Under the pieces are notes generated by a model, which worked only from the letters and a program-made list of their open reading frames with translations, was not told where the DNA came from and searched no databases. 64,000 bases of DNA from the NCBI RefSeq assembly GCF_001644645.1, contig NZ_CP011390.1:5597501-5661500 (forward strand), in the 5' to 3' direction. The stretch comes from Flavisolibacter tropicus (GTDB lineage Bacteria; Bacteroidota; Bacteroidia; Chitinophagales; Chitinophagaceae). The position numbers and the translations under genes are program-made. This document shows, one piece after another, positions 1 through 64,000 of the stretch; the first letter of the stretch is position 1; each line of letters opens with the position of its first letter.

Positions 1-126
1 CTTATAATTTATTACAGATTGAACAATAAGGAAAAAGTGGCAACACTTTCGGCTAAGATACTGGCCAATGAAAATACCCCGGAAAACTTGAGAGAATCCG
101 TATCCTCTTTGAGTAAAGACAAATAA
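1..126 (+). CDS. C-terminal end of an unknown protein (cut by window edge)
   Basis: The window opens inside a reading frame of 41 codons that ends with TAA at 124-126. The visible residues are charged and leucine/alanine-rich (for example KVATLSAKILANE), which suggests a helical C-terminus. No family can be named from this piece. The frame is open to the window edge, so the start lies upstream. It runs in the same direction as the protease gene that follows about 150 bases later. Confidence 0.5.
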   Translation, partial: LIIYYRLNNKEKVATLSAKILANENTPENLRESVSSLSKDK

Positions 127-275
127 ATAATATCCTGGAAAGGCATCCATTTTCATATGTTGTTGGTTGTGAGCAAATTGGCTGAAGATGCCTATTCTAG
201 TGAATTTTGTTGCGAAAAAGTAGGTCTGGAAAGCTATATCTTTGTTTTAATTGTTAATATTTGAAACGAGTCCCA

Positions 276-1802
276 ATGATCACTGCTAACTGCTATCGAA
301 GGTCAATCCTTCTCTTTGTTCTACAGGTATTTGCGATCCAGGCCATTTTCGCACAACAACGGCCGCCAGTTACAAAAGTTCTGGAAAATGCACTCGGTGC
401 TGTGGTTACAGTTGGTGTTTTTGAAACCGATATGGCCAAAAAGACCTTAGGCTTCCGAGGCAATCCAGTTGAACAAGCCTATGCTAAAATGCTTGATCTG
501 AGTGGCGCATCTGGTTCTGGTTCTGGCTTTTTTATCCGCTATAATAACCGTGCACTGGTAATTACTAATGCCCACGTTATTGAGCAAGCTGCTGATAAAG
601 AAGGTAGTATTTATGTATATACCATCAACCGTTCTAAGTACGAAGCCAAAATAGTAGGTGGCGATTCATTTTATGATCTGGCCGTATTGGAATTGGTTGA
701 TAAACCAGGCGATGAAGTATCGTTCTTAGAAATTCGACAGGCTCCTGCTCTTGTAGGAGAACCCGTTTATGCGGTAGGTAACCCCCTTGGAGAATATCCG
801 TATTCAGTTTCTGAAGGGATCATTAGTGCCAAAAACCGTGTGCGGGGTGGTCTTACCGGAAAGTTTGGCTTTTTGCAAACAACGGCCACTGTAATCTGGG
901 GTAACAGCGGCGGACCATTGCTGGATGCAGAGGGAAAGGTGCTAGGTGTTAATTCACAGATTGCGTTCGCTGACCGTGGCGGTAGCTCTATCTGGCAACC
1001 ACAGATCAATTTCGCGCTGGAAGCTGGAATAACCTATCGTTTGATCAATGATATCCTTACCAACAATGGCGTAGTAGGCCGGTCTTATCTTGGAATTGAG
1101 CTCATGCAACGTAAGCTACCTTTTCAACCAGGAACAAAAGAATACACTTACTATTCTCAAAAGTTCACACCCGATACCTATCCGGTTCTGAATAAAGTGT
1201 TGGATGGTGCACCAGCTGCTGCTTTAAAACCCTATATAGGCCAGCAGGTGGTAAAAGTGAATAGTGAGCCAACACGCAATATTGAAGAAGTTTTAGGGGA
1301 GTTGGAAAAAAGTAAACCCAATCAAAAAATCGAATTTACTTTCCAAAAAGATGGACAAAAAACACAGGTTTCAGTAAACGCCGGTGCTTTGAGTTCATCT
1401 GGTTCTGCCAGCTTGGGTAAGTGGTTTATGCAAATGGCAGGTGCCAGGTATGTTCAGGATGAGAACATGCTCTCGTTGAACTTTACCGGCGGCGAACAGA
1501 ATGGGCAGTCTTTAGACTTTGCTGCAGCCCGTGGCACGCAGGCTGCTGGTCAGGAAGCTCCTCTTACTGGAGAGTGGCTGGTACTGGGTGTAGGTATTTA
1601 TCGCGAAAACTACGAGTCCCTATGGCGTATTAATGACATTGCCGATGTGGGTACAGCTGCACGACTTACAGGTACTTCTGGTAATATTGATATGGTTTTA
1701 TTTAAAAAAGGCGGCCAGCCTGGTGTTGCCGAGAACTATAAAATCAAGAAAATTTCTATATCAGGAACGAGTTACATTCAGCAACAAACGCTTTGGTATT
1801 AA
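276..1802 (+). CDS. Secreted trypsin-like serine protease with PDZ-like region (HtrA type)
   Basis: Seen: an N-terminal signal peptide (hydrophobic stretch ending near AIFAQ), then a trypsin-like fold with all three catalytic residues. Counting from the ATG at 276, these are His100 in ITNAHV, Asp134 in FYDLAVLEL and Ser211 in WGNSGGPLL. A PDZ-like segment follows (about residues 265-370, around YLGIEL). The last 130 residues belong to no family I recognise. An in-frame TTG at 261 is an alternative start, but the ATG puts the signal peptide nearer the N-terminus. Known: HtrA/DegP-like proteases act in the periplasm on misfolded or regulated substrates. Inferred: its position beside a sigma factor and secreted caspases suggests a shared envelope-stress role. 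It is probably its own transcription unit, because a hairpin follows it. Confidence 0.88.
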   Translation: MITANCYRRSILLFVLQVFAIQAIFAQQRPPVTKVLENALGAVVTVGVFETDMAKKTLGFRGNPVEQAYAKMLDLSGASGSGSGFFIRYNNRALVITNAHVIEQAADKEGSIYVYTINRSKYEAKIVGGDSFYDLAVLELVDKPGDEVSFLEIRQAPALVGEPVYAVGNPLGEYPYSVSEGIISAKNRVRGGLTGKFGFLQTTATVIWGNSGGPLLDAEGKVLGVNSQIAFADRGGSSIWQPQINFALEAGITYRLINDILTNNGVVGRSYLGIELMQRKLPFQPGTKEYTYYSQKFTPDTYPVLNKVLDGAPAAALKPYIGQQVVKVNSEPTRNIEEVLGELEKSKPNQKIEFTFQKDGQKTQVSVNAGALSSSGSASLGKWFMQMAGARYVQDENMLSLNFTGGEQNGQSLDFAAARGTQAAGQEAPLTGEWLVLGVGIYRENYESLWRINDIADVGTAARLTGTSGNIDMVLFKKGGQPGVAENYKIKKISISGTSYIQQQTLWY

Positions 1803-1877
1803 TTATCAGTTGTTGAACTAAAAAATCAAATGCTTAATAACAGCCTGTTTCAATGAAGAAGACAGGATAGCAATAAG

Positions 1878-1928
1878 GACAGAGAAATAAAAGGTAAGAA
1901 TTGCTTCCTTGAGTTTCTCTGTCTTTTT
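1878..1928 (+). terminator. Probable intrinsic terminator after the protease gene
   Basis: A 10-base stem (GACAGAGAAA at 1878-1887 pairing with TTTCTCTGTC at 1914-1923) is followed at once by TTTTT. The 26-base loop holds a further small AAGG/CCTT pairing. It separates the protease gene from the sigma-factor gene. Confidence 0.55.
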
Positions 1929-1972
1929 GATTTTAGCAGAACATCCTCAAACTAAAATGATAATTTACAAGC

Positions 1973-2614
1973 ATGCAGTGCAATGACATTCATGATCCGG
2001 AATTGCTGGTAACCTTTTTCAGGTCGGAAGATGAATCCACCTTAAGTAGAACATTACGTTGCTTCCGCCACCTGTTCTTTTCTGATTTTAAAGGCTTTTC
2101 CTATAACAAGATCTTTTCCTATAAGCAGTATGCAAGTGATAAAGCCAGCGAGTTAACCGAGGATGGCTTTAATTACGGACTCACCCAATTTTATTTATTT
2201 ATTCGCAAAAACGGCTTTTCTAACCAAGGTGCTACTGTAAAATCACTATTCTTTACTTTTTGCCTGAATCAATTAAGAGCTTTAACCAAAGCAAAAGAAC
2301 GTTACAATGCCTGGCAGATCAGTAGCGATCCCAGCAAATTGGTGGAAAACGAAACCGGAGCGCAGCCTTATAATTATAAATCGGTACAGGAAGAACTGCA
2401 TGAATTGGACCAGGAGGCTGAATTATTCCGCAAAGCTTTAGAAGAATTGGGTGAACGTGGACGTAACCTGATTATATGGCGAAAAGTAGACCGGTTAGAC
2501 AATGAAGAAATTGCAAGACGTACAGGTCTGGATCCGGTTAGTATAAACAATGAGGTATACCGTGCTTTTATTAAGTTGAAGAAAATTATCCAGGTACTTC
2601 AAATTCAAAACTAA
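1973..2614 (+). CDS. RNA polymerase sigma-70/ECF-like sigma factor
   Basis: A 213-residue protein. Its C-terminal part (about residues 150-205) has the region-4 helix-turn-helix pattern: a helical lead-in with GERGRNLIIW, then LDNEEIARRTGLDPVSINN and a basic helix. The N-terminal half is aromatic-rich and only loosely like region 2, so it is a divergent member. It carries no export signal and should act in the cytoplasm. The next gene starts 5 bases after its stop and encodes a membrane-anchored protein, the usual sigma/anti-sigma arrangement. Inferred: it controls the downstream caspase and CHAT genes, perhaps including its own operon. Confidence 0.75.
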   Translation: MQCNDIHDPELLVTFFRSEDESTLSRTLRCFRHLFFSDFKGFSYNKIFSYKQYASDKASELTEDGFNYGLTQFYLFIRKNGFSNQGATVKSLFFTFCLNQLRALTKAKERYNAWQISSDPSKLVENETGAQPYNYKSVQEELHELDQEAELFRKALEELGERGRNLIIWRKVDRLDNEEIARRTGLDPVSINNEVYRAFIKLKKIIQVLQIQN

Positions 2615-2619
2615 AAGCA

Positions 2620-3660
2620 ATGGGAATTACAGAACAACAATACGAAGACATACAGAAGTACCTGGATGGACGAATGCAGCCGGAAGAGCTGGTAGCCTTT
2701 GAGCAGCAATTGCAAACTGACCCCTTGTTAAAGGAGTTTCTGCTTTTTGAACAGGAACTACGTTTAAACCTGGATTATATTCAGGATAATGCAGGCCCTA
2801 AATCTTCTTCAGACTTAGCGGAAAGCAATTCTCAATTTGATGATCCTGCGTTTATCCTCAATCTGATTAAACAAGGCAATAAGAATGAAGCCGGCGATAA
2901 AACAAACAGTAGTCCATCCCCGCTACATGTAGTTTCTAAAGAGGAGTCTCCCGTAGTTCGAGAGAATACCTTGCATTCTTTCCCTTTTGCAAGATATATG
3001 GCAGCAGCGGCTTGTTTAATATTTCTGGCAATGGGAATTTTATGGTTGGCTTCCAATAACAATGAGCCACAAACCGTAGCAAAAACAAATGGAAGGGAAA
3101 AGATAGATTTGACAGGCGACTCCAAAAAGGAAACGTCTACGGCTTCTACTACAAGCGATACTTCTAAAAGCACAGATCCGTTTATAGCAAAAGCTAACAC
3201 AGCAGCTTTATTTAAAAAATATTATAAGCGTGAGGAAGTTCCTGCACAAATCCCCGAGCAGCTAGCCGACGCACTGAATGATTATAGTGCAAAGGATTAT
3301 GTAACCATTCAACAGATCGATCTGGAAAACCTTCCTAAAAGCAGGGGCGCAGAAGCTGTCGAAGGTCCTCAATATGTTAAGGAGATAGGGACTTACTTTA
3401 AAGGCCTTTCTTACATAGAAACAGGAAACCACCTTCAAGCAATTACCAAGTTGCAATGGATAGCAGATAGTGCAACAAATAGTCAGCTAAAGAGTAGTGC
3501 GCAATGGTATTTGGCGCTTAGCTATCTGAAAATCGGCAACACAGGAAAGGCTATAACGCTGTTGACAGCTGTTTCGAAAAATGTTAAGGCAGTTCCATTT
3601 AAAAGAGATGCAGAAGAAATATTGGTGGCTCTGAAAGGAGCGAAGAAGCAGGCTGAATAA
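2620..3660 (+). CDS. Membrane-anchored anti-sigma-like protein with periplasmic TPR region
   Basis: 346 residues in three parts. A short cytoplasmic helical region (about 1-60) begins with YEDIQKYLDGRM, the form common in Bacteroidota anti-sigma factors. One transmembrane helix lies near residues 126-144 (MAAAACLIFLAMGILW). The periplasmic part holds helical TPR-like pairs near 250-340 (WYLALSYLKIGNTGKAITLL). The gene starts 5 bases after the sigma-factor stop, so the two are surely cotranscribed. Inferred: the N-terminal part holds the sigma factor and the periplasmic TPR senses a partner in the envelope. No zinc-binding HxxxCxxC is present, so the anti-sigma role is a context call. Confidence 0.7.
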   Translation: MGITEQQYEDIQKYLDGRMQPEELVAFEQQLQTDPLLKEFLLFEQELRLNLDYIQDNAGPKSSSDLAESNSQFDDPAFILNLIKQGNKNEAGDKTNSSPSPLHVVSKEESPVVRENTLHSFPFARYMAAAACLIFLAMGILWLASNNNEPQTVAKTNGREKIDLTGDSKKETSTASTTSDTSKSTDPFIAKANTAALFKKYYKREEVPAQIPEQLADALNDYSAKDYVTIQQIDLENLPKSRGAEAVEGPQYVKEIGTYFKGLSYIETGNHLQAITKLQWIADSATNSQLKSSAQWYLALSYLKIGNTGKAITLLTAVSKNVKAVPFKRDAEEILVALKGAKKQAE

Positions 3661-3734
3661 TAAATCGGTAAACCCATTTTGTAATTAATAGTTTTAGCTG
3701 GAAACGCTTTTTGCACAAATAGTAAAGGGAGCTT

Positions 3735-5390
3735 ATGAGAAAAAGTTTACTTTTTATTCTTTCAATGTTAGGGTTTGCCTTCGGCCATGCGCAGCAAACA
3801 AGTAGAGGTACGCAGGTTATTAAAACGAGCCATTCTGAGGGAAAGACCTACGGACTGGTGATCGGTATTTCGGATTACGCTGAACTACCCAAGTTAAATT
3901 TTGCCGATAAAGATGCAGCTGAGTTCTATAGATATTTAATACAAGCAGTTCCTACCCAGGATACCGGTAACCTGGTACTGCTTTTAAATAGGGATGCGAC
4001 AAGGGATGCGATTGCCGACAGGCTTTATGATCTTACAGAAAAGGTAAAAGCAGGCGATAAGGTTTATGTTTATTTCAGCGGCCATGGTGATATGGAGCAA
4101 TTGATACAAACCGACAATTGCCTGTTGCTATTAAGCAACAGCCCGGTTAAAAATTATTTGCGCAAGTCGAACGCTTTTTTGGATATCAATCTGTTTCGGG
4201 AATTTTTCCGCTATTGGAGTGACAAAAATGTCAGGACGATTTTTGTTAGTGATGCTTGCCACTCGGGTGGACTTACAGGAGGGGAAAGTGGCCGGAAAAA
4301 TACGGTCCTTAGTCTAACACAAACATGGGCTAAGGAAATAAAACTTTTATCCTGCCAGGCAAACGAAGTGTCACTTGAAGGCCCGCAGTGGGGTGGAGGC
4401 AGGGGCCTGTTTTCCTATTATTTTATATTGGGTTTGAAGGGCCTTGCGGATAAGGACAATAATGCCGAAGTAAGCCTGTTTGAGTTGGATAATTTTTTAA
4501 GGGATCATGTAAGTGCTTCTTCCCGTCAATCGCAAATTCCAGTAGTACAGGGTGATTTTAGGGCCGTTGTTAGTAATGTAACCGCGCCTTTGCTTACTGC
4601 TGCTAAAAAGGAAATAAGTAAAACCTCCTCTGATGAATTTAAAGCTATTGCTTTAAGAGGTGGCGATGGCTCTTTGCTTTCTTTACTGAAGGATTCTGCC
4701 TCAAAAAGCCTTTATTTAGCGTATAAAAACAAACTAGCCGCCAACCAATTATTGCAACCAGAAAATAGTTCTGCGTACTACTATTTTCAGCAGCTTAACA
4801 AGGATGATGTAAATGAGCTTGTACGAAAAAATATGTGCATCGAGTTGATTGAGGCGTTGCAAAAACCTTTTGACAATCTCTTGGACTATGTGTATGAAGA
4901 TGCTTATGAAAAGCTGGGGTTTTATGAAAAGATAGAAATTGAAAAACAACTTACTGTAGCTCTTTCACTTTGCGGTCAGAACAGTTCTATTAGCAAAAAG
5001 ATCAAGTCTAAGCTACTTTTTTTACAGGCTTGTGAATTGTCATCACAAATGGAGAGAGGTGTTGCTAATTACAGAAACAATGAACTGATGGAACAGGGGA
5101 TAAGCTTATTGTCACAGGCAATAAAAATTGACCCTTTAAGTCCCAACTTGTATATGCGTCTTGGGGATTACTATCTCTATTCCAACCAGCTAAATGAAGC
5201 GATAAAGGCATACCGCCAATACCAGCAATTACTACCGAATGATGAACATTCGTACAACAAGTTGGGAATGGCTTATGTGGCAAAGAAAGAATATGATCTG
5301 GCTATTGAAGCATTAAGAAAAGCCATTCGTATCAATCCAAACTATTGGCAAGCCACCGAGAACCTGAGGTTGGTGATGGCGACAAAATGA
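3735..5390 (+). CDS. Secreted caspase-family (C14) protease with C-terminal TPR
   Basis: 551 residues. A signal peptide ends near GHAQ at residue 20. The caspase-like domain spans about 37-260: first strand YGLVIGISDYAE, catalytic His117 in YFSGHGD, catalytic Cys175 in VSDACHSGG. The dyad is intact. The C-terminal 100 residues hold TPR repeats (RLGDYYLYSNQLNEAIKAY; KLGMAYVAKKEYDLAIEAL). A good Shine-Dalgarno-like AAGGGAG lies just upstream of the ATG. Known: bacterial C14 proteases of the metacaspase/orthocaspase type usually cut after Arg or Lys. Inferred: it acts in the periplasm or outside the cell, with TPRs to hold partners. The gene lies 74 bases after the anti-sigma-like gene in the same direction. 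Confidence 0.88.
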   Translation: MRKSLLFILSMLGFAFGHAQQTSRGTQVIKTSHSEGKTYGLVIGISDYAELPKLNFADKDAAEFYRYLIQAVPTQDTGNLVLLLNRDATRDAIADRLYDLTEKVKAGDKVYVYFSGHGDMEQLIQTDNCLLLLSNSPVKNYLRKSNAFLDINLFREFFRYWSDKNVRTIFVSDACHSGGLTGGESGRKNTVLSLTQTWAKEIKLLSCQANEVSLEGPQWGGGRGLFSYYFILGLKGLADKDNNAEVSLFELDNFLRDHVSASSRQSQIPVVQGDFRAVVSNVTAPLLTAAKKEISKTSSDEFKAIALRGGDGSLLSLLKDSASKSLYLAYKNKLAANQLLQPENSSAYYYFQQLNKDDVNELVRKNMCIELIEALQKPFDNLLDYVYEDAYEKLGFYEKIEIEKQLTVALSLCGQNSSISKKIKSKLLFLQACELSSQMERGVANYRNNELMEQGISLLSQAIKIDPLSPNLYMRLGDYYLYSNQLNEAIKAYRQYQQLLPNDEHSYNKLGMAYVAKKEYDLAIEALRKAIRINPNYWQATENLRLVMATK

Positions 5391-5472
5391 TAATAGGAAA
5401 AACTTTAGAGCAGGATTTTATTTCAATTTAAATGTTTTCTTTTTCAGTATTGTACTTACAAATAAGCTATTA

Positions 5473-8400
5473 ATGAAGTTTCTGATTACGTTGAATGTTG
5501 TCTTTTTACTTGCTCTGATTTTTCCGAGTAAAAGAACCGCATGCCAGGAACTTTACAGGATAGCAAAGGACCACTATTATGCAATAGAAAGTGACTCCAC
5601 CAAAAAAGATTCGACGCTATTTTATGCTCATGAAACCAGGAAATATGCAGAGCAATTCTTTGGGCAATCAAGCATACAGTATTTAGCAAGCTTAAACCGG
5701 GTAGCTACTACACTGTTCTATAAGTTTAATCAATATGATTCTGCAAAGCAGGTTTGGCTAAATATTGTGGCAAAGATCCAGTCAACACCAGATAGTAATT
5801 ATGAAATACAATCGGATATTTATTGGAACCTTTATGTAAATTCTTATTTAGAGAAAGACAAAAGTCTGGATAGTGCCTTCTATTTTGCCAATAAGTATTT
5901 GTCTTACCAACAACAAGTAATAAATAAGCCGGTAGATCTCATTAATGAAATAATTGCAGTCGCTTATAATTTTGACATTAATAAAGAAGACAGTGCTACT
6001 GCACTCTTTTATAGCCGCGCCTTAGAATTGCGAAAGGAAATATGGGGTGCCAAAAATGCGGAGATCACCAAGCAGTTAGATTCATTGATTCAAACTGTCT
6101 TTTCTGAAACTTCATATGATTTTAGAAATGATCTGTACAAGGTTGGTGACACTACTTATACTTATTATCAATTGGACTCAATTGGCAGGTATTATAGCAG
6201 GTCCGATGCCTCCAATGAGGAATTTCAGTCGGCATTATCTTATTTGATCAGAGCGAAGGATCAAGCCATACTAGATTATTCCGACAGTAGTCATGAATTC
6301 TATAAGAGCTTGCGATTATTGGCTAGCTATTTCAATGAGTTTCCGGAAGCAAAATCAATATCCATTTATTGCCTCAATACAATTCTAAATGATTTAGAAA
6401 GTAGAGGCAAAATGAAATCTATTGATTATGCAGATGCCTTGTTTGACCTAGCTGAACTCAAACATGAACAACAATATGAAGAAGCCATAGCTATTCTTGA
6501 AAAAGTGTTGCCTATTTACCAAAGTCTATATAGCCAAAAAAGCGAGCCCTACATTAACTGTTTAACCAGTTTGTCTTGGTGGTATGCAAAGAGTAAAGAA
6601 GATCAGCAGCGGGAACATTTAGCTTTTCAGAGTATGACTCGTGCAGTTGAATTGGCCAAAAGCACATGCGGAATAAATACCATTTCTTATTTAGAGGTAA
6701 AAAAGGACTTGGGAGCTTTGTATAAGTATGATGGCAGGTTAGATGAAGCAGAAAAAACGTTGTTAGAAGTATATAAAACCTACAATGAAAAATTTCATCC
6801 AGCTCCAACCGATGAATTCTTAGAAGAGCTATGTGTTCAACTACATTGGGTTTATGGGTACAAATATGAACTTTCTAAATGGCTTTTTTGGTTAAATAAA
6901 TGCGAGGAGATCAAAATAGCAAAAGGTGATACACTGAGCTACGATTATTTGAATATTCTGGACAATATTATATCTGCCAACCAGTATATTAATAACTGGG
7001 CCCAGGCTAAAAAGTATTTGGATAAACAAGAAGCAGTACTTAATTATTTGAATGATACTTCGTCTGTAGAGTATGCTTTTTCTCTTATGGCGAAAAAGGA
7101 TTATTATATACATACAAAGGAATATGACAAATGTGAATCCCTATTTCAAAAAATAATAAGCATACAACAAGAAAGATTTGAAAAATATAATGACAACAAT
7201 TCACATAGCGGGCTGGCCTCTGCCTACATGGATTATGCAGACTTCAATTTTCTGCAGGGCAATTATGATAAAGCATATGAGCTTATTCAACCTTATTTAA
7301 CGTATCTAAGAGCATGGAATTATGATTCAGCTGCCGGGGCAACTGACGCCTATGAAAGATTAGGCGCCTATTTTTTGTACAAAAAACAAGCAGATAGTGC
7401 CTTTCATTATTATGACCTGGCCATTCAGTGTCAAAAGAATTCTTTTTTTGAACGCTCTGAAATATATTTTAAAGCGCAATCCAATAAAGCCTTAGCCTTT
7501 TGGCATTTTAATCAAAGTGAAAAAGCCGAAGAACTTCTAGCCAGTGCTTGCGAGAGTATTAAAGAGCAAATGATTAAAGGAATGGCAGGCTTTAGTGAGA
7601 AGGAAAAACAAACCTATACCACTACACTAAACGAGGTTCTCAATAAATATCACAACCTACATCATACGATCTATCAGGCTGAGCCTGTCACTAACAAGCG
7701 CGCCTATAATTTTATTTTACAGTCAAAGGGACTGCTTTTGAATACTTCTCTTTTTGTAGAGAAGCAAATTAAAGCCTCCGCTGATAAACGTTTGCAAAAC
7801 ACCTATGCCGACTTAAAGCAAACGAAAACAATGCTTGCGAAGGTGTATCAACTGGGCGAAGCGCAAAGCGATGGTATTTCCCTAGATAGGCTGGAAACAA
7901 GAGCAGCGCGCCTTGAAAAGGCCCTTTCTGAACAATCGAATGTATTGGCTGATTTTCAAAAAGCCAACCAGGTTTCTTTTAGCGAGGTGCAGGCTGGTTT
8001 ACAGCCAGGAGAAGCGGCTATTGAATTTGTCAGCTTTCCCTATTTCAATGGAACAGATTTCACTGATTCCTTGTTGTATGCCGCATATATTGTCAAAGCG
8101 GGTTTAGATACCCCAGTATATGTACCGTTAAATGGCGTGGCAGGAATGAATGCTTATGTTCAAAATCAACAATCAAAGAGCAGAGGAGGTGTTGTAATAA
8201 AATCGCAGGAACGGAAAGAAACATTTAAAGAACTATACCAATACATCTGGCAACCACTAACTCCGTTTTTGGAAGGTGTTAAAAAAGTTAGCCTGGCGCC
8301 TGATGGCATTTTGAATAGTGTTGCTTTTGCTGCCTTACAGGATACTGGTGGACAATATTTGGTAAACAAATATGATCTCAAGATACTGTTAAGTACCAGA

Positions 8401-9204
8401 GATATAGCACAGAAAAACAAAACCCAACAAAGCCAGGCCGCTAGTGCGTTATTGTTTGGAGGCGCGAAATATGATTTAAAGCCGATACCAATTAAAGATG
8501 CCATCAATGGTCACCGGTCATTGCCTGATGATTTAAACGGTACACAGGGTTGGAATTATTTACCTGGCACCTTGTCGGAAGCTGTATCTGTGGGGCAAAT
8601 TTTAAAGAAACAGGGAGGTAAGGTCGTTACCATAGTAGGAGAAGCTGCTTCTGAGCAACAATTTAAAACAATGAGTGTTCGTGAAAAGCCATCTATCATT
8701 CACATTGCAACACACGGTTTCTACTTTCCTGTAACAACGGAGTCTGGCGTAAGCGGTTTGATACAAAAAACATATTCAGCTTCGGATAATCCCTTACTGC
8801 GTACAGGCTTATTGTTTTCCGGAGCCAATTGGGCATGGCAGGGCAAGTTGGTTAAGGCCAATCAGGAGGATGGAATATTAACAGCCTACGAGCTTTCCAA
8901 TCTTGACCTAAGTGCTACAAAGCTGATGGTTCTTTCGGCCTGTGAAACGGGAGTAGGGGAGATACAAAACGGAGAAGGGGTTTATGGGTTGCAGCGGGCT
9001 ATACGCCAGGCTGGTGTTTCCAAAATGATTGTGAGTCTTTGGCCTGTTCCGGATAAGGAAACAGCCGAAATGATGCAGTATTTTTATTTGGAGTTATCTA
9101 AAGAAAAGGAAATCCGAACTGCTTTTAAAAAGGCACAGATGAACATGCTGAAAAAATATCCTGGGGAGCCATCACTTTGGGCGGGCTTTACCTTAATAGA
9201 ATAA
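5473..9204 (+). CDS. Very large secreted TPR-CHAT domain protein
   Basis: 1243 residues. A signal peptide (MKFLITLNVVFLLALIF...) is followed by about 700 residues of TPR-like helical repeats, a coiled linker near 760-830, and a C-terminal CHAT domain (about 900-1243). CHAT motifs are complete: HIATHGF with His1081, and LSACETG with Cys1157, followed by the usual EGVYGLQRAI and VSLWPVPD. Known: CHAT domains are caspase-fold proteases, named for caspase HetF associated with TPRs, and include the gRAMP-linked TPR-CHAT protease. Those are cytoplasmic, whereas this one has an export signal. Inferred: TPRs bind a ligand or partner and gate the protease. The gene lies 82 bases after the caspase gene. 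Confidence 0.88.
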   Translation: MKFLITLNVVFLLALIFPSKRTACQELYRIAKDHYYAIESDSTKKDSTLFYAHETRKYAEQFFGQSSIQYLASLNRVATTLFYKFNQYDSAKQVWLNIVAKIQSTPDSNYEIQSDIYWNLYVNSYLEKDKSLDSAFYFANKYLSYQQQVINKPVDLINEIIAVAYNFDINKEDSATALFYSRALELRKEIWGAKNAEITKQLDSLIQTVFSETSYDFRNDLYKVGDTTYTYYQLDSIGRYYSRSDASNEEFQSALSYLIRAKDQAILDYSDSSHEFYKSLRLLASYFNEFPEAKSISIYCLNTILNDLESRGKMKSIDYADALFDLAELKHEQQYEEAIAILEKVLPIYQSLYSQKSEPYINCLTSLSWWYAKSKEDQQREHLAFQSMTRAVELAKSTCGINTISYLEVKKDLGALYKYDGRLDEAEKTLLEVYKTYNEKFHPAPTDEFLEELCVQLHWVYGYKYELSKWLFWLNKCEEIKIAKGDTLSYDYLNILDNIISANQYINNWAQAKKYLDKQEAVLNYLNDTSSVEYAFSLMAKKDYYIHTKEYDKCESLFQKIISIQQERFEKYNDNNSHSGLASAYMDYADFNFLQGNYDKAYELIQPYLTYLRAWNYDSAAGATDAYERLGAYFLYKKQADSAFHYYDLAIQCQKNSFFERSEIYFKAQSNKALAFWHFNQSEKAEELLASACESIKEQMIKGMAGFSEKEKQTYTTTLNEVLNKYHNLHHTIYQAEPVTNKRAYNFILQSKGLLLNTSLFVEKQIKASADKRLQNTYADLKQTKTMLAKVYQLGEAQSDGISLDRLETRAARLEKALSEQSNVLADFQKANQVSFSEVQAGLQPGEAAIEFVSFPYFNGTDFTDSLLYAAYIVKAGLDTPVYVPLNGVAGMNAYVQNQQSKSRGGVVIKSQERKETFKELYQYIWQPLTPFLEGVKKVSLAPDGILNSVAFAALQDTGGQYLVNKYDLKILLSTRDIAQKNKTQQSQAASALLFGGAKYDLKPIPIKDAINGHRSLPDDLNGTQGWNYLPGTLSEAVSVGQILKKQGGKVVTIVGEAASEQQFKTMSVREKPSIIHIATHGFYFPVTTESGVSGLIQKTYSASDNPLLRTGLLFSGANWAWQGKLVKANQEDGILTAYELSNLDLSATKLMVLSACETGVGEIQNGEGVYGLQRAIRQAGVSKMIVSLWPVPDKETAEMMQYFYLELSKEKEIRTAFKKAQMNMLKKYPGEPSLWAGFTLIE

Positions 9205-9392
9205 CAAAGTTTAGCAAACGAAAAGATGTTCTTTCTATGGGTGAATCCATCCTAACGTGTATCGGTAAGTTCATAAACGTTAAAAGTTTGGGGCGAAATG
9301 GCTTTAAATGGGCGACTGGCTTGACTTTCATGAGTAGGGATTACATTCATATTTGTTATTTTTTTACATTTGCCAGCAACTAAAACTAGCTT

Positions 9393-9494
9393 ATGAGCCG
9401 CTCTGTACTGCTAACCATATCTCTCTGTTTAGCAGCATCTAACTTGAGTAAAGCCCAATCTAGTTGTTTGCCAGCCTATTGTAACATCATTTGA
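9393..9494 (+). CDS. Possible 33-residue secreted microprotein or gene remnant
   Basis: ATG at 9393 opens a 33-codon frame ending TGA. The product looks like an almost bare signal peptide: SVLLTISLCLAASNLSKAQ, then 12 residues with two cysteines (SSCLPAYCNII). It sits in the 357-base gap between the CHAT gene and the second caspase gene. It may be a true microprotein or the stump of a lost secreted protein. Only the signal-peptide shape supports it. Nothing else was seen in this gap. Confidence 0.3.
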   Translation: MSRSVLLTISLCLAASNLSKAQSSCLPAYCNII

Positions 9495-9561
9495 CTATTT
9501 AAACAGAAACTCTTTAATAAATCACTTTTCCAAATCGAGTCCGTCACTATAAAAAAAATAC

Positions 9562-11778
9562 ATGAAAAAGCTATCCATCCTTCTTTTCAGCTTCACGTTT
9601 GGGTTAACCGCGTTTTCCCAAACGTCAAGAGCTTTGATCATTGGTATAGATACGTATAAGCCTGAAAATGAAGCGGCTGTTAATACGGAGAGAATGTCTT
9701 GGCCTAACCTGGACGGATGTGTCAACGATGCCTCCTCTATGAAGGACCTGGTGACGGCTAAATATGCTTTTCCTGCAGCTAATATCGTAACGCTATATAA
9801 TGACAAGGCAAACCGGGAAAATATCATTAACCAGCTTAAAAAATTGATTAGTGAGTCCAAAAAGGGGGATGTGGTATTTATTTATTACGCTGGCCATGGC
9901 AGCCAGATGTATAACTCCCTTTCCAAAGAGGCGGATAAAAAAGATGAAACGATTGTTCCTTCCGATGCCTATAAAGGGGCTGCTGATATCCGTGATAAAG
10001 AACTGGCGGCCTATTTCAACCAATTAGTTGATAAAGGTGTTGTTCTGACAGTGATTTTTGACAGTTGCCACAGTGGCTCGGTTGGGCGTGGACTACTTAC
10101 TGATCCTCCAAAAGTTCGTTTTATTGAAGAAAATACGCAGGATGCAAAAGATGCTTCTGAGCCTATAAGACCAGAGTCTCGCGGCGCTATGATCTTTTCG
10201 GCTGCACAAGATTTTGAATTTGCAAAAGAGCAACGCGATGAGAACAACATTCCTCACGGCGCCTTCACTGTAGCTTTATTGAAAGCCTTACAGCAACAAT
10301 CTCCTGATGCTTCCGTATCAAGTATCTATTCCAGTGTAACAGCCATTATGAAATATTATGGAAAGACACAGGAACCAGTTCTGGCCGCTAATGAGGCTCG
10401 CAGAGCAGGTACTTTATTTGGCTTAGCAAAAGGGGCGGTAAAAAACAAGCTGACCATAGCTTCCAGCAAAATAGAGGCTGAGGGTGTAGAACTTCAGGGT
10501 GGTTTTGCATTTGGATTAGCAGAAGGTGTTAAGCTGGCATCACTGAATTCAACAGATACGCTTGAGATCATACAAATGCGTGGTGCTAATAAAAGTCTTG
10601 CTAAGGTATTGACCGGCGTACCGAAAAATATTAAGCCAGGTACATTATTTGAAGTGATCAACTGGGCCTCCAGCAAAGCCCCGGCTTTAAAAGTCTATGT
10701 ACCTGCAAATGGAGTGAATGAAGCACAACTTCAAGGATTTGTAAAAAATGTTGGAACCAATAAAAGTCTGAAACTAGTTGGAGATATTACAAAGGAGATA
10801 CCTAATACTATCTATACATACGACGGAAGTCAATGGTATGCTTCTGATGCTAAAGCTGGAAAAAAGGCTGTGGGAGCAATGCCTACAAATGCAGCCTTCA
10901 AATCTTCGTCTAGCAGTGCTTCCAGCGCTTTTATCAACCTGCCACCTTCTGCCCAATTGGTCAAGGCATTTGAAAACAAATTCAAAAGTTTTGACAACAT
11001 TGTAGTGGTTAATCGTCCAGAAGAATCACAATATACATTGGTAGGTAGTCTCTTAGATGGTAACAAGCTAGGGTATGCGTTGGTCAAAAGCCAGGTTACT
11101 GTTCAAGATACAACTGAAAGTCTCCCTGCACGTACGGACTTTGTTGTGTATGATGGAAGCGAGGCGTCTGCTACAGTCGTTGCGGAAAAACTGTCTGAGT
11201 ACGCTTTCCGTATTGCCAAAATCAGAGACTGGCTAATGCTTTCAGCACCAAGCGGTGGACAAAACAAGTTTCCTTTTAAATTAGGTTTCAGACATTTTAC
11301 CTCTCAACAGCCTTTAACAACTGATAAAGTAAAGGTTAACGATACACTTTCCATTTATTTCGAAGCCGAAAAGGATTATTCAGAATGGAACCGAAAGAAA
11401 AGATATATATATGTATTTAATATTGACAGCAAGGGCAAAATGAGCCTGTTGTATCCTAGCCTGGAAAGTGGAAACGTAGAAAATCGCATGCCTGCTACAA
11501 ACGATGACGGGAACCCTGTAGAAAAGACGCACCTGGCTGACATCCTAATTACTCCGCCTGCTGGAGCTGATAACTATTTCCTCCTGGCCTCGGAAGAAGC
11601 GATCAGCAACTTAAGTGCATTTGAGCAGGAAGGCGTATTAAGTAGAGGAAACGATAATACAAAGGGTAAAGGCAATCCACTGGAGTCGCTATTGTTTACC
11701 GGCTCAAAAACACGTAACAAGGTTATAACACCGGTGAACTGGTCAATATTTAAACTTGTTCTTCGTACTGCCGAATAA
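9562..11778 (+). CDS. Secreted metacaspase-like protease with C-terminal DUF4384
   Basis: 738 residues. A signal peptide ends near TAFSQ (residue 20). The metacaspase domain (about 22-285) shows ALIIGIDTY, catalytic His112 in YYAGHGSQ and Cys169 in IFDSCHSGS, the classic type I metacaspase spacing. The C-terminal part (about 600-720) matches DUF4384: YIYVFNIDSKGKMSLLYPS and ITPPAGADNYFLLAS. The middle is unassigned and may be a linker or carbohydrate/protein-binding region. Known: DUF4384 often accompanies secreted caspases. It begins a second block of genes (CHASE2, secreted TPR protein, lipoprotein) with very tight spacing, which suggests one transcript. Confidence 0.88.
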   Translation: MKKLSILLFSFTFGLTAFSQTSRALIIGIDTYKPENEAAVNTERMSWPNLDGCVNDASSMKDLVTAKYAFPAANIVTLYNDKANRENIINQLKKLISESKKGDVVFIYYAGHGSQMYNSLSKEADKKDETIVPSDAYKGAADIRDKELAAYFNQLVDKGVVLTVIFDSCHSGSVGRGLLTDPPKVRFIEENTQDAKDASEPIRPESRGAMIFSAAQDFEFAKEQRDENNIPHGAFTVALLKALQQQSPDASVSSIYSSVTAIMKYYGKTQEPVLAANEARRAGTLFGLAKGAVKNKLTIASSKIEAEGVELQGGFAFGLAEGVKLASLNSTDTLEIIQMRGANKSLAKVLTGVPKNIKPGTLFEVINWASSKAPALKVYVPANGVNEAQLQGFVKNVGTNKSLKLVGDITKEIPNTIYTYDGSQWYASDAKAGKKAVGAMPTNAAFKSSSSSASSAFINLPPSAQLVKAFENKFKSFDNIVVVNRPEESQYTLVGSLLDGNKLGYALVKSQVTVQDTTESLPARTDFVVYDGSEASATVVAEKLSEYAFRIAKIRDWLMLSAPSGGQNKFPFKLGFRHFTSQQPLTTDKVKVNDTLSIYFEAEKDYSEWNRKKRYIYVFNIDSKGKMSLLYPSLESGNVENRMPATNDDGNPVEKTHLADILITPPAGADNYFLLASEEAISNLSAFEQEGVLSRGNDNTKGKGNPLESLLFTGSKTRNKVITPVNWSIFKLVLRTAE

Positions 11779-11811
11779 GTCATATCTCGTACCACTGATT
11801 AAAAAGCATTG

Positions 11812-12993
11812 ATGTTTAACTATCTATTCAAAAAAGACACACTGCTGGCTACTATAGCAGTGTTTTTTATAATGGGCCTATTATCACTGTTGCCCATTAA
11901 TACACATGTATTGGATCCTATTAAGTTTGCTTTGCAGGACTTTGACTATAACGATCTGGCCTATTCGCGCATGGGTAAGAACAGAGAAACCCCTATCGAT
12001 ACCAATATCGTAATCGTAAATATTGGAAATGCCGGTAGGCAAGAAATTGCTGCCATGATCCAAAAGGTAAATGAGCAACACCCCAAAGTAATAGGAGTGG
12101 ACGTCTTATTCAACGCTCCAAAAGGAGAGGCAGAAGATTCCTTACTAAAAGCGCAGATTACCAATAATCCTAAGGTTGTTTTGGCATATAATCTACATTC
12201 AAATGGAGAGGCAATCTCTCATGAAGGATTTTTATATGGTCAGGCACCAAATAAAGGTTTTGCCAATTTTATAGGCGAAGAAGGTGGTGTGATCAGACAC
12301 TTTGCACCTACTATGAATCAAGGATCAAATGATTATTCCTTCTTTGCTGCTTCCATTGCAAAAGTTGCCGACCCACAAGGGTATCAAGAACTGAAAAGCC
12401 GCCATCAACCCATAGAGATTATTAATTATACCCACACTTCTGAAAAGTTTGTAGTTGTTGATGGCCAAGAGTTGTTAAATGGAGAGATCAATAGTGTTTC
12501 ATTAGCCAATAAAGTAGTCTTATTAGGATTCGTTTCTTCTGAAGAGGGTAGTGTGCTTGACAGGCATTTTACACCCATGAATAAGAATTCCTTTGGAAAA
12601 ACCTTACCGGATATGGAAGGGGTTTTTGTACATGCCAATATCATTCGTATGATCCTGGATAAGGACTACATTCGTAAAGTGCCGGCATGGATTACCTGGA
12701 CACTTGCCTTTTTACTATGCTGGCTGCACATGAGTCTTTTCATCAAGTATTACCTGGAAAGACATCTTTGGTTCCACCTGGTGGCTAAAACCGCACAACT
12801 ATTTTCGGCTATACTTTTTGTTTACCTGGCTTTATTGTTCTTTTATAAGTTCGATACAAAGGTTAACCTTACGCCTTCATTAGTGGCCATTATACTGGCT
12901 GTTGATGTCCTTTATTTTTATGAAGCCTTCTGTACATGGTTGAATAAAAAGTATCATTATAAATCGGTATTTGCTCATGCTAAACATCATTAA
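11812..12993 (+). CDS. CHASE2-domain membrane sensor protein
   Basis: 393 residues from the ATG at 11812 (a TTG 3 bases upstream is less likely). One N-terminal membrane helix (LLATIAVFFIMGLLSLLP) precedes an extracytoplasmic CHASE2 domain (about 40-290; markers FALQDFDYNDLAYSR, IVNIG, VIGVDVLF, ANIIRMIL). Three membrane helices follow at the C-terminus (about 297-385). Known: CHASE2 is an extracellular sensing domain, normally joined to a kinase, cyclase or diguanylate cyclase. Here no output domain follows, so the protein must signal through a partner. It lies 33 bases after the DUF4384 caspase, and the next ATG abuts its stop codon. Confidence 0.88.
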   Translation: MFNYLFKKDTLLATIAVFFIMGLLSLLPINTHVLDPIKFALQDFDYNDLAYSRMGKNRETPIDTNIVIVNIGNAGRQEIAAMIQKVNEQHPKVIGVDVLFNAPKGEAEDSLLKAQITNNPKVVLAYNLHSNGEAISHEGFLYGQAPNKGFANFIGEEGGVIRHFAPTMNQGSNDYSFFAASIAKVADPQGYQELKSRHQPIEIINYTHTSEKFVVVDGQELLNGEINSVSLANKVVLLGFVSSEEGSVLDRHFTPMNKNSFGKTLPDMEGVFVHANIIRMILDKDYIRKVPAWITWTLAFLLCWLHMSLFIKYYLERHLWFHLVAKTAQLFSAILFVYLALLFFYKFDTKVNLTPSLVAIILAVDVLYFYEAFCTWLNKKYHYKSVFAHAKHH

Positions 12994-13863
12994 ATGAAAA
13001 ACATACTTCTTTGGATATTTCTCTTCGCTTCAATGATCGTGCACGCACAGGATGCTGAGTTTATCGTCTATTTTACCAAGGGTAAGGTTCTGAAAACAGT
13101 AAACGGGAGCAAAGCGCTTCAAAAAGGTGATCGCCTGGGCAGAGCTGATGTGTTACAAGTGCCGGACAAGGCTGAAGTGGTGCTGATCTGCAAAAGCTAC
13201 AATACCGTGCGCATTAAGGCCAAAGGCCGTTATACTGTACAAAGCTTGTTATCTCAATGCAACCAAGCGAAAACTTCGTTTTCAAGTTCCTATTTCCATT
13301 ACATATGGGATGAACTAACGCACGTTCATGGCTCACCGGAGAAAGATCCTTTGAAATATATGCACAATACAGGTGCCGTAAGCAGGGGCTGCGCTATGGT
13401 GCAAACAAGCCTACCGGTTGATACGGTACATTATGTTTCCGGCCAATTGCCTATTTACTTCAAAACAGCGCATAGGCGGCCACACGTTAGTGTATACAAC
13501 GATATTCAGGAAGGCGCTTTATTAGTAAAGGAAACGTTGGGTAACGATCCTATACAAATGGACTGGTTAATGACAAAACTGAAAGGTGAGGGAGAGTATT
13601 ACTGGCAAATAACGGATGCCGATGGTACCAGTTGTGAGCGCAACTACTTACGTGTATGGAATGGCCGTGAATACCAGGCGGCTGTTGCCCAATTGTTAGC
13701 CTCTGTTATTACTACAGAGCCTGCCGAAACGGCTTATATGAAAGGTTATTTGCTGGAAGAGAAACATTTTTTAGCAGAAGCCTTTAAATATTATCAGCAA
13801 GCTGCAAAACTGAATTCAAACAACACGATCTATAAAAAAACATTACTGAGATTTTATGAATAA
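12994..13863 (+). CDS. Secreted protein of unknown function with C-terminal TPR-like helices
   Basis: 289 residues. A signal peptide ends near MIVHAQ. An SH3/FecR-like beta-rich segment follows (FTKGKVLKTVNG, ALQKGDRLGRADVLQV, AEVVLICKSYNTVRIKAKGRY). The last 45 residues form a TPR-like hairpin (AYMKGYLLEEKHFLAEAFKYYQQ). The start abuts the CHASE2 stop with no gap, so the two are translationally linked. Its size, signal peptide and helical tail resemble the DUF928 proteins found with CHASE2 and CHAT genes in cyanobacteria, but this is an analogy of layout; homology is not shown. Inferred role: periplasmic partner of the CHASE2 sensor. Confidence 0.7.
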   Translation: MKNILLWIFLFASMIVHAQDAEFIVYFTKGKVLKTVNGSKALQKGDRLGRADVLQVPDKAEVVLICKSYNTVRIKAKGRYTVQSLLSQCNQAKTSFSSSYFHYIWDELTHVHGSPEKDPLKYMHNTGAVSRGCAMVQTSLPVDTVHYVSGQLPIYFKTAHRRPHVSVYNDIQEGALLVKETLGNDPIQMDWLMTKLKGEGEYYWQITDADGTSCERNYLRVWNGREYQAAVAQLLASVITTEPAETAYMKGYLLEEKHFLAEAFKYYQQAAKLNSNNTIYKKTLLRFYE

Positions 13864-14794
13864 GCATATCTGTTCCCTGGCCACCATTTCATTGATGGCC
13901 TTTTCATTGGCTGGTTGTATTGGTTCCAAATTGGGGTCAGCCAATAACAAAGAAAAAGTGCAAATGAATATCAAAGAGAAAGTTGATGTGATTGACTATG
14001 CACTTCTTAAAGAGCAAACGGTGCCTAGCTTTGCTAGCAGAGGCCAGTCTAGAGGACCAATGACCGGGCTTACACTAGGGGCGGTATCACTGGCTACCAA
14101 TGCGGTGAAACAAATGATAGCTAAGGATAAAAAGAAATATACGGCCGAATATGATTATGCCTTAACTGACCTATACTTCTATGACCAGCTATCAACGGAA
14201 AATCCATTTGACCCCATTGGTATGCAGTTCAGTGGCTTCCGCCTGGTGCGCACCTTTCAAAATAAAGGAGTAACCGATACGGCTATGATTGCCGATTTTG
14301 AGTTGGATGCTACTAACCCTTATGAGATCATCAACAATTCCATCTTCCGTCTTAAGCTAAAAAGCCTGCAGTTGAATTATGCTAAAGCAAAAGTGCCAGC
14401 GAATAATAAGCTACTGAATATGGATTTTGAGATCAGCTTTCATACTTCTTATGTAAACGGACAGGGCGTTCTATTTAAGAACATTGAGTTGGGTAAGTTT
14501 TACTTTTTCTTACGTAAAGCACCCTTAGATAAAAATGAGGAGGGGTATACTGCCTATTTTGAGAAGTTAAAAGGAAAAAAGCTGGAAGGACAAAGCTTTA
14601 TCGTACCTCGTTCTTTTGGTTATCACATGTCTAATTCCAACACGGTGGAGCCCGCTTATAGCCAAGGCGCTTATACGATCCAGGTTAAAGTGAAGGAAAG
14701 TTCTAAAAACACTTTCGTAAACCAGATGATCATTGATAATTCAAATAAGCTGGTAGATGCACTGGGCGATCAGTTAAAGAAGAAGCTGAAGTAA
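13856..14794 (+). CDS. Lipoprotein of unknown function
   Basis: 312 residues starting 8 bases inside the previous gene. A lipobox (SLAGC) at the end of the signal sequence predicts a membrane-anchored lipoprotein. After it comes a short disordered stretch with the double motif ASRGQSRG, then a region rich in beta strands (TAEYDYALTDLYFYDQL) and an amphipathic C-terminus. No family was recognised. Overlap with the preceding gene shows it belongs to the CHASE2/caspase transcript. The SRG motifs recur in neighbouring secreted proteins (see findings). Confidence 0.7.
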   Translation: MNKHICSLATISLMAFSLAGCIGSKLGSANNKEKVQMNIKEKVDVIDYALLKEQTVPSFASRGQSRGPMTGLTLGAVSLATNAVKQMIAKDKKKYTAEYDYALTDLYFYDQLSTENPFDPIGMQFSGFRLVRTFQNKGVTDTAMIADFELDATNPYEIINNSIFRLKLKSLQLNYAKAKVPANNKLLNMDFEISFHTSYVNGQGVLFKNIELGKFYFFLRKAPLDKNEEGYTAYFEKLKGKKLEGQSFIVPRSFGYHMSNSNTVEPAYSQGAYTIQVKVKESSKNTFVNQMIIDNSNKLVDALGDQLKKKLK

Positions 14795-15050
14795 TACCAA
14801 TAAGTGATCTAGGCATATTTCTGTTGCAAGCTTCTTTATAATCGTTTTGTTTATTGTGTGTAAGAGCAGGAATTAGTATAGCGATACGACATAACCGAAA
14901 AGCAAAAGGCATTGATGTTTAAAAAGAAGCAATAATGATCATCAGATGTATGTTAGTGATTTTTACCAGAAGGAATGAGGTCGGCACCAGTAGATAGGGT
15001 AGGTGAGAAGTCTGAATTTGACTAACAATCGCGTTCATCTTTAATGTTGT
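14795..15050. other. Gap without a recognised gene
   Basis: About 256 bases between the lipoprotein gene and a terminator. The only thing of note is AAAAGGCATTGATGTTTAA near 14904, almost the same as the sequence spanning the CHASE2 start codon (11802-11820). Its frame stops after five codons. Confidence 0.4.
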
Positions 15051-15089
15051 ATAAATAAAAAGGCTGCCCAAGGCAGCCTTTTTATTTAT
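15051..15089. terminator. Bidirectional intrinsic terminator
   Basis: A near-perfect inverted repeat, AAAAAGGCTGCC-CAA-GGCAGCCTTTTT, sits in symmetric AT flanks (ATAAATA on the left, TATTTAT on the right). Runs of A and T on both sides allow termination in either direction. It lies between the lipoprotein gene (plus) and the small secreted protein gene (minus). Confidence 0.88.
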
Positions 15090-15108
15090 AATGCTAGATC
15101 AAATTTAA

Positions 15109-15528
15109 TTAATCTGCAGTAGAATACTTTAAGTTAAAGATATAGCTAGATCTGCAGTCTCCTGAAGCAGACCATTCTGTAGTACCGCCTGTAGAAACAC
15201 AATAAATAGTAGTGTAGCCACTTCCTACAGTAACTGTGCCTTTACCATACGCGTCTACTGTGCCTCTGTAGGTTCCGTCTACATAAACTTTAACATACAA
15301 ACCAGTGTAGTTATCGAATGTTACAGAACAAGATGCACCTCTGCTCTTTTCTACTGGATTATCAGTAGTAGGAACATCGGATTTAATGTTTGGATTAGCA
15401 CCGCGGCTAGCTTCCACTTTCTTTCCGATAACATCAATTTTTTTAACTCCTTTAGATTGTGCCTGGCTGCTTAATGCGGTGAAAAGTACGGCAAGAAGCA
15501 TGAAAACTGATAATGTAACTTTCTTCAT
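15109..15528 (-). CDS. Small secreted protein with two SRGA motifs
   Basis: 139 residues from the ATG at 15528. A longer frame runs upstream, but this start fits the promoter and the signal peptide (LLAVLFTALSSQAQ). After a basic segment (KGVKKIDVIGKK) come two copies of SRGA (residues 41-44 and 62-65), spaced by a flexible acidic/Pro stretch. A beta-rich C-terminal domain follows with Cys67, Cys110 and Cys125, which may form a disulfide (motifs GLYVKVYVDGTYRGT, WSASGDC). No family was recognised. It has its own strong promoter, which suggests high expression. Inferred: it could be a target of the neighbouring Arg-specific caspases. Confidence 0.8.
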   Translation of the reverse strand: MKKVTLSVFMLLAVLFTALSSQAQSKGVKKIDVIGKKVEASRGANPNIKSDVPTTDNPVEKSRGASCSVTFDNYTGLYVKVYVDGTYRGTVDAYGKGTVTVGSGYTTIYCVSTGGTTEWSASGDCRSSYIFNLKYSTAD

Positions 15529-15548
15529 AAGCTTGATTTGATTAAGCG

Positions 15549-15580
15549 CAAATGTATCCGTGCAGTGTGATAAAAACAAT
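15549..15580 (-). promoter_or_regulatory. Bacteroidota-type promoter for the small secreted protein
   Basis: On the minus strand, TACATTTG (15549-15556) matches the TAnnTTTG element and ATTG (15577-15580) lies 20 bases upstream, the normal distance for the -33 TTG. Transcription would begin a few bases before the ATG at 15528, giving a very short leader. Confidence 0.75.
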
Positions 15581-15765
15581 ATTTCTAAGTAGTATTTTTT
15601 GAACATCCTTAATGAAATTGCTTTAAATCATTGTCAGTGAATAACATCTCTTTTTTGTGGTTAATAAAATGTCGTGTAATTATTACGGTTTACGCATCAA
15701 ATATGACATAGTCATTTATATAATAAAATACCTAGAGGAGGGTATTTTCTATTTCTGTTCATTTA

Positions 15766-17712
15766 ATGTCTAAACAAAAGCTACTTTTATTTGCTATTGC
15801 TTCCATGGCTAGAACTGCTTTATACTTTTTTCGCTCCCTGATTCTGCTACTTCTTTTTATGTTGATGGCGAAGCCTGCTGCTGCGCGCATTACATTATCC
15901 TTAAATGGGCAGGAGCTTTCCTTTCAGCAGATGCCTGTTGGATGGGTATTCGATTCTTCTGAGAATAGAGAGATTGAACGCTGGCGGCGAATAAGCACTG
16001 AAATGGAGTACTTAGATGCCAGCAATCTAAAAATGAGCTATGCTCCAGGGATGTACTGGCTGTACTTGGATTTGAGCAAACTACCTACCTCAGATTCGGT
16101 GCTTTATTTGGAGGTTAGAAATCCGCATATCAATTACTTGGGTGCCTGGTTACTTTCAGGTTCTACAGTTGTAAAGCAATATGCACTAACTGGCGACCAT
16201 ATGCCTTTTGAAACCCGTAATGTCAATCACAGCCAGTTTGTGTATAAACTGAACCTGCAGAACAGGAACAATCTGCAGTTAGTGTTATTGATAGACAAAC
16301 GTTATGAACAACTTCACCTGCCCCTTAATTTTTATAATGAATATGGATTTATAAAATACCAGCGTAATGCTAACCTTTTGGCAGGCCTTTTTATAGGAGT
16401 TCTCGTGTTTATCCTGCTATTTACACTATTCTTATATTTTAACATCCGGGAGAAACTATACGTTTACTATGCGTTATACGTATTAATGGTGACAGGTTAT
16501 ATTTTCAGTGACCTGGGTTTTTCGTTCATGTACTTTTATCCAGATCTGCCTTCTATTGCTGATTTTTCTCGTCCCATTACATTATCACTAGCTCCCATAT
16601 TTTATATTTTGTTCAGCCGGAGTCTCCTTCATGTTAAAGTGCATTTTCCCAAAATGTACCGGTTTACGAATTACTTTCTTCTGTTTTTTGTTGCCTGCTT
16701 CATTGTGGGCTTTGGGATTCCCAATGCAGGTACTGTACGTACCTTCTGGTTGATTTTCATGCAGGTGATGATGCTTATTTCCATTCTCACTGTTTTTATT
16801 TTTTCAATTGCTTCCCTCCGGCGCGGCATAAAATATTCTGTCTATATTATAATCGCTACGCTAATATTTACCCTCTTTACGCAGATTTACATGCAGTACA
16901 TAACGGGTAATCTGCAGGATATTTTTTTAACCCGAAATGCAGTAAACATCGGTTTTTCTATTGAGCTGATCCTACTTAGCCTGGCGCTTTCCATACGTTT
17001 TAAAAATTATAAACTGGAAGCCGAAGAACTCCTGGTAAGACTGAACAAACAGCAGGAAAATATTTTCAAAACCATCAGTAACCATCAGGAGCAGGAGATG
17101 AAGCGGCTTTCACATCTTCTACATGATTCGGTAGGCGCTGGTTTGTCTTCCATTAAATTTAACCTGGAGGTGGTGAGCAATGAGCCCGTACAGAATGCGG
17201 CTATTTTAAAAAGCACCATTGAAGATGTATCAACACTTACAGACGAGATCAGAAGTATATCGCATACGCTTTCTCCATTGCTGCTTCAAAAGAAGGGATT
17301 ACTCAATGGGCTAAAGCACTTGACAGACAGGTATAACCGCACCGGGAAGATAAAAATTTGGATTGAATCAATTGGTAGCCAGGATAGTGCATCGTTCCAG
17401 AATGAACTGCTTATTTTCCGGATTGTACAGGAGCTGCTACAAAACGTGATCAAGCATGCTGGTGCTACAGAAGTGATGATCCAATTGATTATTGAACCCC
17501 AGATTATTTCAGTGCTGGTGGAAGACAATGGCAAGGGTTTCAACAAAGCTGACATAAAGGATGGTCTGGGCTTTACCCAGATTAAGGAATTAGCTACATT
17601 TGTAAAAGGACGTTTTGAAGTGCGCAGTGAGATCAATAATGGATGCAGTGTATCTATAGAATTCCCGAACATACCAAATGAAACAACAGATAAGAGTGCT
17701 ACTGGCGGATGA
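15766..17712 (+). CDS. 7TMR-DISM sensor histidine kinase
   Basis: 648 residues. After a signal-like N-terminus comes an extracytoplasmic 7TMR-DISMED2-like domain (about 40-195; MYWLYLDLS). Seven membrane helices span about 200-420. A HisKA_3 domain follows with phospho-acceptor His453 in LLHDSVGAGLSSIKF, and then an HATPase domain with the N box ELLQNVIKHAGA and G box VEDNGKGFN. Met14 (15805) is an alternative start. Known: this family senses external ligands, often carbohydrates, and pairs with NarL-type regulators. Its gene overlaps the response-regulator gene by 35 bases, so they form one two-component system. It lies next to the protease island but no direct link is visible. Confidence 0.92.
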   Translation: MSKQKLLLFAIASMARTALYFFRSLILLLLFMLMAKPAAARITLSLNGQELSFQQMPVGWVFDSSENREIERWRRISTEMEYLDASNLKMSYAPGMYWLYLDLSKLPTSDSVLYLEVRNPHINYLGAWLLSGSTVVKQYALTGDHMPFETRNVNHSQFVYKLNLQNRNNLQLVLLIDKRYEQLHLPLNFYNEYGFIKYQRNANLLAGLFIGVLVFILLFTLFLYFNIREKLYVYYALYVLMVTGYIFSDLGFSFMYFYPDLPSIADFSRPITLSLAPIFYILFSRSLLHVKVHFPKMYRFTNYFLLFFVACFIVGFGIPNAGTVRTFWLIFMQVMMLISILTVFIFSIASLRRGIKYSVYIIIATLIFTLFTQIYMQYITGNLQDIFLTRNAVNIGFSIELILLSLALSIRFKNYKLEAEELLVRLNKQQENIFKTISNHQEQEMKRLSHLLHDSVGAGLSSIKFNLEVVSNEPVQNAAILKSTIEDVSTLTDEIRSISHTLSPLLLQKKGLLNGLKHLTDRYNRTGKIKIWIESIGSQDSASFQNELLIFRIVQELLQNVIKHAGATEVMIQLIIEPQIISVLVEDNGKGFNKADIKDGLGFTQIKELATFVKGRFEVRSEINNGCSVSIEFPNIPNETTDKSATGG

Positions 17713-18310
17713 CCACCCTATGTTTCTTGACGGGGTAAGGAATGCCCTTTCCGCATTTGAAGATATTGAGCTGGTAGCTTTGTGTACAGACGGAGATGCC
17801 GTACTGGACTCGGTTAAAAAAGTGCCTGTAGATGTGGCTGTCCTCGACATTAATATGCCCTTGCAAAATGGTATAGCTCTGGCAAAGATCATCCGGAATG
17901 AATATTCGCATATCAAGGTAGTGTTTCTCACTATGTACCATCCTTCAACCTTGGGGAATGAAGGCATAAATAATTTTGCATTAGGTTACGTACTAAAGAA
18001 TTCCGGTAGCCAGGTATTATACGCAGCTATACAATCAGCGTTTAAAGGGCAACGCTATACAGACCCCAAATTAAAAGATGTGTTGCCAAACGAAAAACAT
18101 GAGGTATTTCCCGATGCTATTAAGCTTAGTCAAAGGGAAAAAGAGATCATCAAGCTGATTATAGAAGGAAAGGGTAGTAAAGAAATAGCGGACCTTCTTT
18201 TTTTAAGTGAACTAACGATTAGTACCCACCGTAAAAATATCAATCGTAAGTTGGGGGTGAGCAATCTTGCCACTCTTATGATCCGCGTGAGAGGGCTGGA
18301 CCTTGATTAA
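17678..18310 (+). CDS. LuxR/NarL-family response regulator
   Basis: 210 residues. The receiver domain (about 5-120) shows the acidic pair in LLADDHP, the phospho-acceptor Asp in VAVLDINMP, Thr in FLTMYHP and Lys in GYVLKNSG. The LuxR helix-turn-helix (about 148-205) shows LSQREKEIIKLIIEGKGSKE and LTISTHRKNINRKL. The start lies within the 3' end of the kinase gene, and translation is probably coupled. It should bind DNA in the cytoplasm when phosphorylated by the upstream kinase. Confidence 0.93.
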   Translation: MKQQIRVLLADDHPMFLDGVRNALSAFEDIELVALCTDGDAVLDSVKKVPVDVAVLDINMPLQNGIALAKIIRNEYSHIKVVFLTMYHPSTLGNEGINNFALGYVLKNSGSQVLYAAIQSAFKGQRYTDPKLKDVLPNEKHEVFPDAIKLSQREKEIIKLIIEGKGSKEIADLLFLSELTISTHRKNINRKLGVSNLATLMIRVRGLDLD

Positions 18311-18552
18311 ACCTCTTTACAGGATAGAACACTCTCTTGGAAGTTTGAAAACGCTCTCTTTTCCTTTGTTGTTGCTTATAACTCGGCTATACCGTATTAT
18401 TGAAATTCAAAGGGTTATTGTAAAATACCTACGATAGATCGCAGGTAGACCCACTCGATTTTCAAAACTGTATTTATTTGGTTGCGGGGCTGCTTATTAC
18501 TGCTCGGCAACTTGGAACCGCTACAGCTATCAGTGATTCATAGGCTGATTCA

Positions 18553-18717
18553 TTAACGAATTCTTCCTTGCTCATTTTCCAGTGCGGAACTGCGGGAACG
18601 GGGCCCTTTTACGCTGTTATCTGCAAACTTATAAGTAAAGTTGAGCCGCAGTTGCCTGGTTTCGTAATAGCCGTAGCTGCTTAAATAAAAGCCCTCAAAT
18701 TCTTGAACGGACCTTGA
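18553..18717 (-). pseudogene. C-terminal end of the receptor, cut off by an in-frame TAG
   Basis: Directly after the TAG at 18718-18720 the same minus-strand frame stays open for 54 codons to a TAA at 18553-18555. It encodes what looks like the missing end of the barrel: EGFYLSSYGYYETRQLRLNF, then TYKFADNSVKGPRSRSS. This is the usual last beta hairpin and basic tail of OMP_b-brl_3 proteins. Only one base change (probably CAG to TAG) separates it from the main frame. Confidence 0.8.
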
Positions 18718-20979
18718 CTAGCTTCCTTTATAAATATCACTGAACACTAATCGTAGTGTGGCCTTATTGTTTAAGAACGAGCGTTGAATTCCCAGATCCA
18801 CTTGACTGACTCCACGGCTGATTTCATTGGCACCTGTAAGTCTTCGCGTTGTCAGAGACCCCGATACTTCAGCGAGTAGGCCATGGGGTAACTTAAAGCG
18901 TTGCTGCAGGCTTAAGCGGCTGGCCAGTTGCTTAAGTTCAAGGTGGCGGTGGGCATCCAGGCTGATTTGATTATGGAGTTGATACAGTGTACCGTTGAAG
19001 GTCATCTCCCACCATTTTTTAGGGCTATAATTGTGTGTTACAGATAGAGACAGGTTTTGTTGGTTGCCCAGGTTCCTTGGAATCATGACAATCTTTGCCG
19101 TTTCAAGCGTATCGGTAATGCGGGTACTGTATTGGTCGGTGTAAGCATAATGAAGTCCAATAATAGTAGCACTTTTATAGACATACTGCAGTGAGGACCT
19201 ATGGGTAAGTTGTGGTTGCAAATAGGGATTGCCCTGCCAAAATGAAAGTTCATCCAACAGGTAAATAAAGGGGTTCAGATCCTGATAAGCCGGCCGGTCA
19301 ATGCGCCGGGAGTAGGCCAGGGAAAAGCTATGCCCCTGTTTTGGTTTAACCGATACACTAAAGGAGGGAAATAGGTTAGTGTAGTGAATGGGTGTCTGTT
19401 TTGTGGAGTCCCTACCGTCTAACGTAAAGTATAAATCTCCTTGGGAAGATGCATTCTCCAGCCGTAATCCGCCCTGGAAAGCCCATTTGCCTCTTGTTTT
19501 TTTGTAATTGACATACGCGCTGGTAATTTTTTCAGTAAAGCCAAACTCGTTAGTGCGGCGCTCATCCAGGCTGTCTTCGTGTGGAAGCCGGTAGAAAAAG
19601 CGGGCCCGGTTATCGGAGGCAATCTCCGAATACTTGGTTCCCACTTCGAGTGTTCCCTTCCAGAGGTTAGTGGAATAATCCGCTTTCAATGCTTTCAGGT
19701 CAATTAAAATATCATTGAAGGAGTGATAAAAGTTTTCGTTGAGGGGATTATACTGGGCATCGCTGTATATATTGGATTGCAGGTTGGCGTTGCCTTTATC
19801 AAAAGAGCCGTAATCGGCGTCGACGTTCAGTATCCGGCCCTTTGCATCTTCATACTTGTAATTCAGATTGACATTATACCGCGCTGTTCGTTGGTAATAG
19901 TAATCGTTTTCGGCATACAGGCGCTTTTCAATAACCGGTGATTGAGAAGAACCAATTGTTGTCTGAGTACGGGTTATACCGCCACCCACTATAAAATTGC
20001 TGTTGACCAGCAGGCCAAGCGTATTATTTTTATTTAGGGTATAATCAATGCCAAGCCGGGCACCCAGCCTATTGCGTTTGTCAGTATCATCAGTGGCGCT
20101 CCTGTAGGTCTTGTTATTTTGAATGCGGTCAGAGCCATACAAATAGCTGGAGTTTCCCAAAAAATGGTTGTAGCCGCCGTAGATGTTGAACCGGTTCTTT
20201 CTATAGTTAAAACTCAGGTCCTGGTTTTGTCTAACATACACACCATAGGCCATGCCGGTGGTAATGGTACCATTGAAGCCTTTAGCCTGTGTCTTGTTGG
20301 TTTTAATATTAATGATACCAGAAGATCCTGATGCATCGTACTTGGCCGTAGGGCTGTTCATGATCTCAATGCTCTTAAGAGATGAAGCAGGTAGTGCTAT
20401 TAAGAGGTCCACTAACTCTTTTCCCGAGAGATAGGTTTGCCGGCCGTCCATAAGAATCAATACGCCGGCCTTGCCGTTTAGGGTGATCGTGTTGTCAGTA
20501 TTGACATACACCCCGGGTGTCTTTTTTAAAGCTTCCAATGCGCTGATACCTTGCGCGTCAATGCTTTTACTCACGTTGTAGGTGATCGTATTGGTGCTGG
20601 ATTCAATTAGTTGTTGTCTGGCTTCTATAACTACTTCCTGTAGCGCCTGTGTAGAGGGATGTAAAATAATGTTGCCTACTTCTTTACTAGCAGGAGAGAA
20701 GGGGCTGGATCGGTATTCGTAATAGCCAGAAAAGCTAACAACGAGCATACAACTGTCCGTTGCATAATAAGTAAGGAGAAAACGACCACTGCTATCAGTA
20801 GCACCTTTTGCAACTTCCTGTTGTTTTAGGTTCAACAGCATAACAGTGGCCTGCGGTAGGGGCCTTGCATCTTCGCCTATTATACGTGCACTAAGCTTCA
20901 ACGTAGGTTCTTGACCATATGTGAAATTGATAGTGAAAGCGGCTAATAAAAGCAGCAAGAAATTAGTTTTAACAGGCAC
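18718..20979 (-). CDS. Outer-membrane beta-barrel receptor (OMP_b-brl_3 / TonB-dependent type), truncated by amber codon
   Basis: 753 residues from a GTG at 20979, chosen because it places the signal peptide (FLLLLLAAFTINFTYGQ) at the N-terminus; an ATG at 21084 gives 35 extra residues. Domains in order: a carboxypeptidase-like regulatory beta-sandwich (about 25-110), a plug (ALEKLKKTPGV-like ALEALKKTPGVYVNTDNTI; GSSGIINIKT), and a 14-plus-strand barrel rich in aromatic residues. The frame stops at TAG 18718 before the final hairpin; the rest is in frame beyond it. Known: loss of the last strand usually blocks BAM-dependent insertion. So the gene is either recently inactivated or read through. 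It stands alone between the two-component system and a long gap. Confidence 0.85.
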   Translation of the reverse strand: MPVKTNFLLLLLAAFTINFTYGQEPTLKLSARIIGEDARPLPQATVMLLNLKQQEVAKGATDSSGRFLLTYYATDSCMLVVSFSGYYEYRSSPFSPASKEVGNIILHPSTQALQEVVIEARQQLIESSTNTITYNVSKSIDAQGISALEALKKTPGVYVNTDNTITLNGKAGVLILMDGRQTYLSGKELVDLLIALPASSLKSIEIMNSPTAKYDASGSSGIINIKTNKTQAKGFNGTITTGMAYGVYVRQNQDLSFNYRKNRFNIYGGYNHFLGNSSYLYGSDRIQNNKTYRSATDDTDKRNRLGARLGIDYTLNKNNTLGLLVNSNFIVGGGITRTQTTIGSSQSPVIEKRLYAENDYYYQRTARYNVNLNYKYEDAKGRILNVDADYGSFDKGNANLQSNIYSDAQYNPLNENFYHSFNDILIDLKALKADYSTNLWKGTLEVGTKYSEIASDNRARFFYRLPHEDSLDERRTNEFGFTEKITSAYVNYKKTRGKWAFQGGLRLENASSQGDLYFTLDGRDSTKQTPIHYTNLFPSFSVSVKPKQGHSFSLAYSRRIDRPAYQDLNPFIYLLDELSFWQGNPYLQPQLTHRSSLQYVYKSATIIGLHYAYTDQYSTRITDTLETAKIVMIPRNLGNQQNLSLSVTHNYSPKKWWEMTFNGTLYQLHNQISLDAHRHLELKQLASRLSLQQRFKLPHGLLAEVSGSLTTRRLTGANEISRGVSQVDLGIQRSFLNNKATLRLVFSDIYKGS

Positions 20980-22049
20980 GTTAGAATGTTTGGTATGAGA
21001 ACTAAAGTATTGAGTTCGATCAAAGAAAATGGAAAATAACCATAAATGGTATTGGCTACTGGCATATTTGCCTTTTACTAACAAAATAGTATAGCAGTCA
21101 GGGCTTTGGAAACTTATTATTGTTAAGCGAAGGAAGTTACGTCTGAATTAATTTTATCAACCTTCAGCCCAGTGCTATAATAGCAACCTCCTTAGTTAAG
21201 GACAGCTTCATTTATTCGATTTTTTTGCTGCTTATGGGCAACTGCTTCAGTCAGGTATTGAGCTTCTCGCTAGATATTGGGTGCCTTTAAAAGATCTTTC
21301 TTATAGTTGCGGAGTTGCACATACGCTTGACGGCTAATATCATCTTAAAAAAAGCTATGTGTTTTCAATGTAAACTTTACGTATTCTGATACTGTTGATA
21401 GATTTACCACTAGCTTAAAGTCATTTGTTTGTACAATAGCGTGCAATATATAGTGGGCTTTTGATGTTTGTCTCAAGGACGACAAACATCTAGATCTAAC
21501 TTGCACTTGCACCAGAACGACTTCCTGTTTATTTTTCGTAATATTGCAGTAGTGAAAGGCAGTAACCTACATATTAAACATAGCCATGCAGCAGCATATG
21601 TGATGGTAGATATGCGGGATTGCTACACGCACTCTTTTCCGGAGTTTATGCCTTTCTGCCTTGATCTGTATTACTTCTCTTCTTACAAAAGACTCCTTTT
21701 GTCTTAATAGTATCAGCACCTAACACTTTTGATCAGCCATGGTTTGTCCTAGCCTGTAGTATTTCCTTAAAAGGTTTATAAACCTTGATGCCTAACGCTA
21801 CGCACTATTGTAGCTTTTGGTATAAACATATAGCCTGTATTTCCTTACAAACAAGATGAGAAGGAAAAGTTACAAATACTAAAGCGGCTCCAAACTTAGG
21901 AAATTTATTGACCATTCACCATTTACGATGCGGTGGCTTGGTGCTGTTATCTCTTACGCTCAATTGCATTAGCGCAGGCTAAATAGGCTTGTGCAGTTCA
22001 ATGCTTTGCAATCTTTTATCATTATAAACGACTTCTAAAATTTTAAGTT
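20980..22049. other. 1.07-kb gap with no supported gene
   Basis: The stretch between the receptor start and the HPF-like gene is AT-rich and contains only short frames without convincing composition, including one of 79 codons at 21468. I see no RNA gene, hairpin terminator or repeat here. It may hold decayed sequence. Confidence 0.4.
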
Positions 22050-22379
22050 ATGAACGTAGAAAGAAACTATGGAGGAATGAAACTAGACATTCAAACCACT
22101 GAGGTTAAAACGAATGACTATTTGGAGCAAAAGATCCATAATCTTATTAAAAAGCTACAAATCTTTCGCCCTGATATAAGCTGGATGGATATTTATCTAA
22201 AGAGTAATGATGACGCAGCTCGCCCCAGAACCGTCGTTGTTCGATTAGGCATTCCTGGTGGTGATTTCCATGCCACTGACACTGGTGAGCGGTGGAAAAT
22301 GATCCTCAAAAATGTTGAAAAGCGATTGATCAGGCAAATAGAGAAAAAGAGAACACTATTATTGAAAATGGCCAGCTAG
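22050..22379 (+). CDS. HPF/RaiA-family ribosome-associated protein (short form)
   Basis: 109 residues with the layout of the S30AE family: strand KLDIQTTEVKTNDYLEQKI with a long helix after it, strands holding WMDIYLKSNDD and VVVRLGIPGGDFHATDTG, then a second basic helix. Known: these proteins bind the 30S subunit and stabilise idle or dimerised ribosomes in stress. It lacks the long C-terminal dimerisation domain, so it resembles YfiA or short HPF. A second ATG at 22077 starts exactly at the conserved strand but has a GGAGG only one base away, which is too close. A strong terminator follows, so it is monocistronic. Confidence 0.75.
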   Translation: MNVERNYGGMKLDIQTTEVKTNDYLEQKIHNLIKKLQIFRPDISWMDIYLKSNDDAARPRTVVVRLGIPGGDFHATDTGERWKMILKNVEKRLIRQIEKKRTLLLKMAS

Positions 22380-22486
22380 ATAAAGCCTTTGCGTTTACAT
22401 CAATAATAAAGTGAAAGTTATGCATAGTTAACCTTATTGGTATTACATCGGAAACAACATTTTCCTATTGTAAGATCTTCTACAAG

Positions 22487-22520
22487 TTGTTCCCTGGAGT
22501 TATATCCAGGGAACAATTTT
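22487..22520 (+). terminator. Intrinsic terminator after the HPF-like gene
   Basis: A perfect 12-base stem (TTGTTCCCTGGA, 22487-22498, and TCCAGGGAACAA, 22505-22516) with loop GTTATA is followed by TTTT. It ends transcription from the HPF-like gene. Confidence 0.85.
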
Positions 22521-22578
22521 AATGGCCGCACTTTAGCTGAGCCACTTATCATTCATATCACTAATTAAAACAAAAGCC

Positions 22579-22977
22579 ATGTTAGCAATACAGGAAAATA
22601 GATTACTCATGGTTATACAGGACTATCATCAATTGATGGATTACTTAAGAAAGAATAAGGGTTTAATAAATGATGGTCGAATAGCATCATTGGTAAGAAG
22701 GATTGAACAAGCCAATGTGTTATGTGAAGATGAGTTGCCTTGGAACGTAGCTTGCCTGAATTCAAGGGTGAGCATACGGGATAAAATGGTTCGCCTGGAT
22801 TATACCTACACAATTGTACTTCCAGAACAGGCAGATCATCGCAAGTGTAAAGTGTCTGTGTTCTCACCAATTGGCAGTGCCTTATTTGGTAATAAGCGAG
22901 GCGATGAGATTTTCTGGCACGCTCCAAACGGCAAAAGGTATTTTACCATTACGGCGGTATCTCGTTACGTAAAATAG
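22579..22977 (+). CDS. GreA/GreB C-terminal domain protein (Rnk-like)
   Basis: 132 residues. The N-terminal part is helical (LMVIQDYHQLMDYLRKNKG). The C-terminal half (about 68-130) has the GreA/GreB FKBP-like fold: DYTYTIVLPEQAD, then VSVFSPIGSALFGNKRGDEI and a closing PNGKRYFTITAV. Known: Rnk and Gre factors bind the RNA polymerase secondary channel; Rnk-type proteins lack the long coiled-coil tip and do not stimulate cleavage. The size and short N-terminus fit Rnk better than GreA. It follows the HPF-like gene but is separated by a terminator. Confidence 0.82.
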   Translation: MLAIQENRLLMVIQDYHQLMDYLRKNKGLINDGRIASLVRRIEQANVLCEDELPWNVACLNSRVSIRDKMVRLDYTYTIVLPEQADHRKCKVSVFSPIGSALFGNKRGDEIFWHAPNGKRYFTITAVSRYVK

Positions 22978-23198
22978 GTTGACCAATTAGTGGGGCCTTT
23001 TTGGAACGCCTTTTATTCTTGCGAGTATACTTTGCCTTGCTGTCAGGAAATGAGCTTCGTTGGGAAGAAGGAAAACAAGAGTATTGACGGTGGCATTGTT
23101 TTCATTCCTTTGTTTATACATTGAATTTTGTTTGCTGTTTTACATACAGCTTTATGCTTATCCAATTCTTTGATAGTGTTGAATAGGGCTTGTGTCTG

Positions 23199-23852
23199 CT
23201 ATTTTTGATGTTGATCGGTGTTTTCAATAATGCTATTGTTCTTTCGGAACAAAAGGGCAAGCAGTAGCATAAAGAGCGGTGCCGTTACAGCCCATGGAAA
23301 ACCCAAGAGTAGCAGTTTGTAAGAATAGGTGGGATAGAAATAAACAATGGCGATGAAAGGTGTAACCGATGCGTGCGCTATAAATGCACGACGTACCCAC
23401 TTTTCAAATCCTTGCTTTTTAAAGACGGGAATGGCAATCAAAGTGGCAAGGCCCATAAAAATGTAACCCAGCGCATCAAAATTCCAAAATAGGGAGTGTG
23501 GTGTTTGTTGAAGCACACGCACTACTCCCAATTGACCTTGCAGGGTCATGGGGATAACAGTGGCTAACTGTACCACGTAATTGGCGGTAACAAACACGGC
23601 ATACAGGATGGTGAAGAGTACAGCGGCATGGCTCCAGTACTTTTTATCTTCAGGTGTGATGTAATGAAGGGCCAGCATTTGAAGGACAAAAGGAATCACG
23701 ATGCAAAGGGAGGTGCCGTAAATAAGCATTTCATCCATTGGATAGGACAGGGCACCATAAAGCTGTAGAAGTTGAACGATGACGTAGGCTACAGTAGCCA
23801 TACAAGCAAAAAGACCTGACCAAAAGCCAATTCTTTTGATGAAATGTATCAT
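23199..23852 (-). CDS. Integral membrane protein of unknown function
   Basis: 217 residues with six probable membrane helices (for example LFACMATVAYVIVQLL, IVIPFVLQMLALHYI, LLLGFPWAVTAPLFMLLLAL). There is a charged PEDKKYW loop after the second helix and a short basic C-terminus. No transport or enzymatic motif was recognised. It stands alone, with gaps of more than 200 bases on each side. Confidence 0.75.
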   Translation of the reverse strand: MIHFIKRIGFWSGLFACMATVAYVIVQLLQLYGALSYPMDEMLIYGTSLCIVIPFVLQMLALHYITPEDKKYWSHAAVLFTILYAVFVTANYVVQLATVIPMTLQGQLGVVRVLQQTPHSLFWNFDALGYIFMGLATLIAIPVFKKQGFEKWVRRAFIAHASVTPFIAIVYFYPTYSYKLLLLGFPWAVTAPLFMLLLALLFRKNNSIIENTDQHQK

Positions 23853-24208
23853 TAGCTTTCGTTTGAATAAAAATACTTTTGGCTTCCGCCTTTATCTATG
23901 ACCAGCATTGTGGAAAATATGATATCGCTCATGGTTTTGCTACTCCCGCAATAGTCAACTGTAAGAGGAGCGTCTACGCCTGCTTTCTAGCCAAGTTCAC
24001 GTCTGCTGCACAATAAACAGATGATGAGGCTCTTCGGAGGAATAAAGAATACGCAAGTACATTTCTTAACCCTGTTTCATTGTTTTGTCTAAAAAAGAAG
24101 TATTCCTTTGTTATGAATACGGAATGAAATGCCCAATTGGCCGTAGTGGCAACTGTATTTTAATATGTTGTTTCCTTATTCAAAGAAAACTGCAAATACA
24201 ATAACGAT
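23853..24208. other. Gap without a recognised gene
   Basis: About 356 bases between divergent genes (membrane protein on minus, epimerase on plus). It must hold both promoters, but I could not place a clear -7/-33 pair. Confidence 0.4.
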
Positions 24209-25129
24209 ATGCAAACCATCCTTGGCGCTAACGGACAAATTGCTGGAGAATTAGCCAAAGCGTTGTACAGAAATTATAAAACCGCTATTCGACTGGTGAG
24301 TCGAAATCCTAAAAAAGTTAACGATACGGATGAAGTATTTGCTGCCAACCTGTTGGAGGCACAGGCAACCGATAGGGCTGTACAAGGGAGTGAGATTGTT
24401 TACTTGACTGTCGGCTTGCCAATGGATGTGCAGTTGTGGGAGAAGCAGTTTCCGGTGATGATGCAAAATGTAATTAATGCTTGTAAAAAACATGGTTGCA
24501 AATTGGTCTTTTTCGATAACACGTATATGTATCCCAAAACCAGTACACCGCAAACGGAAGATAGTCCATTTACACCTGTTGGTAGGAAGTCTGTTGTGAG
24601 AGCGCAGATAGCAACTCTTTTATTGCAGGAGATGAATAACAGAAGCATAGAAGCCGTTATTTGCCGGGCACCTGAGTTTTACGGACCGGACCAAACCCAG
24701 AGCCTTACGAATACTTTGGTTTTTGATAAAATCAAGCAAGGCAAAAAGCCGAAAGTGCCCCTCAGGGACAACACGCTGCGAACCCTAATCTGGACACCTG
24801 ATGCCAGCCGGGCAATGGCATTGATTGGCAATACGCCGGATGCTTTCAACCAAACCTGGCACCTGCCCTGTGATGACCACCGACTTACCTACAAACAACT
24901 GATAGACTGTGCCGCGGAGGTTTGTCAAAAAGAGATGAGCTATAACGTTATACCAATGTGGGTGTTTAAATTGGGTGGATTGTTCAACAAACAGCTACGG
25001 GAAGTGCAGGAGTTGCTGCCTCGCTATAAGTATGATAACCTATTTGTTTCTGATAAATTTAAAAGCCGCTTTCCTGATTTTAAAATTACTACCTATCAAG
25101 AAGGTATTGCTAGCATCATTAATGGGTAA
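24209..25129 (+). CDS. NAD(P)-dependent epimerase/dehydratase (atypical SDR)
   Basis: 306 residues with an N-terminal Rossmann motif LGANGQIAGELAKAL (GxxGxxG-type) immediately after the first residues. Further markers are FFDNTYMYP (the YxxxK region is not conserved in the usual place) and the substrate-side WTPDASRAMALIGN and NQTWHLPCDDH. Known: proteins like this are NmrA/epimerase-like SDRs that change nucleotide-sugar or small-molecule substrates; the exact substrate cannot be told. No neighbouring sugar genes. Cytoplasmic, with no signal sequence. Confidence 0.82.
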   Translation: MQTILGANGQIAGELAKALYRNYKTAIRLVSRNPKKVNDTDEVFAANLLEAQATDRAVQGSEIVYLTVGLPMDVQLWEKQFPVMMQNVINACKKHGCKLVFFDNTYMYPKTSTPQTEDSPFTPVGRKSVVRAQIATLLLQEMNNRSIEAVICRAPEFYGPDQTQSLTNTLVFDKIKQGKKPKVPLRDNTLRTLIWTPDASRAMALIGNTPDAFNQTWHLPCDDHRLTYKQLIDCAAEVCQKEMSYNVIPMWVFKLGGLFNKQLREVQELLPRYKYDNLFVSDKFKSRFPDFKITTYQEGIASIING

Positions 25130-25171
25130 GACACAGAAAGCAGTCGTAGATTATGAAAAATTGTATTGATT

Positions 25172-25246
25172 GTTACCTGTACTTGGTATAAGTTGTAGAT
25201 GCAGCTACTGCACATAGGCCTGGCGAGACACCAACAACGGCGTGAA
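25172..25246 (-). repeat. Degenerate intergenic repeat, copy 1 (flanks psuG)
   Basis: Read on the minus strand, GCCGTTGTTGGTGTCTCGCC begins a stretch of about 65 bases that matches, with many changes, the sequence at 26500-26575 in the same orientation. Both encode a similar peptide pattern (VVGV..G.CA). Origin unknown. Confidence 0.4.
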
Positions 25247-25292
25247 ATTCTGGATGTTCAGTCAAACCCCACTCAACCTCTCAACTTTAGTT

Positions 25293-26222
25293 TTAAACGA
25301 TCTCCTTTTTAGAGATGTTTGCGAAGGCATTGGCGATTTCAGCTCCCAGTTGGGCATTGTGCCGGATCAGCGCTATGTTGGCCTGCAGGCTTTCTCCTTT
25401 TGTATGTTCACTGATGTACCTTAACAGGAACGGCGTGAGGGCTTTCCCCCTGATATGTTGCTTTTTGGCGGACTCCAAGGCCTGATGAATACAGCTCTCT
25501 ATCTCCGCAGCTGGTACTTCCTGGTTGGCTGGAACAGGGTTGGCAACCAGAACTGCTCCGTTGAGGCCCAGGTTCCATTTGGTGTGTAGCAAGGCTGCAA
25601 TTTCGTCTGGTGTATCCACACGGAGAGGAGAACGGAAGCTGCTTTGGCGGGAATAAAAACTGGGGAATTCATCCTGTCCCACTGTCACCACGGGAATGCC
25701 CTTGGTTTCCATATATTCCAGGGTTAAACCAATATCCAATATTGATTTCACACCGGCAGAAATGACCGCTACGGAAGTGTGTGCCATCTCAGTGAGGTCG
25801 GCAGAAATGTCCATGGTGGTTTCAGCTCCCCTGTGCACGCCACCGGTGCCGCCGGTCACAAATATCTTAAGCCCAGCCATGGAGGCGATGCGCATGGTAG
25901 CGGCCACCGTGGTGGCACCGAGGAGTTTTTTGCTTAGCACATAAGGCATATCGCTCAAGCTCACTTTCCACACACCGCTGGCCTGGCCCAGGTAATCTAT
26001 CTGCGCTGGAGTAAGGCCCACATGGCATCTGCCCTCCAAGATGGCAATAGTGGCCGGCACAGCTCCTGCTTCTTTCACAACAGCTTCTACCGCTAATGCC
26101 GTCTGGACATTCTGCGGGTAAGGCATGCCATGAGCAATGATAGTGGATTCCAAGGCCACTACCGGCCTTCCTTCGGCTAAAGCTTGTTGAACTTCAGGAT
26201 GTATTTCTAAAAAAGAATGCAT
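25293..26222 (-). CDS. psuG: Pseudouridine-5'-phosphate glycosidase
   Basis: 309 residues, the normal length for PsuG. Typical blocks run the full length: VALESTIIAHGMPYPQN at the N-terminus, PATIAILEGRCHVGL, FVTGGTGGVHRGAETTMDIS, SAGVKSILDIG, GQDEFPSFYSR and ANPVP. Known: it splits pseudouridine 5'-phosphate into uracil and ribose 5-phosphate, using a metal and a catalytic lysine, as part of pseudouridine breakdown. The kinase partner psuK, often adjacent, is not in this window. Cytoplasmic. Confidence 0.96.
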   Translation of the reverse strand: MHSFLEIHPEVQQALAEGRPVVALESTIIAHGMPYPQNVQTALAVEAVVKEAGAVPATIAILEGRCHVGLTPAQIDYLGQASGVWKVSLSDMPYVLSKKLLGATTVAATMRIASMAGLKIFVTGGTGGVHRGAETTMDISADLTEMAHTSVAVISAGVKSILDIGLTLEYMETKGIPVVTVGQDEFPSFYSRQSSFRSPLRVDTPDEIAALLHTKWNLGLNGAVLVANPVPANQEVPAAEIESCIHQALESAKKQHIRGKALTPFLLRYISEHTKGESLQANIALIRHNAQLGAEIANAFANISKKEIV

Positions 26223-26660
26223 TCAGTAAGATAATGTTTTGCAGCGGCTTTTAAGCGTTCTCACGAAATAGAAACCGGCCCTTCTTTAAAGTTTAATCTC
26301 ACGGTCAAGCTTATGTGTTGCAGGAGTGAACTCGGTGGCTTTTATTGGCAGTGGCTAGCAAACGGCGTTTTTTCTAAAGTAATGCCAAGTCCCTGCAGTC
26401 GCACAATGCCCAAGCATAGGAGAGGCGGCTGGGAAAAAGCATGAACAATTGAGATTTTCTCACCATTACAAAGACTGAAGCAGAAGCGTATTCGTAGGCA
26501 GTGCTCTTACTACCTTGTAAGTTGTTGGTGGGCAGTCGCACAAAAGCCCAGCAGAACGCCAACTACGGCTTAAAATTACCGATTGTTTTAAGGGGAATCA
26601 CATTGCCTTCTGGTGTAATTCCTTTCCCTTGTAAGTAGAATTAATTAAGAAGCTGAATAA
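26223..26660. other. Gap upstream of psuG
   Basis: 438 bases with no supported gene. Its only recognisable content is the degenerate repeat copy at 26500-26575. A 62-codon frame on the minus strand is judged to be chance. Confidence 0.4.
26500..26575 (-). repeat. Degenerate intergenic repeat, copy 2 (flanks psuG)
   Basis: On the minus strand it reads GCCGTAGTTGGCGTTCTGCT and continues to a CAACAACTTA tract. Copy 1 at 25172-25246 has matching bases at about two thirds of positions, including the same ACAACTTA end. Confidence 0.4.
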
Positions 26661-27332
26661 TTAATTTCTATTTCCAGCGCTGTCTTGAATAGGTGTTGGA
26701 ATCTGGATAAGTGAATTTGAAGATTGTGTATAAGGACTGCTATCCTGTTTAGCAGTAAGAGGCGGCGTTTGAGTTTTAATTGGTAACTTCTGGGTACTTA
26801 CTGTGTTTTCAATAACTATGCATTTATGCCCTGGTTGACCATGTGGAGGGTTTGAGCCATTAGATATTTTGGTGGTTGGAGGCATGGATGCCATTGTTTC
26901 AGAAGTAGCAGGAGAAAGATTGTTAACGTTTAATGGTGCACCTACAGCTAGGTCGCATCTATGACCAGGAAGGCCATGTTCCGGATTTAAAATAGGATCA
27001 ACGCTTTGTGTCAAATTCTGTCCAATGGCAGAAAGCTGTGTGCTCTTATTATTTCCTAAAATCGTAGGAAAATTACCAGATTGTAAATTTGATGCTGTAC
27101 TAGATGGTGAATTTTGTAAGGGAGCACCTACGGGAACATCACATCGGTGGCCAGGCTTACCATGTGCCGGATTAAATTTTAGTGAACTTGCTGATATAAA
27201 GTTACTATTTGTAAAAAAGTCTGCTTTAGGATTGTAGGTTCCATACTTTTCATAGCGATCCGTGTTGTCGCAAGATACCATTGAAAGTCCTATTATACAC
27301 AGAAGGGTAACCGGAAGAATTGAGTATCTCAT
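26661..27332 (-). CDS. Lipoprotein with three NPxHGxPGHxC repeats
   Basis: 223 residues from the ATG at 27332; this start puts a lipobox-like MVSC (Cys21) after a hydrophobic signal, so it should be membrane-anchored. Three copies of a motif follow: NPAHGKPGHRCDVPVGAPL (54-72), NPEHGLPGHRCDLAVGAPL (116-134) and the shorter NPPHGQPGHKC (161-171). Between them lie Ser/Thr/Asn/Pro-rich, probably disordered linkers. His and Cys in each repeat could bind metal or heme, but that is inference. I have the impression that single copies occur in other Bacteroidota secreted proteins of unknown function. Confidence 0.8.
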   Translation of the reverse strand: MRYSILPVTLLCIIGLSMVSCDNTDRYEKYGTYNPKADFFTNSNFISASSLKFNPAHGKPGHRCDVPVGAPLQNSPSSTASNLQSGNFPTILGNNKSTQLSAIGQNLTQSVDPILNPEHGLPGHRCDLAVGAPLNVNNLSPATSETMASMPPTTKISNGSNPPHGQPGHKCIVIENTVSTQKLPIKTQTPPLTAKQDSSPYTQSSNSLIQIPTPIQDSAGNRN

Positions 27333-27451
27333 ATGGCTGCTATTATATGTTAAGTAAGAAACATATCGAAAGGGATAGGGTGACTCTGGGTGGCAAGTTA
27401 CTGAATGCAACCTCCAACTATTCATGCAGTTTGAATACAAACTGTAGCACA

Positions 27452-27611
27452 ATGCTAAACTTAAAAAAAACTGTTGAAAGAAGCAATAGCAAAACTGGCT
27501 GAAAAGCTGGAAGAAACTATTTCAATGAAAGAGCAGCTCGCGGCGAGGCGAATCCTACAGGAGAAAGCAGAAGGGCGCTTTGCCTCCAGCGCAATCAACC
27601 GCATAATATAA
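27452..27611 (+). pseudogene. Small helical ORF broken at a run of eight A
   Basis: ATG at 27452 starts MLNLKK, reaches an A8 run (27463-27470), and in the given frame soon stops. Skipping one A joins it to an open frame with LLKEAIAKLAEKLEETISMK, then QLAARRILQEKAEGRFASS, ending TAA at 27609-27611. The joined product would be a 52-residue amphipathic helix. This is either a slippage site, a real frameshift or an assembly error. Confidence 0.3.
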
Positions 27612-27654
27612 TAGCAGGTAATTAGAGACCAACGTTAAACATCCTTTCAAAGGT

Positions 27655-27939
27655 CTACAACTGGGATATACGAAGGGAGAGCGGTTGTTTCTCACGGTAG
27701 GCCTCAATTGCCTGAAGAACGTTGGTGAGCAACTCTTCAGCGCTAGCTAAGTGCGGGTAATTCAGCAAATGACCGTCCATGGTGTCAAAGGAAATGCGTC
27801 CACCAGGAAGCAAGTGGTGCAACGATTCATCTGGAAGATAGACCATAACGGTGTGCGTACCCTGACACTCAGTGATGGAGACAACAGCGGTATATGACTG
27901 CTGCTCAAACGAAAACGACGTTGTGAATAAACGTGCCAA
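27655..27939 (-). CDS. Small protein of unknown function
   Basis: 94 residues from a TTG start; no in-frame ATG lies upstream. It has an N-terminal beta-rich half (YTAVVSITECQGTHTVMVYL), a central proline/glycine turn and a C-terminal helix (SAEELLTNVLQAIEAYREK). The pattern matches the protein at 28600-28887 (TAVV, then T-V-x-M/V-Y, then an SxEE helix), so the two look like distant paralogs. No signal peptide, so it is presumed cytoplasmic. No known family. Confidence 0.55.
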   Translation of the reverse strand: MARLFTTSFSFEQQSYTAVVSITECQGTHTVMVYLPDESLHHLLPGGRISFDTMDGHLLNYPHLASAEELLTNVLQAIEAYREKQPLSLRISQL

Positions 27940-28189
27940 AGCATGTGTTTTTAGTGATCAAACCGAACTGGTTGAACTAAGCTGCTATGGTAAAAAGGTT
28001 GGCGGAAAAACGCAGGTAAGACAACAGAGAAGAACAAAGAGAAAATCCTAATGGTACCCTTATAAATCGGTAACGGGTAGAAAAAGAAAAACGATGGGAG
28101 AACGTTAACACCAAAGCAGAGGTGTGGATTAAGTAACTCTTGACTACAATTGTTGACCAGTGAAAATTGCGCTATTCGAGTTGAACGGC

Positions 28190-28453
28190 TTATGTAGACA
28201 AAGTTGGATCCTGCACCGTTACTCTCCAACCTCTCTTTTCAAAATAAGTGAGGAGCGTATCAAACGTGAAGGATTTTGATCCGTGATCAATTTCCATCTG
28301 CGCCATGATGTGTTCGCTTTGGGCAATAACCTTAGCTAACCTTTGGGTGCCGGCGCTAACACTGGCGGGTGTAACAGAGACCTTCCCGTTGTTGTAAGAA
28401 ACAAGAAGTTTGATCAGGTATCGCTCGGCAAGGAAGATGGAGGAAGTACTCAC
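28190..28453 (-). CDS. Small protein of unknown function
   Basis: 87 residues. The N-terminus is hydrophobic-helical (SIFLAERYLIKLLVSYNNG), followed by Thr/Ala/Ser and a helix (QRLAKVIAQSEHIMAQMEID), then a C-terminal FDTLLTYFEKRGWRVTVQD that resembles a small alpha/beta unit. No family was recognised. It is one of three small minus-strand genes in about 1.2 kb, each separated by a few hundred bases. Confidence 0.55.
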   Translation of the reverse strand: MSTSSIFLAERYLIKLLVSYNNGKVSVTPASVSAGTQRLAKVIAQSEHIMAQMEIDHGSKSFTFDTLLTYFEKRGWRVTVQDPTLST

Positions 28454-28599
28454 TAAACTGGTTTAAGGTGGAGCGAAGATAGTTTGTGGCGTTCATTCGA
28501 AACAATATTGGTCACAACCACTGTTTGACAACAAAAAAAGGTAGCTCCACCCGAAACTACCTTCACAAGCTCACTACTCCTTCTGCACTAAACCGGTAT

Positions 28600-28887
28600 C
28601 TATATAGAAACATAGGGTGTTCTCGGTCTTTGCTCAGAACCAAGGGAGCCTCCCCCTTTGGTCAGTTCCGACTGTACAGCGTAGCAGAGGTCGTCCATCA
28701 GTTCTTTTTCTTCGCTGTCGCCTGTACAGTGCCGCCCCTCTTTTTTAAAGTGTACCATCAGAGGAGGACCATTGTCACTGGTACCTGCATACTTTTGAAG
28801 ACCCGCTTCATAACTACCGTCTTCGTACATTGTTACAGTGTAGTGAGCCAGTGCACTTCTGTATAATACTACCGCTGTAACTTCCAT
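28600..28887 (-). CDS. Small protein of unknown function
   Basis: 95 residues. The first half has alternating hydrophobic residues (VTAVVLYRSALAHYTVTMYE), the middle an MVHFKKEG strand, then an acidic helix (DSEEKELMDDLCYAVQSEL) and a short Gly/Ser/Arg tail. It shares its overall pattern with the protein at 27655-27939. A frame on the opposite strand (28486-28866) covers it almost exactly and is judged to be a shadow. Confidence 0.6.
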   Translation of the reverse strand: MEVTAVVLYRSALAHYTVTMYEDGSYEAGLQKYAGTSDNGPPLMVHFKKEGRHCTGDSEEKELMDDLCYAVQSELTKGGGSLGSEQRPRTPYVSI

Positions 28888-29207
28888 GGTCTTCGTTAGT
28901 TTCTAACTATAGGGCAAACCCAGTGCCGCAGCAGTAATTCCTATGTCTCCGTTTAAAATACTCTACTGTCTAGGGATTCACAGCATCAGTGGGGATATAG
29001 TTGACCACTTTGTAGAGGTCTGTGCTTGACTTGAGGCCGGTTATAAACACTGCAAAGGAGGATACTGGAAAGGAAATTTATTACTTTAAAGAATTGGAGA
29101 GTGTATTTCATTCAAATATTCTGAGGTCATAGGTAAGGAACGAAAGACTTGATGTTTTGATCTTATCCGTTAACTGGAATGTTATAACTCTGCAAATTTG
29201 CAATGCC
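28888..29207. other. Gap without a recognised gene
   Basis: 320 bases. No coding frame, RNA or clear hairpin was seen. It must hold the promoter of the 28600-28887 gene. Confidence 0.35.
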
Positions 29208-29522
29208 TTAGGCTTCGCCTTCCAGTAACCCCATCAAATCCTTCATGCTGTCCTTCAACATGCCAGAGCCCTCGTCAAAGAGGTCGTCTTTCTGCTTCTT
29301 GGAAGCCTTGTTATCGTTCGACTTTTTGAGGGAGGTGCGGATCGGGTCGAGCAACTCGAAGAAGGGAGCTACCAACTGTTCATACCGGGCATTGGCCTCC
29401 AGTGTTGTCAGTAAGTCTTCGTAGGCATCCAGGATGCCGTAGATCTCCTTGACGTTATCAGCCGTATGACGGCGTGGAATGCGGTCGAATAATTCCTGTA
29501 ATTGTTCGTTGTTGGTACTCAT
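29208..29522 (-). CDS. Small helical protein of unknown function
   Basis: 104 residues, almost wholly helical by composition: NEQLQELFDRIPRRHTADNV, EIYGILDAYEDLLTTLEANA, then a lysine-rich segment (KKSNDNKASKKQKDD) and a C-terminal helix LKDSMKDLMGLLEGE. No signal peptide and no family known to me. It stands alone in the same orientation as the other small genes of this stretch. Confidence 0.65.
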   Translation of the reverse strand: MSTNNEQLQELFDRIPRRHTADNVKEIYGILDAYEDLLTTLEANARYEQLVAPFFELLDPIRTSLKKSNDNKASKKQKDDLFDEGSGMLKDSMKDLMGLLEGEA

Positions 29523-29977
29523 GTTATTAGGTAAGGTGTGTCGAATATAGTATTGAGCTTACACTTTAAAGAAGGGCGCGTGTTCTTATATGTAAAATAA
29601 TTATGTACAACAGAGGTTTGTCTAAAGCAATCTGTCGTTGATCAGATGTCATACATTGGCAAGTTGCTTTTGGTAAACTTTCCATTTACGTAGGTTTTAT
29701 ACCTCGCTTGTAACTATTGCTCTGAAAAACTAGCAATGAAGTATGAGTGCGTTCAGTTGCCCAAATTATTATTGTTATATACCAATCTAACTATCATTTA
29801 CAAGTGATAATTATTCTCGCTTAATATTTCGGGCATCCGGCTAGCCGCCATTTGAAGGTTCGGCTAAAAGATCTGAAAGGTATAGTTGTCTATTATTGAG
29901 TTATAATTAATGTAAAATAGCTACTTAAAAAGTAATAGATATGAAGTAAAGTAGGCGTTGTATGCGCAAGTCTTGCC
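29523..29977. other. Gap holding a short dispersed repeat
   Basis: 455 bases with no gene. At 29693-29741 lies a sequence with CTTGTAACTATTGCT that also occurs, with changes, at 52110-52158 in another long gap. Nothing else was recognised. Confidence 0.4.
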
Positions 29978-30274
29978 TTAAAGCGACTTGACTTTTTGCA
30001 TAAACTCATTGATATACTCTTTGATCGATTGGCTCAAGGAAACACTCAATTGGTTACGGTTAGTGCCTTCTGCCTGCTCCAGCAACTCCAGCGCAATCGA
30101 ATTTAACCGGGAATGTAACTGGCTGACATAGCGGTTTTGCAATTGCTGGAAGACATTTTCATCACCTTGCCGGTCAACAGAAGCAATGGAATGCCTGAAT
30201 TCGCTATAAATAGAGAAAAAGACATTTCTTGCTCTGTCGTGAAATAAAACTCTTTGTTGTTCAAGTCCTTCCAT
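29978..30274 (-). CDS. Small helical protein downstream of an RRM gene
   Basis: 98 residues, helical throughout (QQRVLFHDRARNVFFSIYSE, RYVSQLHSRLNSIALELLEQ, SQSIKEYINEFMQKVKSL). No family was recognised. Its ATG is 34 bases after the stop of the RRM gene at 30309-30617, so they are likely one transcript. The mirror-image RRM gene at 30912 is also followed by a helical protein of about the same size. Confidence 0.65.
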   Translation of the reverse strand: MEGLEQQRVLFHDRARNVFFSIYSEFRHSIASVDRQGDENVFQQLQNRYVSQLHSRLNSIALELLEQAEGTNRNQLSVSLSQSIKEYINEFMQKVKSL

Positions 30275-30308
30275 ACGTTTTGAAAAGAAGGTTAAAGAAG
30301 CAGAAGCT

Positions 30309-30617
30309 TTAGTTCTTTCGAAATTGATACCCTTTCACTGCAGGGTTCCCAACTTTATAAGACCCCTTGTGTCCTTCTTTGTTTTCAGCCACTCTGACTG
30401 TTACGGCAAGGCCTTGTATTTCACGTGCATCCAAAGCTTCTATAGCCGTTAAGCCTTCCTGTTCGTTAGGCATATTTACATAACCAAAGCCCCGAGACTG
30501 GTCTGTAAATCCATCGATAGCAATGGTTGCTGATTGTACTTGGCCATATACAGAGAACAGGTCGTTCAAATCATTGTCTGTTATTGCAGTATTTAAATTA
30601 CCAATGTAAATATTCAT
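30309..30617 (-). CDS. RRM-domain RNA-binding protein
   Basis: 102 residues, one RRM (about 1-80). RNP2 is IYIGNL (3-8) and RNP1 is RGFGYVNM (42-49), with the aromatic residues that stack on RNA bases all present. A short basic tail follows (KEGHKGSYKVGNP). Known: solo-RRM proteins occur in cyanobacteria and Bacteroidota and are often cold-induced RNA chaperones or regulators. The upstream leader carries the CTACCTTCA motif shared with the other two RRM genes here. Confidence 0.93.
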   Translation of the reverse strand: MNIYIGNLNTAITDNDLNDLFSVYGQVQSATIAIDGFTDQSRGFGYVNMPNEQEGLTAIEALDAREIQGLAVTVRVAENKEGHKGSYKVGNPAVKGYQFRKN

Positions 30618-30725
30618 AGAAAAGGTATTTGGTTAATGAAAAAGATTTGAGAAATAAGCAAGAGAGAGGAAAGAAAGAGTTAGCAAAAGTTCCAATTCGG
30701 ATGCCGGGAGCTCAAATAATATACT

Positions 30726-30739
30726 TGAAGGTAGGCTAT
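30726..30739 (-). promoter_or_regulatory. Shared RRM-gene leader motif, copy 1
   Basis: Minus strand AATAGCCTACCTTCA-type element, 108 bases before the RRM start at 30617. The core CTACCTTCA is the same at 30803-30816 and 34426-34439, each ahead of another RRM gene. A pyrimidine-rich TTTCTCA stretch lies near the start codon in all three. Confidence 0.55.
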
Positions 30740-30802
30740 TTCTATAAGCTATGCGAAGAATTCTTGTCCCTTCTGATTAAGAAAAAGCCAATTGTGAGAA
30801 TT

Positions 30803-30816
30803 AAAGTCTACCTTCA
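30803..30816 (+). promoter_or_regulatory. Shared RRM-gene leader motif, copy 2
   Basis: AAGTCTACCTTCAA on the plus strand, 96 bases before the RRM start at 30912. It points away from copy 1, matching the divergent genes. It is followed by GGTGC...GCACC, which could fold into a small hairpin. Confidence 0.55.
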
Positions 30817-30911
30817 ATAGGTGCCCCGGGTTATATAGCACCTAAGTATTAGATCATCCCACCTTTTCTTTTACTGCGTTGCCTTACGCGTTTTCTCATT
30901 AATAAGAACTT

Positions 30912-31208
30912 ATGAATATAGAAGTAACGAATCTAAATCTTAGCTTAATAGATGCAGATATACAACGTCTTTTTACACCATATGGAGAAGTCAGTAGTGC
31001 CAGAATTGTCAGAGATAAATTTAACAATCGCTCCAGGGGTAAAGCTATTATAATGATGCCGGTGGAGCGGGAAGCACAAAAAGCCATCTCTAGCTTACAT
31101 GGCTATACCTTGATGGGTAAAGTAATTTATGTAACAGAAATGCCGAATGCAGATGAAGAACGATCTTCTGATTCCTTATTTTTAAAAAGATACACATGGT
31201 TACAGTAA
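30912..31208 (+). CDS. RRM-like protein with degenerate RNA-binding motifs
   Basis: 98 residues with the RRM length and spacing (IDADIQRLFTPYGEVSSARI; REAQKAISSLHGYTLMGKVI). However, RNP2 reads IEVTNL with Glu in place of Tyr, and RNP1 reads RGKAIIMM with Lys and Ile in place of the two aromatic residues. All three RNA-stacking aromatics are lost. It may bind protein or RNA in another way. The last 13 bases overlap the next gene. It is divergent from the RRM gene at 30309-30617 and shares its leader motif. Confidence 0.85.
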   Translation: MNIEVTNLNLSLIDADIQRLFTPYGEVSSARIVRDKFNNRSRGKAIIMMPVEREAQKAISSLHGYTLMGKVIYVTEMPNADEERSSDSLFLKRYTWLQ

Positions 31209-31486
31209 CGGATAGGAGCCGGCTAGTGGCAATACGCAAAAGTCTGGACTTATTGGGTAGTAAAGAGAGTTCTTTTTTACGTGTAGAACTATTGTTCTTT
31301 GATGCGCTTTCCATTGCCAGAGCGTATGGTAACGACCTGCACGTAAACACTATTCTGGCTTCATTGAAAAATGTACAGCAAGGTGCCTACGAAAAAACCA
31401 AGGAGGTTTGTAAAACCAGCCAGCAGAAAGAGCGGCTGATTCGTCAGTTCATAGTACAGTTTAAAAAATCAATCTCAGGAAAATAA
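31196..31486 (+). CDS. Small helical protein overlapping the RRM-like gene
   Basis: 96 residues, helical (RSRLVAIRKSLDLLGSKESS, LLFFDALSIARAYGNDLHVN, a basic end RLIRQFIVQFKKSISGK). No family was recognised. Its ATG lies within the 3' end of the RRM-like gene, so translation is probably coupled. Size, composition and position mirror the helical gene at 29978-30274 beside the other RRM gene. Confidence 0.65.
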   Translation: MVTVTDRSRLVAIRKSLDLLGSKESSFLRVELLFFDALSIARAYGNDLHVNTILASLKNVQQGAYEKTKEVCKTSQQKERLIRQFIVQFKKSISGK

Positions 31487-31651
31487 AGCATAATAGGATA
31501 GCAATTGGCTATCAGAAACATTCCCTCTTTTAAATACAAACTAACAAACGGTAAAGCTTTCACAAAAGGAATACATTAACAGTATAGGCTAAGTTATTCC
31601 GGTACCTTCCACTTAATCTCAATAATTTTTTAAGAAACCCAGTCCTACCTT

Positions 31652-32731
31652 ATGGCAAAAGTCAGCTTCAATAATTCTAACCAGGTGTTTTTTGCTTCAT
31701 TGAAAAAAGCTGTTGATACCTATTTCAGATCGCAACAAATAAAGAAGACTGGCAACTTTCAGTTATACCTGAAAACAACTATTCTTATACCAACAGCACT
31801 GATCCTTTATATCAGCCTTCTTGTATTTAGGATGCCTGCGCCCGGTAGCTTGGTGCTTTGCGCCCTTCTAGGCGGTGTTTTAGCCAGTATCGGATTCAAT
31901 GTCATGCATGATGCCTGTCATGGCAGTTACTCCAGTAAAAAATGGGTCAATAGCCTACTGGGTCTTACCTTAAACGCTTTGGGCGGAAATGCTTTCTTCT
32001 GGAAACAGAAGCATAATATCCTGCATCATACCTATACCAACATTGCCGGTGTAGATGATGATATTGCCCAAAGTAAGTTGTTGCGTCAAAGCCCAGCACA
32101 GGAATGGATACCCTTGCACCAGTACCAACATCTTTATCTCCCCCTTGCGTATTCACTGACCCTATTTATGTGGGTTGGTATGCGCGACTTTGATAAGTAT
32201 TTTAAAAAGCGCATTCACAATACGCCCATTCAGAAGATGGCAATCGGGGAGCATATCATTTTTTGGTTAAGTAAGTTACTCTATATCGTCTTTTATATCG
32301 TAGTTCCCGTTCTCTGTGTGGGATGGTTGCCTTGGCTGATCGGTTATATAACGATGGCAATGGTTATGGGGCTGGTATTAGCATTTGTCTTTCAATTGGC
32401 CCATGCTGTAGAAGGGCCAGAGTTTGATGCGATAGGCTTGGAAGACAAAGTGATTGAGTCGGAGTGGGCAATACACCAAATAAGGACCACCGCCAACTTT
32501 GCTCCAAAAAGCAAGTTGATCTCCTGGATGGCAGGAGGGTTGAATTATCAGATCGAGCACCACCTTTTTCCACGTATTAGCCATATTCATTATCCGGCGC
32601 TTAGTAAAATTGTACAGGAGCATTGTCGCAAGTTTAATCTGCCATATCATTGCTTTCTTACAACGGGACATGCTGTTGCCTCTCATGTTCGAATAATGAA
32701 GCAGTTAGGCAAGAAGCCAGTAGAACTGTAG
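31652..32731 (+). CDS. Membrane fatty-acid desaturase
   Basis: 359 residues with the three histidine boxes of acyl-lipid/acyl-CoA desaturases: HDACHGS (86-92), HNILHHTY (121-128) and QIEHHLFPRISH (from about 300). Four or more membrane helices lie between them. Known: uses iron and oxygen to put a double bond into fatty acyl chains; QIEHH is typical of front-end or linoleoyl-CoA-type desaturases, which often carry an N-terminal cytochrome b5, absent here. Bacterial desaturases are often induced by cold; its neighbours are RRM genes, which fits. Confidence 0.92.
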   Translation: MAKVSFNNSNQVFFASLKKAVDTYFRSQQIKKTGNFQLYLKTTILIPTALILYISLLVFRMPAPGSLVLCALLGGVLASIGFNVMHDACHGSYSSKKWVNSLLGLTLNALGGNAFFWKQKHNILHHTYTNIAGVDDDIAQSKLLRQSPAQEWIPLHQYQHLYLPLAYSLTLFMWVGMRDFDKYFKKRIHNTPIQKMAIGEHIIFWLSKLLYIVFYIVVPVLCVGWLPWLIGYITMAMVMGLVLAFVFQLAHAVEGPEFDAIGLEDKVIESEWAIHQIRTTANFAPKSKLISWMAGGLNYQIEHHLFPRISHIHYPALSKIVQEHCRKFNLPYHCFLTTGHAVASHVRIMKQLGKKPVEL

Positions 32732-33059
32732 GCTAAATTCACTTTGTATCTTTTACTATAAAATCATCGCTAGCTAGACCTGACTAAGTTCAAGGGGCTA
32801 AGCCATTATTAGTGCATAGCTTGTATGCGCTGCAGAGGCTTAACGGGTGGTTTTGAAATGGGCGACAGTGCATCAATAAGTCGCTTATTTATTTATAAGA
32901 TTTAATGGTCCGCTAATGATATGGTGTTTATGGTACGGCAGCCTTGGTTTTATAAGTGTTATCTTTAGTTAGCCTTTTATTATTGGTTGTAAGTTAATTG
33001 GCGGATGCTTTTGTAAAGGACAAAGAATCTTTATTTAAAAAATCTTCATTAGCAGCGTT
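32732..33059. other. Gap without a recognised gene
   Basis: 328 bases, AT-rich. No gene, hairpin terminator or repeat was recognised. It must hold the promoter of the NYN gene. Confidence 0.35.
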
Positions 33060-33821
33060 ATGGAAACAAATAAAGACCTCAAGCTAGCTGTACTCATTGA
33101 TGCAGACAACGTACCCTACGCCCATGTAAAAGAGATGTTTGAGGAAATTGCCAAATACGGAACACCTACTTTTAAACGCATCTATGCCGACTGGACTAAG
33201 CCCACGGTGGCAGGCTGGAAAAAAGTACTGCTGGAAAATGCGATTACACCGATTCAGCAATACAGTTACTCTACCGGAAAGAACGCCACAGATAGTGCCC
33301 TTATTATTGATGCCATGGATATATTGTATACTGGCAAAGTGGAAGGCTTTTGTATTGTGTCTTCCGACAGCGACTTTACAAGGTTGGCCACTCGGCTGCG
33401 CGAGGCTGGCATGAAAGTAATTGGCATCGGAGAACGGAAAACCCTGAATCCTTTTATTACTGCTTGTGATAAGTTTATCTACCTGGAAATTTTAAAGCCC
33501 GACATAACCATTGAGCCGGAAGAGCCTGGTACACAGCCAAACAAACGCTCCTCGAAGCTTCACAGTAAAACGCAGCCAAAGATAGAGCCTAGCGTACTAA
33601 AACTACTCAAGGATAGTATTACTGACCTGGCAGATGAAAACGGTTGGGCCTTTTTGGCAGAACTAGGCAATTTGATGCTAAAGAAAAAGCCGGACTTTGA
33701 TTCCCGCAATTATGGTTTTGCCAAAATGCTGCCCCTGATCAAAAGTTTAAACCAGTTTGAGATAGACGAGCGCGAAACTGGCAAAAGCAATGTAAAACAC
33801 ATCTACATTAGGAAGAAGTAA
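33060..33821 (+). CDS. NYN/LabA-like ribonuclease with C-terminal LOTUS domain
   Basis: 253 residues. The NYN (PIN-like) domain (about 8-150) shows the acidic active-site residues: Asp14 and Asp16 in LIDADNV, Asp78 in NATDSALIIDAMD and Asp103/Asp105 in SSDSDFTRL. After a Lys/Ser-rich linker comes an OST-HTH/LOTUS-like domain (about 178-253; LADENGWAFLAELGNLMLKK). Known: such proteins are metal-dependent RNases, or RNA binders in the LabA family. It lies beside three RRM genes, which suggests an RNA-processing neighbourhood. Cytoplasmic. Confidence 0.9.
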   Translation: METNKDLKLAVLIDADNVPYAHVKEMFEEIAKYGTPTFKRIYADWTKPTVAGWKKVLLENAITPIQQYSYSTGKNATDSALIIDAMDILYTGKVEGFCIVSSDSDFTRLATRLREAGMKVIGIGERKTLNPFITACDKFIYLEILKPDITIEPEEPGTQPNKRSSKLHSKTQPKIEPSVLKLLKDSITDLADENGWAFLAELGNLMLKKKPDFDSRNYGFAKMLPLIKSLNQFEIDERETGKSNVKHIYIRKK

Positions 33822-33936
33822 CATTAAAGAATAACCGCTGATGCAACTTTTAAATATATAAAAGCTCTTAACCTATAGGCTCTAACAACATTATAATGCA
33901 CGCAACGATTTAACTATATACCTTTTTTGTACATAA

Positions 33937-33970
33937 TCAAACAGGCCTTGGATAACCAAGGCCTGTTTGA
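33937..33970. terminator. Bidirectional terminator
   Basis: TCAAACAGGCCTTGG (33937-33951), loop ATAA, then the exact complement CCAAGGCCTGTTTGA (33956-33970). The 15-base stem ends transcription from the NYN gene side and from the RRM gene on the minus strand. Confidence 0.85.
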
Positions 33971-33988
33971 TGTTATCGGGAAAATCTA

Positions 33989-34303
33989 TTAATATCTATT
34001 CTTATTGTAACCACCGCCATTATTGTTACCGAAAGGATTGAAGGCACGCGCAGGACGGTCTTCTTTTGGTTTGGCTTCCATTACTTTAATGGTTCTGCCT
34101 TCTACCGTAGCACCATCCAGTTCTGCAATCGCTTTGCGGGAAGCTTCCTCATCAGCCATTTCAACAAAACCAAAACCACGAGAGCGGTTAGTCATTTTGT
34201 CCATAACAACTTTAGATGATGTTACTTCACCAAACTCAGCAAAAAAATCTCTTAAGTCTTCATCCTGAATGTTGAAGCTTAAGTTTGAAACATAAATGTT
34301 CAT
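33989..34303 (-). CDS. RRM-domain RNA-binding protein with Gly/Asn tail
   Basis: 104 residues. One complete RRM: RNP2 IYVSNL (3-8) and RNP1 RGFGFVEM (42-49), all aromatic residues in place. The tail is Pro/Asn/Gly-rich (FNPFGNNNGGGYNKNRY), similar to cyanobacterial Rbp and plant glycine-rich cold proteins. Known: such proteins act as RNA chaperones, often cold-induced. It has the CTACCTTCA leader motif 123 bases upstream and a strong terminator 19 bases after its stop, so it forms its own unit. Confidence 0.95.
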   Translation of the reverse strand: MNIYVSNLSFNIQDEDLRDFFAEFGEVTSSKVVMDKMTNRSRGFGFVEMADEEASRKAIAELDGATVEGRTIKVMEAKPKEDRPARAFNPFGNNNGGGYNKNRY

Positions 34304-34425
34304 TCTTAAAAATTGATAATTGTAAAAAAAACATTGAGAAAGGCAAGCAGTAAGAGACTAATTAAGATGCAGATTGCTAAGCAGAATAATTAATGAATAC
34401 TAATGCGAGGCTCAAATTAACTAGG

Positions 34426-34439
34426 TGAAGGTAGACTTT
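34426..34439 (-). promoter_or_regulatory. Shared RRM-gene leader motif, copy 3
   Basis: Minus strand AAAGTCTACCTTCA, about 123 bases before the ATG at 34303. The next bases (CCTAGTTAATTTGAGC) also partly match copy 1 (AGTATATTATTTGAGC), so the shared element may extend to some 30 bases. Confidence 0.55.
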
Positions 34440-34618
34440 CTTTTCTTCATTACAGCCAATATTATCACAAAGCTAGGTAAAGCAAATCCAGATACGGTTA
34501 TTTGCTGCTACATTTGAATACTTCCATTAAGCTTTTAGCAGATAGTCTACAGTCCAGCCTCTCATTTATGACTTACTTCTATACGCTTTTGCCAAAGAAT
34601 AAACATTGCACACCAATT

Positions 34619-34891
34619 ATGAACATAGAAGACATCCAAAAATTCCTGGACAATAAAATCTCCACGGGCAATGAACAGGTAAAGATTTCTTTCAAAAAAA
34701 GAGAAGCCGTTTACGGCCTGTTTATAAAAGAGCATAAAGATTACCGTGATCTAAAGTCGAAGAACTTCTGGCGCATTGTGCCACTAACCCAATTGGAGAC
34801 TTATCAAAGAACCAAAGATATTGGTCTGGCTAAGATTTTCCACGGGTCAGAGTTTTCAAAGCTGACCATTAGTACTACTATTATTATTTAA
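34619..34891 (+). CDS. Small protein of unknown function
   Basis: 90 residues from the ATG at 34619; the frame is open further upstream but without plausible protein. It starts MNIEDIQKFLDNKISTG and is then basic and aromatic (KISFKKREAVYGLFIKEHKD, KSKNFWRIVPLTQLETYQRT). The C-terminus is beta-like and hydrophobic (LTISTTIII). No signal peptide, no known family. It is the last gene before the accessory region that starts with repeat block A. Confidence 0.6.
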   Translation: MNIEDIQKFLDNKISTGNEQVKISFKKREAVYGLFIKEHKDYRDLKSKNFWRIVPLTQLETYQRTKDIGLAKIFHGSEFSKLTISTTIII

Positions 34892-35190
34892 TAACCTTCC
34901 AAGATACCTATGGTTGTGTCTTACACTTCGAACAACCACGAAGGGGTGAAATATTATCGCAAAACTTCCCAATTGGTGTTTATCTAATACTTTTAAAGCC
35001 AACTGCTAACGTCTGGGTACTATTACTTCTCAGAAAAGTATGAATAGTTCTGGTGATTGTACGTAGTGTGGAAACTATATTGAATCATCTATTTAGTAAA
35101 AGTCTCTTTTGTACCTTTTGCCCTGAAGCTTTGGGTCGAACCACTGACTTTTTGATAAAGCTATAGCGTCAATCTTAAACGTTTAAATAA

Positions 35191-35376
35191 GTCAAGTCGA
35201 AATTATCATTCATAAATAATACTATTCCAACATAATATTTGCGGCGCAAGCCGAACCTGGAGATCCTTGCTGGAAAAGGATGAATAAGTGTTAAATCAAA
35301 TTCTGTTTTATAAAATAATTACGCCGGAATCATATGACTCCGGCGTAATATTAGTGCCCAGGCCTAGCTGCAGTTC
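35191..35376 (-). repeat. tRNA-Leu-3'-end repeat block A
   Basis: About 185 bases that align with the region just downstream of tRNA-Leu (block D). Shared pieces in order: AATTATCATT, CTATTCCAACAT, GCGCAAGCC, AAATTCTG, then the hairpin ATTACGCCGGA / TCCGGCGTAAT (35318-35328 with 35339-35349), then GTGCCCAGG, which equals the 3' end of the tRNA on the minus strand. The tRNA body itself is not present. Confidence 0.65.
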
Positions 35377-35586
35377 TAGTGTGCCACGAATGAAAGGCGT
35401 TTAGTTCTATTCAATGCTGGGTAAAAGATGGTAGTAGGTCTACCGCATACGCCGGGCAGACGGAGTATGCAAACCACTGCATGCTGCTACAATCAAAAGT
35501 TGTGGTGGTGAGCGATGCAGCAAAAGGCTGTGTTTAGCATTGACGCTTTGGAGAGGTGCCGTAGCAACTGTTATAAGTATGATTGA

Positions 35587-36234
35587 GTGGTGGATGTGGA
35601 CATCAAAGGCTTCTTTGATAACATTAACCATGAAATTATGATGGAGCTCTTGCAAAAGCATACGGATCAAAAGTGGGTGTTGCTTTACGTGGAGCACTGG
35701 CTAAAGGCAGGCGTAGCGCATGAGGATGGCCGTGTTGGCATTAACGAAAGAGACACACCGCAAGGTGGTGTGATCTCACCGCTGCATGCTAACATTTACC
35801 TGCATCACTGTTTTGATGTGTGGATGGATCCTATCTGTCCGCACAATGCTTTTGAGCGGTATGCTGATGATCTTGTAATCTATGCGAGCAGTAGAATGGA
35901 AGCTGAACTTTTGCTAGGAAAGCTGAGAGAAAGGATGATGAAGTTTAAACTGGAACTGCATCCGGAGAAACTCTATCACAGACGTAGTTCACAGCCGCTG
36001 GAGCAAACAGCTTTAAAGCTCAATCCAAAGATCAGGGGCTGGATTAATTACTTCTCCAAGTACAACAGGTACAAGGTGCTGAATGTATTCATGTACCTGA
36101 ACACACTCATTAAAAAGTGGATTAGAAACACGTACAAACTGCGAAGCATTAGCAGGGTAGTGAACAAGTACAACGAGATGGTAAAAGCAAGTCCTGAGAT
36201 GTTCTACCATTGGAAACTGGGAATAACGTATTGA
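35587..36234 (+). pseudogene. Group II intron reverse transcriptase/maturase remnant
   Basis: 215 codons remain open: VDVDIKGFFDNINHEIM, the QGGVISP block, active site YADDLVIYAS and the maturase end LNPKIRGWINYFSKYN. Just upstream the frame reads DALERCRSNCYKYD then TGA (35584-35586), where related RTs have Trp (KYDWVVD). Between LHPEK and the LNPKIRGW block about 50 residues of the usual thumb region are missing. So the gene has lost its start, has a nonsense codon and has an internal deletion. Known: the intact family drives intron splicing and retrohoming. Confidence 0.85.
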
Positions 36235-36245
36235 TTGAATAACAA

Positions 36246-36279
36246 GAGCCGTGTGAGGTGAGAATCTCACGCACGGTTC
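36246..36279 (+). ncRNA. Group II intron domain V
   Basis: A 34-base hairpin: GAGCCGTGTGAGGTGAGA, then ATCTCACGCACGGTTC. It shows the AGC-type catalytic triad position, the GNRA-like loop (GAGA) and the two-base bulge expected for domain V. Domain VI (AAGCTTGGGC...GCCCTTGCTT) follows. Confidence 0.8.
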
Positions 36280-36312
36280 TGTGAGAAGCTTGGGCTGCAA
36301 TGCCCTTGCTTA

Positions 36313-36805
36313 CTCGACACTTTGGGCTTGAGGATTTGAAAATGATGACTAGGTATAATACTGTTATTACAGAGGCAGGTAGGACTCTCTCACATAAATA
36401 CTATATAACTGCCTAATTAAATGCTTTCCCAACACGATAAAGAAAAAATTGATTGAGTTAATTAGCTGAATTGGCTAGTGAATACTATCAGTGTACATGA
36501 ATAATAGTTTGTTTATCTGAGCTATTGTTTTTTTAATGCCAATTCATTAGTCTCCAACAAGATACACGGATATGAATTCATAATTTTAAAATTTTCTCTT
36601 TGTTAGACCTTTGAAAAGATATTCAGGCAATAAACAATTTCCCTAGTGATAAGAATAGTAGAAAGTTAAATAGATTAAAGCTACTATGGTTAATTATCAC
36701 TTATCATATAACCTATACAGTTAGTGCATACATAGAAATAATTAATCGTTTTATATGTGTAAACATTTATATATTTAATTTGCAAAGTTTAAAATGTAAG
36801 TTTCC
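36313..36805. other. Very AT-rich gap after the intron
   Basis: 493 bases with no gene recognised. The base composition is clearly more AT-rich than the surroundings, as is common at the edges of acquired polysaccharide loci. Confidence 0.4.
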
Positions 36806-38023
36806 TTGTCTGTATTCCTACAATTATATACACAATTATATTTAGGTGGTGGTATTCCAAAAGTTATCGAACAATTAGGTAACGACTTCAAAAATACTAC
36901 TTCTTATACAGGCCTTTTTGACACTACTACTCCTTCCTATCTGAATGTTCCAAATATTGTTCAAATTGGGTCGCCTTATCAGTCAAAATTCAAATTGCTG
37001 GCATGGTACAAGCGTTTCAGAAGCTTAAAAGAAATTAAAAAAGACAAAGGTGTTACAGTCACAGTATCCCATACTCCATGGCTTCATCTGTTAAATACTA
37101 TTGTTGGAGGAAAGGATAAAAAGATCTTATTGTTTCACACTTCTCTTACTTCTTCCAACGCATTTACTCTGTGGCAAAGAATTTTAATTAAAGCAATCCT
37201 ATTTCTTTTCTCCAATCAAACCTATGCCTGTATAGCCGTAAGCGTAGAGTTGGAAAATGAATTAAAACGGATTCCTCGCATAAGAAATAAGGTGACCCAT
37301 ATTTTCAACTATTTTGAATTAGAAGAAATCTTTCAAAAATCCAAAGAGCCACTTGCTTTTGAATTGGATGAAATCTTAAATAATTATTCCGTATTTGTTA
37401 CTGCCGGCCGGTTACACTCGCAAAAGAACTTCACGTTTTTAATTGAATTATTTGCCAAATTAAAAAAAGAAAAGAAGTACTACGCCGCCAAACTTTTAAT
37501 TATGGGTATTGGCCCTGAGTTGGAAATGCTGATGGAATTAGCTCATTCAGAGCAATTGGTAGCTGTGCAATTGAAAAGCGCAGGGATGGGGGATCTAAAA
37601 AAAGCAGATATTATTTTTGCTGGTTACATGGCTAATCCTTATCCTGTCTTACGGAAAGGCGCATTGTATATTTCAACATCATTGTATGAGGGGTTCCCAA
37701 TAGCTGTTTGTGAAGCATTGGTGTTACAGAAATTGGTGATTATCTCTGACTGCCCAACCGGACATGTGGAAATCATTTCTGGCAGTATTACTAACGGATA
37801 TAATATCGGCAAAAACCCATTTGGCATATTGTTACCTTTACGCAACTTGCCTAAAAAACAAGCGCTGCATCAATGGCATACTTTTATGGTTGAAAATAGT
37901 GATTTAATTTTAGGCTGTAATGGAAATCAGGAAAACCATTACAGGTTTTCTAAAGAACATAAACAGCAGCAGATCATGAAATGGCAAAGAATGATAGAAC
38001 CTGCTTTTGTCAGTATCGCTTAA
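36806..38023 (+). CDS. Glycosyltransferase family 4 (GT-B)
   Basis: 405 residues. The N-terminal domain begins almost at once with the sugar-acceptor loop LYLGGGIPKVIEQL. The C-terminal nucleotide-sugar domain has VTAGRLHSQKNFTFLIELFA, the FAGYMANPYP strand and the EX7E-type segment STSLYEGFPIAVCEAL. Known: GT4 enzymes transfer sugars from nucleotide donors to glycans or lipid carriers at the inner membrane. A TTG start is the only option in frame, so the N-terminus may be trimmed by a few residues. It converges with the GT32 gene, with only 5 bases between their stops. Probably part of a surface glycan locus with the ABC exporter. Confidence 0.88.
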   Translation: MSVFLQLYTQLYLGGGIPKVIEQLGNDFKNTTSYTGLFDTTTPSYLNVPNIVQIGSPYQSKFKLLAWYKRFRSLKEIKKDKGVTVTVSHTPWLHLLNTIVGGKDKKILLFHTSLTSSNAFTLWQRILIKAILFLFSNQTYACIAVSVELENELKRIPRIRNKVTHIFNYFELEEIFQKSKEPLAFELDEILNNYSVFVTAGRLHSQKNFTFLIELFAKLKKEKKYYAAKLLIMGIGPELEMLMELAHSEQLVAVQLKSAGMGDLKKADIIFAGYMANPYPVLRKGALYISTSLYEGFPIAVCEALVLQKLVIISDCPTGHVEIISGSITNGYNIGKNPFGILLPLRNLPKKQALHQWHTFMVENSDLILGCNGNQENHYRFSKEHKQQQIMKWQRMIEPAFVSIA

Positions 38024-38028
38024 TGAAA

Positions 38029-38850
38029 TTATTCATCACTTCTTACACCCAATAATCTAAGGTTTCGCAAAATGTTTGAATGATACAACCTGTTTTTAAA
38101 GCATTCTTTTTTAGTAAACTTATTTTGCAATAACCCGTGTTCTTGCATTAAACGGGCTAGTGTACTTTTGTATTTTATTTGGTTTTTATCAAATCCATAG
38201 TGTCTCCAGGCCTCATTTTGCCAATGAATAAAAAAATAAGACGCTGGTATCTCCATCTCGGAAAGGACAAATTTTGATGTGTTTTCAAACCATTTATCAG
38301 GGTTACAGAGATCAGTTAAGATGTATTTTTCGAGCCTATGTCGTTTTATGTTTTTTTCTAAAATAGCTATAGGCTTATGCCAGTCAGTATTAGTGGCATC
38401 TACTTCTCTGAAAGCTTCTTCAAAACAATCTAACATTACCTGGCTCCCTTGCGGGCATTTCATTACATTTCCTACCACTAACAAGTTGTGATGGTTGCGA
38501 AAAAAAAAGGATTCTGGAAGATCAAAGTATTTCAAACAGGTAATGTCCATATCAACCCACCAGCCTCCTTTTTCATACAATAGCTTATAACGGAATATGT
38601 CTGAAAATCCGGCATAGCTACCTTTTCCGTGCCCGAGTGTGCTTGGATTACTATAGTGAAAAACTTGTGTTTTCGGTATGATGCTGTTGGCATCTTGTAT
38701 CACTACACCCGTGGGGATAGACGTTTCTATAGGTTCGTACACCCACAAATGAAATTGATGGCCCTTATTCGTGAATGAGCTGAGTGTTAGTAGCTCTAAC
38801 TTGCTTAACGTAGTTCCAATCCATAGTCCATGCACAATTGTATTATCCAT
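38029..38850 (-). CDS. GT32-like glycosyltransferase (DXD motif)
   Basis: 273 residues. The DXD motif is in GGWWVDMDITCLK (Asp100, Asp102), preceded by GFSDIFRYKLLYEKG, as in the Gly_transf_sug/GT32 family. Known: these retaining enzymes add hexoses in capsule, O-antigen or mannan synthesis. It starts 8 bases inside the 3' end of the UbiA-like gene, so both are on one transcript with the ABC permease. Cytoplasmic side of the membrane. Confidence 0.88.
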   Translation of the reverse strand: MDNTIVHGLWIGTTLSKLELLTLSSFTNKGHQFHLWVYEPIETSIPTGVVIQDANSIIPKTQVFHYSNPSTLGHGKGSYAGFSDIFRYKLLYEKGGWWVDMDITCLKYFDLPESFFFRNHHNLLVVGNVMKCPQGSQVMLDCFEEAFREVDATNTDWHKPIAILEKNIKRHRLEKYILTDLCNPDKWFENTSKFVLSEMEIPASYFFIHWQNEAWRHYGFDKNQIKYKSTLARLMQEHGLLQNKFTKKECFKNRLYHSNILRNLRLLGVRSDE

Positions 38851-39961
38851 TAAAACGTTTGTCTTTTCTTTTTTGAATAGCTACCTGAATGAATATAGAA
38901 GCAATTGAATGATTGTTTTTTAAATACCGGCGTAAGAGCCTTATCAGACCTTTTTTTAAATAGTAGTAATTACGTTGTAAATGATGCACTAAGATTTTAA
39001 GCTGCGATGGAAAAAGGAAGCTATGGATGCCAATAGCCCACAAGAAATGCAGGTCAGTAAAGCACAGATAGGTCAACAGGAAGTAAGGTATCCAGCATTG
39101 ATAAAACTCGTTAAGAATAATATTACTTATAAATTGATAATCGGCAGGTAACTGGTATCCTCTTTCCCTGATCATAACCAGCTCACGGAAATAGGAAAGT
39201 AGAGCGTGTACAATAAATAAGGGAAGCAGGAATAGAAATGGCTTGCCCAAGGCACTACATGCTACGATCAGGAAGAGCACCTCGATTGGGCTCAGAAATT
39301 GTTCTATCAGTCTTTTGATACGTCGCTTTCCCTTTAGTGTTACAACAGTTGAAATGCAGGCTTTTATATCGCTGTTATGGTCGTGAAGTTGATGCGTTAG
39401 TATATTTCTGATGCCCACAACGGCTAACCAGGCAACGCAGCTCGTAATAACTAACAGTGAAGGTTGCCCTTCAAGAAAAAACAGCGTGCCGATCCAGAAG
39501 GGAAGAATAAAACCATAAAGGGTATCCGTTATCACTGCCAGCCAGCCCCTTTCTTTCAGTCTGACCGGCGGGATGCAGTAAAGGTTTAATAGGATGGCTT
39601 CCAGCATGAATAGATAAAGCACCGTATGGGATAGGTGTAAAAACAAATAGGGCAATGCACTTAGTGCAAGCGAGAGGAGGGATAGTAGTATAAACTGCAG
39701 TATGGAAACATTTTCCAGCCTATTATGTTTTCCAGCCAGCTTGTCTGCGGCAATATCAAACCAGTCGTTTAAAAGGTAACCATAGGTTGCCAGGCCTATA
39801 TAAGAGCAAAGGAAGAGGGTAATTGTTGTGAAAGAAATAGAAGTATGCTGAATGATGCAGGCAGCATAGCTTATCGAAAGAATGAATGGTGTTTTATATG
39901 ACCACCATTCATTGAAACGAAGCCTTACCGGAGAAAATGATGATATGCTGTTGGTCTTCAT
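38843..39961 (-). CDS. UbiA-family prenyltransferase
   Basis: 372 residues with eight or nine membrane helices. The first Asp motif is NDWFDIAADK (65-74, NDxxDxxxD). The second is in LHDHNSDIKA, and YCIPPVRLKERGW is the conserved loop after the fourth helix. Known: UbiA enzymes join polyprenyl chains to aromatic rings, sugars or phosphoribose. In a glycan locus a role in making a lipid carrier or a prenylated sugar product is plausible (compare DPPR synthase), but the substrate is unknown. It lies 8 bases after the ABC permease and overlaps the GT32 gene. Confidence 0.88.
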   Translation of the reverse strand: MKTNSISSFSPVRLRFNEWWSYKTPFILSISYAACIIQHTSISFTTITLFLCSYIGLATYGYLLNDWFDIAADKLAGKHNRLENVSILQFILLSLLSLALSALPYLFLHLSHTVLYLFMLEAILLNLYCIPPVRLKERGWLAVITDTLYGFILPFWIGTLFFLEGQPSLLVITSCVAWLAVVGIRNILTHQLHDHNSDIKACISTVVTLKGKRRIKRLIEQFLSPIEVLFLIVACSALGKPFLFLLPLFIVHALLSYFRELVMIRERGYQLPADYQFISNIILNEFYQCWIPYFLLTYLCFTDLHFLWAIGIHSFLFPSQLKILVHHLQRNYYYLKKGLIRLLRRYLKNNHSIASIFIQVAIQKRKDKRFNG

Positions 39962-39969
39962 AGGTAAAT

Positions 39970-40815
39970 TTACATTCGTTCAACAAATAGATCCTGGTAG
40001 CGGGTATAATAATATAATCCAGAAGCAAATAGACAGAAGGTCAGGATAGAGCTGGGTAACCATTCTATTATTGGTGCAGGAACATCTAAAAGTACATAGC
40101 GGTAAAGGGCAAGTACCGAGGCCAGGGGATTCAAGGATAAGATGGTCTTTAAGGGAGCCGGTACCATCTCTGGCATATAAAACACAGGAGTGATCCAAAG
40201 CACATACCCTAAGAACACAAATAGCAAATGGTGTATATTAGGATTTCTTATTAGAAAAACGTTGCTCCATAAGCATAAGCCAAGAATAAAGACCAATTGA
40301 AAAAAAGTAATAAAGGGTAATAAAAGGAGCTTCCAGCTAAGAGAAGGAGAAAAATTCAGAAACCCTGCACAAATGAAGAATACAAGTAGTATGATAATTA
40401 ACTCCGGAAGGCATACTAATGTTCTGTAAATAGGAAATGATAAACGTGAAATGGTAGACTTTTGAAGCAATATCTTATCGGCTTCCACTGCTTTTCCGGC
40501 ACTGTGCATGGTTTCAATGAACGGTAACCAGGTCAGGAAGCCAGAAACAATGATAAGCGCATAGGGTAGGGAAGGGTGGGTGGATTTTAATACAAACACA
40601 AATACATATAAGTAGATCAGTAATTGAATTACAGGCCGGAAACCTATCCAGGCAAACTTAAAGCTCAACTTTGAAAATCGGATCGCCATTTCCCGTTTGG
40701 CCATCACCCAAAGTACAGGTCGTTCTTTCCATACCGCCTGTAAGGACTGAAACATGCCAGAAGTAGCAGGGGTAATGACATGCTCAAATTTACCTGTAGT
40801 GTTGTTCATAAACAA
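39970..40815 (-). CDS. ABC-2 type polysaccharide export permease (Wzm/TagG-like)
   Basis: 281 residues with six membrane helices. Family features: the N-terminal basic amphipathic part (VMAKREMAIRFSKLSFKFAW), the aromatic GFLTWLPFIETMHSAG segment and the periplasmic loop VFYMPEMVPAPLKTILSLNP. Known: with an ATPase such as the one divergently encoded at 41070, these export O-antigen, capsule or teichoic acid glycans as lipid-linked chains. First gene of a three-gene minus-strand operon (permease, UbiA, GT32). Confidence 0.9.
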   Translation of the reverse strand: MFMNNTTGKFEHVITPATSGMFQSLQAVWKERPVLWVMAKREMAIRFSKLSFKFAWIGFRPVIQLLIYLYVFVFVLKSTHPSLPYALIIVSGFLTWLPFIETMHSAGKAVEADKILLQKSTISRLSFPIYRTLVCLPELIIILLVFFICAGFLNFSPSLSWKLLLLPFITFFQLVFILGLCLWSNVFLIRNPNIHHLLFVFLGYVLWITPVFYMPEMVPAPLKTILSLNPLASVLALYRYVLLDVPAPIIEWLPSSILTFCLFASGLYYYTRYQDLFVERM

Positions 40816-41069
40816 TATAATAAGGGTAGTATAATATTATCCTGCTGCATATACCTATTGATTCAAGGGTAGAATGATAAGGAAAATATACTATACCTTC
40901 TCCATTTATAAGTTTGTAATATTGCGCTTTGTAGAAATAGGACTGTATTCGTTAGCGTTGTACATTTTTAAATACCTTTTTATAGTACAACGTTCAACCA
41001 CTTGACAAAATGAGATCATAAGTCTTATAGCTGGTCTAAAGAAATTCAAATAGTAAAAATAAATCTAAA

Positions 41070-42254
41070 TTGTCGATTCGTACGAGTATAAAGGTTGAAA
41101 ACATTTCCAAAAGCTTCTTTATAAATAATAAAGAAGTGTATGCTTTAAAGGACATTTCTTTTGAAGTAGCTGCGGGTGAAGCCTTTGGTATTGTTGGTAG
41201 AAACGGAGCTGGCAAAAGCACACTATTAAAAATTCTCTCCGGCATTATCAAGCCTACCAATGGCGTTATTAGATACAATGGTCGTATTTCCTCCATTTTG
41301 GATTTAGGTTGGAGCTTTCATCCTCAGCTCTCTGGATGGGAAAATATGATGTTGACTGCACAGTTGTTTGGTATTGCAGCCGCTGAAGTAAAGAAGAAAG
41401 CCGAAGAGATTATGGAATTCAGTGAACTGGATGCAGAAACGCTTAGTCGCCCGGTATATACTTATTCCAATGGTATGTATTTACGGCTTGCTTTTTCTAC
41501 TGTCATCACATGGCCGGGTGATATTCTCATCTTTGATGAAGTGCTGACAGTAGGCGACGCCATGTTTGTAATTAAGTCGGCAGAAAAATTAAAAAGTCTT
41601 AAAGAAAGGGGTCATTCTATTATTCTTGTAAGTCATGAAATGAATCAGATCAATAACTACTGCGACAGGGTAATGTTTATAGATAAAGGTCAATCTATTT
41701 ATACCGGCCGGTCGGATCTGGCCTTGAATGAATACCAGGAGTATTTTAACCCTTACAGGGATATGGTACCGGATTATGTACCGAACGGTTGTACCTTGTT
41801 GAAGGTCAACATTGAAGTGAATAAGACAAAGATGAATAGTGGTGAAATAGTAGCGGCTGATAAAGATATTAAGATCATACTCCATTTAGCGTTGGATCAT
41901 ACAAAAAGCAGGAAAGATTTTGGTTTGATAATGAATGATTGCCAGGGCGTTCAGTTGTTTGGAGACGAAACACTAGACTGGCCAGTAACTGCATTGGGAG
42001 GGAACTGTACAATTGAATGGATGATCCCGGCTAACCTGTTAAATACAGGTTTATTCAAAGTATATCTATTCTGGTTTGAAGATAGAAAGCTCGTTGGCAA
42101 CACTTCAGTAATTAATTTTTCAGTAGCCTCCGATAGACCTGAAAGAGCTGCCTCTCAGGTCAAGCAGCCCTTTTATTTAAAGGGTGCGTTACGTCCTTAT
42201 AATAGTAAACCCTTTGAAACTACATTGCAACCACTACGGGTGTCTACCAATTAA
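41070..42254 (+). CDS. ABC transporter ATPase with Wzt-like C-terminal domain
   Basis: 394 residues. ATPase motifs: Walker A GRNGAGKST (43-51), signature YSNGMYLRLAFS in place of LSGGQ, and Walker B ILIFDEVLTVGD. This YSNGM signature is typical of Wzt/TagH-type exporters. A C-terminal beta-sandwich of 150 residues (about 245-385) fits the Wzt-C glycan-recognition domain, with markers DFGLIMNDCQGVQLFGDE and NTGLFKVYLFWF. It starts with TTG; no ATG is available. Divergent from the permease gene, 255 bases away. Inferred: the pair exports a glycan with a specific end group that this C-terminal domain reads. Confidence 0.92.
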   Translation: MSIRTSIKVENISKSFFINNKEVYALKDISFEVAAGEAFGIVGRNGAGKSTLLKILSGIIKPTNGVIRYNGRISSILDLGWSFHPQLSGWENMMLTAQLFGIAAAEVKKKAEEIMEFSELDAETLSRPVYTYSNGMYLRLAFSTVITWPGDILIFDEVLTVGDAMFVIKSAEKLKSLKERGHSIILVSHEMNQINNYCDRVMFIDKGQSIYTGRSDLALNEYQEYFNPYRDMVPDYVPNGCTLLKVNIEVNKTKMNSGEIVAADKDIKIILHLALDHTKSRKDFGLIMNDCQGVQLFGDETLDWPVTALGGNCTIEWMIPANLLNTGLFKVYLFWFEDRKLVGNTSVINFSVASDRPERAASQVKQPFYLKGALRPYNSKPFETTLQPLRVSTN

Positions 42255-42357
42255 GTATTAGATCATCTATATTATATTCCAGTTAATTATTTGTGGTCAC
42301 TTTTATAGGAGCTAAGACTTCCTCCTGTAATATCCATGTTGATATCAGTTATCAATT

Positions 42358-43407
42358 TTATACTTCCACTTCAACCTGGTTCTGAAACTTTTGAAGTGCC
42401 TCTAAACAAAAAGCAGTTGTTAGTTCTTCAGAGCCCCACCCAATTAGCTTCTTGGGCCCCCCATAATAAAGGATTCTTCTTTGCCAGCAACCCGCTTCCG
42501 ATTGCGTATCGAGTAAGAGTTTAATTTGATTGGTATAAATAGTTATCGGAGCGTTAAGATCTGCTAATGCACATATGGCTAGTGCGGTGTCTAGCACACT
42601 GCTTCCGAACATTCCATTAGGCAAAGTTGCGCTTAATATTTTATCTATTATGAGTTTTCTACTTGGCTCCAAGTCTGAAATGCCCGCTTTATAGTTCCTG
42701 GCAATAAAATAATAAATGCTGAAAGGATTGCGATACCACTTATCACAATCGTCTTCCTTGTTTTCTTTTATAATGTTATTCAGATAACCTACAATTGGTG
42801 CCGTTGTTTTATTATGGCCCAAATAAAACAACACATTTGCATTTACTGCTGCATCAATGTCATTACGTTCGCATTCCATTTGCCGCCAGAAAAAATAGGT
42901 GCTCACTGGCTGAAGTAGTTCAGACCTTACCAGGCGTATATAATCACGATTGTGCTTTTGTTTAAGTCGAAAGGATAACCACGTATAAAACAAACCCTCT
43001 TTATTTCTATTAGAAGTAATAAGATTAATGTTTTTACCCCTGATCCATTTGATTCCATTCTTTTCTAAGATGTAAGACACGCAGCAGGTATCATCTAAGT
43101 CGGCGGGAATTATTGAATGGTAACCATGAAGTTGTGTATAATGCTTCCATGCTCCAGGTCCCTTCATTTCACGTAACAAGAAGCCTGTACTCAGGCTGAT
43201 CATTTCATTAACAAAAGCATTCTTTGCTAAAAAGCCCAGAGAATAACATATTAAAGCGGTTGAAAAAACCGAACTGTCAGGCGTACAGTTAATGTGCATT
43301 TCATCATCAGTGGCGGTGAATGCACGGAATTGTCCATTTGGATATTGATACTGTTTTAGATATTCAATACCTCGCCTTATAGCATCCTCTATATTCAGTT
43401 GGTCCAT
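42358..43407 (-). CDS. Terpene-cyclase-like (alpha-alpha toroid) protein with DLDDT motif
   Basis: 349 residues, helical, with short QW-like motifs: YQYPNGQF, LPNGMFGSS and QSEAGCWQ. The segment IIPADLDDTCCVSYIL carries D103-L-D-D106, the DXDD(T) pattern of class II terpene cyclases. It is about half the length of a full squalene-hopene cyclase, so it may be a single-domain relative. No signal peptide. The gene converges with the ABC ATPase gene. Other possibilities are a non-catalytic prenyltransferase-repeat protein. The link with UbiA nearby suggests terpenoid chemistry, but the substrate is unknown. Confidence 0.65.
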   Translation of the reverse strand: MDQLNIEDAIRRGIEYLKQYQYPNGQFRAFTATDDEMHINCTPDSSVFSTALICYSLGFLAKNAFVNEMISLSTGFLLREMKGPGAWKHYTQLHGYHSIIPADLDDTCCVSYILEKNGIKWIRGKNINLITSNRNKEGLFYTWLSFRLKQKHNRDYIRLVRSELLQPVSTYFFWRQMECERNDIDAAVNANVLFYLGHNKTTAPIVGYLNNIIKENKEDDCDKWYRNPFSIYYFIARNYKAGISDLEPSRKLIIDKILSATLPNGMFGSSVLDTALAICALADLNAPITIYTNQIKLLLDTQSEAGCWQRRILYYGGPKKLIGWGSEELTTAFCLEALQKFQNQVEVEV

Positions 43408-43762
43408 CTACGGTGTCTAATTGAAAAGATATAATACATAGTTAGATTAATACAAATATTACAGTACGTAAAACAACTGTGATCTCATAATGTTATGTTT
43501 GTTCTTGCTAATCGTATCAGTTGGAATAATTAGAAAGTTCCCTGCCTTTCTTAAACCTTCATTAACGGATGTTGCAAGTATATTGGTATCCAGCAGTGCA
43601 AACCAATACTAAGTCTGTAAGCTAAAAAAGACAATATTTAAATGAAATTAATTCGCTTATTAGCTGGGTACTATATTTTGTAATTCCTCGCTAGTAGTCC
43701 TGCAAATCGGGGAAACCTTCGAGCTACAAAGAACTTGGATGGGCGTCAGAGACCTGGCATGC
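43408..43762. other. Gap without a recognised gene
   Basis: 355 bases. Around 43681-43717 a sequence (TTCCTCGCTAGTAGTCC) weakly resembles the dispersed repeat at 52110. Nothing else. Confidence 0.3.
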
Positions 43763-44758
43763 TCATGAAAACATCTTCTTAAGACGCCGGTTTACGCCAC
43801 GCAAAATTCTTCCTGCAGTAAACTGATTAGATGAGGCATCGGAAGCTATATATGTTTCCTCTGGTTTCCACTCGCCATTATAAAGACGTTCGCGAATAGC
43901 AGGCCCCTTAACTAAAAGTTCTAAAAATCGTTTGTAGGTGATTTCGCGATTTGGGTTTGGTGTGCTACGCGACGTATGAAGGCCGGGCGGTGGTTGCAAG
44001 ACAGCGTCAATGGAATGGTCGACGAAGAAATTTTTGCTTGTCGGATAGACGTCAAACTGTCCGGTAGCACTATTCAAGATATACAAGGACGGCGTGTGAC
44101 CCGCAGGATAGGTTTCGATTTGAATGGCCACACGGGACGTAGTACTATTGTTTTGAGGCGACCAGTGAATGAGCGAATCGCAAAAGATAACAGCCTCGCC
44201 TACCCCTACATCAATAGGTAAAAGGTGTTTTTGAATAAGACTGTCCTCAAAATCAGCAAAGAAGGGCCGACATAAAGGGCTAGCAATATCCGGCACGACC
44301 TTGTGACTACCTGGTATCACATGTAGTGTGCCGTTTTCAGCTGTAGTATCCTGCAACGGCATCCAGATCGTGAGTGTTGTATGTTCATGGTCTAGTACAG
44401 GCCAATTCTGGTGGATCTGGAAGCGTCCCTTACCTGGAGGCTTCACATAGAAATTACCAACCAGCATTTCGTAATTATTGAGCACTGCATCAAACCTCGG
44501 AAAAATATACCGGGCAATAATGTCCTGCACATGCTGCTTATACGTGCGATCAGTATCAAGAAAGGTGCAGTGGTAGGAGGAGACATTAAGTGGGTTGACT
44601 GGGTTTGTATCGGGATCGAAACCATCGGCAGGCGTTAGTGCCTGGAACTCCTGAAGCACTTGTGCCATAAGCTCGGGCTCGGCACAAGCTATTTTAACAA
44701 AGCCATCACGAACGAATTGCTGCTGCAGTGTATCAGAAACGAATATGTTGCGATCCAT
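43763..44758 (-). CDS. Phytanoyl-CoA dioxygenase (PhyH) family protein
   Basis: 331 residues with the PhyH double-stranded beta-helix: FQIHQNWPVLDHEHTTLTIW, ENGTLHVIPGSHK and CDSLIHWSPQNNST, then an Arg (Arg209) that should hold 2-oxoglutarate. The iron ligands would be His116, residue 118 and His198. Residue 118 is Asn where the family pattern HxD usually has Asp (HQDW). It may still bind iron or may be changed in activity. Known: Fe(II)/2-oxoglutarate-dependent hydroxylases of diverse lipids and natural products. It lies next to the terpene-cyclase-like gene in the same direction, but 356 bases apart. Confidence 0.85.
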   Translation of the reverse strand: MDRNIFVSDTLQQQFVRDGFVKIACAEPELMAQVLQEFQALTPADGFDPDTNPVNPLNVSSYHCTFLDTDRTYKQHVQDIIARYIFPRFDAVLNNYEMLVGNFYVKPPGKGRFQIHQNWPVLDHEHTTLTIWMPLQDTTAENGTLHVIPGSHKVVPDIASPLCRPFFADFEDSLIQKHLLPIDVGVGEAVIFCDSLIHWSPQNNSTTSRVAIQIETYPAGHTPSLYILNSATGQFDVYPTSKNFFVDHSIDAVLQPPPGLHTSRSTPNPNREITYKRFLELLVKGPAIRERLYNGEWKPEETYIASDASSNQFTAGRILRGVNRRLKKMFS

Positions 44759-45107
44759 GGATAATTGTTGAGGGATGAAAGTACGATTTATATTTTGGCC
44801 GATAACAATAAGCGCTGATATCTAAGATCGCAAATGAAGTGCACGGCACCGGCTTTCCAAAATGACAGCTAAACCTAATCTTCCAATAATCAATAGCAAT
44901 CGACTACGGAAAAGTAGTCAACTGATATTAACTCAGACTTCTGTCATTTCAGTAAGCCTCCTTTTGTTAGGCGCGCTTTATACCCCTTACTCTTAAATAC
45001 TTGCTGTATATTGGTCAGTAGGTTCTGCATCGAAAATCAATGGTGCTGTTTAGTAGATAAGTACCACTATTAAATTCTGTTGCGTTAGAAAACTATTAGT
45101 ATGTAAA
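44759..45107. other. Gap before repeat block B
   Basis: 349 bases with no gene recognised. It leads into repeat block B. Confidence 0.35.
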
Positions 45108-45412
45108 CCTAGCCGATAAATCCTTGCTTTACAAGGATGTGAAACAAAGGCTATTTGTAAGAATAATTACACCGTAATAGTAATACGTCGGCGTAATTCT
45201 AGAGCCCAAGCCTGATTAACAATAGTGATCCAAATACTTCCACGAAGGGTTTGCGCAAAGGCTCTCGTCACCATCGCGGCTTTGCGTTTTTTATTTTATC
45301 CGCTTTTGCGAGAGAGCTCACATCGCTACTAAAACAAAAAAGCCCTCGGGTTTTATCGGAAAGCCTTTATGCACAGGCCTAACCGAAGTTCGAACTTTTG
45401 GTTTAAAGTCCT
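45108..45412 (-). repeat. tRNA-Leu-3'-end repeat block B
   Basis: About 305 bases that align with block C over nearly the whole length and with A and D in the first 110. Content: ATCCTTGCTTTACAAGGAT hairpin, ATTAC...GGCGTAATT hairpin (about 45167-45198), GAGCCCAAGCCTGATTA, then CCACGAAGGGTTTGCGC and CGCGGCTTTGCG, a second terminator-like hairpin GCCCTCGGGTTTTATCGGAAAGC, and again a tRNA-3'-end-like GCACAGGCCTAACCGAAGTTCGAAC. No functional tRNA. Confidence 0.6.
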
Positions 45413-45445
45413 AAGAAAAGTAGCAGATTATCAGTATGTTATTGA

Positions 45446-45723
45446 GTGGTCATAACTATAATGCTCAATTCCCCTTTTAGCCATTTCTTTGCATCAATAG
45501 GCGATAGCATTAGTATTAAAACTACTCTTTTTGTTATAGTTTCAGAAAACTGCAGACTCAATCAATGGCGTAAAAAAATATTCCGGTTTGAATGTGAAAA
45601 CAATCCTTTCAATTATCTATTCTTTACGTCATCTCTAACTAAAGTTGTGGTAGTAAAGGCAAAGTGCAATTACTGCGGCCCTTTGATTTATGAGATGCTG
45701 GAGAAGCTGATTTAAGAAAGTAA
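45446..45723 (+). pseudogene. Decayed copy of the PRPP-synthetase-like small gene at 53810
   Basis: The frame encodes KKIFRFECENNPFNYLFFTSS and later CNYCGPLIYEMLEKL, which align with NYFRFEGESNPDDSAILYAI and YSEPLTDEMLEKLDVRK in the intact gene at 53810-54115. The last 40 bases are nearly the same in both, but here one base is missing near the end, creating an early TAA; the old stop is still present at 45721. The N-terminal third is unrecognisable. So this is a decayed paralog just right of block B, while the intact gene lies just left of block C. Confidence 0.6.
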
Positions 45724-45837
45724 AAAGTTCAACTGAAGCTTTTGCTACCTATTGAATGCATATACAAACTGCCAAAGCGCCAAAATACTTTTAAGTGAAT
45801 GTTTATAGTTGGCAGACGCTTCAAATTGAGTGAGCAA

Positions 45838-46419
45838 TTAAGGAGAGTTGTTTAATTTAATCAACTGCACTTTACATTTTGATAGTTTGTCAAATAATGT
45901 TCTATTACGTTTATGAGGCTGCCATTCATAAAGCAGCAGGTCTGCAGGCCTCCACAAGGCAACCCAGGCAAGAATAATAAATAACTCTCGCAGGGTTAAC
46001 ATCAATGCATTTTCAGGGAGAAGGCTTTTTAACATTTTAGTCAGTAAAAACATAACGATCAAAAAAGCAAAGCCAATGGCCAAACTTCTTAACCCGCGTC
46101 GTACAATTGCCTTTATTTGATGAATTTCTTTTTCGCGTTTGCTTCCAAAATGATCTTGAATAATGGACCAAATCTCATTCTCATGCAGAGTGCTTTCTTC
46201 CTCGGTTAGTATCGTTATTTGCAAACCTGAACGGGATTTCCATTTTTCTGCTTCGTCAATAAGAAATTCTTCTATGTCTGGATGCAGCAACCGCTTGCAG
46301 GATAATGGAGTTGCAGATTGATAAAAAAGATCCTGCACTTTTTGTACTCTCAGTATTATATCATTGGCTTTTTCTTCCAGAAAATGATTTTGTTTAACCA
46401 AAGATCGGAAATGGAACAA
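45838..46419 (-). CDS. Membrane protein of unknown function
   Basis: 193 residues. A long cytoplasmic N-terminal part (about 1-105) is helical and charged (DIILRVQKVQDLFYQSATPL, ITILTEEESTLHENEIWSII). Two membrane helices follow (LAIGFAFLIVMFLLTKML and LRELFIILAWVALWRPADLL), then a basic C-terminus. No family was recognised, though the composition is that of a real protein. It precedes a run of minus-strand redox genes. Confidence 0.7.
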   Translation of the reverse strand: MFHFRSLVKQNHFLEEKANDIILRVQKVQDLFYQSATPLSCKRLLHPDIEEFLIDEAEKWKSRSGLQITILTEEESTLHENEIWSIIQDHFGSKREKEIHQIKAIVRRGLRSLAIGFAFLIVMFLLTKMLKSLLPENALMLTLRELFIILAWVALWRPADLLLYEWQPHKRNRTLFDKLSKCKVQLIKLNNSP

Positions 46420-46460
46420 TTCTACCTATGTTGCAGCAATATTTCTGTTCTTTTATATGA

Positions 46461-47069
46461 CTAATTGATTGAAGTATTTTGATTGATCTTGAGAGCTTCA
46501 CTTTGATATACTATTTGTTTCGCATTGTCTGATGCGCAAATAAAACCTGCTCCCAACATAATTACATCTTTTATCACCAATCTTCCTGCGGCCGATAAAT
46601 AGGGAAATCCATATTGCGGAGTAGTGAAATCTCCACCTAAATTAGAAACAAACGCCTCGGGAGTAGTAATTAAAAATGACAGCGTTACCAATGACATCCC
46701 AACTGTCAAAACTCCTCCTAACAGGCCAACTTTTGCGTTCCAGATTCCTGACAGAGTCAATACGCCAATGATCACTATCACTATACCCAACCCATATGAA
46801 AATGAATAAGTTCCGTTTTTCTTGTGCCAATCAATATTTTTTTGAACTGTTTTCCCTTCAGGATTTTTATATTGTTTGTATTCAGGCGCCTTTTGGTTAT
46901 AAAAGAAATTCATCAATGGACTGTTGGCAACAAATGGAACAATGCCATCAGCTTCATATTGAAAAGCCTTGAGCCCTCCAATCCAAACCATTACTATTAG
47001 AATAGCTATACGTGTCAGGTTAATAAAATGAGATTGACTGTTTGCTAGTAATCCTATGAGTTTTTTCAT
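46461..47069 (-). CDS. DUF417 (YkgB/RclC-like) membrane protein
   Basis: 202 residues with four membrane helices. The N-terminal signature is highly typical: RIAILIVMVWIGGLKAFQYE, ADGIVPFVANSPLMNFFYN. Known: E. coli RclC (YkgB) belongs here and is part of the reactive-chlorine resistance operon; the molecular role is not settled. Following genes in the same direction (DODA-like dioxygenase, SDR, oxidoreductase, Crp/Fnr regulator) fit a redox or detoxification theme. Confidence 0.88.
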   Translation of the reverse strand: MKKLIGLLANSQSHFINLTRIAILIVMVWIGGLKAFQYEADGIVPFVANSPLMNFFYNQKAPEYKQYKNPEGKTVQKNIDWHKKNGTYSFSYGLGIVIVIIGVLTLSGIWNAKVGLLGGVLTVGMSLVTLSFLITTPEAFVSNLGGDFTTPQYGFPYLSAAGRLVIKDVIMLGAGFICASDNAKQIVYQSEALKINQNTSIN

Positions 47070-47134
47070 TTTAAGTTGAATTTTACATTCTGATTAAATA
47101 GGGCCAATATTTCCACGTCTTAGAGAAATACTTA

Positions 47135-47968
47135 TTATCCAAACTTTACTGAGGTCATGGTAAGCGAGCCACCAACTGCCTTATCGTTAAAGAAGGAAAT
47201 ATCATCTTTGCTTCCCTTTAATGAAAGTGTGTAAAGCAGTGGCCAGTAGTGCTCGGGGGTTGGAATTGATAACAAAGCTTCTTTTCCTAAGGATTGATAG
47301 TTGATCAAATGATCATGCTTTCCATTAGTAATCAGTTCTTTAAATTTTTCATTCATCTTCAAAGCCCAGTCATAGCCATATTCCCTCTCGTTTAATTTGT
47401 CCCAAGCTACCATTCTTAAGTTGTGCACCATGTTGCCGCTGCCAATAATCAACACACCTTTCTTCCTTAAATCGTATAACTCTTTTGCCAGGTCATAATG
47501 GTATTGCGGACCTTTCGTATAGTCAATGCTCAATTGTAATACAGGAATTTTGGCATCAGGATACATATGTCTTATTACGGTCCATGCGCCATGATCCAAT
47601 CCCCAATCATGATCCAGTTCAACCTGTGTTGATGTAATAATCGATTTTGTTTCAGCGGCTAATTGGGAATCACCGGGAGCAGGGTATTGCACGTCAAATA
47701 ATTCTTGTGGGAATCCGCCGAAATCATGAATTGTCTTAGGGAAATCCATTGCGGTAATCCTTGTTCCTTTACTTAACCAATGTGCTGATATGATCAGAAC
47801 CGCTTTCGGTACTTCAATTTCTTTTGCCAATGCTTTCCAGCGTTGGCTGAATTCATTGTCTTCAATTCCATTCATTGGCGAACCATGGCCTATAAAAAGA
47901 ACAGGCATCAGTTGTGCCTGCTCTTTTAGTTCACCAGTGAATCGGTTGAATGCTGATAAATTTGTCAT
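47135..47968 (-). CDS. ygiD: 4,5-DOPA-extradiol-dioxygenase-like protein (YgiD family)
   Basis: 277 residues. Metal ligands of the LigB-like fold are visible: His in FIGHGSPMN, His in IISAHWLSKG and His in LDHGAWTVIRHMYP. Other markers are DFGGFPQELFDVQYPAPG and GSGNMVHNLR. Known: class III extradiol dioxygenases of this type (E. coli YgiD) cut catechols such as DOPA. The physiological substrate is uncertain. Upstream of DUF417 in a minus-strand run, about 65 bases apart. Confidence 0.93.
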   Translation of the reverse strand: MTNLSAFNRFTGELKEQAQLMPVLFIGHGSPMNGIEDNEFSQRWKALAKEIEVPKAVLIISAHWLSKGTRITAMDFPKTIHDFGGFPQELFDVQYPAPGDSQLAAETKSIITSTQVELDHDWGLDHGAWTVIRHMYPDAKIPVLQLSIDYTKGPQYHYDLAKELYDLRKKGVLIIGSGNMVHNLRMVAWDKLNEREYGYDWALKMNEKFKELITNGKHDHLINYQSLGKEALLSIPTPEHYWPLLYTLSLKGSKDDISFFNDKAVGGSLTMTSVKFG

Positions 47969-48056
47969 GTTGTTATTCCTTAGTTTAGTTTATGCTTTTC
48001 TTTTTGGTGTGTAGATTTAATACTAATGTTTTCTGACTGTTTAATAATAGCACTGA

Positions 48057-48806
48057 TTATTGTGCTAAATAACCACCATCTGCCGGGTAATAACTACCGG
48101 TAACAAAAGATGATTTAGAAGAGGCTAGCCATAAAATCAATTCGGCAATTTCTTCTGATTCACCCAATCGGCCTATAGGATGTAAACCTACCAGTGCATT
48201 TAGTGCTGTCTTGTCAAGGGAACTCACAACCAAAGGCGTTTTTATATAACCAGGACCTACTGAGTTAATGCGGATCTTTTTGTCAGCATATTCCAGAGCG
48301 GCAGCTTTTGTTAGCCCCACTACACCATGTTTGGCAGCAACATAGGCAGGTGAGAATTTTGTTCCTGTACTTCCAAGTATCGAAGCAATGTTGATAATAC
48401 TACCACCTTTTTCAAGCATTGCGGGAATTTGATAACGTAATCCGTAGAATACGCCTGATAAATTAATATTAATCACTTGTTGCCATCCATCAATTGGATA
48501 CTCCCCTGTGGCTGCTAATGGGCCACCAATGCCCGCATTGTTTACTGCAATATCCAATGCGCCGTATTTTTCAAGGGTTTTCTTAACCAAGGCCTCGTTT
48601 TCTTCCGGCTTTGAAGAGTCAGCTTTAATATAAAATGCTTCTCCGCCCTCTTTTTTGATTTCATCTACTGCACTATTTCCATGTGCCTCATTGATATCAG
48701 ATACAACTACTTTAGCGCCTTCTTTTGCAAATAATTCAGCAGTTGCTTTACCAATTCCGGAGCCTGCTCCGGTAATTATGGCTACTTTGTTTTCTAATAG
48801 TTTCAT
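48057..48806 (-). CDS. Short-chain dehydrogenase/reductase
   Basis: 249 residues, classical SDR. Cofactor motif TGAGSGIGK (12-20), NNAGIGG, the catalytic Ser in INIASILGS and the YxxxK in SPAYVAAKHG. The Asp after the second strand (VVSDINEAHG) favours NAD over NADP. The C-terminal GSYYPADGGYLAQ is typical. Substrate cannot be told. Same direction as the dioxygenase gene, 88 bases upstream of it. Confidence 0.94.
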   Translation of the reverse strand: MKLLENKVAIITGAGSGIGKATAELFAKEGAKVVVSDINEAHGNSAVDEIKKEGGEAFYIKADSSKPEENEALVKKTLEKYGALDIAVNNAGIGGPLAATGEYPIDGWQQVININLSGVFYGLRYQIPAMLEKGGSIINIASILGSTGTKFSPAYVAAKHGVVGLTKAAALEYADKKIRINSVGPGYIKTPLVVSSLDKTALNALVGLHPIGRLGESEEIAELILWLASSKSSFVTGSYYPADGGYLAQ

Positions 48807-48928
48807 ATTCTTTTGTTTAAGGTGAAATAATTTTTATAGTACTTATTATACAAACCCTCTGTTGACTTTAATCCAAACACATTACTTCGATTGTTTGAAT
48901 GTTTTGAGCCATTCTTTTGTGAATACGA

Positions 48929-49591
48929 TTAGTTGTGTAAGATTTTCCAGCCCGCCAGCCAGTTGTAATTAGATTTCATGCCCAGTTGAATCAATAAGAG
49001 CTGCATATGTTCCAGCGTTCTACTTACAGAAAGATCGCCTGCAACGATGGGATTAAAGCCTGCTAAACTTACTAGCGCTTTTACTGATTCCAAAGCGTCA
49101 CCATCATTACCCGCTATAAAGGCATCCACTTGCTTCCCATCAATGACAGGAGTGGAAAAGTCAGCTGCGAAAGTGGTATTGAAAGCCTTTATAACTTTTG
49201 AATTAGGAAGTAGTTTTTGTAACTCTTCCGCTGCGCTGGTACCAGGAGCCGTTACTAATCCATTGTATGTTTCATTTAGTGGATTAGCAATGGAAATCAC
49301 GATTTTTTGATTGGCCACTTCTTTGATGTTTTCAGCAATTTCTTTTTCAGCTTCAAATGGAACGGCAAGAATGATAATGTCAGCTTCCCAGCTTGCTTCT
49401 GTTGGACAAGGTGCTGCCTCCACATCGGCTGCCATATTGTTGCTTTTGATCTCTTTAACCAGATTATTCAATTTGCCCTGGTCGCCGGATTTTAGCAGCA
49501 AACGATAGTTGCCTTTTAAAAGTGATTTGGAAATGGCAGAGCCCATATTGCCGGTAGCTCCAATAATTGCTATGGTTTGTTTTGTTTGCAT
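48929..49591 (-). CDS. NADPH-dependent F420-reductase-type oxidoreductase
   Basis: 220 residues from the ATG at 49591, which places the Rossmann motif IIGATGNMGSAI at residue 9; the frame extends 21 codons upstream without a match. Other markers: ADIIILAVPFEAEKEIAENI, VISIANPLNE, KAFNTTFAADFSTP and FIAGNDGDALESVKAL. Known: resembles the NADP oxidoreductase/F420-dependent family, but in Bacteroidota it probably uses another flavin or acts as a ferric/quinone reductase. A TAGCTTTG element (a match to TAnnTTTG) lies 15 bases before the start. Confidence 0.85.
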   Translation of the reverse strand: MQTKQTIAIIGATGNMGSAISKSLLKGNYRLLLKSGDQGKLNNLVKEIKSNNMAADVEAAPCPTEASWEADIIILAVPFEAEKEIAENIKEVANQKIVISIANPLNETYNGLVTAPGTSAAEELQKLLPNSKVIKAFNTTFAADFSTPVIDGKQVDAFIAGNDGDALESVKALVSLAGFNPIVAGDLSVSRTLEHMQLLLIQLGMKSNYNWLAGWKILHN

Positions 49592-49701
49592 GAAAATTAA
49601 GTTGATATGCAAAGCTACCATAACACCAAGCCCCGCTCCATTGCATTTGAGCAAGAAAATGCATTGATATTTGTCAATGAAAAATATTGACCAAAGTGGG
49701 C

Positions 49702-50283
49702 TTACTTACGTGACGTGATCCTCTTTCTAACCCGGCTTAAAGTTTCCGGACTTAAACCCATGTAAGAAGCAATCATATGTTGTGGCACCCGTTGAACAAT
49801 ATGCGGGTAAAGTGAAATGAAGCTTTCATATCTTTCTTCAAGTGTAAGGCTAATAATGGAGGTTAACCTTTTTTGCAAGGCGATATATGCTCCTGTAATC
49901 TGCAAGCGAATCCAGCTTTCATATTTGGGCAGTGTTTTTAATAATTCTTCATGTGCGCTTTTGCTGATCAGAACCAGCTCACAATCTTCAATGGCATCTA
50001 TTGTGTAGGTGGCCGGTTCCATGGTTAAGAAACTATACAGATCAGCGATGAGCCATCCCTCCAATGCAAATTGAATGATATGTTCTATACCTTTTTCATC
50101 AATGGAGTAGGATCTTAATACGCCTTTCTCTACAAAGGCAACAAATTTGCAAACATCGCCTTCCTGTAGTAGGTATTGTTTTTTGCGCAGCTTTTTGGGG
50201 GTGAGATGATTTTTAATAACGACAATATCTTCCTCGCTAAAATCTACGGTGTTTTTTAGTGTTTGAAAAAATGCATTGTACAT
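49702..50283 (-). CDS. Crp/Fnr-family transcription regulator
   Basis: 193 residues from the ATG at 50283. The cyclic-nucleotide-binding beta roll shows KKLRKKQYLLQEGDVCKFVA and the GWLIADLYSFLTMEPATYTI segment. The C-terminal winged helix reads RVPQHMIASYMGLSPETLSR. No cluster-binding cysteines, so it is a Crp-like rather than an Fnr-like sensor, and the cAMP-contact residues are not conserved, as is usual in this Bacteroidota subgroup. It probably controls the redox genes next to it. Confidence 0.92.
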   Translation of the reverse strand: MYNAFFQTLKNTVDFSEEDIVVIKNHLTPKKLRKKQYLLQEGDVCKFVAFVEKGVLRSYSIDEKGIEHIIQFALEGWLIADLYSFLTMEPATYTIDAIEDCELVLISKSAHEELLKTLPKYESWIRLQITGAYIALQKRLTSIISLTLEERYESFISLYPHIVQRVPQHMIASYMGLSPETLSRVRKRITSRK

Positions 50284-50620
50284 CGGATTCAAATTATGAA
50301 TTCTATAAAAAGGTGAACAGTAATGTTCATTTTTCTTTTTTGTAAAAACATAGCACATTGCGGCTGAATCATATCAAGGTTACAGCATTGCCGGTACTGA
50401 TCAGCGATTGGTTTTGATAATACTGAAGGACTTATAGTTCTAATATGGCCAATGCATACTAAAGCATTTTTGGAAAAAGACCGGCTTTCCCATTGTAGCT
50501 AAAACTACAAACCTGGCATCTTTGATATTGGCGTGAGTGTCGTCATTCAGCATTTTTGAAACCAATATTATAGCTTGCTTGTACTATGCATTTGAACTGT
50601 ATTTGGCCCCAAACACTTAC

Positions 50621-51859
50621 TTACTGGTTCAGGTAATCTAAAATAATCTGTACCTGTACTTTCACACCGTTTTGCAAAGCCTTCTCGTCCAGATTGAATG
50701 CCGGATTATGGTTTGCAACGCCATTGCCTACACCCAGCGTGAGAAAAACTTCTGGTGCTATTTGTTTATAATAAGAAAAGTCTTCACTGGCCGTCATCAT
50801 GGGCGCGTCAAATACATTACTTTTCCCAACTGCTGAAACCGCGCTATTCTTTGCCATTTTATTTAAGGCTGGATCATTTTGAACAGCAGGATAGTTGTTC
50901 TTGTAATCCAAGTTGTAAGTTGCACCATATCCCTTTGTAATATTATCAATCAAAGATTTAATCCTGGTTTCTACTAACTTTCTGGTAGCATCTGAGGTTG
51001 TGCGGATAGTGGCGCCTAATTCAGCCTTATCCGCAATCACATTGGGCGCATTTCCAGCCTGGAACTTACCAATGGTAACAACCGCCATTTCACCGGGCGG
51101 TACATTTCTTGAAACAATCGTTTGCAATGCATTGACAATTTCAGCAGCTATTACAATAGGATCAATACCAAGGTGAGGCATTGAACCATGTGAACCTTTT
51201 CCGATAACTGTCAAACTGAATTCGTCAGACATTGTTGAAGCGGCACCATCTGGCAAGATACCAATATGACCTGCCGGGAAATTAGGTAAAACGTGCATTC
51301 CGAAAAAAGCATTGACATCTTTTAGCGCGCCGGATTTGATGATATCTTTAGCTCCCCCGGGTGCTTGCTCTTCTGCATGTTGAAAAATAAAGTAAACCGT
51401 TCCTTTGATTTGGTCTTTCATTTTTGATAATGTAGCTGCAGTAGCCAGTAACATGGCGGTATGCGCATCGTGACCACAGGCATGGCTTATGTTTTCGTTT
51501 TTGGAAGCAAATGCCAAACCCGTTTCCTCTTGTACAGGTAAGGCGTCCATATCGGCTCTGAAGGCAACTGTCTTTCCTGGTTTTGCTCCCTTTAGAATAC
51601 CAACTACACTTGTTTTAGCAGGTTTTAGAATTTTAATATTATTGAATCCTTTTAAAATGCTTTCAACATATTCACTTGTGCTCTCTTCTTTAAATGAAAC
51701 TTCCGCATTTTCATGAATATGTCGCCGCCATTTAATCAGGTCATCGGTTGGAATGTTTTTGACCCATGCCGGTCCAGTAGCATTCGTAACTTGATTTCCT
51801 TGTGCGTGCAGGAGAAAAAACGTTGTCGTCAGAAGAAGTGTACTAAGTATCCTGGTCAT
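50621..51859 (-). CDS. Secreted M20D-family metallohydrolase (amidohydrolase)
   Basis: 412 residues. Signal peptide ILSTLLLTTTFFLLHAQ. The peptidase domain shows IKWRRHIHENAEVSF, ACGHDAHTAMLLA, the Glu pair in FIFQHAEEQAPGGAKD and FGMHVLPNFPAGH, and the last metal ligand in GNGVANHNPAF. A lid domain (about 200-310) interrupts it. Known: the M20D family splits N-acyl amino acids, hippurate and indole-acetyl amino acids with two metal ions. The export signal means it acts in the periplasm. It stands alone. Confidence 0.93.
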   Translation of the reverse strand: MTRILSTLLLTTTFFLLHAQGNQVTNATGPAWVKNIPTDDLIKWRRHIHENAEVSFKEESTSEYVESILKGFNNIKILKPAKTSVVGILKGAKPGKTVAFRADMDALPVQEETGLAFASKNENISHACGHDAHTAMLLATAATLSKMKDQIKGTVYFIFQHAEEQAPGGAKDIIKSGALKDVNAFFGMHVLPNFPAGHIGILPDGAASTMSDEFSLTVIGKGSHGSMPHLGIDPIVIAAEIVNALQTIVSRNVPPGEMAVVTIGKFQAGNAPNVIADKAELGATIRTTSDATRKLVETRIKSLIDNITKGYGATYNLDYKNNYPAVQNDPALNKMAKNSAVSAVGKSNVFDAPMMTASEDFSYYKQIAPEVFLTLGVGNGVANHNPAFNLDEKALQNGVKVQVQIILDYLNQ

Positions 51860-52540
51860 AAATCATAATTTGGTGTCGAAAAAATCTTGACTGATTGAGC
51901 GTTGATTTGCCAAATAATTAGCTTCTCTTTCTTTGGAATTTGGGGTGGTTTCGTGCAGATGCCAGCATTGTTACCTTTTCTTATTTCTAAAGGGAACAAC
52001 CTTGTTGTAGCGTATAGGACAGCTGCCATTTAAATTACAAATCTGCGGCCAGAAAGTAACGTTGTGTTAGTTATTAGTGAAAGATTCAGGCTCAGCAAAC
52101 ACCAACAGTGGTTTGCGCCCTCTTGTAACTATTGCTTTGAACTCCTCGCTGAATAAGAGGTAGTACGTTTTGCATTGAAAACTAACCTAATCTACACAGT
52201 TTATTTCTCCTTCGCGTCGGTTTACTTACCATTATGTAATAAGTTGTTGGCGCATCTATTGCATATAAAACAAAATGTACATTACCGGCAGAAAAGTACA
52301 GTAGCATGAAATAAATGAAGAGTAAAAAATCACTGAACATTTAATTCAGTGTAATGACGAAAACAGTAAAGTTTTATTTATAACTGCTTTTACAGCAAAT
52401 GGTGTTCAGCATTTAAATGCCACCACCTCATCAAGCCAAAGATTATATATCCGGATTTTGAAGACGATGGCTATAATCCTATCAAATATGGCATAGTTGA
52501 TACCTATTCATCTAAGTTCGATTACTTAATACCTCGCATT
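51860..52540. other. 681-base gap with a dispersed repeat
   Basis: No gene recognised. At 52110-52158 is the second copy of the short repeat with CTTGTAACTATTGCT (first copy 29693-29741). Confidence 0.4.
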
Positions 52541-53134
52541 ATGAAAAAGGAAAAAACAGTTGCTAAAGTCTTTGAAGTATCAATAGGCTTTGTAACACTA
52601 TTGGCTTGCACAGGTTGTAGTAACAATAGGACCGATAATACCTCTGCTACCACAGATAGCAACCGAATGAATAAACCAGCCTCAACAGCGGGCGTAAACG
52701 ATGAAACAGTTGTAAAAAATCTTGCAAAGTTTGACACGTTAGACTATATTGTTTTCTCGCGTCGCGATTGGGACAGGTTTCATGAAAGCCATAGCCCAAA
52801 CATTAAAGTTTATTTTCCCGATGGTCATATGACAAAGGGTTTTGATGTGCATATCAAAGACATGGACGCTATGTTTGTGTATGCACCAGATACCCGAATT
52901 ACAGCACACCCTATTAAAATAGGCAGTGGAAATATTACGGCTGTTACAGGCGTTATGGAAGGCACTTTTACTAAGCCAATGCCGATGGGTAATGGAAAAT
53001 TTATTCAACCAGCGGGTAAGGCCTTTAAAATTCCAATGTCATCTTTTGGAGTTTGGCAGAATGGTGTGATGGTGGAAGAGTATTTATACTGGGACAACAA
53101 GACATACATGCAACAAATGGGCATTGGCCAATAA
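52541..53134 (+). CDS. Lipoprotein with SnoaL-like domain
   Basis: 197 residues. A lipobox (LLACTGC) follows the signal sequence and a Ser/Thr/Asn-rich linker. The globular part (about 60-197) matches SnoaL-like ester cyclase proteins: FSRRDWDRFHESHSPNIKVY, MTKGFDVHIKDMDAMF, and GTFTKPMPMGNGKFIQPAGK, then a GVWQNGVMVEEYLYWDN end. Known: SnoaL folds bind hydrophobic small molecules; many are catalytic in polyketide cyclisation, many have unknown roles. Attached to a membrane by lipid. Confidence 0.85.
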   Translation: MKKEKTVAKVFEVSIGFVTLLACTGCSNNRTDNTSATTDSNRMNKPASTAGVNDETVVKNLAKFDTLDYIVFSRRDWDRFHESHSPNIKVYFPDGHMTKGFDVHIKDMDAMFVYAPDTRITAHPIKIGSGNITAVTGVMEGTFTKPMPMGNGKFIQPAGKAFKIPMSSFGVWQNGVMVEEYLYWDNKTYMQQMGIGQ

Positions 53135-53378
53135 TTGGATATTTGCTCTTTTGCATATTTGCCAGGAGAATGCAAACAGAGATGCCAATAGAGCCCGGTT
53201 TTCAGCGAATGGCAAGAAACATGACTTCAATAAAAGATTTACTAGCTACGCTTGCTCTGATTAAAGATGTTAAATCGCTGAAATCATATATAGGTCTTCT
53301 ACCGGTAACATTTAAGCTCCCGTCATAGATGAGAGATATCCAAATGCTTTAAAGACGTTAACCTTAAAACAATATATC

Positions 53379-53729
53379 ATGATGCTTAATTGGACCGAAT
53401 ACCAGAAACAAATAGCTGCAAACAATGCACAGATCGGAAGGATCAATCATGAAATTTTAAAAGGGTACCGGGGATTGAGCGAAGCCGGAAACGCTACAAA
53501 CCTATTGGGGGCAAAAGTGCGTGAACTGATTGCCCTGGCTGTGGCCGTAACCCGGCAATGTGATGGTTGTATTATCACTCATACGGATGCTGCTATAAAG
53601 CAAGGCGCTACAAGTGAAGAGATTGTAGAAGCATTAAGTGTTGCCGTGGCTGTAAACGCCGGAGCAGCTCTAATATTTTCATCCCGGGTAATGGATGCCT
53701 TCAATGCAAAGGCAACAGATAATAAGTAA
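53379..53729 (+). CDS. Carboxymuconolactone-decarboxylase/AhpD-like protein
   Basis: 116 residues, helical. The active-site pattern CDGCIITHTD (Cys61, Cys64, His68) in the middle is the CxxCxxxH of AhpD-like peroxidase partners. The following helix shows TSEEIVEALSVAVAVNAG. Known: such proteins are thiol-dependent peroxide reductases, or decarboxylases if the cysteines are lost; here both are present. Two adjacent ATGs start the gene. It fits the redox setting of this segment. Confidence 0.93.
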   Translation: MMLNWTEYQKQIAANNAQIGRINHEILKGYRGLSEAGNATNLLGAKVRELIALAVAVTRQCDGCIITHTDAAIKQGATSEEIVEALSVAVAVNAGAALIFSSRVMDAFNAKATDNK

Positions 53730-53809
53730 GCACTGTGGGAGCAAGTTCTTGTGACCTTGTTTATTACAAATTTTGCTTTATCATTCAATTGATGTTTAAA
53801 AGTATAGAT

Positions 53810-54115
53810 ATGAAACCCTACACTACACTTTCTGAAACCATGAATGCTCTTCGCCAGCAGGGATATACAGAAGATTTTAACCTGCTACAAAACTGTCTGG
53901 AGTGTCGTAACGGACAGTTCAAAGTATTTGCAGAAGATTTCAAGGTAGACAATTACTTCCGGTTTGAAGGCGAAAGCAATCCTGATGACTCAGCCATACT
54001 CTATGCCATTTCATCTGACCGTTACGGGTTAAAAGGTGTACTGGTAAATGCTTATGGTATTTATAGCGAACCGTTGACAGATGAAATGCTGGAGAAGCTG
54101 GATGTAAGAAAGTAA
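53810..54115 (+). CDS. Small PRPP-synthetase-like protein (Bacteroidota family)
   Basis: 101 residues from the ATG at 53810. The pattern MKPYTTLSETMNALRQQGY, FKVFAEDFKVDNYFRFEGES, then DSAILYAISSDRYGLKGVLV and a YSEPLTDEMLEKL end is the one that is usually named phosphoribosylpyrophosphate synthetase in Bacteroidota, although it is far too short for that enzyme. The real function is unknown. A decayed copy of it lies at 45446-45723. Confidence 0.85.
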   Translation: MKPYTTLSETMNALRQQGYTEDFNLLQNCLECRNGQFKVFAEDFKVDNYFRFEGESNPDDSAILYAISSDRYGLKGVLVNAYGIYSEPLTDEMLEKLDVRK

Positions 54116-54254
54116 ACTGCCGGTGTGTGGCCTTTTCAATAGTTTCAATAAAGCTTGTCACTTACACAATTAAAATAACATTTCTAAAAGACTTCATGAA
54201 CATTTTTAACTGTGAAGTACTGTAGTGCATAAGAAAAGAGCTATAGATTGAATC

Positions 54255-54490
54255 CTTATAAAAATAATTACGCCGGAATAATAGTATTCCGGCATAATGT
54301 TTTGTGCCCATGACTGGATTATTAAAACTGATCCAGATATTCCCACGAGGGACTTATCCAAAGGCTCTTGCCGCTATTGCGGCTTTACCTATTTATTTTA
54401 TTCGTATTGTTCCTAAAAAAGCCCTCCGATTTTATCGGAAGGCCTTTGTGCCCAGGACTAGCCTCAGTTCGAACTTTTGGCTGGAAGACT
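54255..54490 (-). repeat. tRNA-Leu-3'-end repeat block C
   Basis: About 236 bases, the best-preserved copy besides D. It holds hairpin ATTACGCCGGAAT...ATTCCGGCATAAT (54267-54298), GTGCCCATGACTGGATTA, which equals the tRNA 3' end save a few bases, CCCACGAGGGACTTATCC, GCCGCTATTGCGGC, terminator GCCCTCCGATTTTATCGGAAGGC, and a second tRNA-3'-end-like GTGCCCAGGACTAGCCTCAG ending in TTCGAAC. It aligns with block B almost end to end. Confidence 0.65.
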
Positions 54491-54656
54491 TGAAAGCGAT
54501 TGCTGAGTATCAATGATTTCAAAAGAGCTTATTATCAAATAAGTAAGTCTACAAATAGCTAAAGCTCCATTATTGTCCGAATCTGACATGTAGCTGTCTG
54601 CAATCTGTTTTTTAAGCTTACCAACTTTGTGATACAATAATTTATAAAGCCATAAT

Positions 54657-55841
54657 ATGAAAAACTTAAAACAGATCCTTGTTTCTGCTTTTACTACAAT
54701 ACTTATAGTAAGCCTTGTTTTATATTTTACAGTTTCTCATGTTTTTGCTCAAAATCTTAAGACCTATAAAGGTGACAACAACTTCTCTTGGTCAGTGCCA
54801 AAGCTGGATAGCGCTAAAAAGACAGTTTTCATAATAGCTAGTAATGCAGGAACCGAGATGTTTGATTTTATGGCGCCTTATTATTTATTTAATGCGACCG
54901 GACAGGCAAATGTTTATGTAGTAGCCGAAAAGAAAGCTCCCGTGTTATTAGTTAATAGTTTGTTCATACTTCCTCATTACACTTTTTCTGAGATTGATTC
55001 GATGCAGATCACCCCTGATGTGATTGTTATACCCAATGTAACGATACATTTAAAGGAGCCGCCAAAAGAAATCATTGTTAACTGGGTTAAAAGTCAATGT
55101 AAGGAAACAACCATATTGCTGGCCATCTGTGATGGCGCTGCAACGGCAGCAGCTACTGGCCTATATGATGGTAAGCCACTAACGACACACGCTTCTGACC
55201 TAGGCAAGTTGAAGAAGAAGTTCCCTAAACCCCTTTGGGTGGCAAACACCAGCGTTACCGAAAGTGGAAATTTATACAGTACAGCCGGGGTTTCCAATGC
55301 CACAGAAGGGAGTCTTACTGTAATCAAGAGAGTATTTGGCGAAGAAACCATGCAGACCGTTAGAAAGGATATACATTACCAGCAGGATACGATTAAAGTG
55401 GCTCATCAAAGTAAGGTGGTGACCACAGGAACCATTACCCGGATTATAGCTAAAAAAGCATTTCAAAAAGATTATAAGGTAGGCGTATTGATTTCGGATC
55501 ACGTGAATGAGTTTGAACTAGCCAGTTTATTGGATACCTATACACGAACGTTTCCCGCATCTTTAAATACTTTTACTATAAATGGAGCCCCTGTTACTTC
55601 TAAGTTTGGTTTACAGCTCTACCCAACGGGAGAGGTGAAGAATAACAACGTAAATGAACTTCATGTTATAAATGCCCGAGCATCCCAGTTAGCTGGCCAT
55701 CCACTATTTCCCAAGGCAAAGGTGGTAGCCTACACCACTGCATCTGCGCAGTATCCGATTGAACTATACCTGGATAGAATTGGGCTACTTTACGGCGACA
55801 AGTTTAAAAGCTGCGTTAAGCTGATGTTGGACTACAATTAA
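54657..55841 (+). CDS. Exported DJ-1/PfpI-family protein
   Basis: 394 residues. An N-terminal hydrophobic helix (ILIVSLVLYFTVSHVFAQ) acts as signal peptide or anchor. The DJ-1/PfpI domain (about 55-230) shows VFIIASNAGTEMFDF and the nucleophile Cys158 in LLAICDGAAT, then TTHASDLGKL with the probable His and a YSTAGVSNATEGSLTVI. A second, weaker half (about 265-394; YKVGVLISDHVNEFELASLL) repeats the pattern without the Cys. Known: the family includes glyoxalases, amidases and regulators. Located before a GlxA-type regulator, which shares the domain. Confidence 0.87.
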   Translation: MKNLKQILVSAFTTILIVSLVLYFTVSHVFAQNLKTYKGDNNFSWSVPKLDSAKKTVFIIASNAGTEMFDFMAPYYLFNATGQANVYVVAEKKAPVLLVNSLFILPHYTFSEIDSMQITPDVIVIPNVTIHLKEPPKEIIVNWVKSQCKETTILLAICDGAATAAATGLYDGKPLTTHASDLGKLKKKFPKPLWVANTSVTESGNLYSTAGVSNATEGSLTVIKRVFGEETMQTVRKDIHYQQDTIKVAHQSKVVTTGTITRIIAKKAFQKDYKVGVLISDHVNEFELASLLDTYTRTFPASLNTFTINGAPVTSKFGLQLYPTGEVKNNNVNELHVINARASQLAGHPLFPKAKVVAYTTASAQYPIELYLDRIGLLYGDKFKSCVKLMLDYN

Positions 55842-55899
55842 CCTTTGTACCTTTTGAAAGGGTATTATAGATTCATGCATAACAGATAAACAACTTTTA

Positions 55900-56328
55900 A
55901 TGATGGCTGCATTTTATGGCCTTTTAACGGGTTTGGGGATTATCTTTTTAACGGTACTACTCGTAAAGTATTTCTCAACCAAACTTATGGCAGCTACGAT
56001 TCTGTGTGCTATTGCCTTTATTTATGTTGGCTTCTCATTGCAAGGAAACACTGTTAGCTACATCATATTGGTTGTGTTAGTGGCTGCCTTATTTTACTTC
56101 CTGGCTTTAATGGGGTATACAAAGTCCCCTGCTTTGATTGGGTATGGCACTTTGCTTCATGGAGTTTGGGATGTCTTTCATCACCATGGATTCATAATTA
56201 AGGCCAGCATTCCAGACTATTGGCCACTATATTGCCTAGTAACTGATTTGGTAACAGGAATTTATTTTGTCATGTATTTTACAAGGCGGAAAAAGGAAGA
56301 TCAATTGAATAATGTATTCCTTAAATGA
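55900..56328 (+). CDS. Small integral membrane protein (DUF6010-like)
   Basis: 142 residues with four membrane helices (LLTGLGIIFLTVLLVKYF, LMAATILCAIAFIYVGF, YIILVVLVAALFYFLALM, and a last one). The loop LIGYGTLLHGVWDVFHHHGF, rich in His and Trp, could bind metal or a ligand. My recollection is that DUF6010 proteins share this HGxWD...HH pattern; I am only moderately sure. It lies between the DJ-1 protein and the GlxA regulator, same strand, 58 and 140 bases away. Confidence 0.78.
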   Translation: MMAAFYGLLTGLGIIFLTVLLVKYFSTKLMAATILCAIAFIYVGFSLQGNTVSYIILVVLVAALFYFLALMGYTKSPALIGYGTLLHGVWDVFHHHGFIIKASIPDYWPLYCLVTDLVTGIYFVMYFTRRKKEDQLNNVFLK

Positions 56329-56468
56329 CACCTAGCTTTGAGAAAGGTATTTCTTAGCTGCGTAAGTAGATACGCTCTTTTTTCCTTGATCTTTACCGCC
56401 TGTAGTAAATGGCCTTTCCTATTAGAATAAGAACTGCCAATAACTCGATTAAATTAACTTTATAATAC

Positions 56469-57383
56469 ATGAAAAGGTTTGCGTTTATTATTCCTCCAAA
56501 TGTCGAATTATTGGATTTGGCTGGACCTGTACAAGTATTTACGGAAGCCAAATTTTATGGCTTTGAAGCCGACATACGTTTTTACAAGTTAGAGGATGTA
56601 ACTGTATCAACTGCAGGGTTGGAATTTGGTGACCTTGCCAATTTTAAGAGCGCCAACGTAAAAGAAGGTGATTATATTTTTGTGCCAGGAATGAACTTTG
56701 ACTATGTCGAAAGTCTTTCTTTTCGGGCACAAACGGAGTTTTTCAATTGGCTTAAAGGATGTTCCCAAAATAAGATAACGGTCTGTTCTATTTGTAATGG
56801 TGCCTTTGCCTTAGGGCATGCCGGCCTTTTGAAGGATACACAGTGTACCACACATTGGCGGAGAGTAAAGGCACTCCAAGAGCAATTCCCCGAAGCAAAG
56901 GTCATTTCGGATGTCTTGTACATTAAGAGTAATAACGTGTACACAAGCGCCGGTATCAGTGCCGGTATTGATCTGGCATTAGCTATTTTAGAGGATCTAA
57001 AGGGGCCTTTCTTTACGCATAAAGTCGCCAGAGGGCTTGTCGTATATCACCGCAGAAGCGGGACACATAAACAGCAAAGCATTTATTTGGATTATAGAAA
57101 TCACATTAACCCGCAAGTCCATGAAGTGCAGGATTATTTGATTGAGAACCTCTCTAAGGAAAATAACATAGAGGATTTAGCCTCACTTGTTGGCATGAGT
57201 CCAAGAAACCTGAGCCGGGTTTTTAAAGAGAAAACCGGATCTACTATTTTGGAATATCTCACTTTGTTGCGCAAAGAATACGCAAGCACCATGCTTAATA
57301 ACCCGGAATATACCATTGAATACATCGCTGCCCAGTGCGGCTTTAAATCTGCCCGGCAACTGCAGCGCTTATTAAAACAATAA
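56469..57383 (+). CDS. GlxA-family AraC-type regulator with DJ-1/PfpI domain
   Basis: 304 residues. The N-terminal DJ-1/PfpI domain (about 3-185) shows FAFIIPPNVELLDLAGPVQV, Cys109 in VCSICNGAFALGHAGLL and His129 in TTHWRR. The C-terminal AraC helix-turn-helix pair (about 215-304) shows NIEDLASLVGMSPRNLSRVF and YIAAQCGFKSARQLQRL. Known: GlxA/FtrA/ArgR-type regulators bind small metabolites or are relic enzymes. It probably controls the two genes before it or the DJ-1 gene. Confidence 0.94.
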   Translation: MKRFAFIIPPNVELLDLAGPVQVFTEAKFYGFEADIRFYKLEDVTVSTAGLEFGDLANFKSANVKEGDYIFVPGMNFDYVESLSFRAQTEFFNWLKGCSQNKITVCSICNGAFALGHAGLLKDTQCTTHWRRVKALQEQFPEAKVISDVLYIKSNNVYTSAGISAGIDLALAILEDLKGPFFTHKVARGLVVYHRRSGTHKQQSIYLDYRNHINPQVHEVQDYLIENLSKENNIEDLASLVGMSPRNLSRVFKEKTGSTILEYLTLLRKEYASTMLNNPEYTIEYIAAQCGFKSARQLQRLLKQ

Positions 57384-57713
57384 AATCCTGATGATCCATA
57401 AAGTCTGGCCGGATTTGGCATTTTCCTGTCCCTATTTATACGTTTAATTACCCCTTCTAACTTCAAGGTACTACCAGGTAATCGGCGTATAACGTTAGAC
57501 CAGGTATAAAGAACCTTCAACTAGCTTACTTATAAAATCTTACTTCTATAGTTAAGATAAGTATCAGCCTTTATTTGTTAAACTAATAACGGGAGGCAGG
57601 TATTTGATCAAAGGTGTAGACATTTCGTTTTTAATTGCAAACTCTAACTCTTGATATTTCATTCCGTTTTCTGCTAAGCAAAAGAATATGTTTACAAATG
57701 ATATCCAGATAGG

Positions 57714-57767
57714 TTGAAAGCTGTATAAACCATTTAAGCAATTTTAAATGGTTTATACAGCTTTCAA
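57714..57767. repeat. Perfect 24-base inverted repeat (hairpin)
   Basis: Left arm TTGAAAGCTGTATAAACCAT(TTAA) at 57714-57737, loop GCAATT, right arm its exact complement at 57744-57767. No mismatch in 24 pairs. No T-run follows, and no gene ends within 300 bases. Could be a terminator, a regulator RNA or a small mobile element. Confidence 0.85.
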
Positions 57768-58141
57768 TGCTGATCTTATTTAGAAATCTCTTTCAACTAA
57801 GCCTAATCGTCTGCTTCTGTAGCAGCTTTTCCCGTAGTATAATTTAGTACTGATAAAGTCTTAAAGAATCATACCATATATACAAGGCTTATACTTTTAC
57901 CATTTTAAGCTAAGCTGTTATCACCGCACAAGAACCTTTCATTTTGCATCAGCTAAAAGAATAAGTTGAGGGTTGCACCACTGCTGTTCATCTACATTAT
58001 TAATTTAAGAAAATTACTAGCCTAACTACCTCATGCTTTAAAAAGATGGCTGCAGTGAAATGTAAACTATTAAAGTAAGTACTACCAAAATTATATAAAC
58101 TTTCCCCAAGATCTTGTAACAGTAACGCCAACTATCGCTTC

Positions 58142-58149
58142 TACTTTTG
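58142..58149 (+). promoter_or_regulatory. Possible -7 promoter element for the Cys-rich gene
   Basis: TACTTTTG matches TAnnTTTG and lies 31 bases before the ATG at 58180. The nearest upstream TTG is 25 bases away, wider than normal, so this is a weak call. Confidence 0.35.
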
Positions 58150-58179
58150 TTTTATCAAATCATCTAAAAAAATAAATGT

Positions 58180-58305
58180 ATGAAATCAGTAATTAAGCAC
58201 CGGAACCAACTTTTACAAGACAGCGTAAAATGTAGTAACCCCAATTGTACTTGTGTTGAGTGCAACTGCGGTAGCAACTGCACCTGTAAAACATGTAAAA
58301 ATTAA
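58180..58305 (+). CDS. Metallothionein-like Cys-rich microprotein
   Basis: 41 residues, ATG at 58180, TAA at 58303-58305. The first 17 residues are basic (MKSVIKHRNQLLQDSVK). The rest is a cysteine block with eight Cys at 18, 23, 25, 28, 30, 34, 36 and 39: CSNPNCTCVEC, NCGSNCTCKTCKN. Pattern C-x4-C-x-C-x2-C-x-C-x3-C-x-C-x2-C. That many CxC and CxxC pairs in 22 residues is metallothionein-like; a cytoplasmic Zn/Cu/Cd-binding role is likely. A strong hairpin follows the stop. Next genes include a heavy-metal-associated protein. No known family was matched with certainty. Confidence 0.8.
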   Translation: MKSVIKHRNQLLQDSVKCSNPNCTCVECNCGSNCTCKTCKN

Positions 58306-58322
58306 AATGATTCACTTCTTCA

Positions 58323-58352
58323 AATAAGCCACTCTGATGGGAGTGGCTTATT
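58323..58352 (+). terminator. Hairpin after the Cys-rich gene
   Basis: Perfect 12-base stem AATAAGCCACTC / GAGTGGCTTATT with loop TGATGG, 17 bases after the stop codon. No T-run follows, so it may act as an RNA-stabilising hairpin as well as a terminator. Confidence 0.7.
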
Positions 58353-58373
58353 CAACCATTTAAAATGATAATC

Positions 58374-58718
58374 ATGAAAAAAGTATTCGTAATGGTATGT
58401 CAATTTGCAACTCTTTCCCTGTTTGCACAAACTAATTCGACTAAGATTGAGCAATATTGCCAGGTAACTGCAACACCTCGGCTACTAAGCAATAAAGTAA
58501 CTATTGATATTGATTATGGCGAAGAAAAAAGCTTTTGGATAGATATGCGTCTTCGAGAAGTTGATGGTAAACTAAAAAAATTTAATACCGTAATTGATGC
58601 CTTAAATTTTATGGGTAGACAAGGATGGATCTTCATAAATGCCTACCCTGTTACCAATGGTAGTACAACGGTTTATCACTATGGGTTTAGAAAACAATTT
58701 TCTAAAGCTGCGTTATAG
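58374..58718 (+). CDS. Small secreted protein of unknown function
   Basis: 114 residues from the ATG at 58374. Signal peptide MKKVFVMVCQFATLSLFAQ. The mature part is short and alternates strands and turns (TPRLLSNKVTIDIDYGEEK, then FNTVIDALNFMGRQGWIFIN, and a GSTTVYHYGFRKQF end). I recall several Bacteroidota secreted proteins with the same DALNFMGxxGW pattern, but no function is known. It follows the Cys-rich gene by 68 bases, past a hairpin. Confidence 0.75.
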   Translation: MKKVFVMVCQFATLSLFAQTNSTKIEQYCQVTATPRLLSNKVTIDIDYGEEKSFWIDMRLREVDGKLKKFNTVIDALNFMGRQGWIFINAYPVTNGSTTVYHYGFRKQFSKAAL

Positions 58719-58816
58719 TAGGTTGTCGTTTTAATGTTGTCCTTTTATGACATCTATTCTTCCTCAAATCACCTGCAAGCAGCCATAGCTTTACATTACA
58801 ATACCAAACAACTCAA

Positions 58817-59245
58817 ATGAAAAAAGCAACATTCACCCTCATTCTCACTCTTATCTCTTTATTTACTCTTAAAGTATTTGCTCAAACAATGCAAGACTTA
58901 CCGGATAAAATATTGGGTGTCTACTGGTCTCCAAAAAAAGATGCGAAGATTGAAATATATATAAATGGCAATCACTATTTCGGAAAAACTATCTGGACAG
59001 CTGTATCCCGAAAAGACACTCAAAATCCAGATCAGCGGTTACGAAAAAGAGACCTCCTGGGTATCAATCTCCTTACAGATTTTTCCTATGATGATGGCGT
59101 ATACGTAGATGGGCAAATCTATGATCCTGAGAATGGTAAAACCTATAGCTGCAAAATCAGTTTCAGCGGTCGCAATCTTAAAGTGCGTGGTTATATTGGC
59201 ATCTCACTATTGGGCAGGACAGAGACATTTGAACGTGTATTGTAA
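58817..59245 (+). CDS. DUF2147-family secreted protein
   Basis: 142 residues with signal peptide (LILTLISLFTLKVFAQ). The mature part matches DUF2147: ILGVYWSPKKDAKIEIYING, YFGKTIWTAV, DLLGINLLTDFSYDDGVYVD, DPENGKTYSCKISF and LKVRGYIGISLLGRTETF. Known: a small beta-barrel of the lipocalin-like type, periplasmic, function unknown. Same strand as its neighbours; probably part of the group that includes the HMA protein. Confidence 0.92.
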   Translation: MKKATFTLILTLISLFTLKVFAQTMQDLPDKILGVYWSPKKDAKIEIYINGNHYFGKTIWTAVSRKDTQNPDQRLRKRDLLGINLLTDFSYDDGVYVDGQIYDPENGKTYSCKISFSGRNLKVRGYIGISLLGRTETFERVL

Positions 59246-59300
59246 GCTTTATGTATTGTGCTCGCCGATCCCAAATAATATTTCTTGTCCATCATTTAAA

Positions 59301-59798
59301 ATGAAAATAATGAAACATATTTTTCTAATCATTGTCCTGGCTGTTTCAATGACAGCGAAAGCACAGGTCAGCCGGGTTTCTTTACAAGCCAGTGGATTAA
59401 CCTGCAGCATGTGTAGTAATTCAATAAATAAAGCGTTAAAAACACTTGACTTCGTTGCACATATTGAGGCAGATGTTAAGCATTACACCTTTGATATCTC
59501 TTTTAAGCCTGATACATTTGTTGACTTTAATCAGATACGAAAAAAAGTAGAAGATGCTGGGTTTTTCGTGTCCAGTTTCGTTGCCGTTATTGATTTTGAT
59601 AAGTTGTCCTTCTCTACTAACCAATCGGTTAAAATCGCTAACCAACAATTGGTTTTTGTAAACAAATTAGACCAACCACTCCGGGGAACACAAAAGATTA
59701 CATTGTTGGACCGGGGATTTGTCTCTTCTAAACAAGCCAAAGCACGCCCTCTTTTCATGTCTATAGAAGATATAATTACTTATCATGTAACTCAATAA
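59301..59798 (+). CDS. Secreted heavy-metal-associated (HMA) domain protein
   Basis: 165 residues from the ATG at 59301; the frame runs further upstream inside the previous gene but without a match. A signal peptide (IFLIIVLAVSMTAKAQ) precedes a ferredoxin-like HMA domain (about 25-95) with the metal site GLTCSMCSNSINKAL (Cys35, Cys38). A tail of about 70 residues follows, with a basic, beta-like composition. Known: HMA domains carry Cu+ or other soft metals. Export is unusual for a stand-alone HMA chaperone, but occurs in Bacteroidota. The next gene is an outer-membrane-type protein, 31 bases away. Confidence 0.87.
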   Translation: MKIMKHIFLIIVLAVSMTAKAQVSRVSLQASGLTCSMCSNSINKALKTLDFVAHIEADVKHYTFDISFKPDTFVDFNQIRKKVEDAGFFVSSFVAVIDFDKLSFSTNQSVKIANQQLVFVNKLDQPLRGTQKITLLDRGFVSSKQAKARPLFMSIEDIITYHVTQ

Positions 59799-59829
59799 AT
59801 GAGCCGGTCACACTGTTAAACAACTAGAA

Positions 59830-60639
59830 ATGAAACTTGCCTTTTCTCTTTTTTCCCTTTTGTTCTCCCTGGTAGCTATGTCACAAGAGTTGTATACAGC
59901 CACAGAACCAGCTAGTAATAGAGCGGTAGGGAGCCTTGGCGTCCGCGTGGATAACTCCATCATGGATGAAGTAAATTCCTCTAAAACGAATTATCATTTA
60001 ATTCCTGATCTCATGTTCGGTATTTCTAAAACTGTTATGGTTAGTGGGGGTGTTTTCTTTAGTAACCGGAGTCAGTCCTTTGAGTCAGAAGGAGGAACAC
60101 TTTATGCGAAATACCGTTTTTTAAGCAAGGATGCTGTGCAAAAGCATTTTCGCATGGCTTTATTTGGGAGACTAAGCTTTAATAATAGTGATGTCCACCA
60201 GGAAGAGATTAATATGTATGGGCATAATTCTGGTGTAGAGGTGGGAACAGTAGCTACCCAATTACTTCGTAAGGTTGCGCTGTCTTCCAGCCTTTCCTTA
60301 GTAAAAGCGGCGGATAACGGGAATAACAATAAGTTCGTCTACGGCTCTAAACAAAGTAAAGCTGTTAACTATACTTTTTCTGTTGGCCGGTTAATGTTAC
60401 CGAAAGAATACAAAAATTACAAGCAGACCAATTTTAATGTTATGCTGGAATTTTTAAGCCAGTATAACCCTGGTTCTGGAAAATACTATCTGGATGCGGC
60501 GCCTTCTTTACAACTAATATTTAATAGCCAAGGCAGGCTGGATATTGGTTACCGTAAGGAGCTTACTAGCAGCCTGATCAGGACCGCCCCTAATGGATTC
60601 TTTGTTAGAATAGAATACAATCTTTTTAATGTTTTTTGA
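59830..60639 (+). CDS. Putative outer-membrane beta-barrel protein
   Basis: 269 residues. Signal peptide MKLAFSLFSLLFSLVAMSQ. The mature protein is a series of alternating hydrophobic strands ending in aromatic residues (GISKTVMVSGGVFFSNRS, GGTLYAKYRFLSKDAVQKHF, VRIEYNLFNVF). The last residue is Phe, a mark of outer-membrane barrels. The family is similar to the small transporter-like barrels that follow HMA genes in Bacteroidota, but this is by layout only. Last gene of the metal group. Confidence 0.8.
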   Translation: MKLAFSLFSLLFSLVAMSQELYTATEPASNRAVGSLGVRVDNSIMDEVNSSKTNYHLIPDLMFGISKTVMVSGGVFFSNRSQSFESEGGTLYAKYRFLSKDAVQKHFRMALFGRLSFNNSDVHQEEINMYGHNSGVEVGTVATQLLRKVALSSSLSLVKAADNGNNNKFVYGSKQSKAVNYTFSVGRLMLPKEYKNYKQTNFNVMLEFLSQYNPGSGKYYLDAAPSLQLIFNSQGRLDIGYRKELTSSLIRTAPNGFFVRIEYNLFNVF

Positions 60640-60782
60640 GATTACTGCGGCCTGATAATCAATAAGGCTTACAGGTAAATCTTCTCTAATCAAACAATTT
60701 TATGAACCTTAATAGTTTGTACCCTAACAAATAAATTTAAACAGGCTTATTTGAAATACAAATCAAACACATTTAATAAATC

Positions 60783-61628
60783 TTGAAAACAAAAGTAAAA
60801 AGCGATTATAGGAAAGCCCTAATTGACAAGATGGGGGTTTCGATTCGGCAAGGTGAGGTTAGGATTGATTCCGTTAAAACGGCTTATCTATCTGCAGGGA
60901 GTGGTAGTTGCGTCATTTTTCTGCACGGTGCTGGTGCCGGTGGAGTTACCTGGTACCCGACGATTGCTGCTATTGCTAAACATTTTCATGTATTGGCCCC
61001 AGATATCGTGGGATATGGAGAATCTGACAAACCCAACGCTCCGTATGACCGTCCTTATTTCACAAAGTGGCTAAAAGGCTTCCTGCTGGAAATGAAGATA
61101 TCAAAGGTTCATATCGTTGGATTGTCTCAGGGAGGAGCTATAGCCTTACAGTTTGCCATTGATCACCCAGAGATGGTGGATAAGCTAGTTGTAGTTGACT
61201 CGGCTGGCTTAGGGGCGAAAGTTTCCCTTTGGCCATTTATTGGAATGATTTGGATGAATACTTTTCCATCCTCGATGGCAAATCGTTTTAATTCTTCTTA
61301 TATACTTCATCGGCCGGAAAATAGAGACCCAAACCATAGCTTCTATTCCATAGCCGTGCTTAAAGATAAAGGAGGAAAAAATGTGTTCAAGCAAGGTAGA
61401 GGTGCTGCTGTATCGAAAATTTCTGAAGAGTCATTGCAGCAAATTAGAAATGAGACACTTATCATTTGGGGAAAAGATGATCAATTGTTTCCTGTTGAAT
61501 ATGGTGAAAAAGCCGCTAAAATAATTCCCAATGCAAAATTTCATTTAATTGAAGATGCTGGCCATTTACCATTGATGGATCAACCAGAAAAGTTCAATAA
61601 CATTCTAACTAATTTTTTAAACAAATAA
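60783..61628 (+). CDS. Alpha/beta-hydrolase
   Basis: 281 residues from a TTG; an in-frame ATG at 60831 would drop 16 residues but leave the fold intact. Fold markers: FLHGAGAGGVTWYPTIAAIA (oxyanion loop HGAG), DIVGYGESDKP, nucleophile Ser115 in VGLSQGGAIAL, acid in WGKDDQLFP and His in EDAGHLPLMDQP. Known: typical of the MhpC/epoxide-hydrolase-like group; substrate cannot be told. No signal peptide. It stands alone, before repeat block D. Confidence 0.92.
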   Translation: MKTKVKSDYRKALIDKMGVSIRQGEVRIDSVKTAYLSAGSGSCVIFLHGAGAGGVTWYPTIAAIAKHFHVLAPDIVGYGESDKPNAPYDRPYFTKWLKGFLLEMKISKVHIVGLSQGGAIALQFAIDHPEMVDKLVVVDSAGLGAKVSLWPFIGMIWMNTFPSSMANRFNSSYILHRPENRDPNHSFYSIAVLKDKGGKNVFKQGRGAAVSKISEESLQQIRNETLIIWGKDDQLFPVEYGEKAAKIIPNAKFHLIEDAGHLPLMDQPEKFNNILTNFLNK

Positions 61629-61879
61629 CAGTGAGAGTTTGAACAGCTAGGGAAGAGGAGCAAACTTTTTAAGGATTACAATAAACCCTTTTAAAAGTTT
61701 CTTTTTAGTTCAATCACTTAGGAATTGATAATATGAACTACGAAAAAGTCACAGGCCTAACCGCCCTTTAAACTTTTGTCTGGATCTGAATTATAGCTGT
61801 TTGAAGTGGATTTTCTAGGGTAGAAACAACGATCCTCTGATTATGGGAAAGAGTTGTATCATACTTGCAAATCAAGTCA

Positions 61880-62035
61880 GAATTATCATTTGGAAATATT
61901 ATTATTCCAACATATTATTTCTGCGCAAGCCTAGGCGTGGAGCCTTTCTATGAAAGGGCAAAATAAGCTTTAAACCAAATTCTGCTTGATAAGAAATACT
62001 ACGCCGAAATAATATTATTCCGGCGTAGTATTCAG
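61880..62035 (-). repeat. tRNA-Leu-3'-flank repeat block D (parent copy)
   Basis: This is the downstream flank of the working tRNA-Leu. It shares with blocks A, B and C the elements AATTATCATT, TTATTCCAACAT, GCGCAAGCC, AAATTCTG and the terminator hairpin at 61996-62031. A further weak piece (ACAGGCCTAACC...AACTTTTG, near 61751) resembles the ends of blocks B and C. Confidence 0.6.
61996..62031 (-). terminator. Intrinsic terminator of tRNA-Leu
   Basis: ATACTACGCCG pairs with CGGCGTAGTAT (11 pairs), with an AT-rich extension in the loop. On the minus strand it begins 5 bases after the 3' end of the tRNA. The same hairpin is kept in repeat blocks A, B and C. Confidence 0.75.
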
Positions 62036-62117
62036 TGCCCAGGACTGGATTCGAACCAGCACACCTCGCGGCGCCGCCACCTGAAGACGGTGCGTCTACC
62101 AATTTCGCCACCTGGGC
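62036..62117 (-). tRNA. tRNA-Leu (anticodon CAG)
   Basis: 82 bases on the minus strand. Acceptor stem GCCCAGG pairs with CCTGGGC and discriminator A. D loop AAATTGGTAGACGC; anticodon stem CCGTC/GGCGG with loop TTCAGGT giving CAG; a long variable arm (GGCGCCGCGAGGTGT region) as in class II tRNAs; T arm CTGGTTCGAATCCAG. No CCA is encoded. A TATATTTG promoter element lies 16 bases upstream. Its 3' end and terminator recur in blocks A-C. Confidence 0.96.
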
Positions 62118-62132
62118 AACGAGTTGGGGTTG

Positions 62133-62140
62133 CAAATATA
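62133..62140 (-). promoter_or_regulatory. -7 promoter element of tRNA-Leu
   Basis: Minus strand TATATTTG, a full match to TAnnTTTG, 15 bases before the 5' end of the tRNA. No good -33 TTG is seen at the normal distance. Confidence 0.55.
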
Positions 62141-62168
62141 ATTCAATCTTGTATATGAAAAGAGAATT

Positions 62169-63086
62169 CTATTCCGCATTTCTTTTCCATCCTAAGAGGC
62201 AGATGCCAATGATAACCAACAGGGTACCAAACAGTTGCAGGGGCGTAATTTGTTCGCCCAGAAAATAATGCGCCTGAAGGATTGTAGAAATAGGGCCAAT
62301 ACTGGAAATGATGGCCACATTGTTAGTACCAATGCGCTTCATTCCGTTGGATAACATAAATGAGGGTATTACCGTAGCTATTATTGCTAACAAAATACCA
62401 TATACCCAAAGTTCATGTCCTTGTGTTAGAACAGTATAATTCCCTTTGGCCAGGAAATGTATAAGAATCCCTCCTGTAGCGGCTAACATCGCGTATGCTG
62501 TGAATTTATTAGACCCAATTTGCGGAATAATACGGCCACTGCCGGCAATATAAATGGAATAGGTAACCGCACAGAGGAAAACTAAAAAACTGCCCCAATA
62601 GAAATTAGAGTTGTTTACATCGAGCTGCAGTTCACTGGCAAAGGCCACCCCTATACCCGCATACGTTAGCAGCACGGCCCATTGTTGGCTGCGCTCCATA
62701 CGCTCATGAAAAGCAAACCGGTTAATAAGCAAGGCAAAAGTGGGGTAGAGGAAAAGGATTAGTCGTTCCAATCCGGCAGAAATGTATTGTAATCCTAGAA
62801 AGTCGAACAAGCTACTGAGGTAATAACCTGTAACACCTAAACCCAATGTTATGAACCACTGGCGGGGTGTCATCTTTTTATTACCGGTGCGACTACTGAT
62901 AAAAAAAGCAGTAAACAAGTAAAAAGGTAGAGAGAAGGCCATGCGTAATGTTAACAGCGACAGTGCATCGACAGGTGTATGTGCAAAGGCCAGCTTGACC
63001 AAAATGGCCTTGGTTGAAAACAGTATAGCACCGGACAGTGTAATGAGGAAACCGGCTAGCGTTAGTTTTTGCTTTACATCAGGCAT
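62169..63086 (-). CDS. EamA-family (DMT) transporter
   Basis: 305 residues with ten membrane helices in two EamA repeats (about 10-145 and 160-300). Markers: LITLSGAILFSTKAILVKLAF at the start of the first repeat (18 residues of it visible as a helix), FLGLQYISAGLERLILFLYP, and the end of the second repeat SSIGPISTILQAHYFLGEQI. Known: drug/metabolite transporters of the inner membrane, often exporters of amino acids or nucleotides; substrate unknown. It follows dapD on the minus strand after a terminator. Confidence 0.92.
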   Translation of the reverse strand: MPDVKQKLTLAGFLITLSGAILFSTKAILVKLAFAHTPVDALSLLTLRMAFSLPFYLFTAFFISSRTGNKKMTPRQWFITLGLGVTGYYLSSLFDFLGLQYISAGLERLILFLYPTFALLINRFAFHERMERSQQWAVLLTYAGIGVAFASELQLDVNNSNFYWGSFLVFLCAVTYSIYIAGSGRIIPQIGSNKFTAYAMLAATGGILIHFLAKGNYTVLTQGHELWVYGILLAIIATVIPSFMLSNGMKRIGTNNVAIISSIGPISTILQAHYFLGEQITPLQLFGTLLVIIGICLLGWKRNAE

Positions 63087-63092
63087 GGAACA

Positions 63093-63118
63093 AACAAAAG
63101 CCCCGCACTGCGGGGCTA
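63093..63118 (-). terminator. Intrinsic terminator of dapD
   Basis: On the minus strand AGCCCCGC, loop AGT, GCGGGGCT, followed by TTTTGTTTG. GC-rich 8-base stem directly after the dapD stop. It separates dapD from the EamA gene. Confidence 0.88.
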
Positions 63119-63124
63119 TCTATA

Positions 63125-63937
63125 TTAAACAGCTACATTAAAATCGCGAAGGGCATCATTCAAGCTGGTCTTCAGATCGGTGCTGGCTTTACGCTGACCA
63201 ATGATCAGGGCACAGCTAACATTGTATTCACCAGCAGGGAATTTCTTGGTATAGCTACCAGGAATCACCACACTACGAGCAGGTACTACACCTTTCATTT
63301 CCTTAGGCTCGCTTCCACTCACATCAATGATCTTGGTTGATTGCGTCAATACAACATTGGCACCCAATACCGCTTCTTTCTCTACACGTACACCTTCTAC
63401 CACTATACAACGAGAACCGATAAAGCAACCATCTTCAATAATAACAGGGCTGGCTTGCAATGGCTCTAATACACCACCAATGCCTACGCCACCACTTAGG
63501 TGAACATGCTTGCCGATCTGTGCACAGCTACCAACGGTGGCCCATGTGTCTACCATGGTGCCTTCGTCTACGTAGGCACCGATATTTACATAAGACGGCA
63601 TCAATACCACGTTCTTAGCAACATAGGCTCCATAGCGGGCTACGGCATGTGGTACGGCACGTACACCTAATTCTTTATAGTTCTTTTTCAGCAACATCTT
63701 ATCGTAAAACTCAAACGGTTCTACGTTCCAGGTTTGCATGGGCTGAATACCAAAATATAATAAGATGGCTTGCTTTACCCATTCATTTACCTGCCAGTTG
63801 TTGCCTGTAGGTTCTGCAACACGTAAGCGGCCTTTGTCTACTTCTTCAATTATTGCACGTACAGCCTCTTGATAAGCAGCCTCACCCAGCAACTCACGAT
63901 TTTGCCAAACTTTCTCTATCGTTTCTCTCAATTGCAT
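63125..63937 (-). CDS. dapD: 2,3,4,5-tetrahydropyridine-2,6-dicarboxylate N-succinyltransferase
   Basis: 270 residues, the usual DapD length. The N-terminal helical domain is followed by a left-handed beta-helix of hexapeptide repeats (YVAKNVVLMPSYVNIGAYVD, IGKHVHLSGGVGIGG, CFIGSRCIVVEGVRVEKEAV) and the family's RAVPHAVARYGAYV segment. Known: makes N-succinyl-2-amino-6-ketopimelate from succinyl-CoA in the succinylase branch of lysine and diaminopimelate synthesis. Cytoplasmic, active as a trimer. Alone with its own terminator and a TATGTTTG promoter element. Confidence 0.97.
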   Translation of the reverse strand: MQLRETIEKVWQNRELLGEAAYQEAVRAIIEEVDKGRLRVAEPTGNNWQVNEWVKQAILLYFGIQPMQTWNVEPFEFYDKMLLKKNYKELGVRAVPHAVARYGAYVAKNVVLMPSYVNIGAYVDEGTMVDTWATVGSCAQIGKHVHLSGGVGIGGVLEPLQASPVIIEDGCFIGSRCIVVEGVRVEKEAVLGANVVLTQSTKIIDVSGSEPKEMKGVVPARSVVIPGSYTKKFPAGEYNVSCALIIGQRKASTDLKTSLNDALRDFNVAV

Positions 63938-63950
63938 GTCGAATTTTTTG

Positions 63951-63958
63951 CAAACATA
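63951..63958 (-). promoter_or_regulatory. -7 promoter element of dapD
   Basis: Minus strand TATGTTTG, a full match to TAnnTTTG, 13 bases before the ATG at 63937. No clear -33 TTG at 19-21 bases, so only the -7 box is supported. Confidence 0.45.
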
Positions 63959-64000
63959 AATGAACTGGGGTAATTGCTATTACTTTGCGGCCACAAGAAG

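Follow-up and report, generated by a model that had tools for sequence, protein, structure and literature searches.

An apparently exported metacaspase and a candidate Arg-Gly cleavage motif shared with neighbouring proteins in Flavisolibacter tropicus

Introduction

Metacaspases are known to cut themselves in the linker between p20 and p10. Few natural substrates of the bacterial enzymes are known. In Arabidopsis, the metacaspase AtMC4 reportedly cuts after Arg and thereby releases a short peptide from the precursor PROPEP1, and among the exported proteases of Bacteroidota origin is the Arg-gingipain RgpB. Orthocaspases are described as cleaving after positively charged residues (PMC6426788), and an S1 pocket formed by Asp95 and Asp211 is proposed for TbMCA2 (PMC4357240). 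The latter source assigns RgpB (family C25) to clan CD, with Arg at P1 and self-processing after two Arg residues. MaOC1, a caspase homologue from Microcystis, is described as cutting an antitoxin encoded by a neighbouring gene, at sites that could not be determined there (PMC7935541), and in the Myxococcus-type operons a metacaspase and a sigma-70 factor are placed in one predicted operon (PMC3501461).

Here we describe an island of genes in a 64,000-nucleotide stretch of DNA from F. tropicus (the window). Its metacaspase, g6, resembles the metacaspases and orthocaspases of MEROPS family C14B (yeast Mca1, TbMCA2, AtMC4 and AtMC9) in its GCxND, GHG and DxCHSG motifs and in its predicted basic P1, but differs from the known members in that it is apparently exported, has a DUF4384-like half with paired Arg-Gly sites, and is genetically tied to an HtrA-like protease and a small protein, g10. 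The logic of AtMC4 and PROPEP1 would hold for g6 and g10 as well, as a likeness of scheme, although g6 and g10 are bacterial and predicted to be exported, and no receptor is known. Similarly, our proposal shares with MaOC1, as described, a bacterial caspase homologue and a neighbour-encoded target, but the target there belongs to a toxin-antitoxin module, whereas g10 is a proposed exported precursor. RgpB belongs to another family, whereas g6 is C14 by sequence. The Myxococcus-type operons, like the island, bring metacaspase and sigma factor together, but those described come from Deltaproteobacteria, Ralstonia and Fibrobacter, and the section on them does not mention a small Arg-Gly partner. 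Our literature search, which covered titles and the starts of abstracts with most subscription journals and bioRxiv outside its scope, returned no account of an exported metacaspase that has a partner bearing Arg-Gly.

Results

The island consists of nine genes (g1-g9), all on the plus strand, with intergenic distances from g1 to g9 of 170, 5, 74, 82, 357, 30, 0 and -8 bases, and has the span (276..14794) that a preliminary description had given (Table 1). ORFs and Pfam matches confirm the gene content, single strand and short gaps or overlaps reported there, and inspection by eye agrees that all three caspase-fold proteins keep a His/Cys dyad (GHGD/DACHSG in g4, ATHG/SACETG in g5 and GHGS/DSCHSG in g6). 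The secretion signals claimed for these proteins are upheld in part: we recognise signal peptides by eye in g1, g4, g5, g6 and g8, and a lipobox (LAGC) in g9, but a hydropathy scan (19-residue window, threshold 1.6) supports the N-termini of g1, g5 and g9, as well as that of g10, and not those of g4, g6 and g8; export is a prediction from sequence. Likewise, the C14 domain of g6 is clear, but its DUF4384 match falls under the cut-off (25.3 versus 27.0). The absence of an output domain from g7 holds: Pfam found CHASE2 alone. A single hydrophobic segment lies near the N-terminus of g7, and several more lie towards its C-terminus. The preliminary description overlooked g10, which lies just past the end of the island, and the SRG motifs in g10, g6, g9, g8, g5, g4 and g3.

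Table 1. Features of the island and its flank, in window coordinates
Feature	Position	Strand	Evidence
g1, predicted exported HtrA/DegP-like trypsin-fold protease, weak PDZ	261..1802, ATG 276	+	Trypsin_2 107 bits (Pfam)
g2, ECF-type sigma-70 factor	1973..2614	+	Sigma70_r4_2 32.9 (Pfam)
g3, putative anti-sigma, single TM (about 127-145), TPR-like C-terminal part	2620..3660	+	Pfam, hydropathy
g3 SRG in K-S-R-G-A past TM segment, possible cut site	3340..3348	+	single example
g4, predicted exported caspase (C14) with TPR repeats	3735..5390	+	C14 64.8 bits (Pfam)
g4 SRG, residues 23-25, directly after signal peptide	3801-3809	+	motif scan
g5, predicted exported TPR-CHAT protease	5473..9204	+	CHAT 210 bits (Pfam)
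g6, predicted exported metacaspase (His112, Cys169), DUF4384-like C-terminal half	9562..11778	+	C14 98.7 (Pfam), match to solved metacaspases
g6 SRG in p20/p10 linker (PESRGA), likely self-processing site	10177..10185	+	alignment of relatives
g6 paired C-terminal sites, SRG 694-696 ... NPLE ... R718	11641..11715	+	alignment
g7, membrane protein with CHASE2 and no output domain	11809..12993	+	CHASE2 95.3 bits (Pfam)
g8, predicted exported, FecR-like N-terminal part (by eye), weak TPR, usual g7 partner	12994..13863	+	locus comparison
g8 SRG (GAVSRG), Arg131	13381..13389	+	family alignment
g9, lipoprotein	13856..14794	+	lipobox LAGC, locus comparison
g9 double site SRGQSRG, between lipid anchor and remainder	14036..14056	+	alignment
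g10, small predicted exported protein, proposed substrate	15109..15528 (ORF from 15606, likely ATG 15528)	-	hydropathy, alignment
g10 first Arg-Gly site, ASRG, R42	15400..15408	-	99-sequence alignment
g10 second Arg-Gly site, KSRG, R63	15337..15345	-	99-sequence alignment
7TM histidine kinase past g10	15766-17712		relatives in three other CHASE2 loci

The SRG motif is found 11 times in the 4733 aa of the island, but only 3 times in 10501 aa of ORFs elsewhere in the window, and 2000 shuffles gave a mean of 0.72 and a maximum of 5. Across 81 loci, the [S/T/A]-Arg-Gly motif, which we picked after sighting it in g10, is frequent in g10 (11.45 per 1000 aa), in caspases of 450-799 aa (4.59), in the g9 family (4.42) and in g8 (1.68), and is infrequent in HtrA (0.57), CHAT (0.67 in 8 pooled proteins), CHASE2 (0.28) and 156 unrelated exported proteins (0.46). 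The 18 caspases of <800 aa that lie no more than two genes away from HtrA or g10 carry 90 sites, compared to 7.0 expected from shuffles, while the 41 other caspases of <800 aa, g6 of the window among them, carry 48 compared to 21.0. Given the density in the CHAT group, the two SRG sites of g5 are unremarkable; the group does not back them, and we set g5 aside as a substrate. Few of the caspases compared share the N-terminal Arg-Gly that g4 has directly behind its signal peptide, and we rejected it as a general feature.

The p20 dyad (HG and CHSG) is kept in 25/25 g6-like proteins, and RG directly follows the catalytic Cys in 24 of the 25. Two acidic residues, the CxND Asp and an Asp two positions ahead of the Cys, are present in all 25 and in 5/5 control caspases; in our reading they are equivalent to Asp95 and Asp211 of TbMCA2. 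A basic residue occupies the p20/p10 linker in 23/25 (21 Arg and 2 Lys, by eye), and Arg is found there in 4/5 controls; the linker Arg and the S1 Asp residues are therefore ordinary metacaspase features. Solved structures that match g6 are Metacaspase-1, -9 and -4 and MCA2, in addition to the uncharacterised chain GSU0716, and we predict that g6 is a protease with a basic P1. In the C-terminal half, R718 is one of three invariant columns among 24 sequences.

Both Arg-Gly sites of g10 fall in the linker ahead of its conserved domain, and in an alignment of 99 sequences, including that of the window, R42 is conserved in 98, G43 in 99, R63 in 97 and G64 in 93. Only the second site is present in g10 of L014, L019, L022 and L115. 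The fold of g10 gave no convincing match among solved structures (best E 0.63), and CUB_2 was below threshold. Longer ORFs overlap g10 in L017 and L018.

The co-occurrence of these genes resolves into two recurring units, CHASE2 with g8, and HtrA with an apparently exported metacaspase and g10. g6, g7, g8 and g9 are found together in L012, L014, L016, L017, L018 and L019 and, rearranged, in L075, and g1 joins them in L017, L018, L019 and L075. These seven loci bear out the preliminary view of a caspase system, seemingly in the envelope, with recurring gene order. Relatives of g1 adjoin a metacaspase, g10 or both in L110, L113 and L116-L122. Of 38 genomes bearing CHASE2, 37 encode a PF00656 caspase, a CHAT protein or both. 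g10 is present in 16 of 395 genomes, and all 16 have PF00656, compared to 152 of the 395 overall (P 1.4e-7, kinship ignored), where the PF00656 counts are lower bounds because the family search did not list g4 of the window itself. The g6-like C-terminal half is present in 26 of the 395 genomes, including all 16 with g10 (P 4e-22, kinship ignored), although the search with profile A3 favours g10 genomes because those in the class draw supplied 14 of its 24 rows. The proposed substrate family is thus nested, 16 genomes inside 26, within the metacaspase family. Of the 26 genomes, 10 lack g10, and 9 of these retain Arg-Gly in the metacaspase, the exception being the match in G003. Among places found by g10 alone, 10 of 18 lie within 2 kb of the g6-like metacaspase half. 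No caspase is in view at 10 of the 31 g10 places, as surveyed in stop-to-stop frames; six of these (five genomes) have a caspase elsewhere in the genome, and four are Pedobacter loci, viewed locally.

The g8 gene adjoins the CHASE2 gene in 42 of 52 CHASE2 loci. In its family, conservation peaks at Arg131 (Arg in 43/44), which is followed by Gly in 20 of 45 rows and is retained even where CHAT is the only protease nearby. Paired RG sites are found in all 8 relatives of g9 that cover the region, while [STAK]RG is absent from a more distant one in L117. No relatives of g7 were found among viral contigs.

Discussion

We consider it likely that g6 is a metacaspase of the envelope whose cleavage code is Arg-Gly, and that it processes itself and cuts g10, and probably also g9 and g8. 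g6 would cut behind the Arg of [S/T/A]-Arg-Gly, and would mature by self-cutting in the p20/p10 linker, at the paired C-terminal sites and perhaps in the loop after the catalytic Cys. Two cuts in g10 would yield a 21-residue peptide (GANPNIKxDxPTxD...KSR) and a mature domain, a cut in g9 would free this lipoprotein from its lipid anchor, and g8 is a probable further substrate; the HtrA g1 would be a partner, not a substrate. CHASE2 and g8 would form a membrane module that serves whichever caspase-fold protease a genome has, be it a metacaspase, another caspase or CHAT. The sequences show gene content, linkage, co-occurrence, the conservation and enrichment of the motif, and the acidic S1 residues; the export and cleavage steps, the order of the cuts, their trigger and their output we infer.

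The same sites might be processed by another exported protease, either g1, which is HtrA-like, or an enzyme resembling C25 gingipains or trypsin that is encoded elsewhere in the genome, with the metacaspase only one of its substrates. In L110, L113, L116, L117 and L118, g1 separates g10 from the metacaspase, and g1 itself is not enriched in sites, both of which would suit such a role. However, HtrA relatives usually favour a non-basic P1, and the active site of g1 reads TVIWGNSGG by eye, so that no Asp occupies what we take to be the trypsin S1 place. Moreover, the acidic S1 residues belong to the metacaspase, and metacaspase and g10 are paired with no HtrA in view in L106-L108 and L115, and we think this explanation unlikely. 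The chances also seem small that Arg-Gly is left uncut, as a binding or structural element of proteins that assemble with the metacaspase: the RG after the catalytic Cys may indeed be structural, and the g8 Arg is near-universal even with no metacaspase nearby, but the sites in g10 and g9 are paired and in linkers, and one site in the metacaspase is in the known place of self-cutting.

The preliminary description envisaged a cascade in which CHASE2 or TPR proteins sense, caspases cut the anti-sigma g3, and the freed sigma factor g2 drives the island. g2 and g3 do lie within the cluster, and g3, a single-pass protein, has KSRGA after its TM segment as in g10, but chance could account for one motif in 346 aa. 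A search of 5.8 billion proteins with g2 gave two matches, g2 itself and one 80% relative, and neither g2 nor g3 has a match in the other 51 CHASE2 loci, in searches that started from single sequences and have limited sensitivity for fast-evolving ECF sigma factors. Within this sensitivity, we reject the pair as a core part and take it as accessory and not conserved with the island. The link of the sigma factor to the caspase system depends on the one KSRGA of g3, located in what we presume to be its periplasmic portion, and is weak. The 7TM histidine kinase past g10 offers an alternative output. We regard the cascade as very improbable, and the earlier interpretation as a whole as partly supported. 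TTTG-N-TAnnTTTG, the Bacteroidota promoter consensus, has no match in the island and one in the window (59490), where the chance mean is 4.41.

If g6 acts on g10 as we propose, a bacterial cell-envelope caspase would have a substrate that can be read from the genome, caspase-fold proteolysis would, in Bacteroidota, reach beyond cell death and immunity to processing or signalling at the envelope, and CHASE2 proteins without an output domain would be tied to caspase-fold proteases. Enzyme, cut motif and substrate are seemingly named within one island, and therefore the role of a non-cytoplasmic bacterial caspase is testable with two purified proteins. A more doubtful extension is that g10 serves as precursor to a peptide signal in bacteria, in which cuts at Arg42 and Arg63 would release a 21-mer, with GANPNIKxDxPTxD as its conserved core, that is sensed at the envelope by CHASE2-g8 or by the 7TM kinase, a counterpart of the peptide hormones released by plant metacaspases.

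An anti-phage defence system appears less likely, since PADLOC matches among the nine proteins are confined to caspase and protease domains. g4 and g6 match the defence caspase model PDLC02987 through the caspase domain only, and g1 is the one other protein with a match, through its protease domain.

Island genes and a small protein, predicted to be exported, beside them

The nine genes that the preliminary description assigned to the caspase/CHASE2 island (g1-g9) are all present where it had placed them. It had missed a tenth, g10. Clustering of the unassigned neighbours in a gene-order set of 52 loci (the window, the 15 named loci of the g7 profile and 36 others, with a few genomes contributing two loci) yielded one family, with members at 10 of these loci including the window.

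Features of the window discussed here
Feature	Position	Strand
g1, HtrA-like	261-1802	
g2, sigma	1973-2614	
g3, single-TM TPR-like protein	2620-3660	
g4, caspase-TPR	3735-5390	
g5, TPR-CHAT	5473-9204	
g6, metacaspase	9562-11778	
g7, CHASE2	11809-12993	
g8	12994-13863	
g9, lipoprotein	13856-14794	
g10, small exported protein (predicted)	15109-15606	(-)
7TMR-DISM histidine kinase (648 aa) and LuxR-type response regulator (210 aa)	15766-18310	
TonB-dependent-type outer membrane beta-barrel protein, CarboxypepD_reg domain	18718-21084	(-)
Short ORF, 102 aa from first Met	30309-30617	(-)
Short ORF, 104 aa from first Met	33989-34303	(-)

The g10 family consists of small proteins, predicted to be exported, with repeated [S/T/A]RG motifs. 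Among the 99 sequences recovered by protein search, including the window's own, the first site is Arg in 98 (R42) and Gly in all 99 (G43), and the second is Arg in 97 (R63) and Gly in 93 (G64). A conserved core, GANPNIKxDxPTxD, lies between the sites, and conservation is much lower in the ~12 residues preceding the first. Of the two sites, only the second survives in one subfamily (L014, L019, L022, L115). At four Pedobacter loci (L011, L013, L015, L021), one or two copies of g10 are divergent from CHASE2, 107-664 bases apart, and at three of these no caspase is in view.

Linkage of g10 to the metacaspase

A g10-only search of the class draw (395 genomes, class taken as Bacteroidia), in which the best 10 candidates per genome were scored, found the gene in 16 genomes at 18 places (L103-L118, L059 and the window). 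The C-terminal half typical of g6-like metacaspases is encoded within 2 kb of g10 at 10 of the 18, adjoining it at L059, L106, L107, L108 and L115 and separated from it by HtrA at L110, L113, L116, L117 and L118; in the window the distance is 3.3 kb, and at L109 only a different caspase is near. At the other six places (five genomes) no caspase is in view, and the metacaspase is located elsewhere in the genome. G273, G155, G388 and G324 each have a single listed PF00656 match, a metacaspase paired with HtrA, where 5-6 sites are present. In G384, the three listed caspases are WD40-like by eye and without sites, and a fragment of the g6-like half at the end of a contig bears three Arg-Gly sites. 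In G324, which has no match to the CHASE2 profile, a 1210-residue CHAT protein is convergent to the HtrA gene adjoining the metacaspase (L122).

All 16 g10 genomes (10 genera) fall within the 26 genomes (17 genera) that have the g6-like half (P 4e-22 by genome, uncorrected for relatedness), as detected with a profile in which 14 of the 24 rows come from the g10 genomes themselves. Independently of this profile, PF00656 is listed in 16/16 g10 genomes versus 152/395 overall (P 1.4e-7, relatedness again uncorrected). All PF00656 genome counts are lower bounds: the whole-genome search lists five places, including g6, on the window's 5.94-Mb contig and omits g4 despite its 64.8 bits in a domain scan, and thus overlooks some caspases. 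Ten genomes have the metacaspase half but no g10, also on re-search with all candidates scored; nine retain Arg-Gly in the protein, and the weak match in G003 is without it. Among 58 relatives, the four with g10 are all inside the five with CHASE2 (P 1.2e-5), and in the class draw CHASE2 is found in 7 of the 16 g10 genomes versus 38/395 overall (P 2.7e-4).

Conserved Arg sites and the predicted specificity of the enzyme

We aligned 25 g6-type metacaspases and counted by eye. The catalytic Cys is followed by Arg in all 25 and by Arg-Gly in 24; the p20/p10 linker carries Arg in 21 proteins and Lys in two more. Three columns are invariant among 24 C-terminal halves (mean column identity 30%), and one of them is a C-terminal Arg, R718 in the window. 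None of five control caspases (four from G003, a genome without g10, and one from L079) has Arg-Gly after the catalytic Cys, and the C-terminal stretch is missing from them in the same alignment; they share the linker Arg (4/5) and the S1 Asp residues (5/5).

Of nine g9 rows, L016|7 is a fragment lacking the region of interest, and the other 8 relatives all have paired RG sites there; a more distant relative in L117 has no [STAK]RG. The g8 Arg is conserved in 43 of 44 proteins, above every other g8 residue (one 1162-residue false member excluded), and is followed by Gly in 20/45 rows and Ser in 13/45.

Residues 49-175 of g6 match solved metacaspases (best E 2e-15). The S1 residues proposed for TbMCA2 are Cys92, Asp95, Ser156 and Asp211 (PMC4357240); by our own reading of the alignment, two of these correspond to the Asp of CxND and to an Asp located two residues ahead of the catalytic Cys, each kept in 25/25 metacaspases. 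Orthocaspases are described as cleaving after positively charged residues (PMC6426788).

Enrichment of the Arg-Gly motif

The motif was first spotted in g10 and tested afterwards in the other proteins. The island and g10 hold 11 SRG in 4733 residues, nine of them without g10's two, and ORFs elsewhere in the window hold 3 in 10501; shuffled island proteins had a mean of 0.72 and a maximum of 5 in 2000 shuffles. Two of the three outside occurrences are in the short ORFs, as SRGFG[YF]V, a sequence that resembles RNP1, a motif found in RRM RNA-binding proteins.

Across 81 loci (1183 ORFs, export assigned by a simple ad hoc rule), [STA]RG per 1000 residues was 11.45 for g10 (29 proteins), 4.59 for caspases of 450-799 residues (34, controls included), 4.42 for g9 (11), 1.68 for g8 (44) and 1.10 for other caspases (29), with 0.46 for unrelated exported proteins (156) and 0.45 for the rest (806). 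Values were low for CHAT (0.67, 8 proteins), HtrA (0.57, 14) and CHASE2 (0.28, 52), and thus the mark is not common to all island members. Of the caspases with 450 residues or more, 18 that are <800 residues long and lie no more than two genes from HtrA or g10 carry 90 sites, where shuffling predicts 7.0; the other 41, including g6 of the window, carry 48, where shuffling predicts 21.0.

Gene order around CHASE2 and the sigma pair

The grouping recurs beyond the window: metacaspase, CHASE2, g8 and g9 are all present in L012, L014, L016, L017, L018 and L019 and, in changed order, in L075, with HtrA also present in L017, L018, L019 and L075. The g8 gene adjoins CHASE2 in 42 of 52 loci, the exceptions being L021 (truncated), L057, L066, L067, L070, L081, L082, L084, L089 and L091. 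The g7 profile matches 38 of the 395 genomes. A PF00656 caspase is listed in 23 of these 38 (background 152/395), and 14 of the 15 without one have a CHAT protein (background 79/237); only G392 has neither, and its locus, L057, is also without g8. Since nearly all CHASE2 genomes have one or the other, CHASE2-g8 is associated with caspase-fold proteases. CHASE2 and g8 are divergent, not tandem, in L068, L069, L072, L073 and L074, and a large CHAT protein is close by in L068, L073 and L074.

The sigma/anti-sigma pair, earlier described as the island's own, appears to be local, because neither g2 nor g3 has a match in the other 51 loci and the large protein search returned two matches for g2, one of them g2 itself.

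A proposed proteolytic scheme

Gene linkage, nested distribution, conserved sites and acidic S1 residues are the observations from which we propose a scheme. The metacaspase g6 would be exported, would mature through self-cutting, and would cut g10 at two sites and separate the body of g9 from its lipid anchor; g8, the usual CHASE2 partner, may be cut or held at its Arg, and a candidate site in g4 lies immediately after the signal peptide. CHASE2-g8 would serve as the membrane input or docking module. The output may be a domain or peptide set free from g10, g9 once released or, in this genome, the anti-sigma g3 at KSRGA. The component families are already known; the titles and opening lines of abstracts that were surveyed, a limited part of the literature, describe no exported metacaspase that has a small Arg-Gly protein as its dedicated partner.

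Just past g10 lie genes for a 7TMR-DISM kinase and a LuxR-type regulator, a pair that could possibly receive the output of the system. Related kinases occur at CHASE2 loci L017, L018 and L022, and related regulators at L017 and L022. The TonB-dependent-type barrel protein is encoded beyond this pair.
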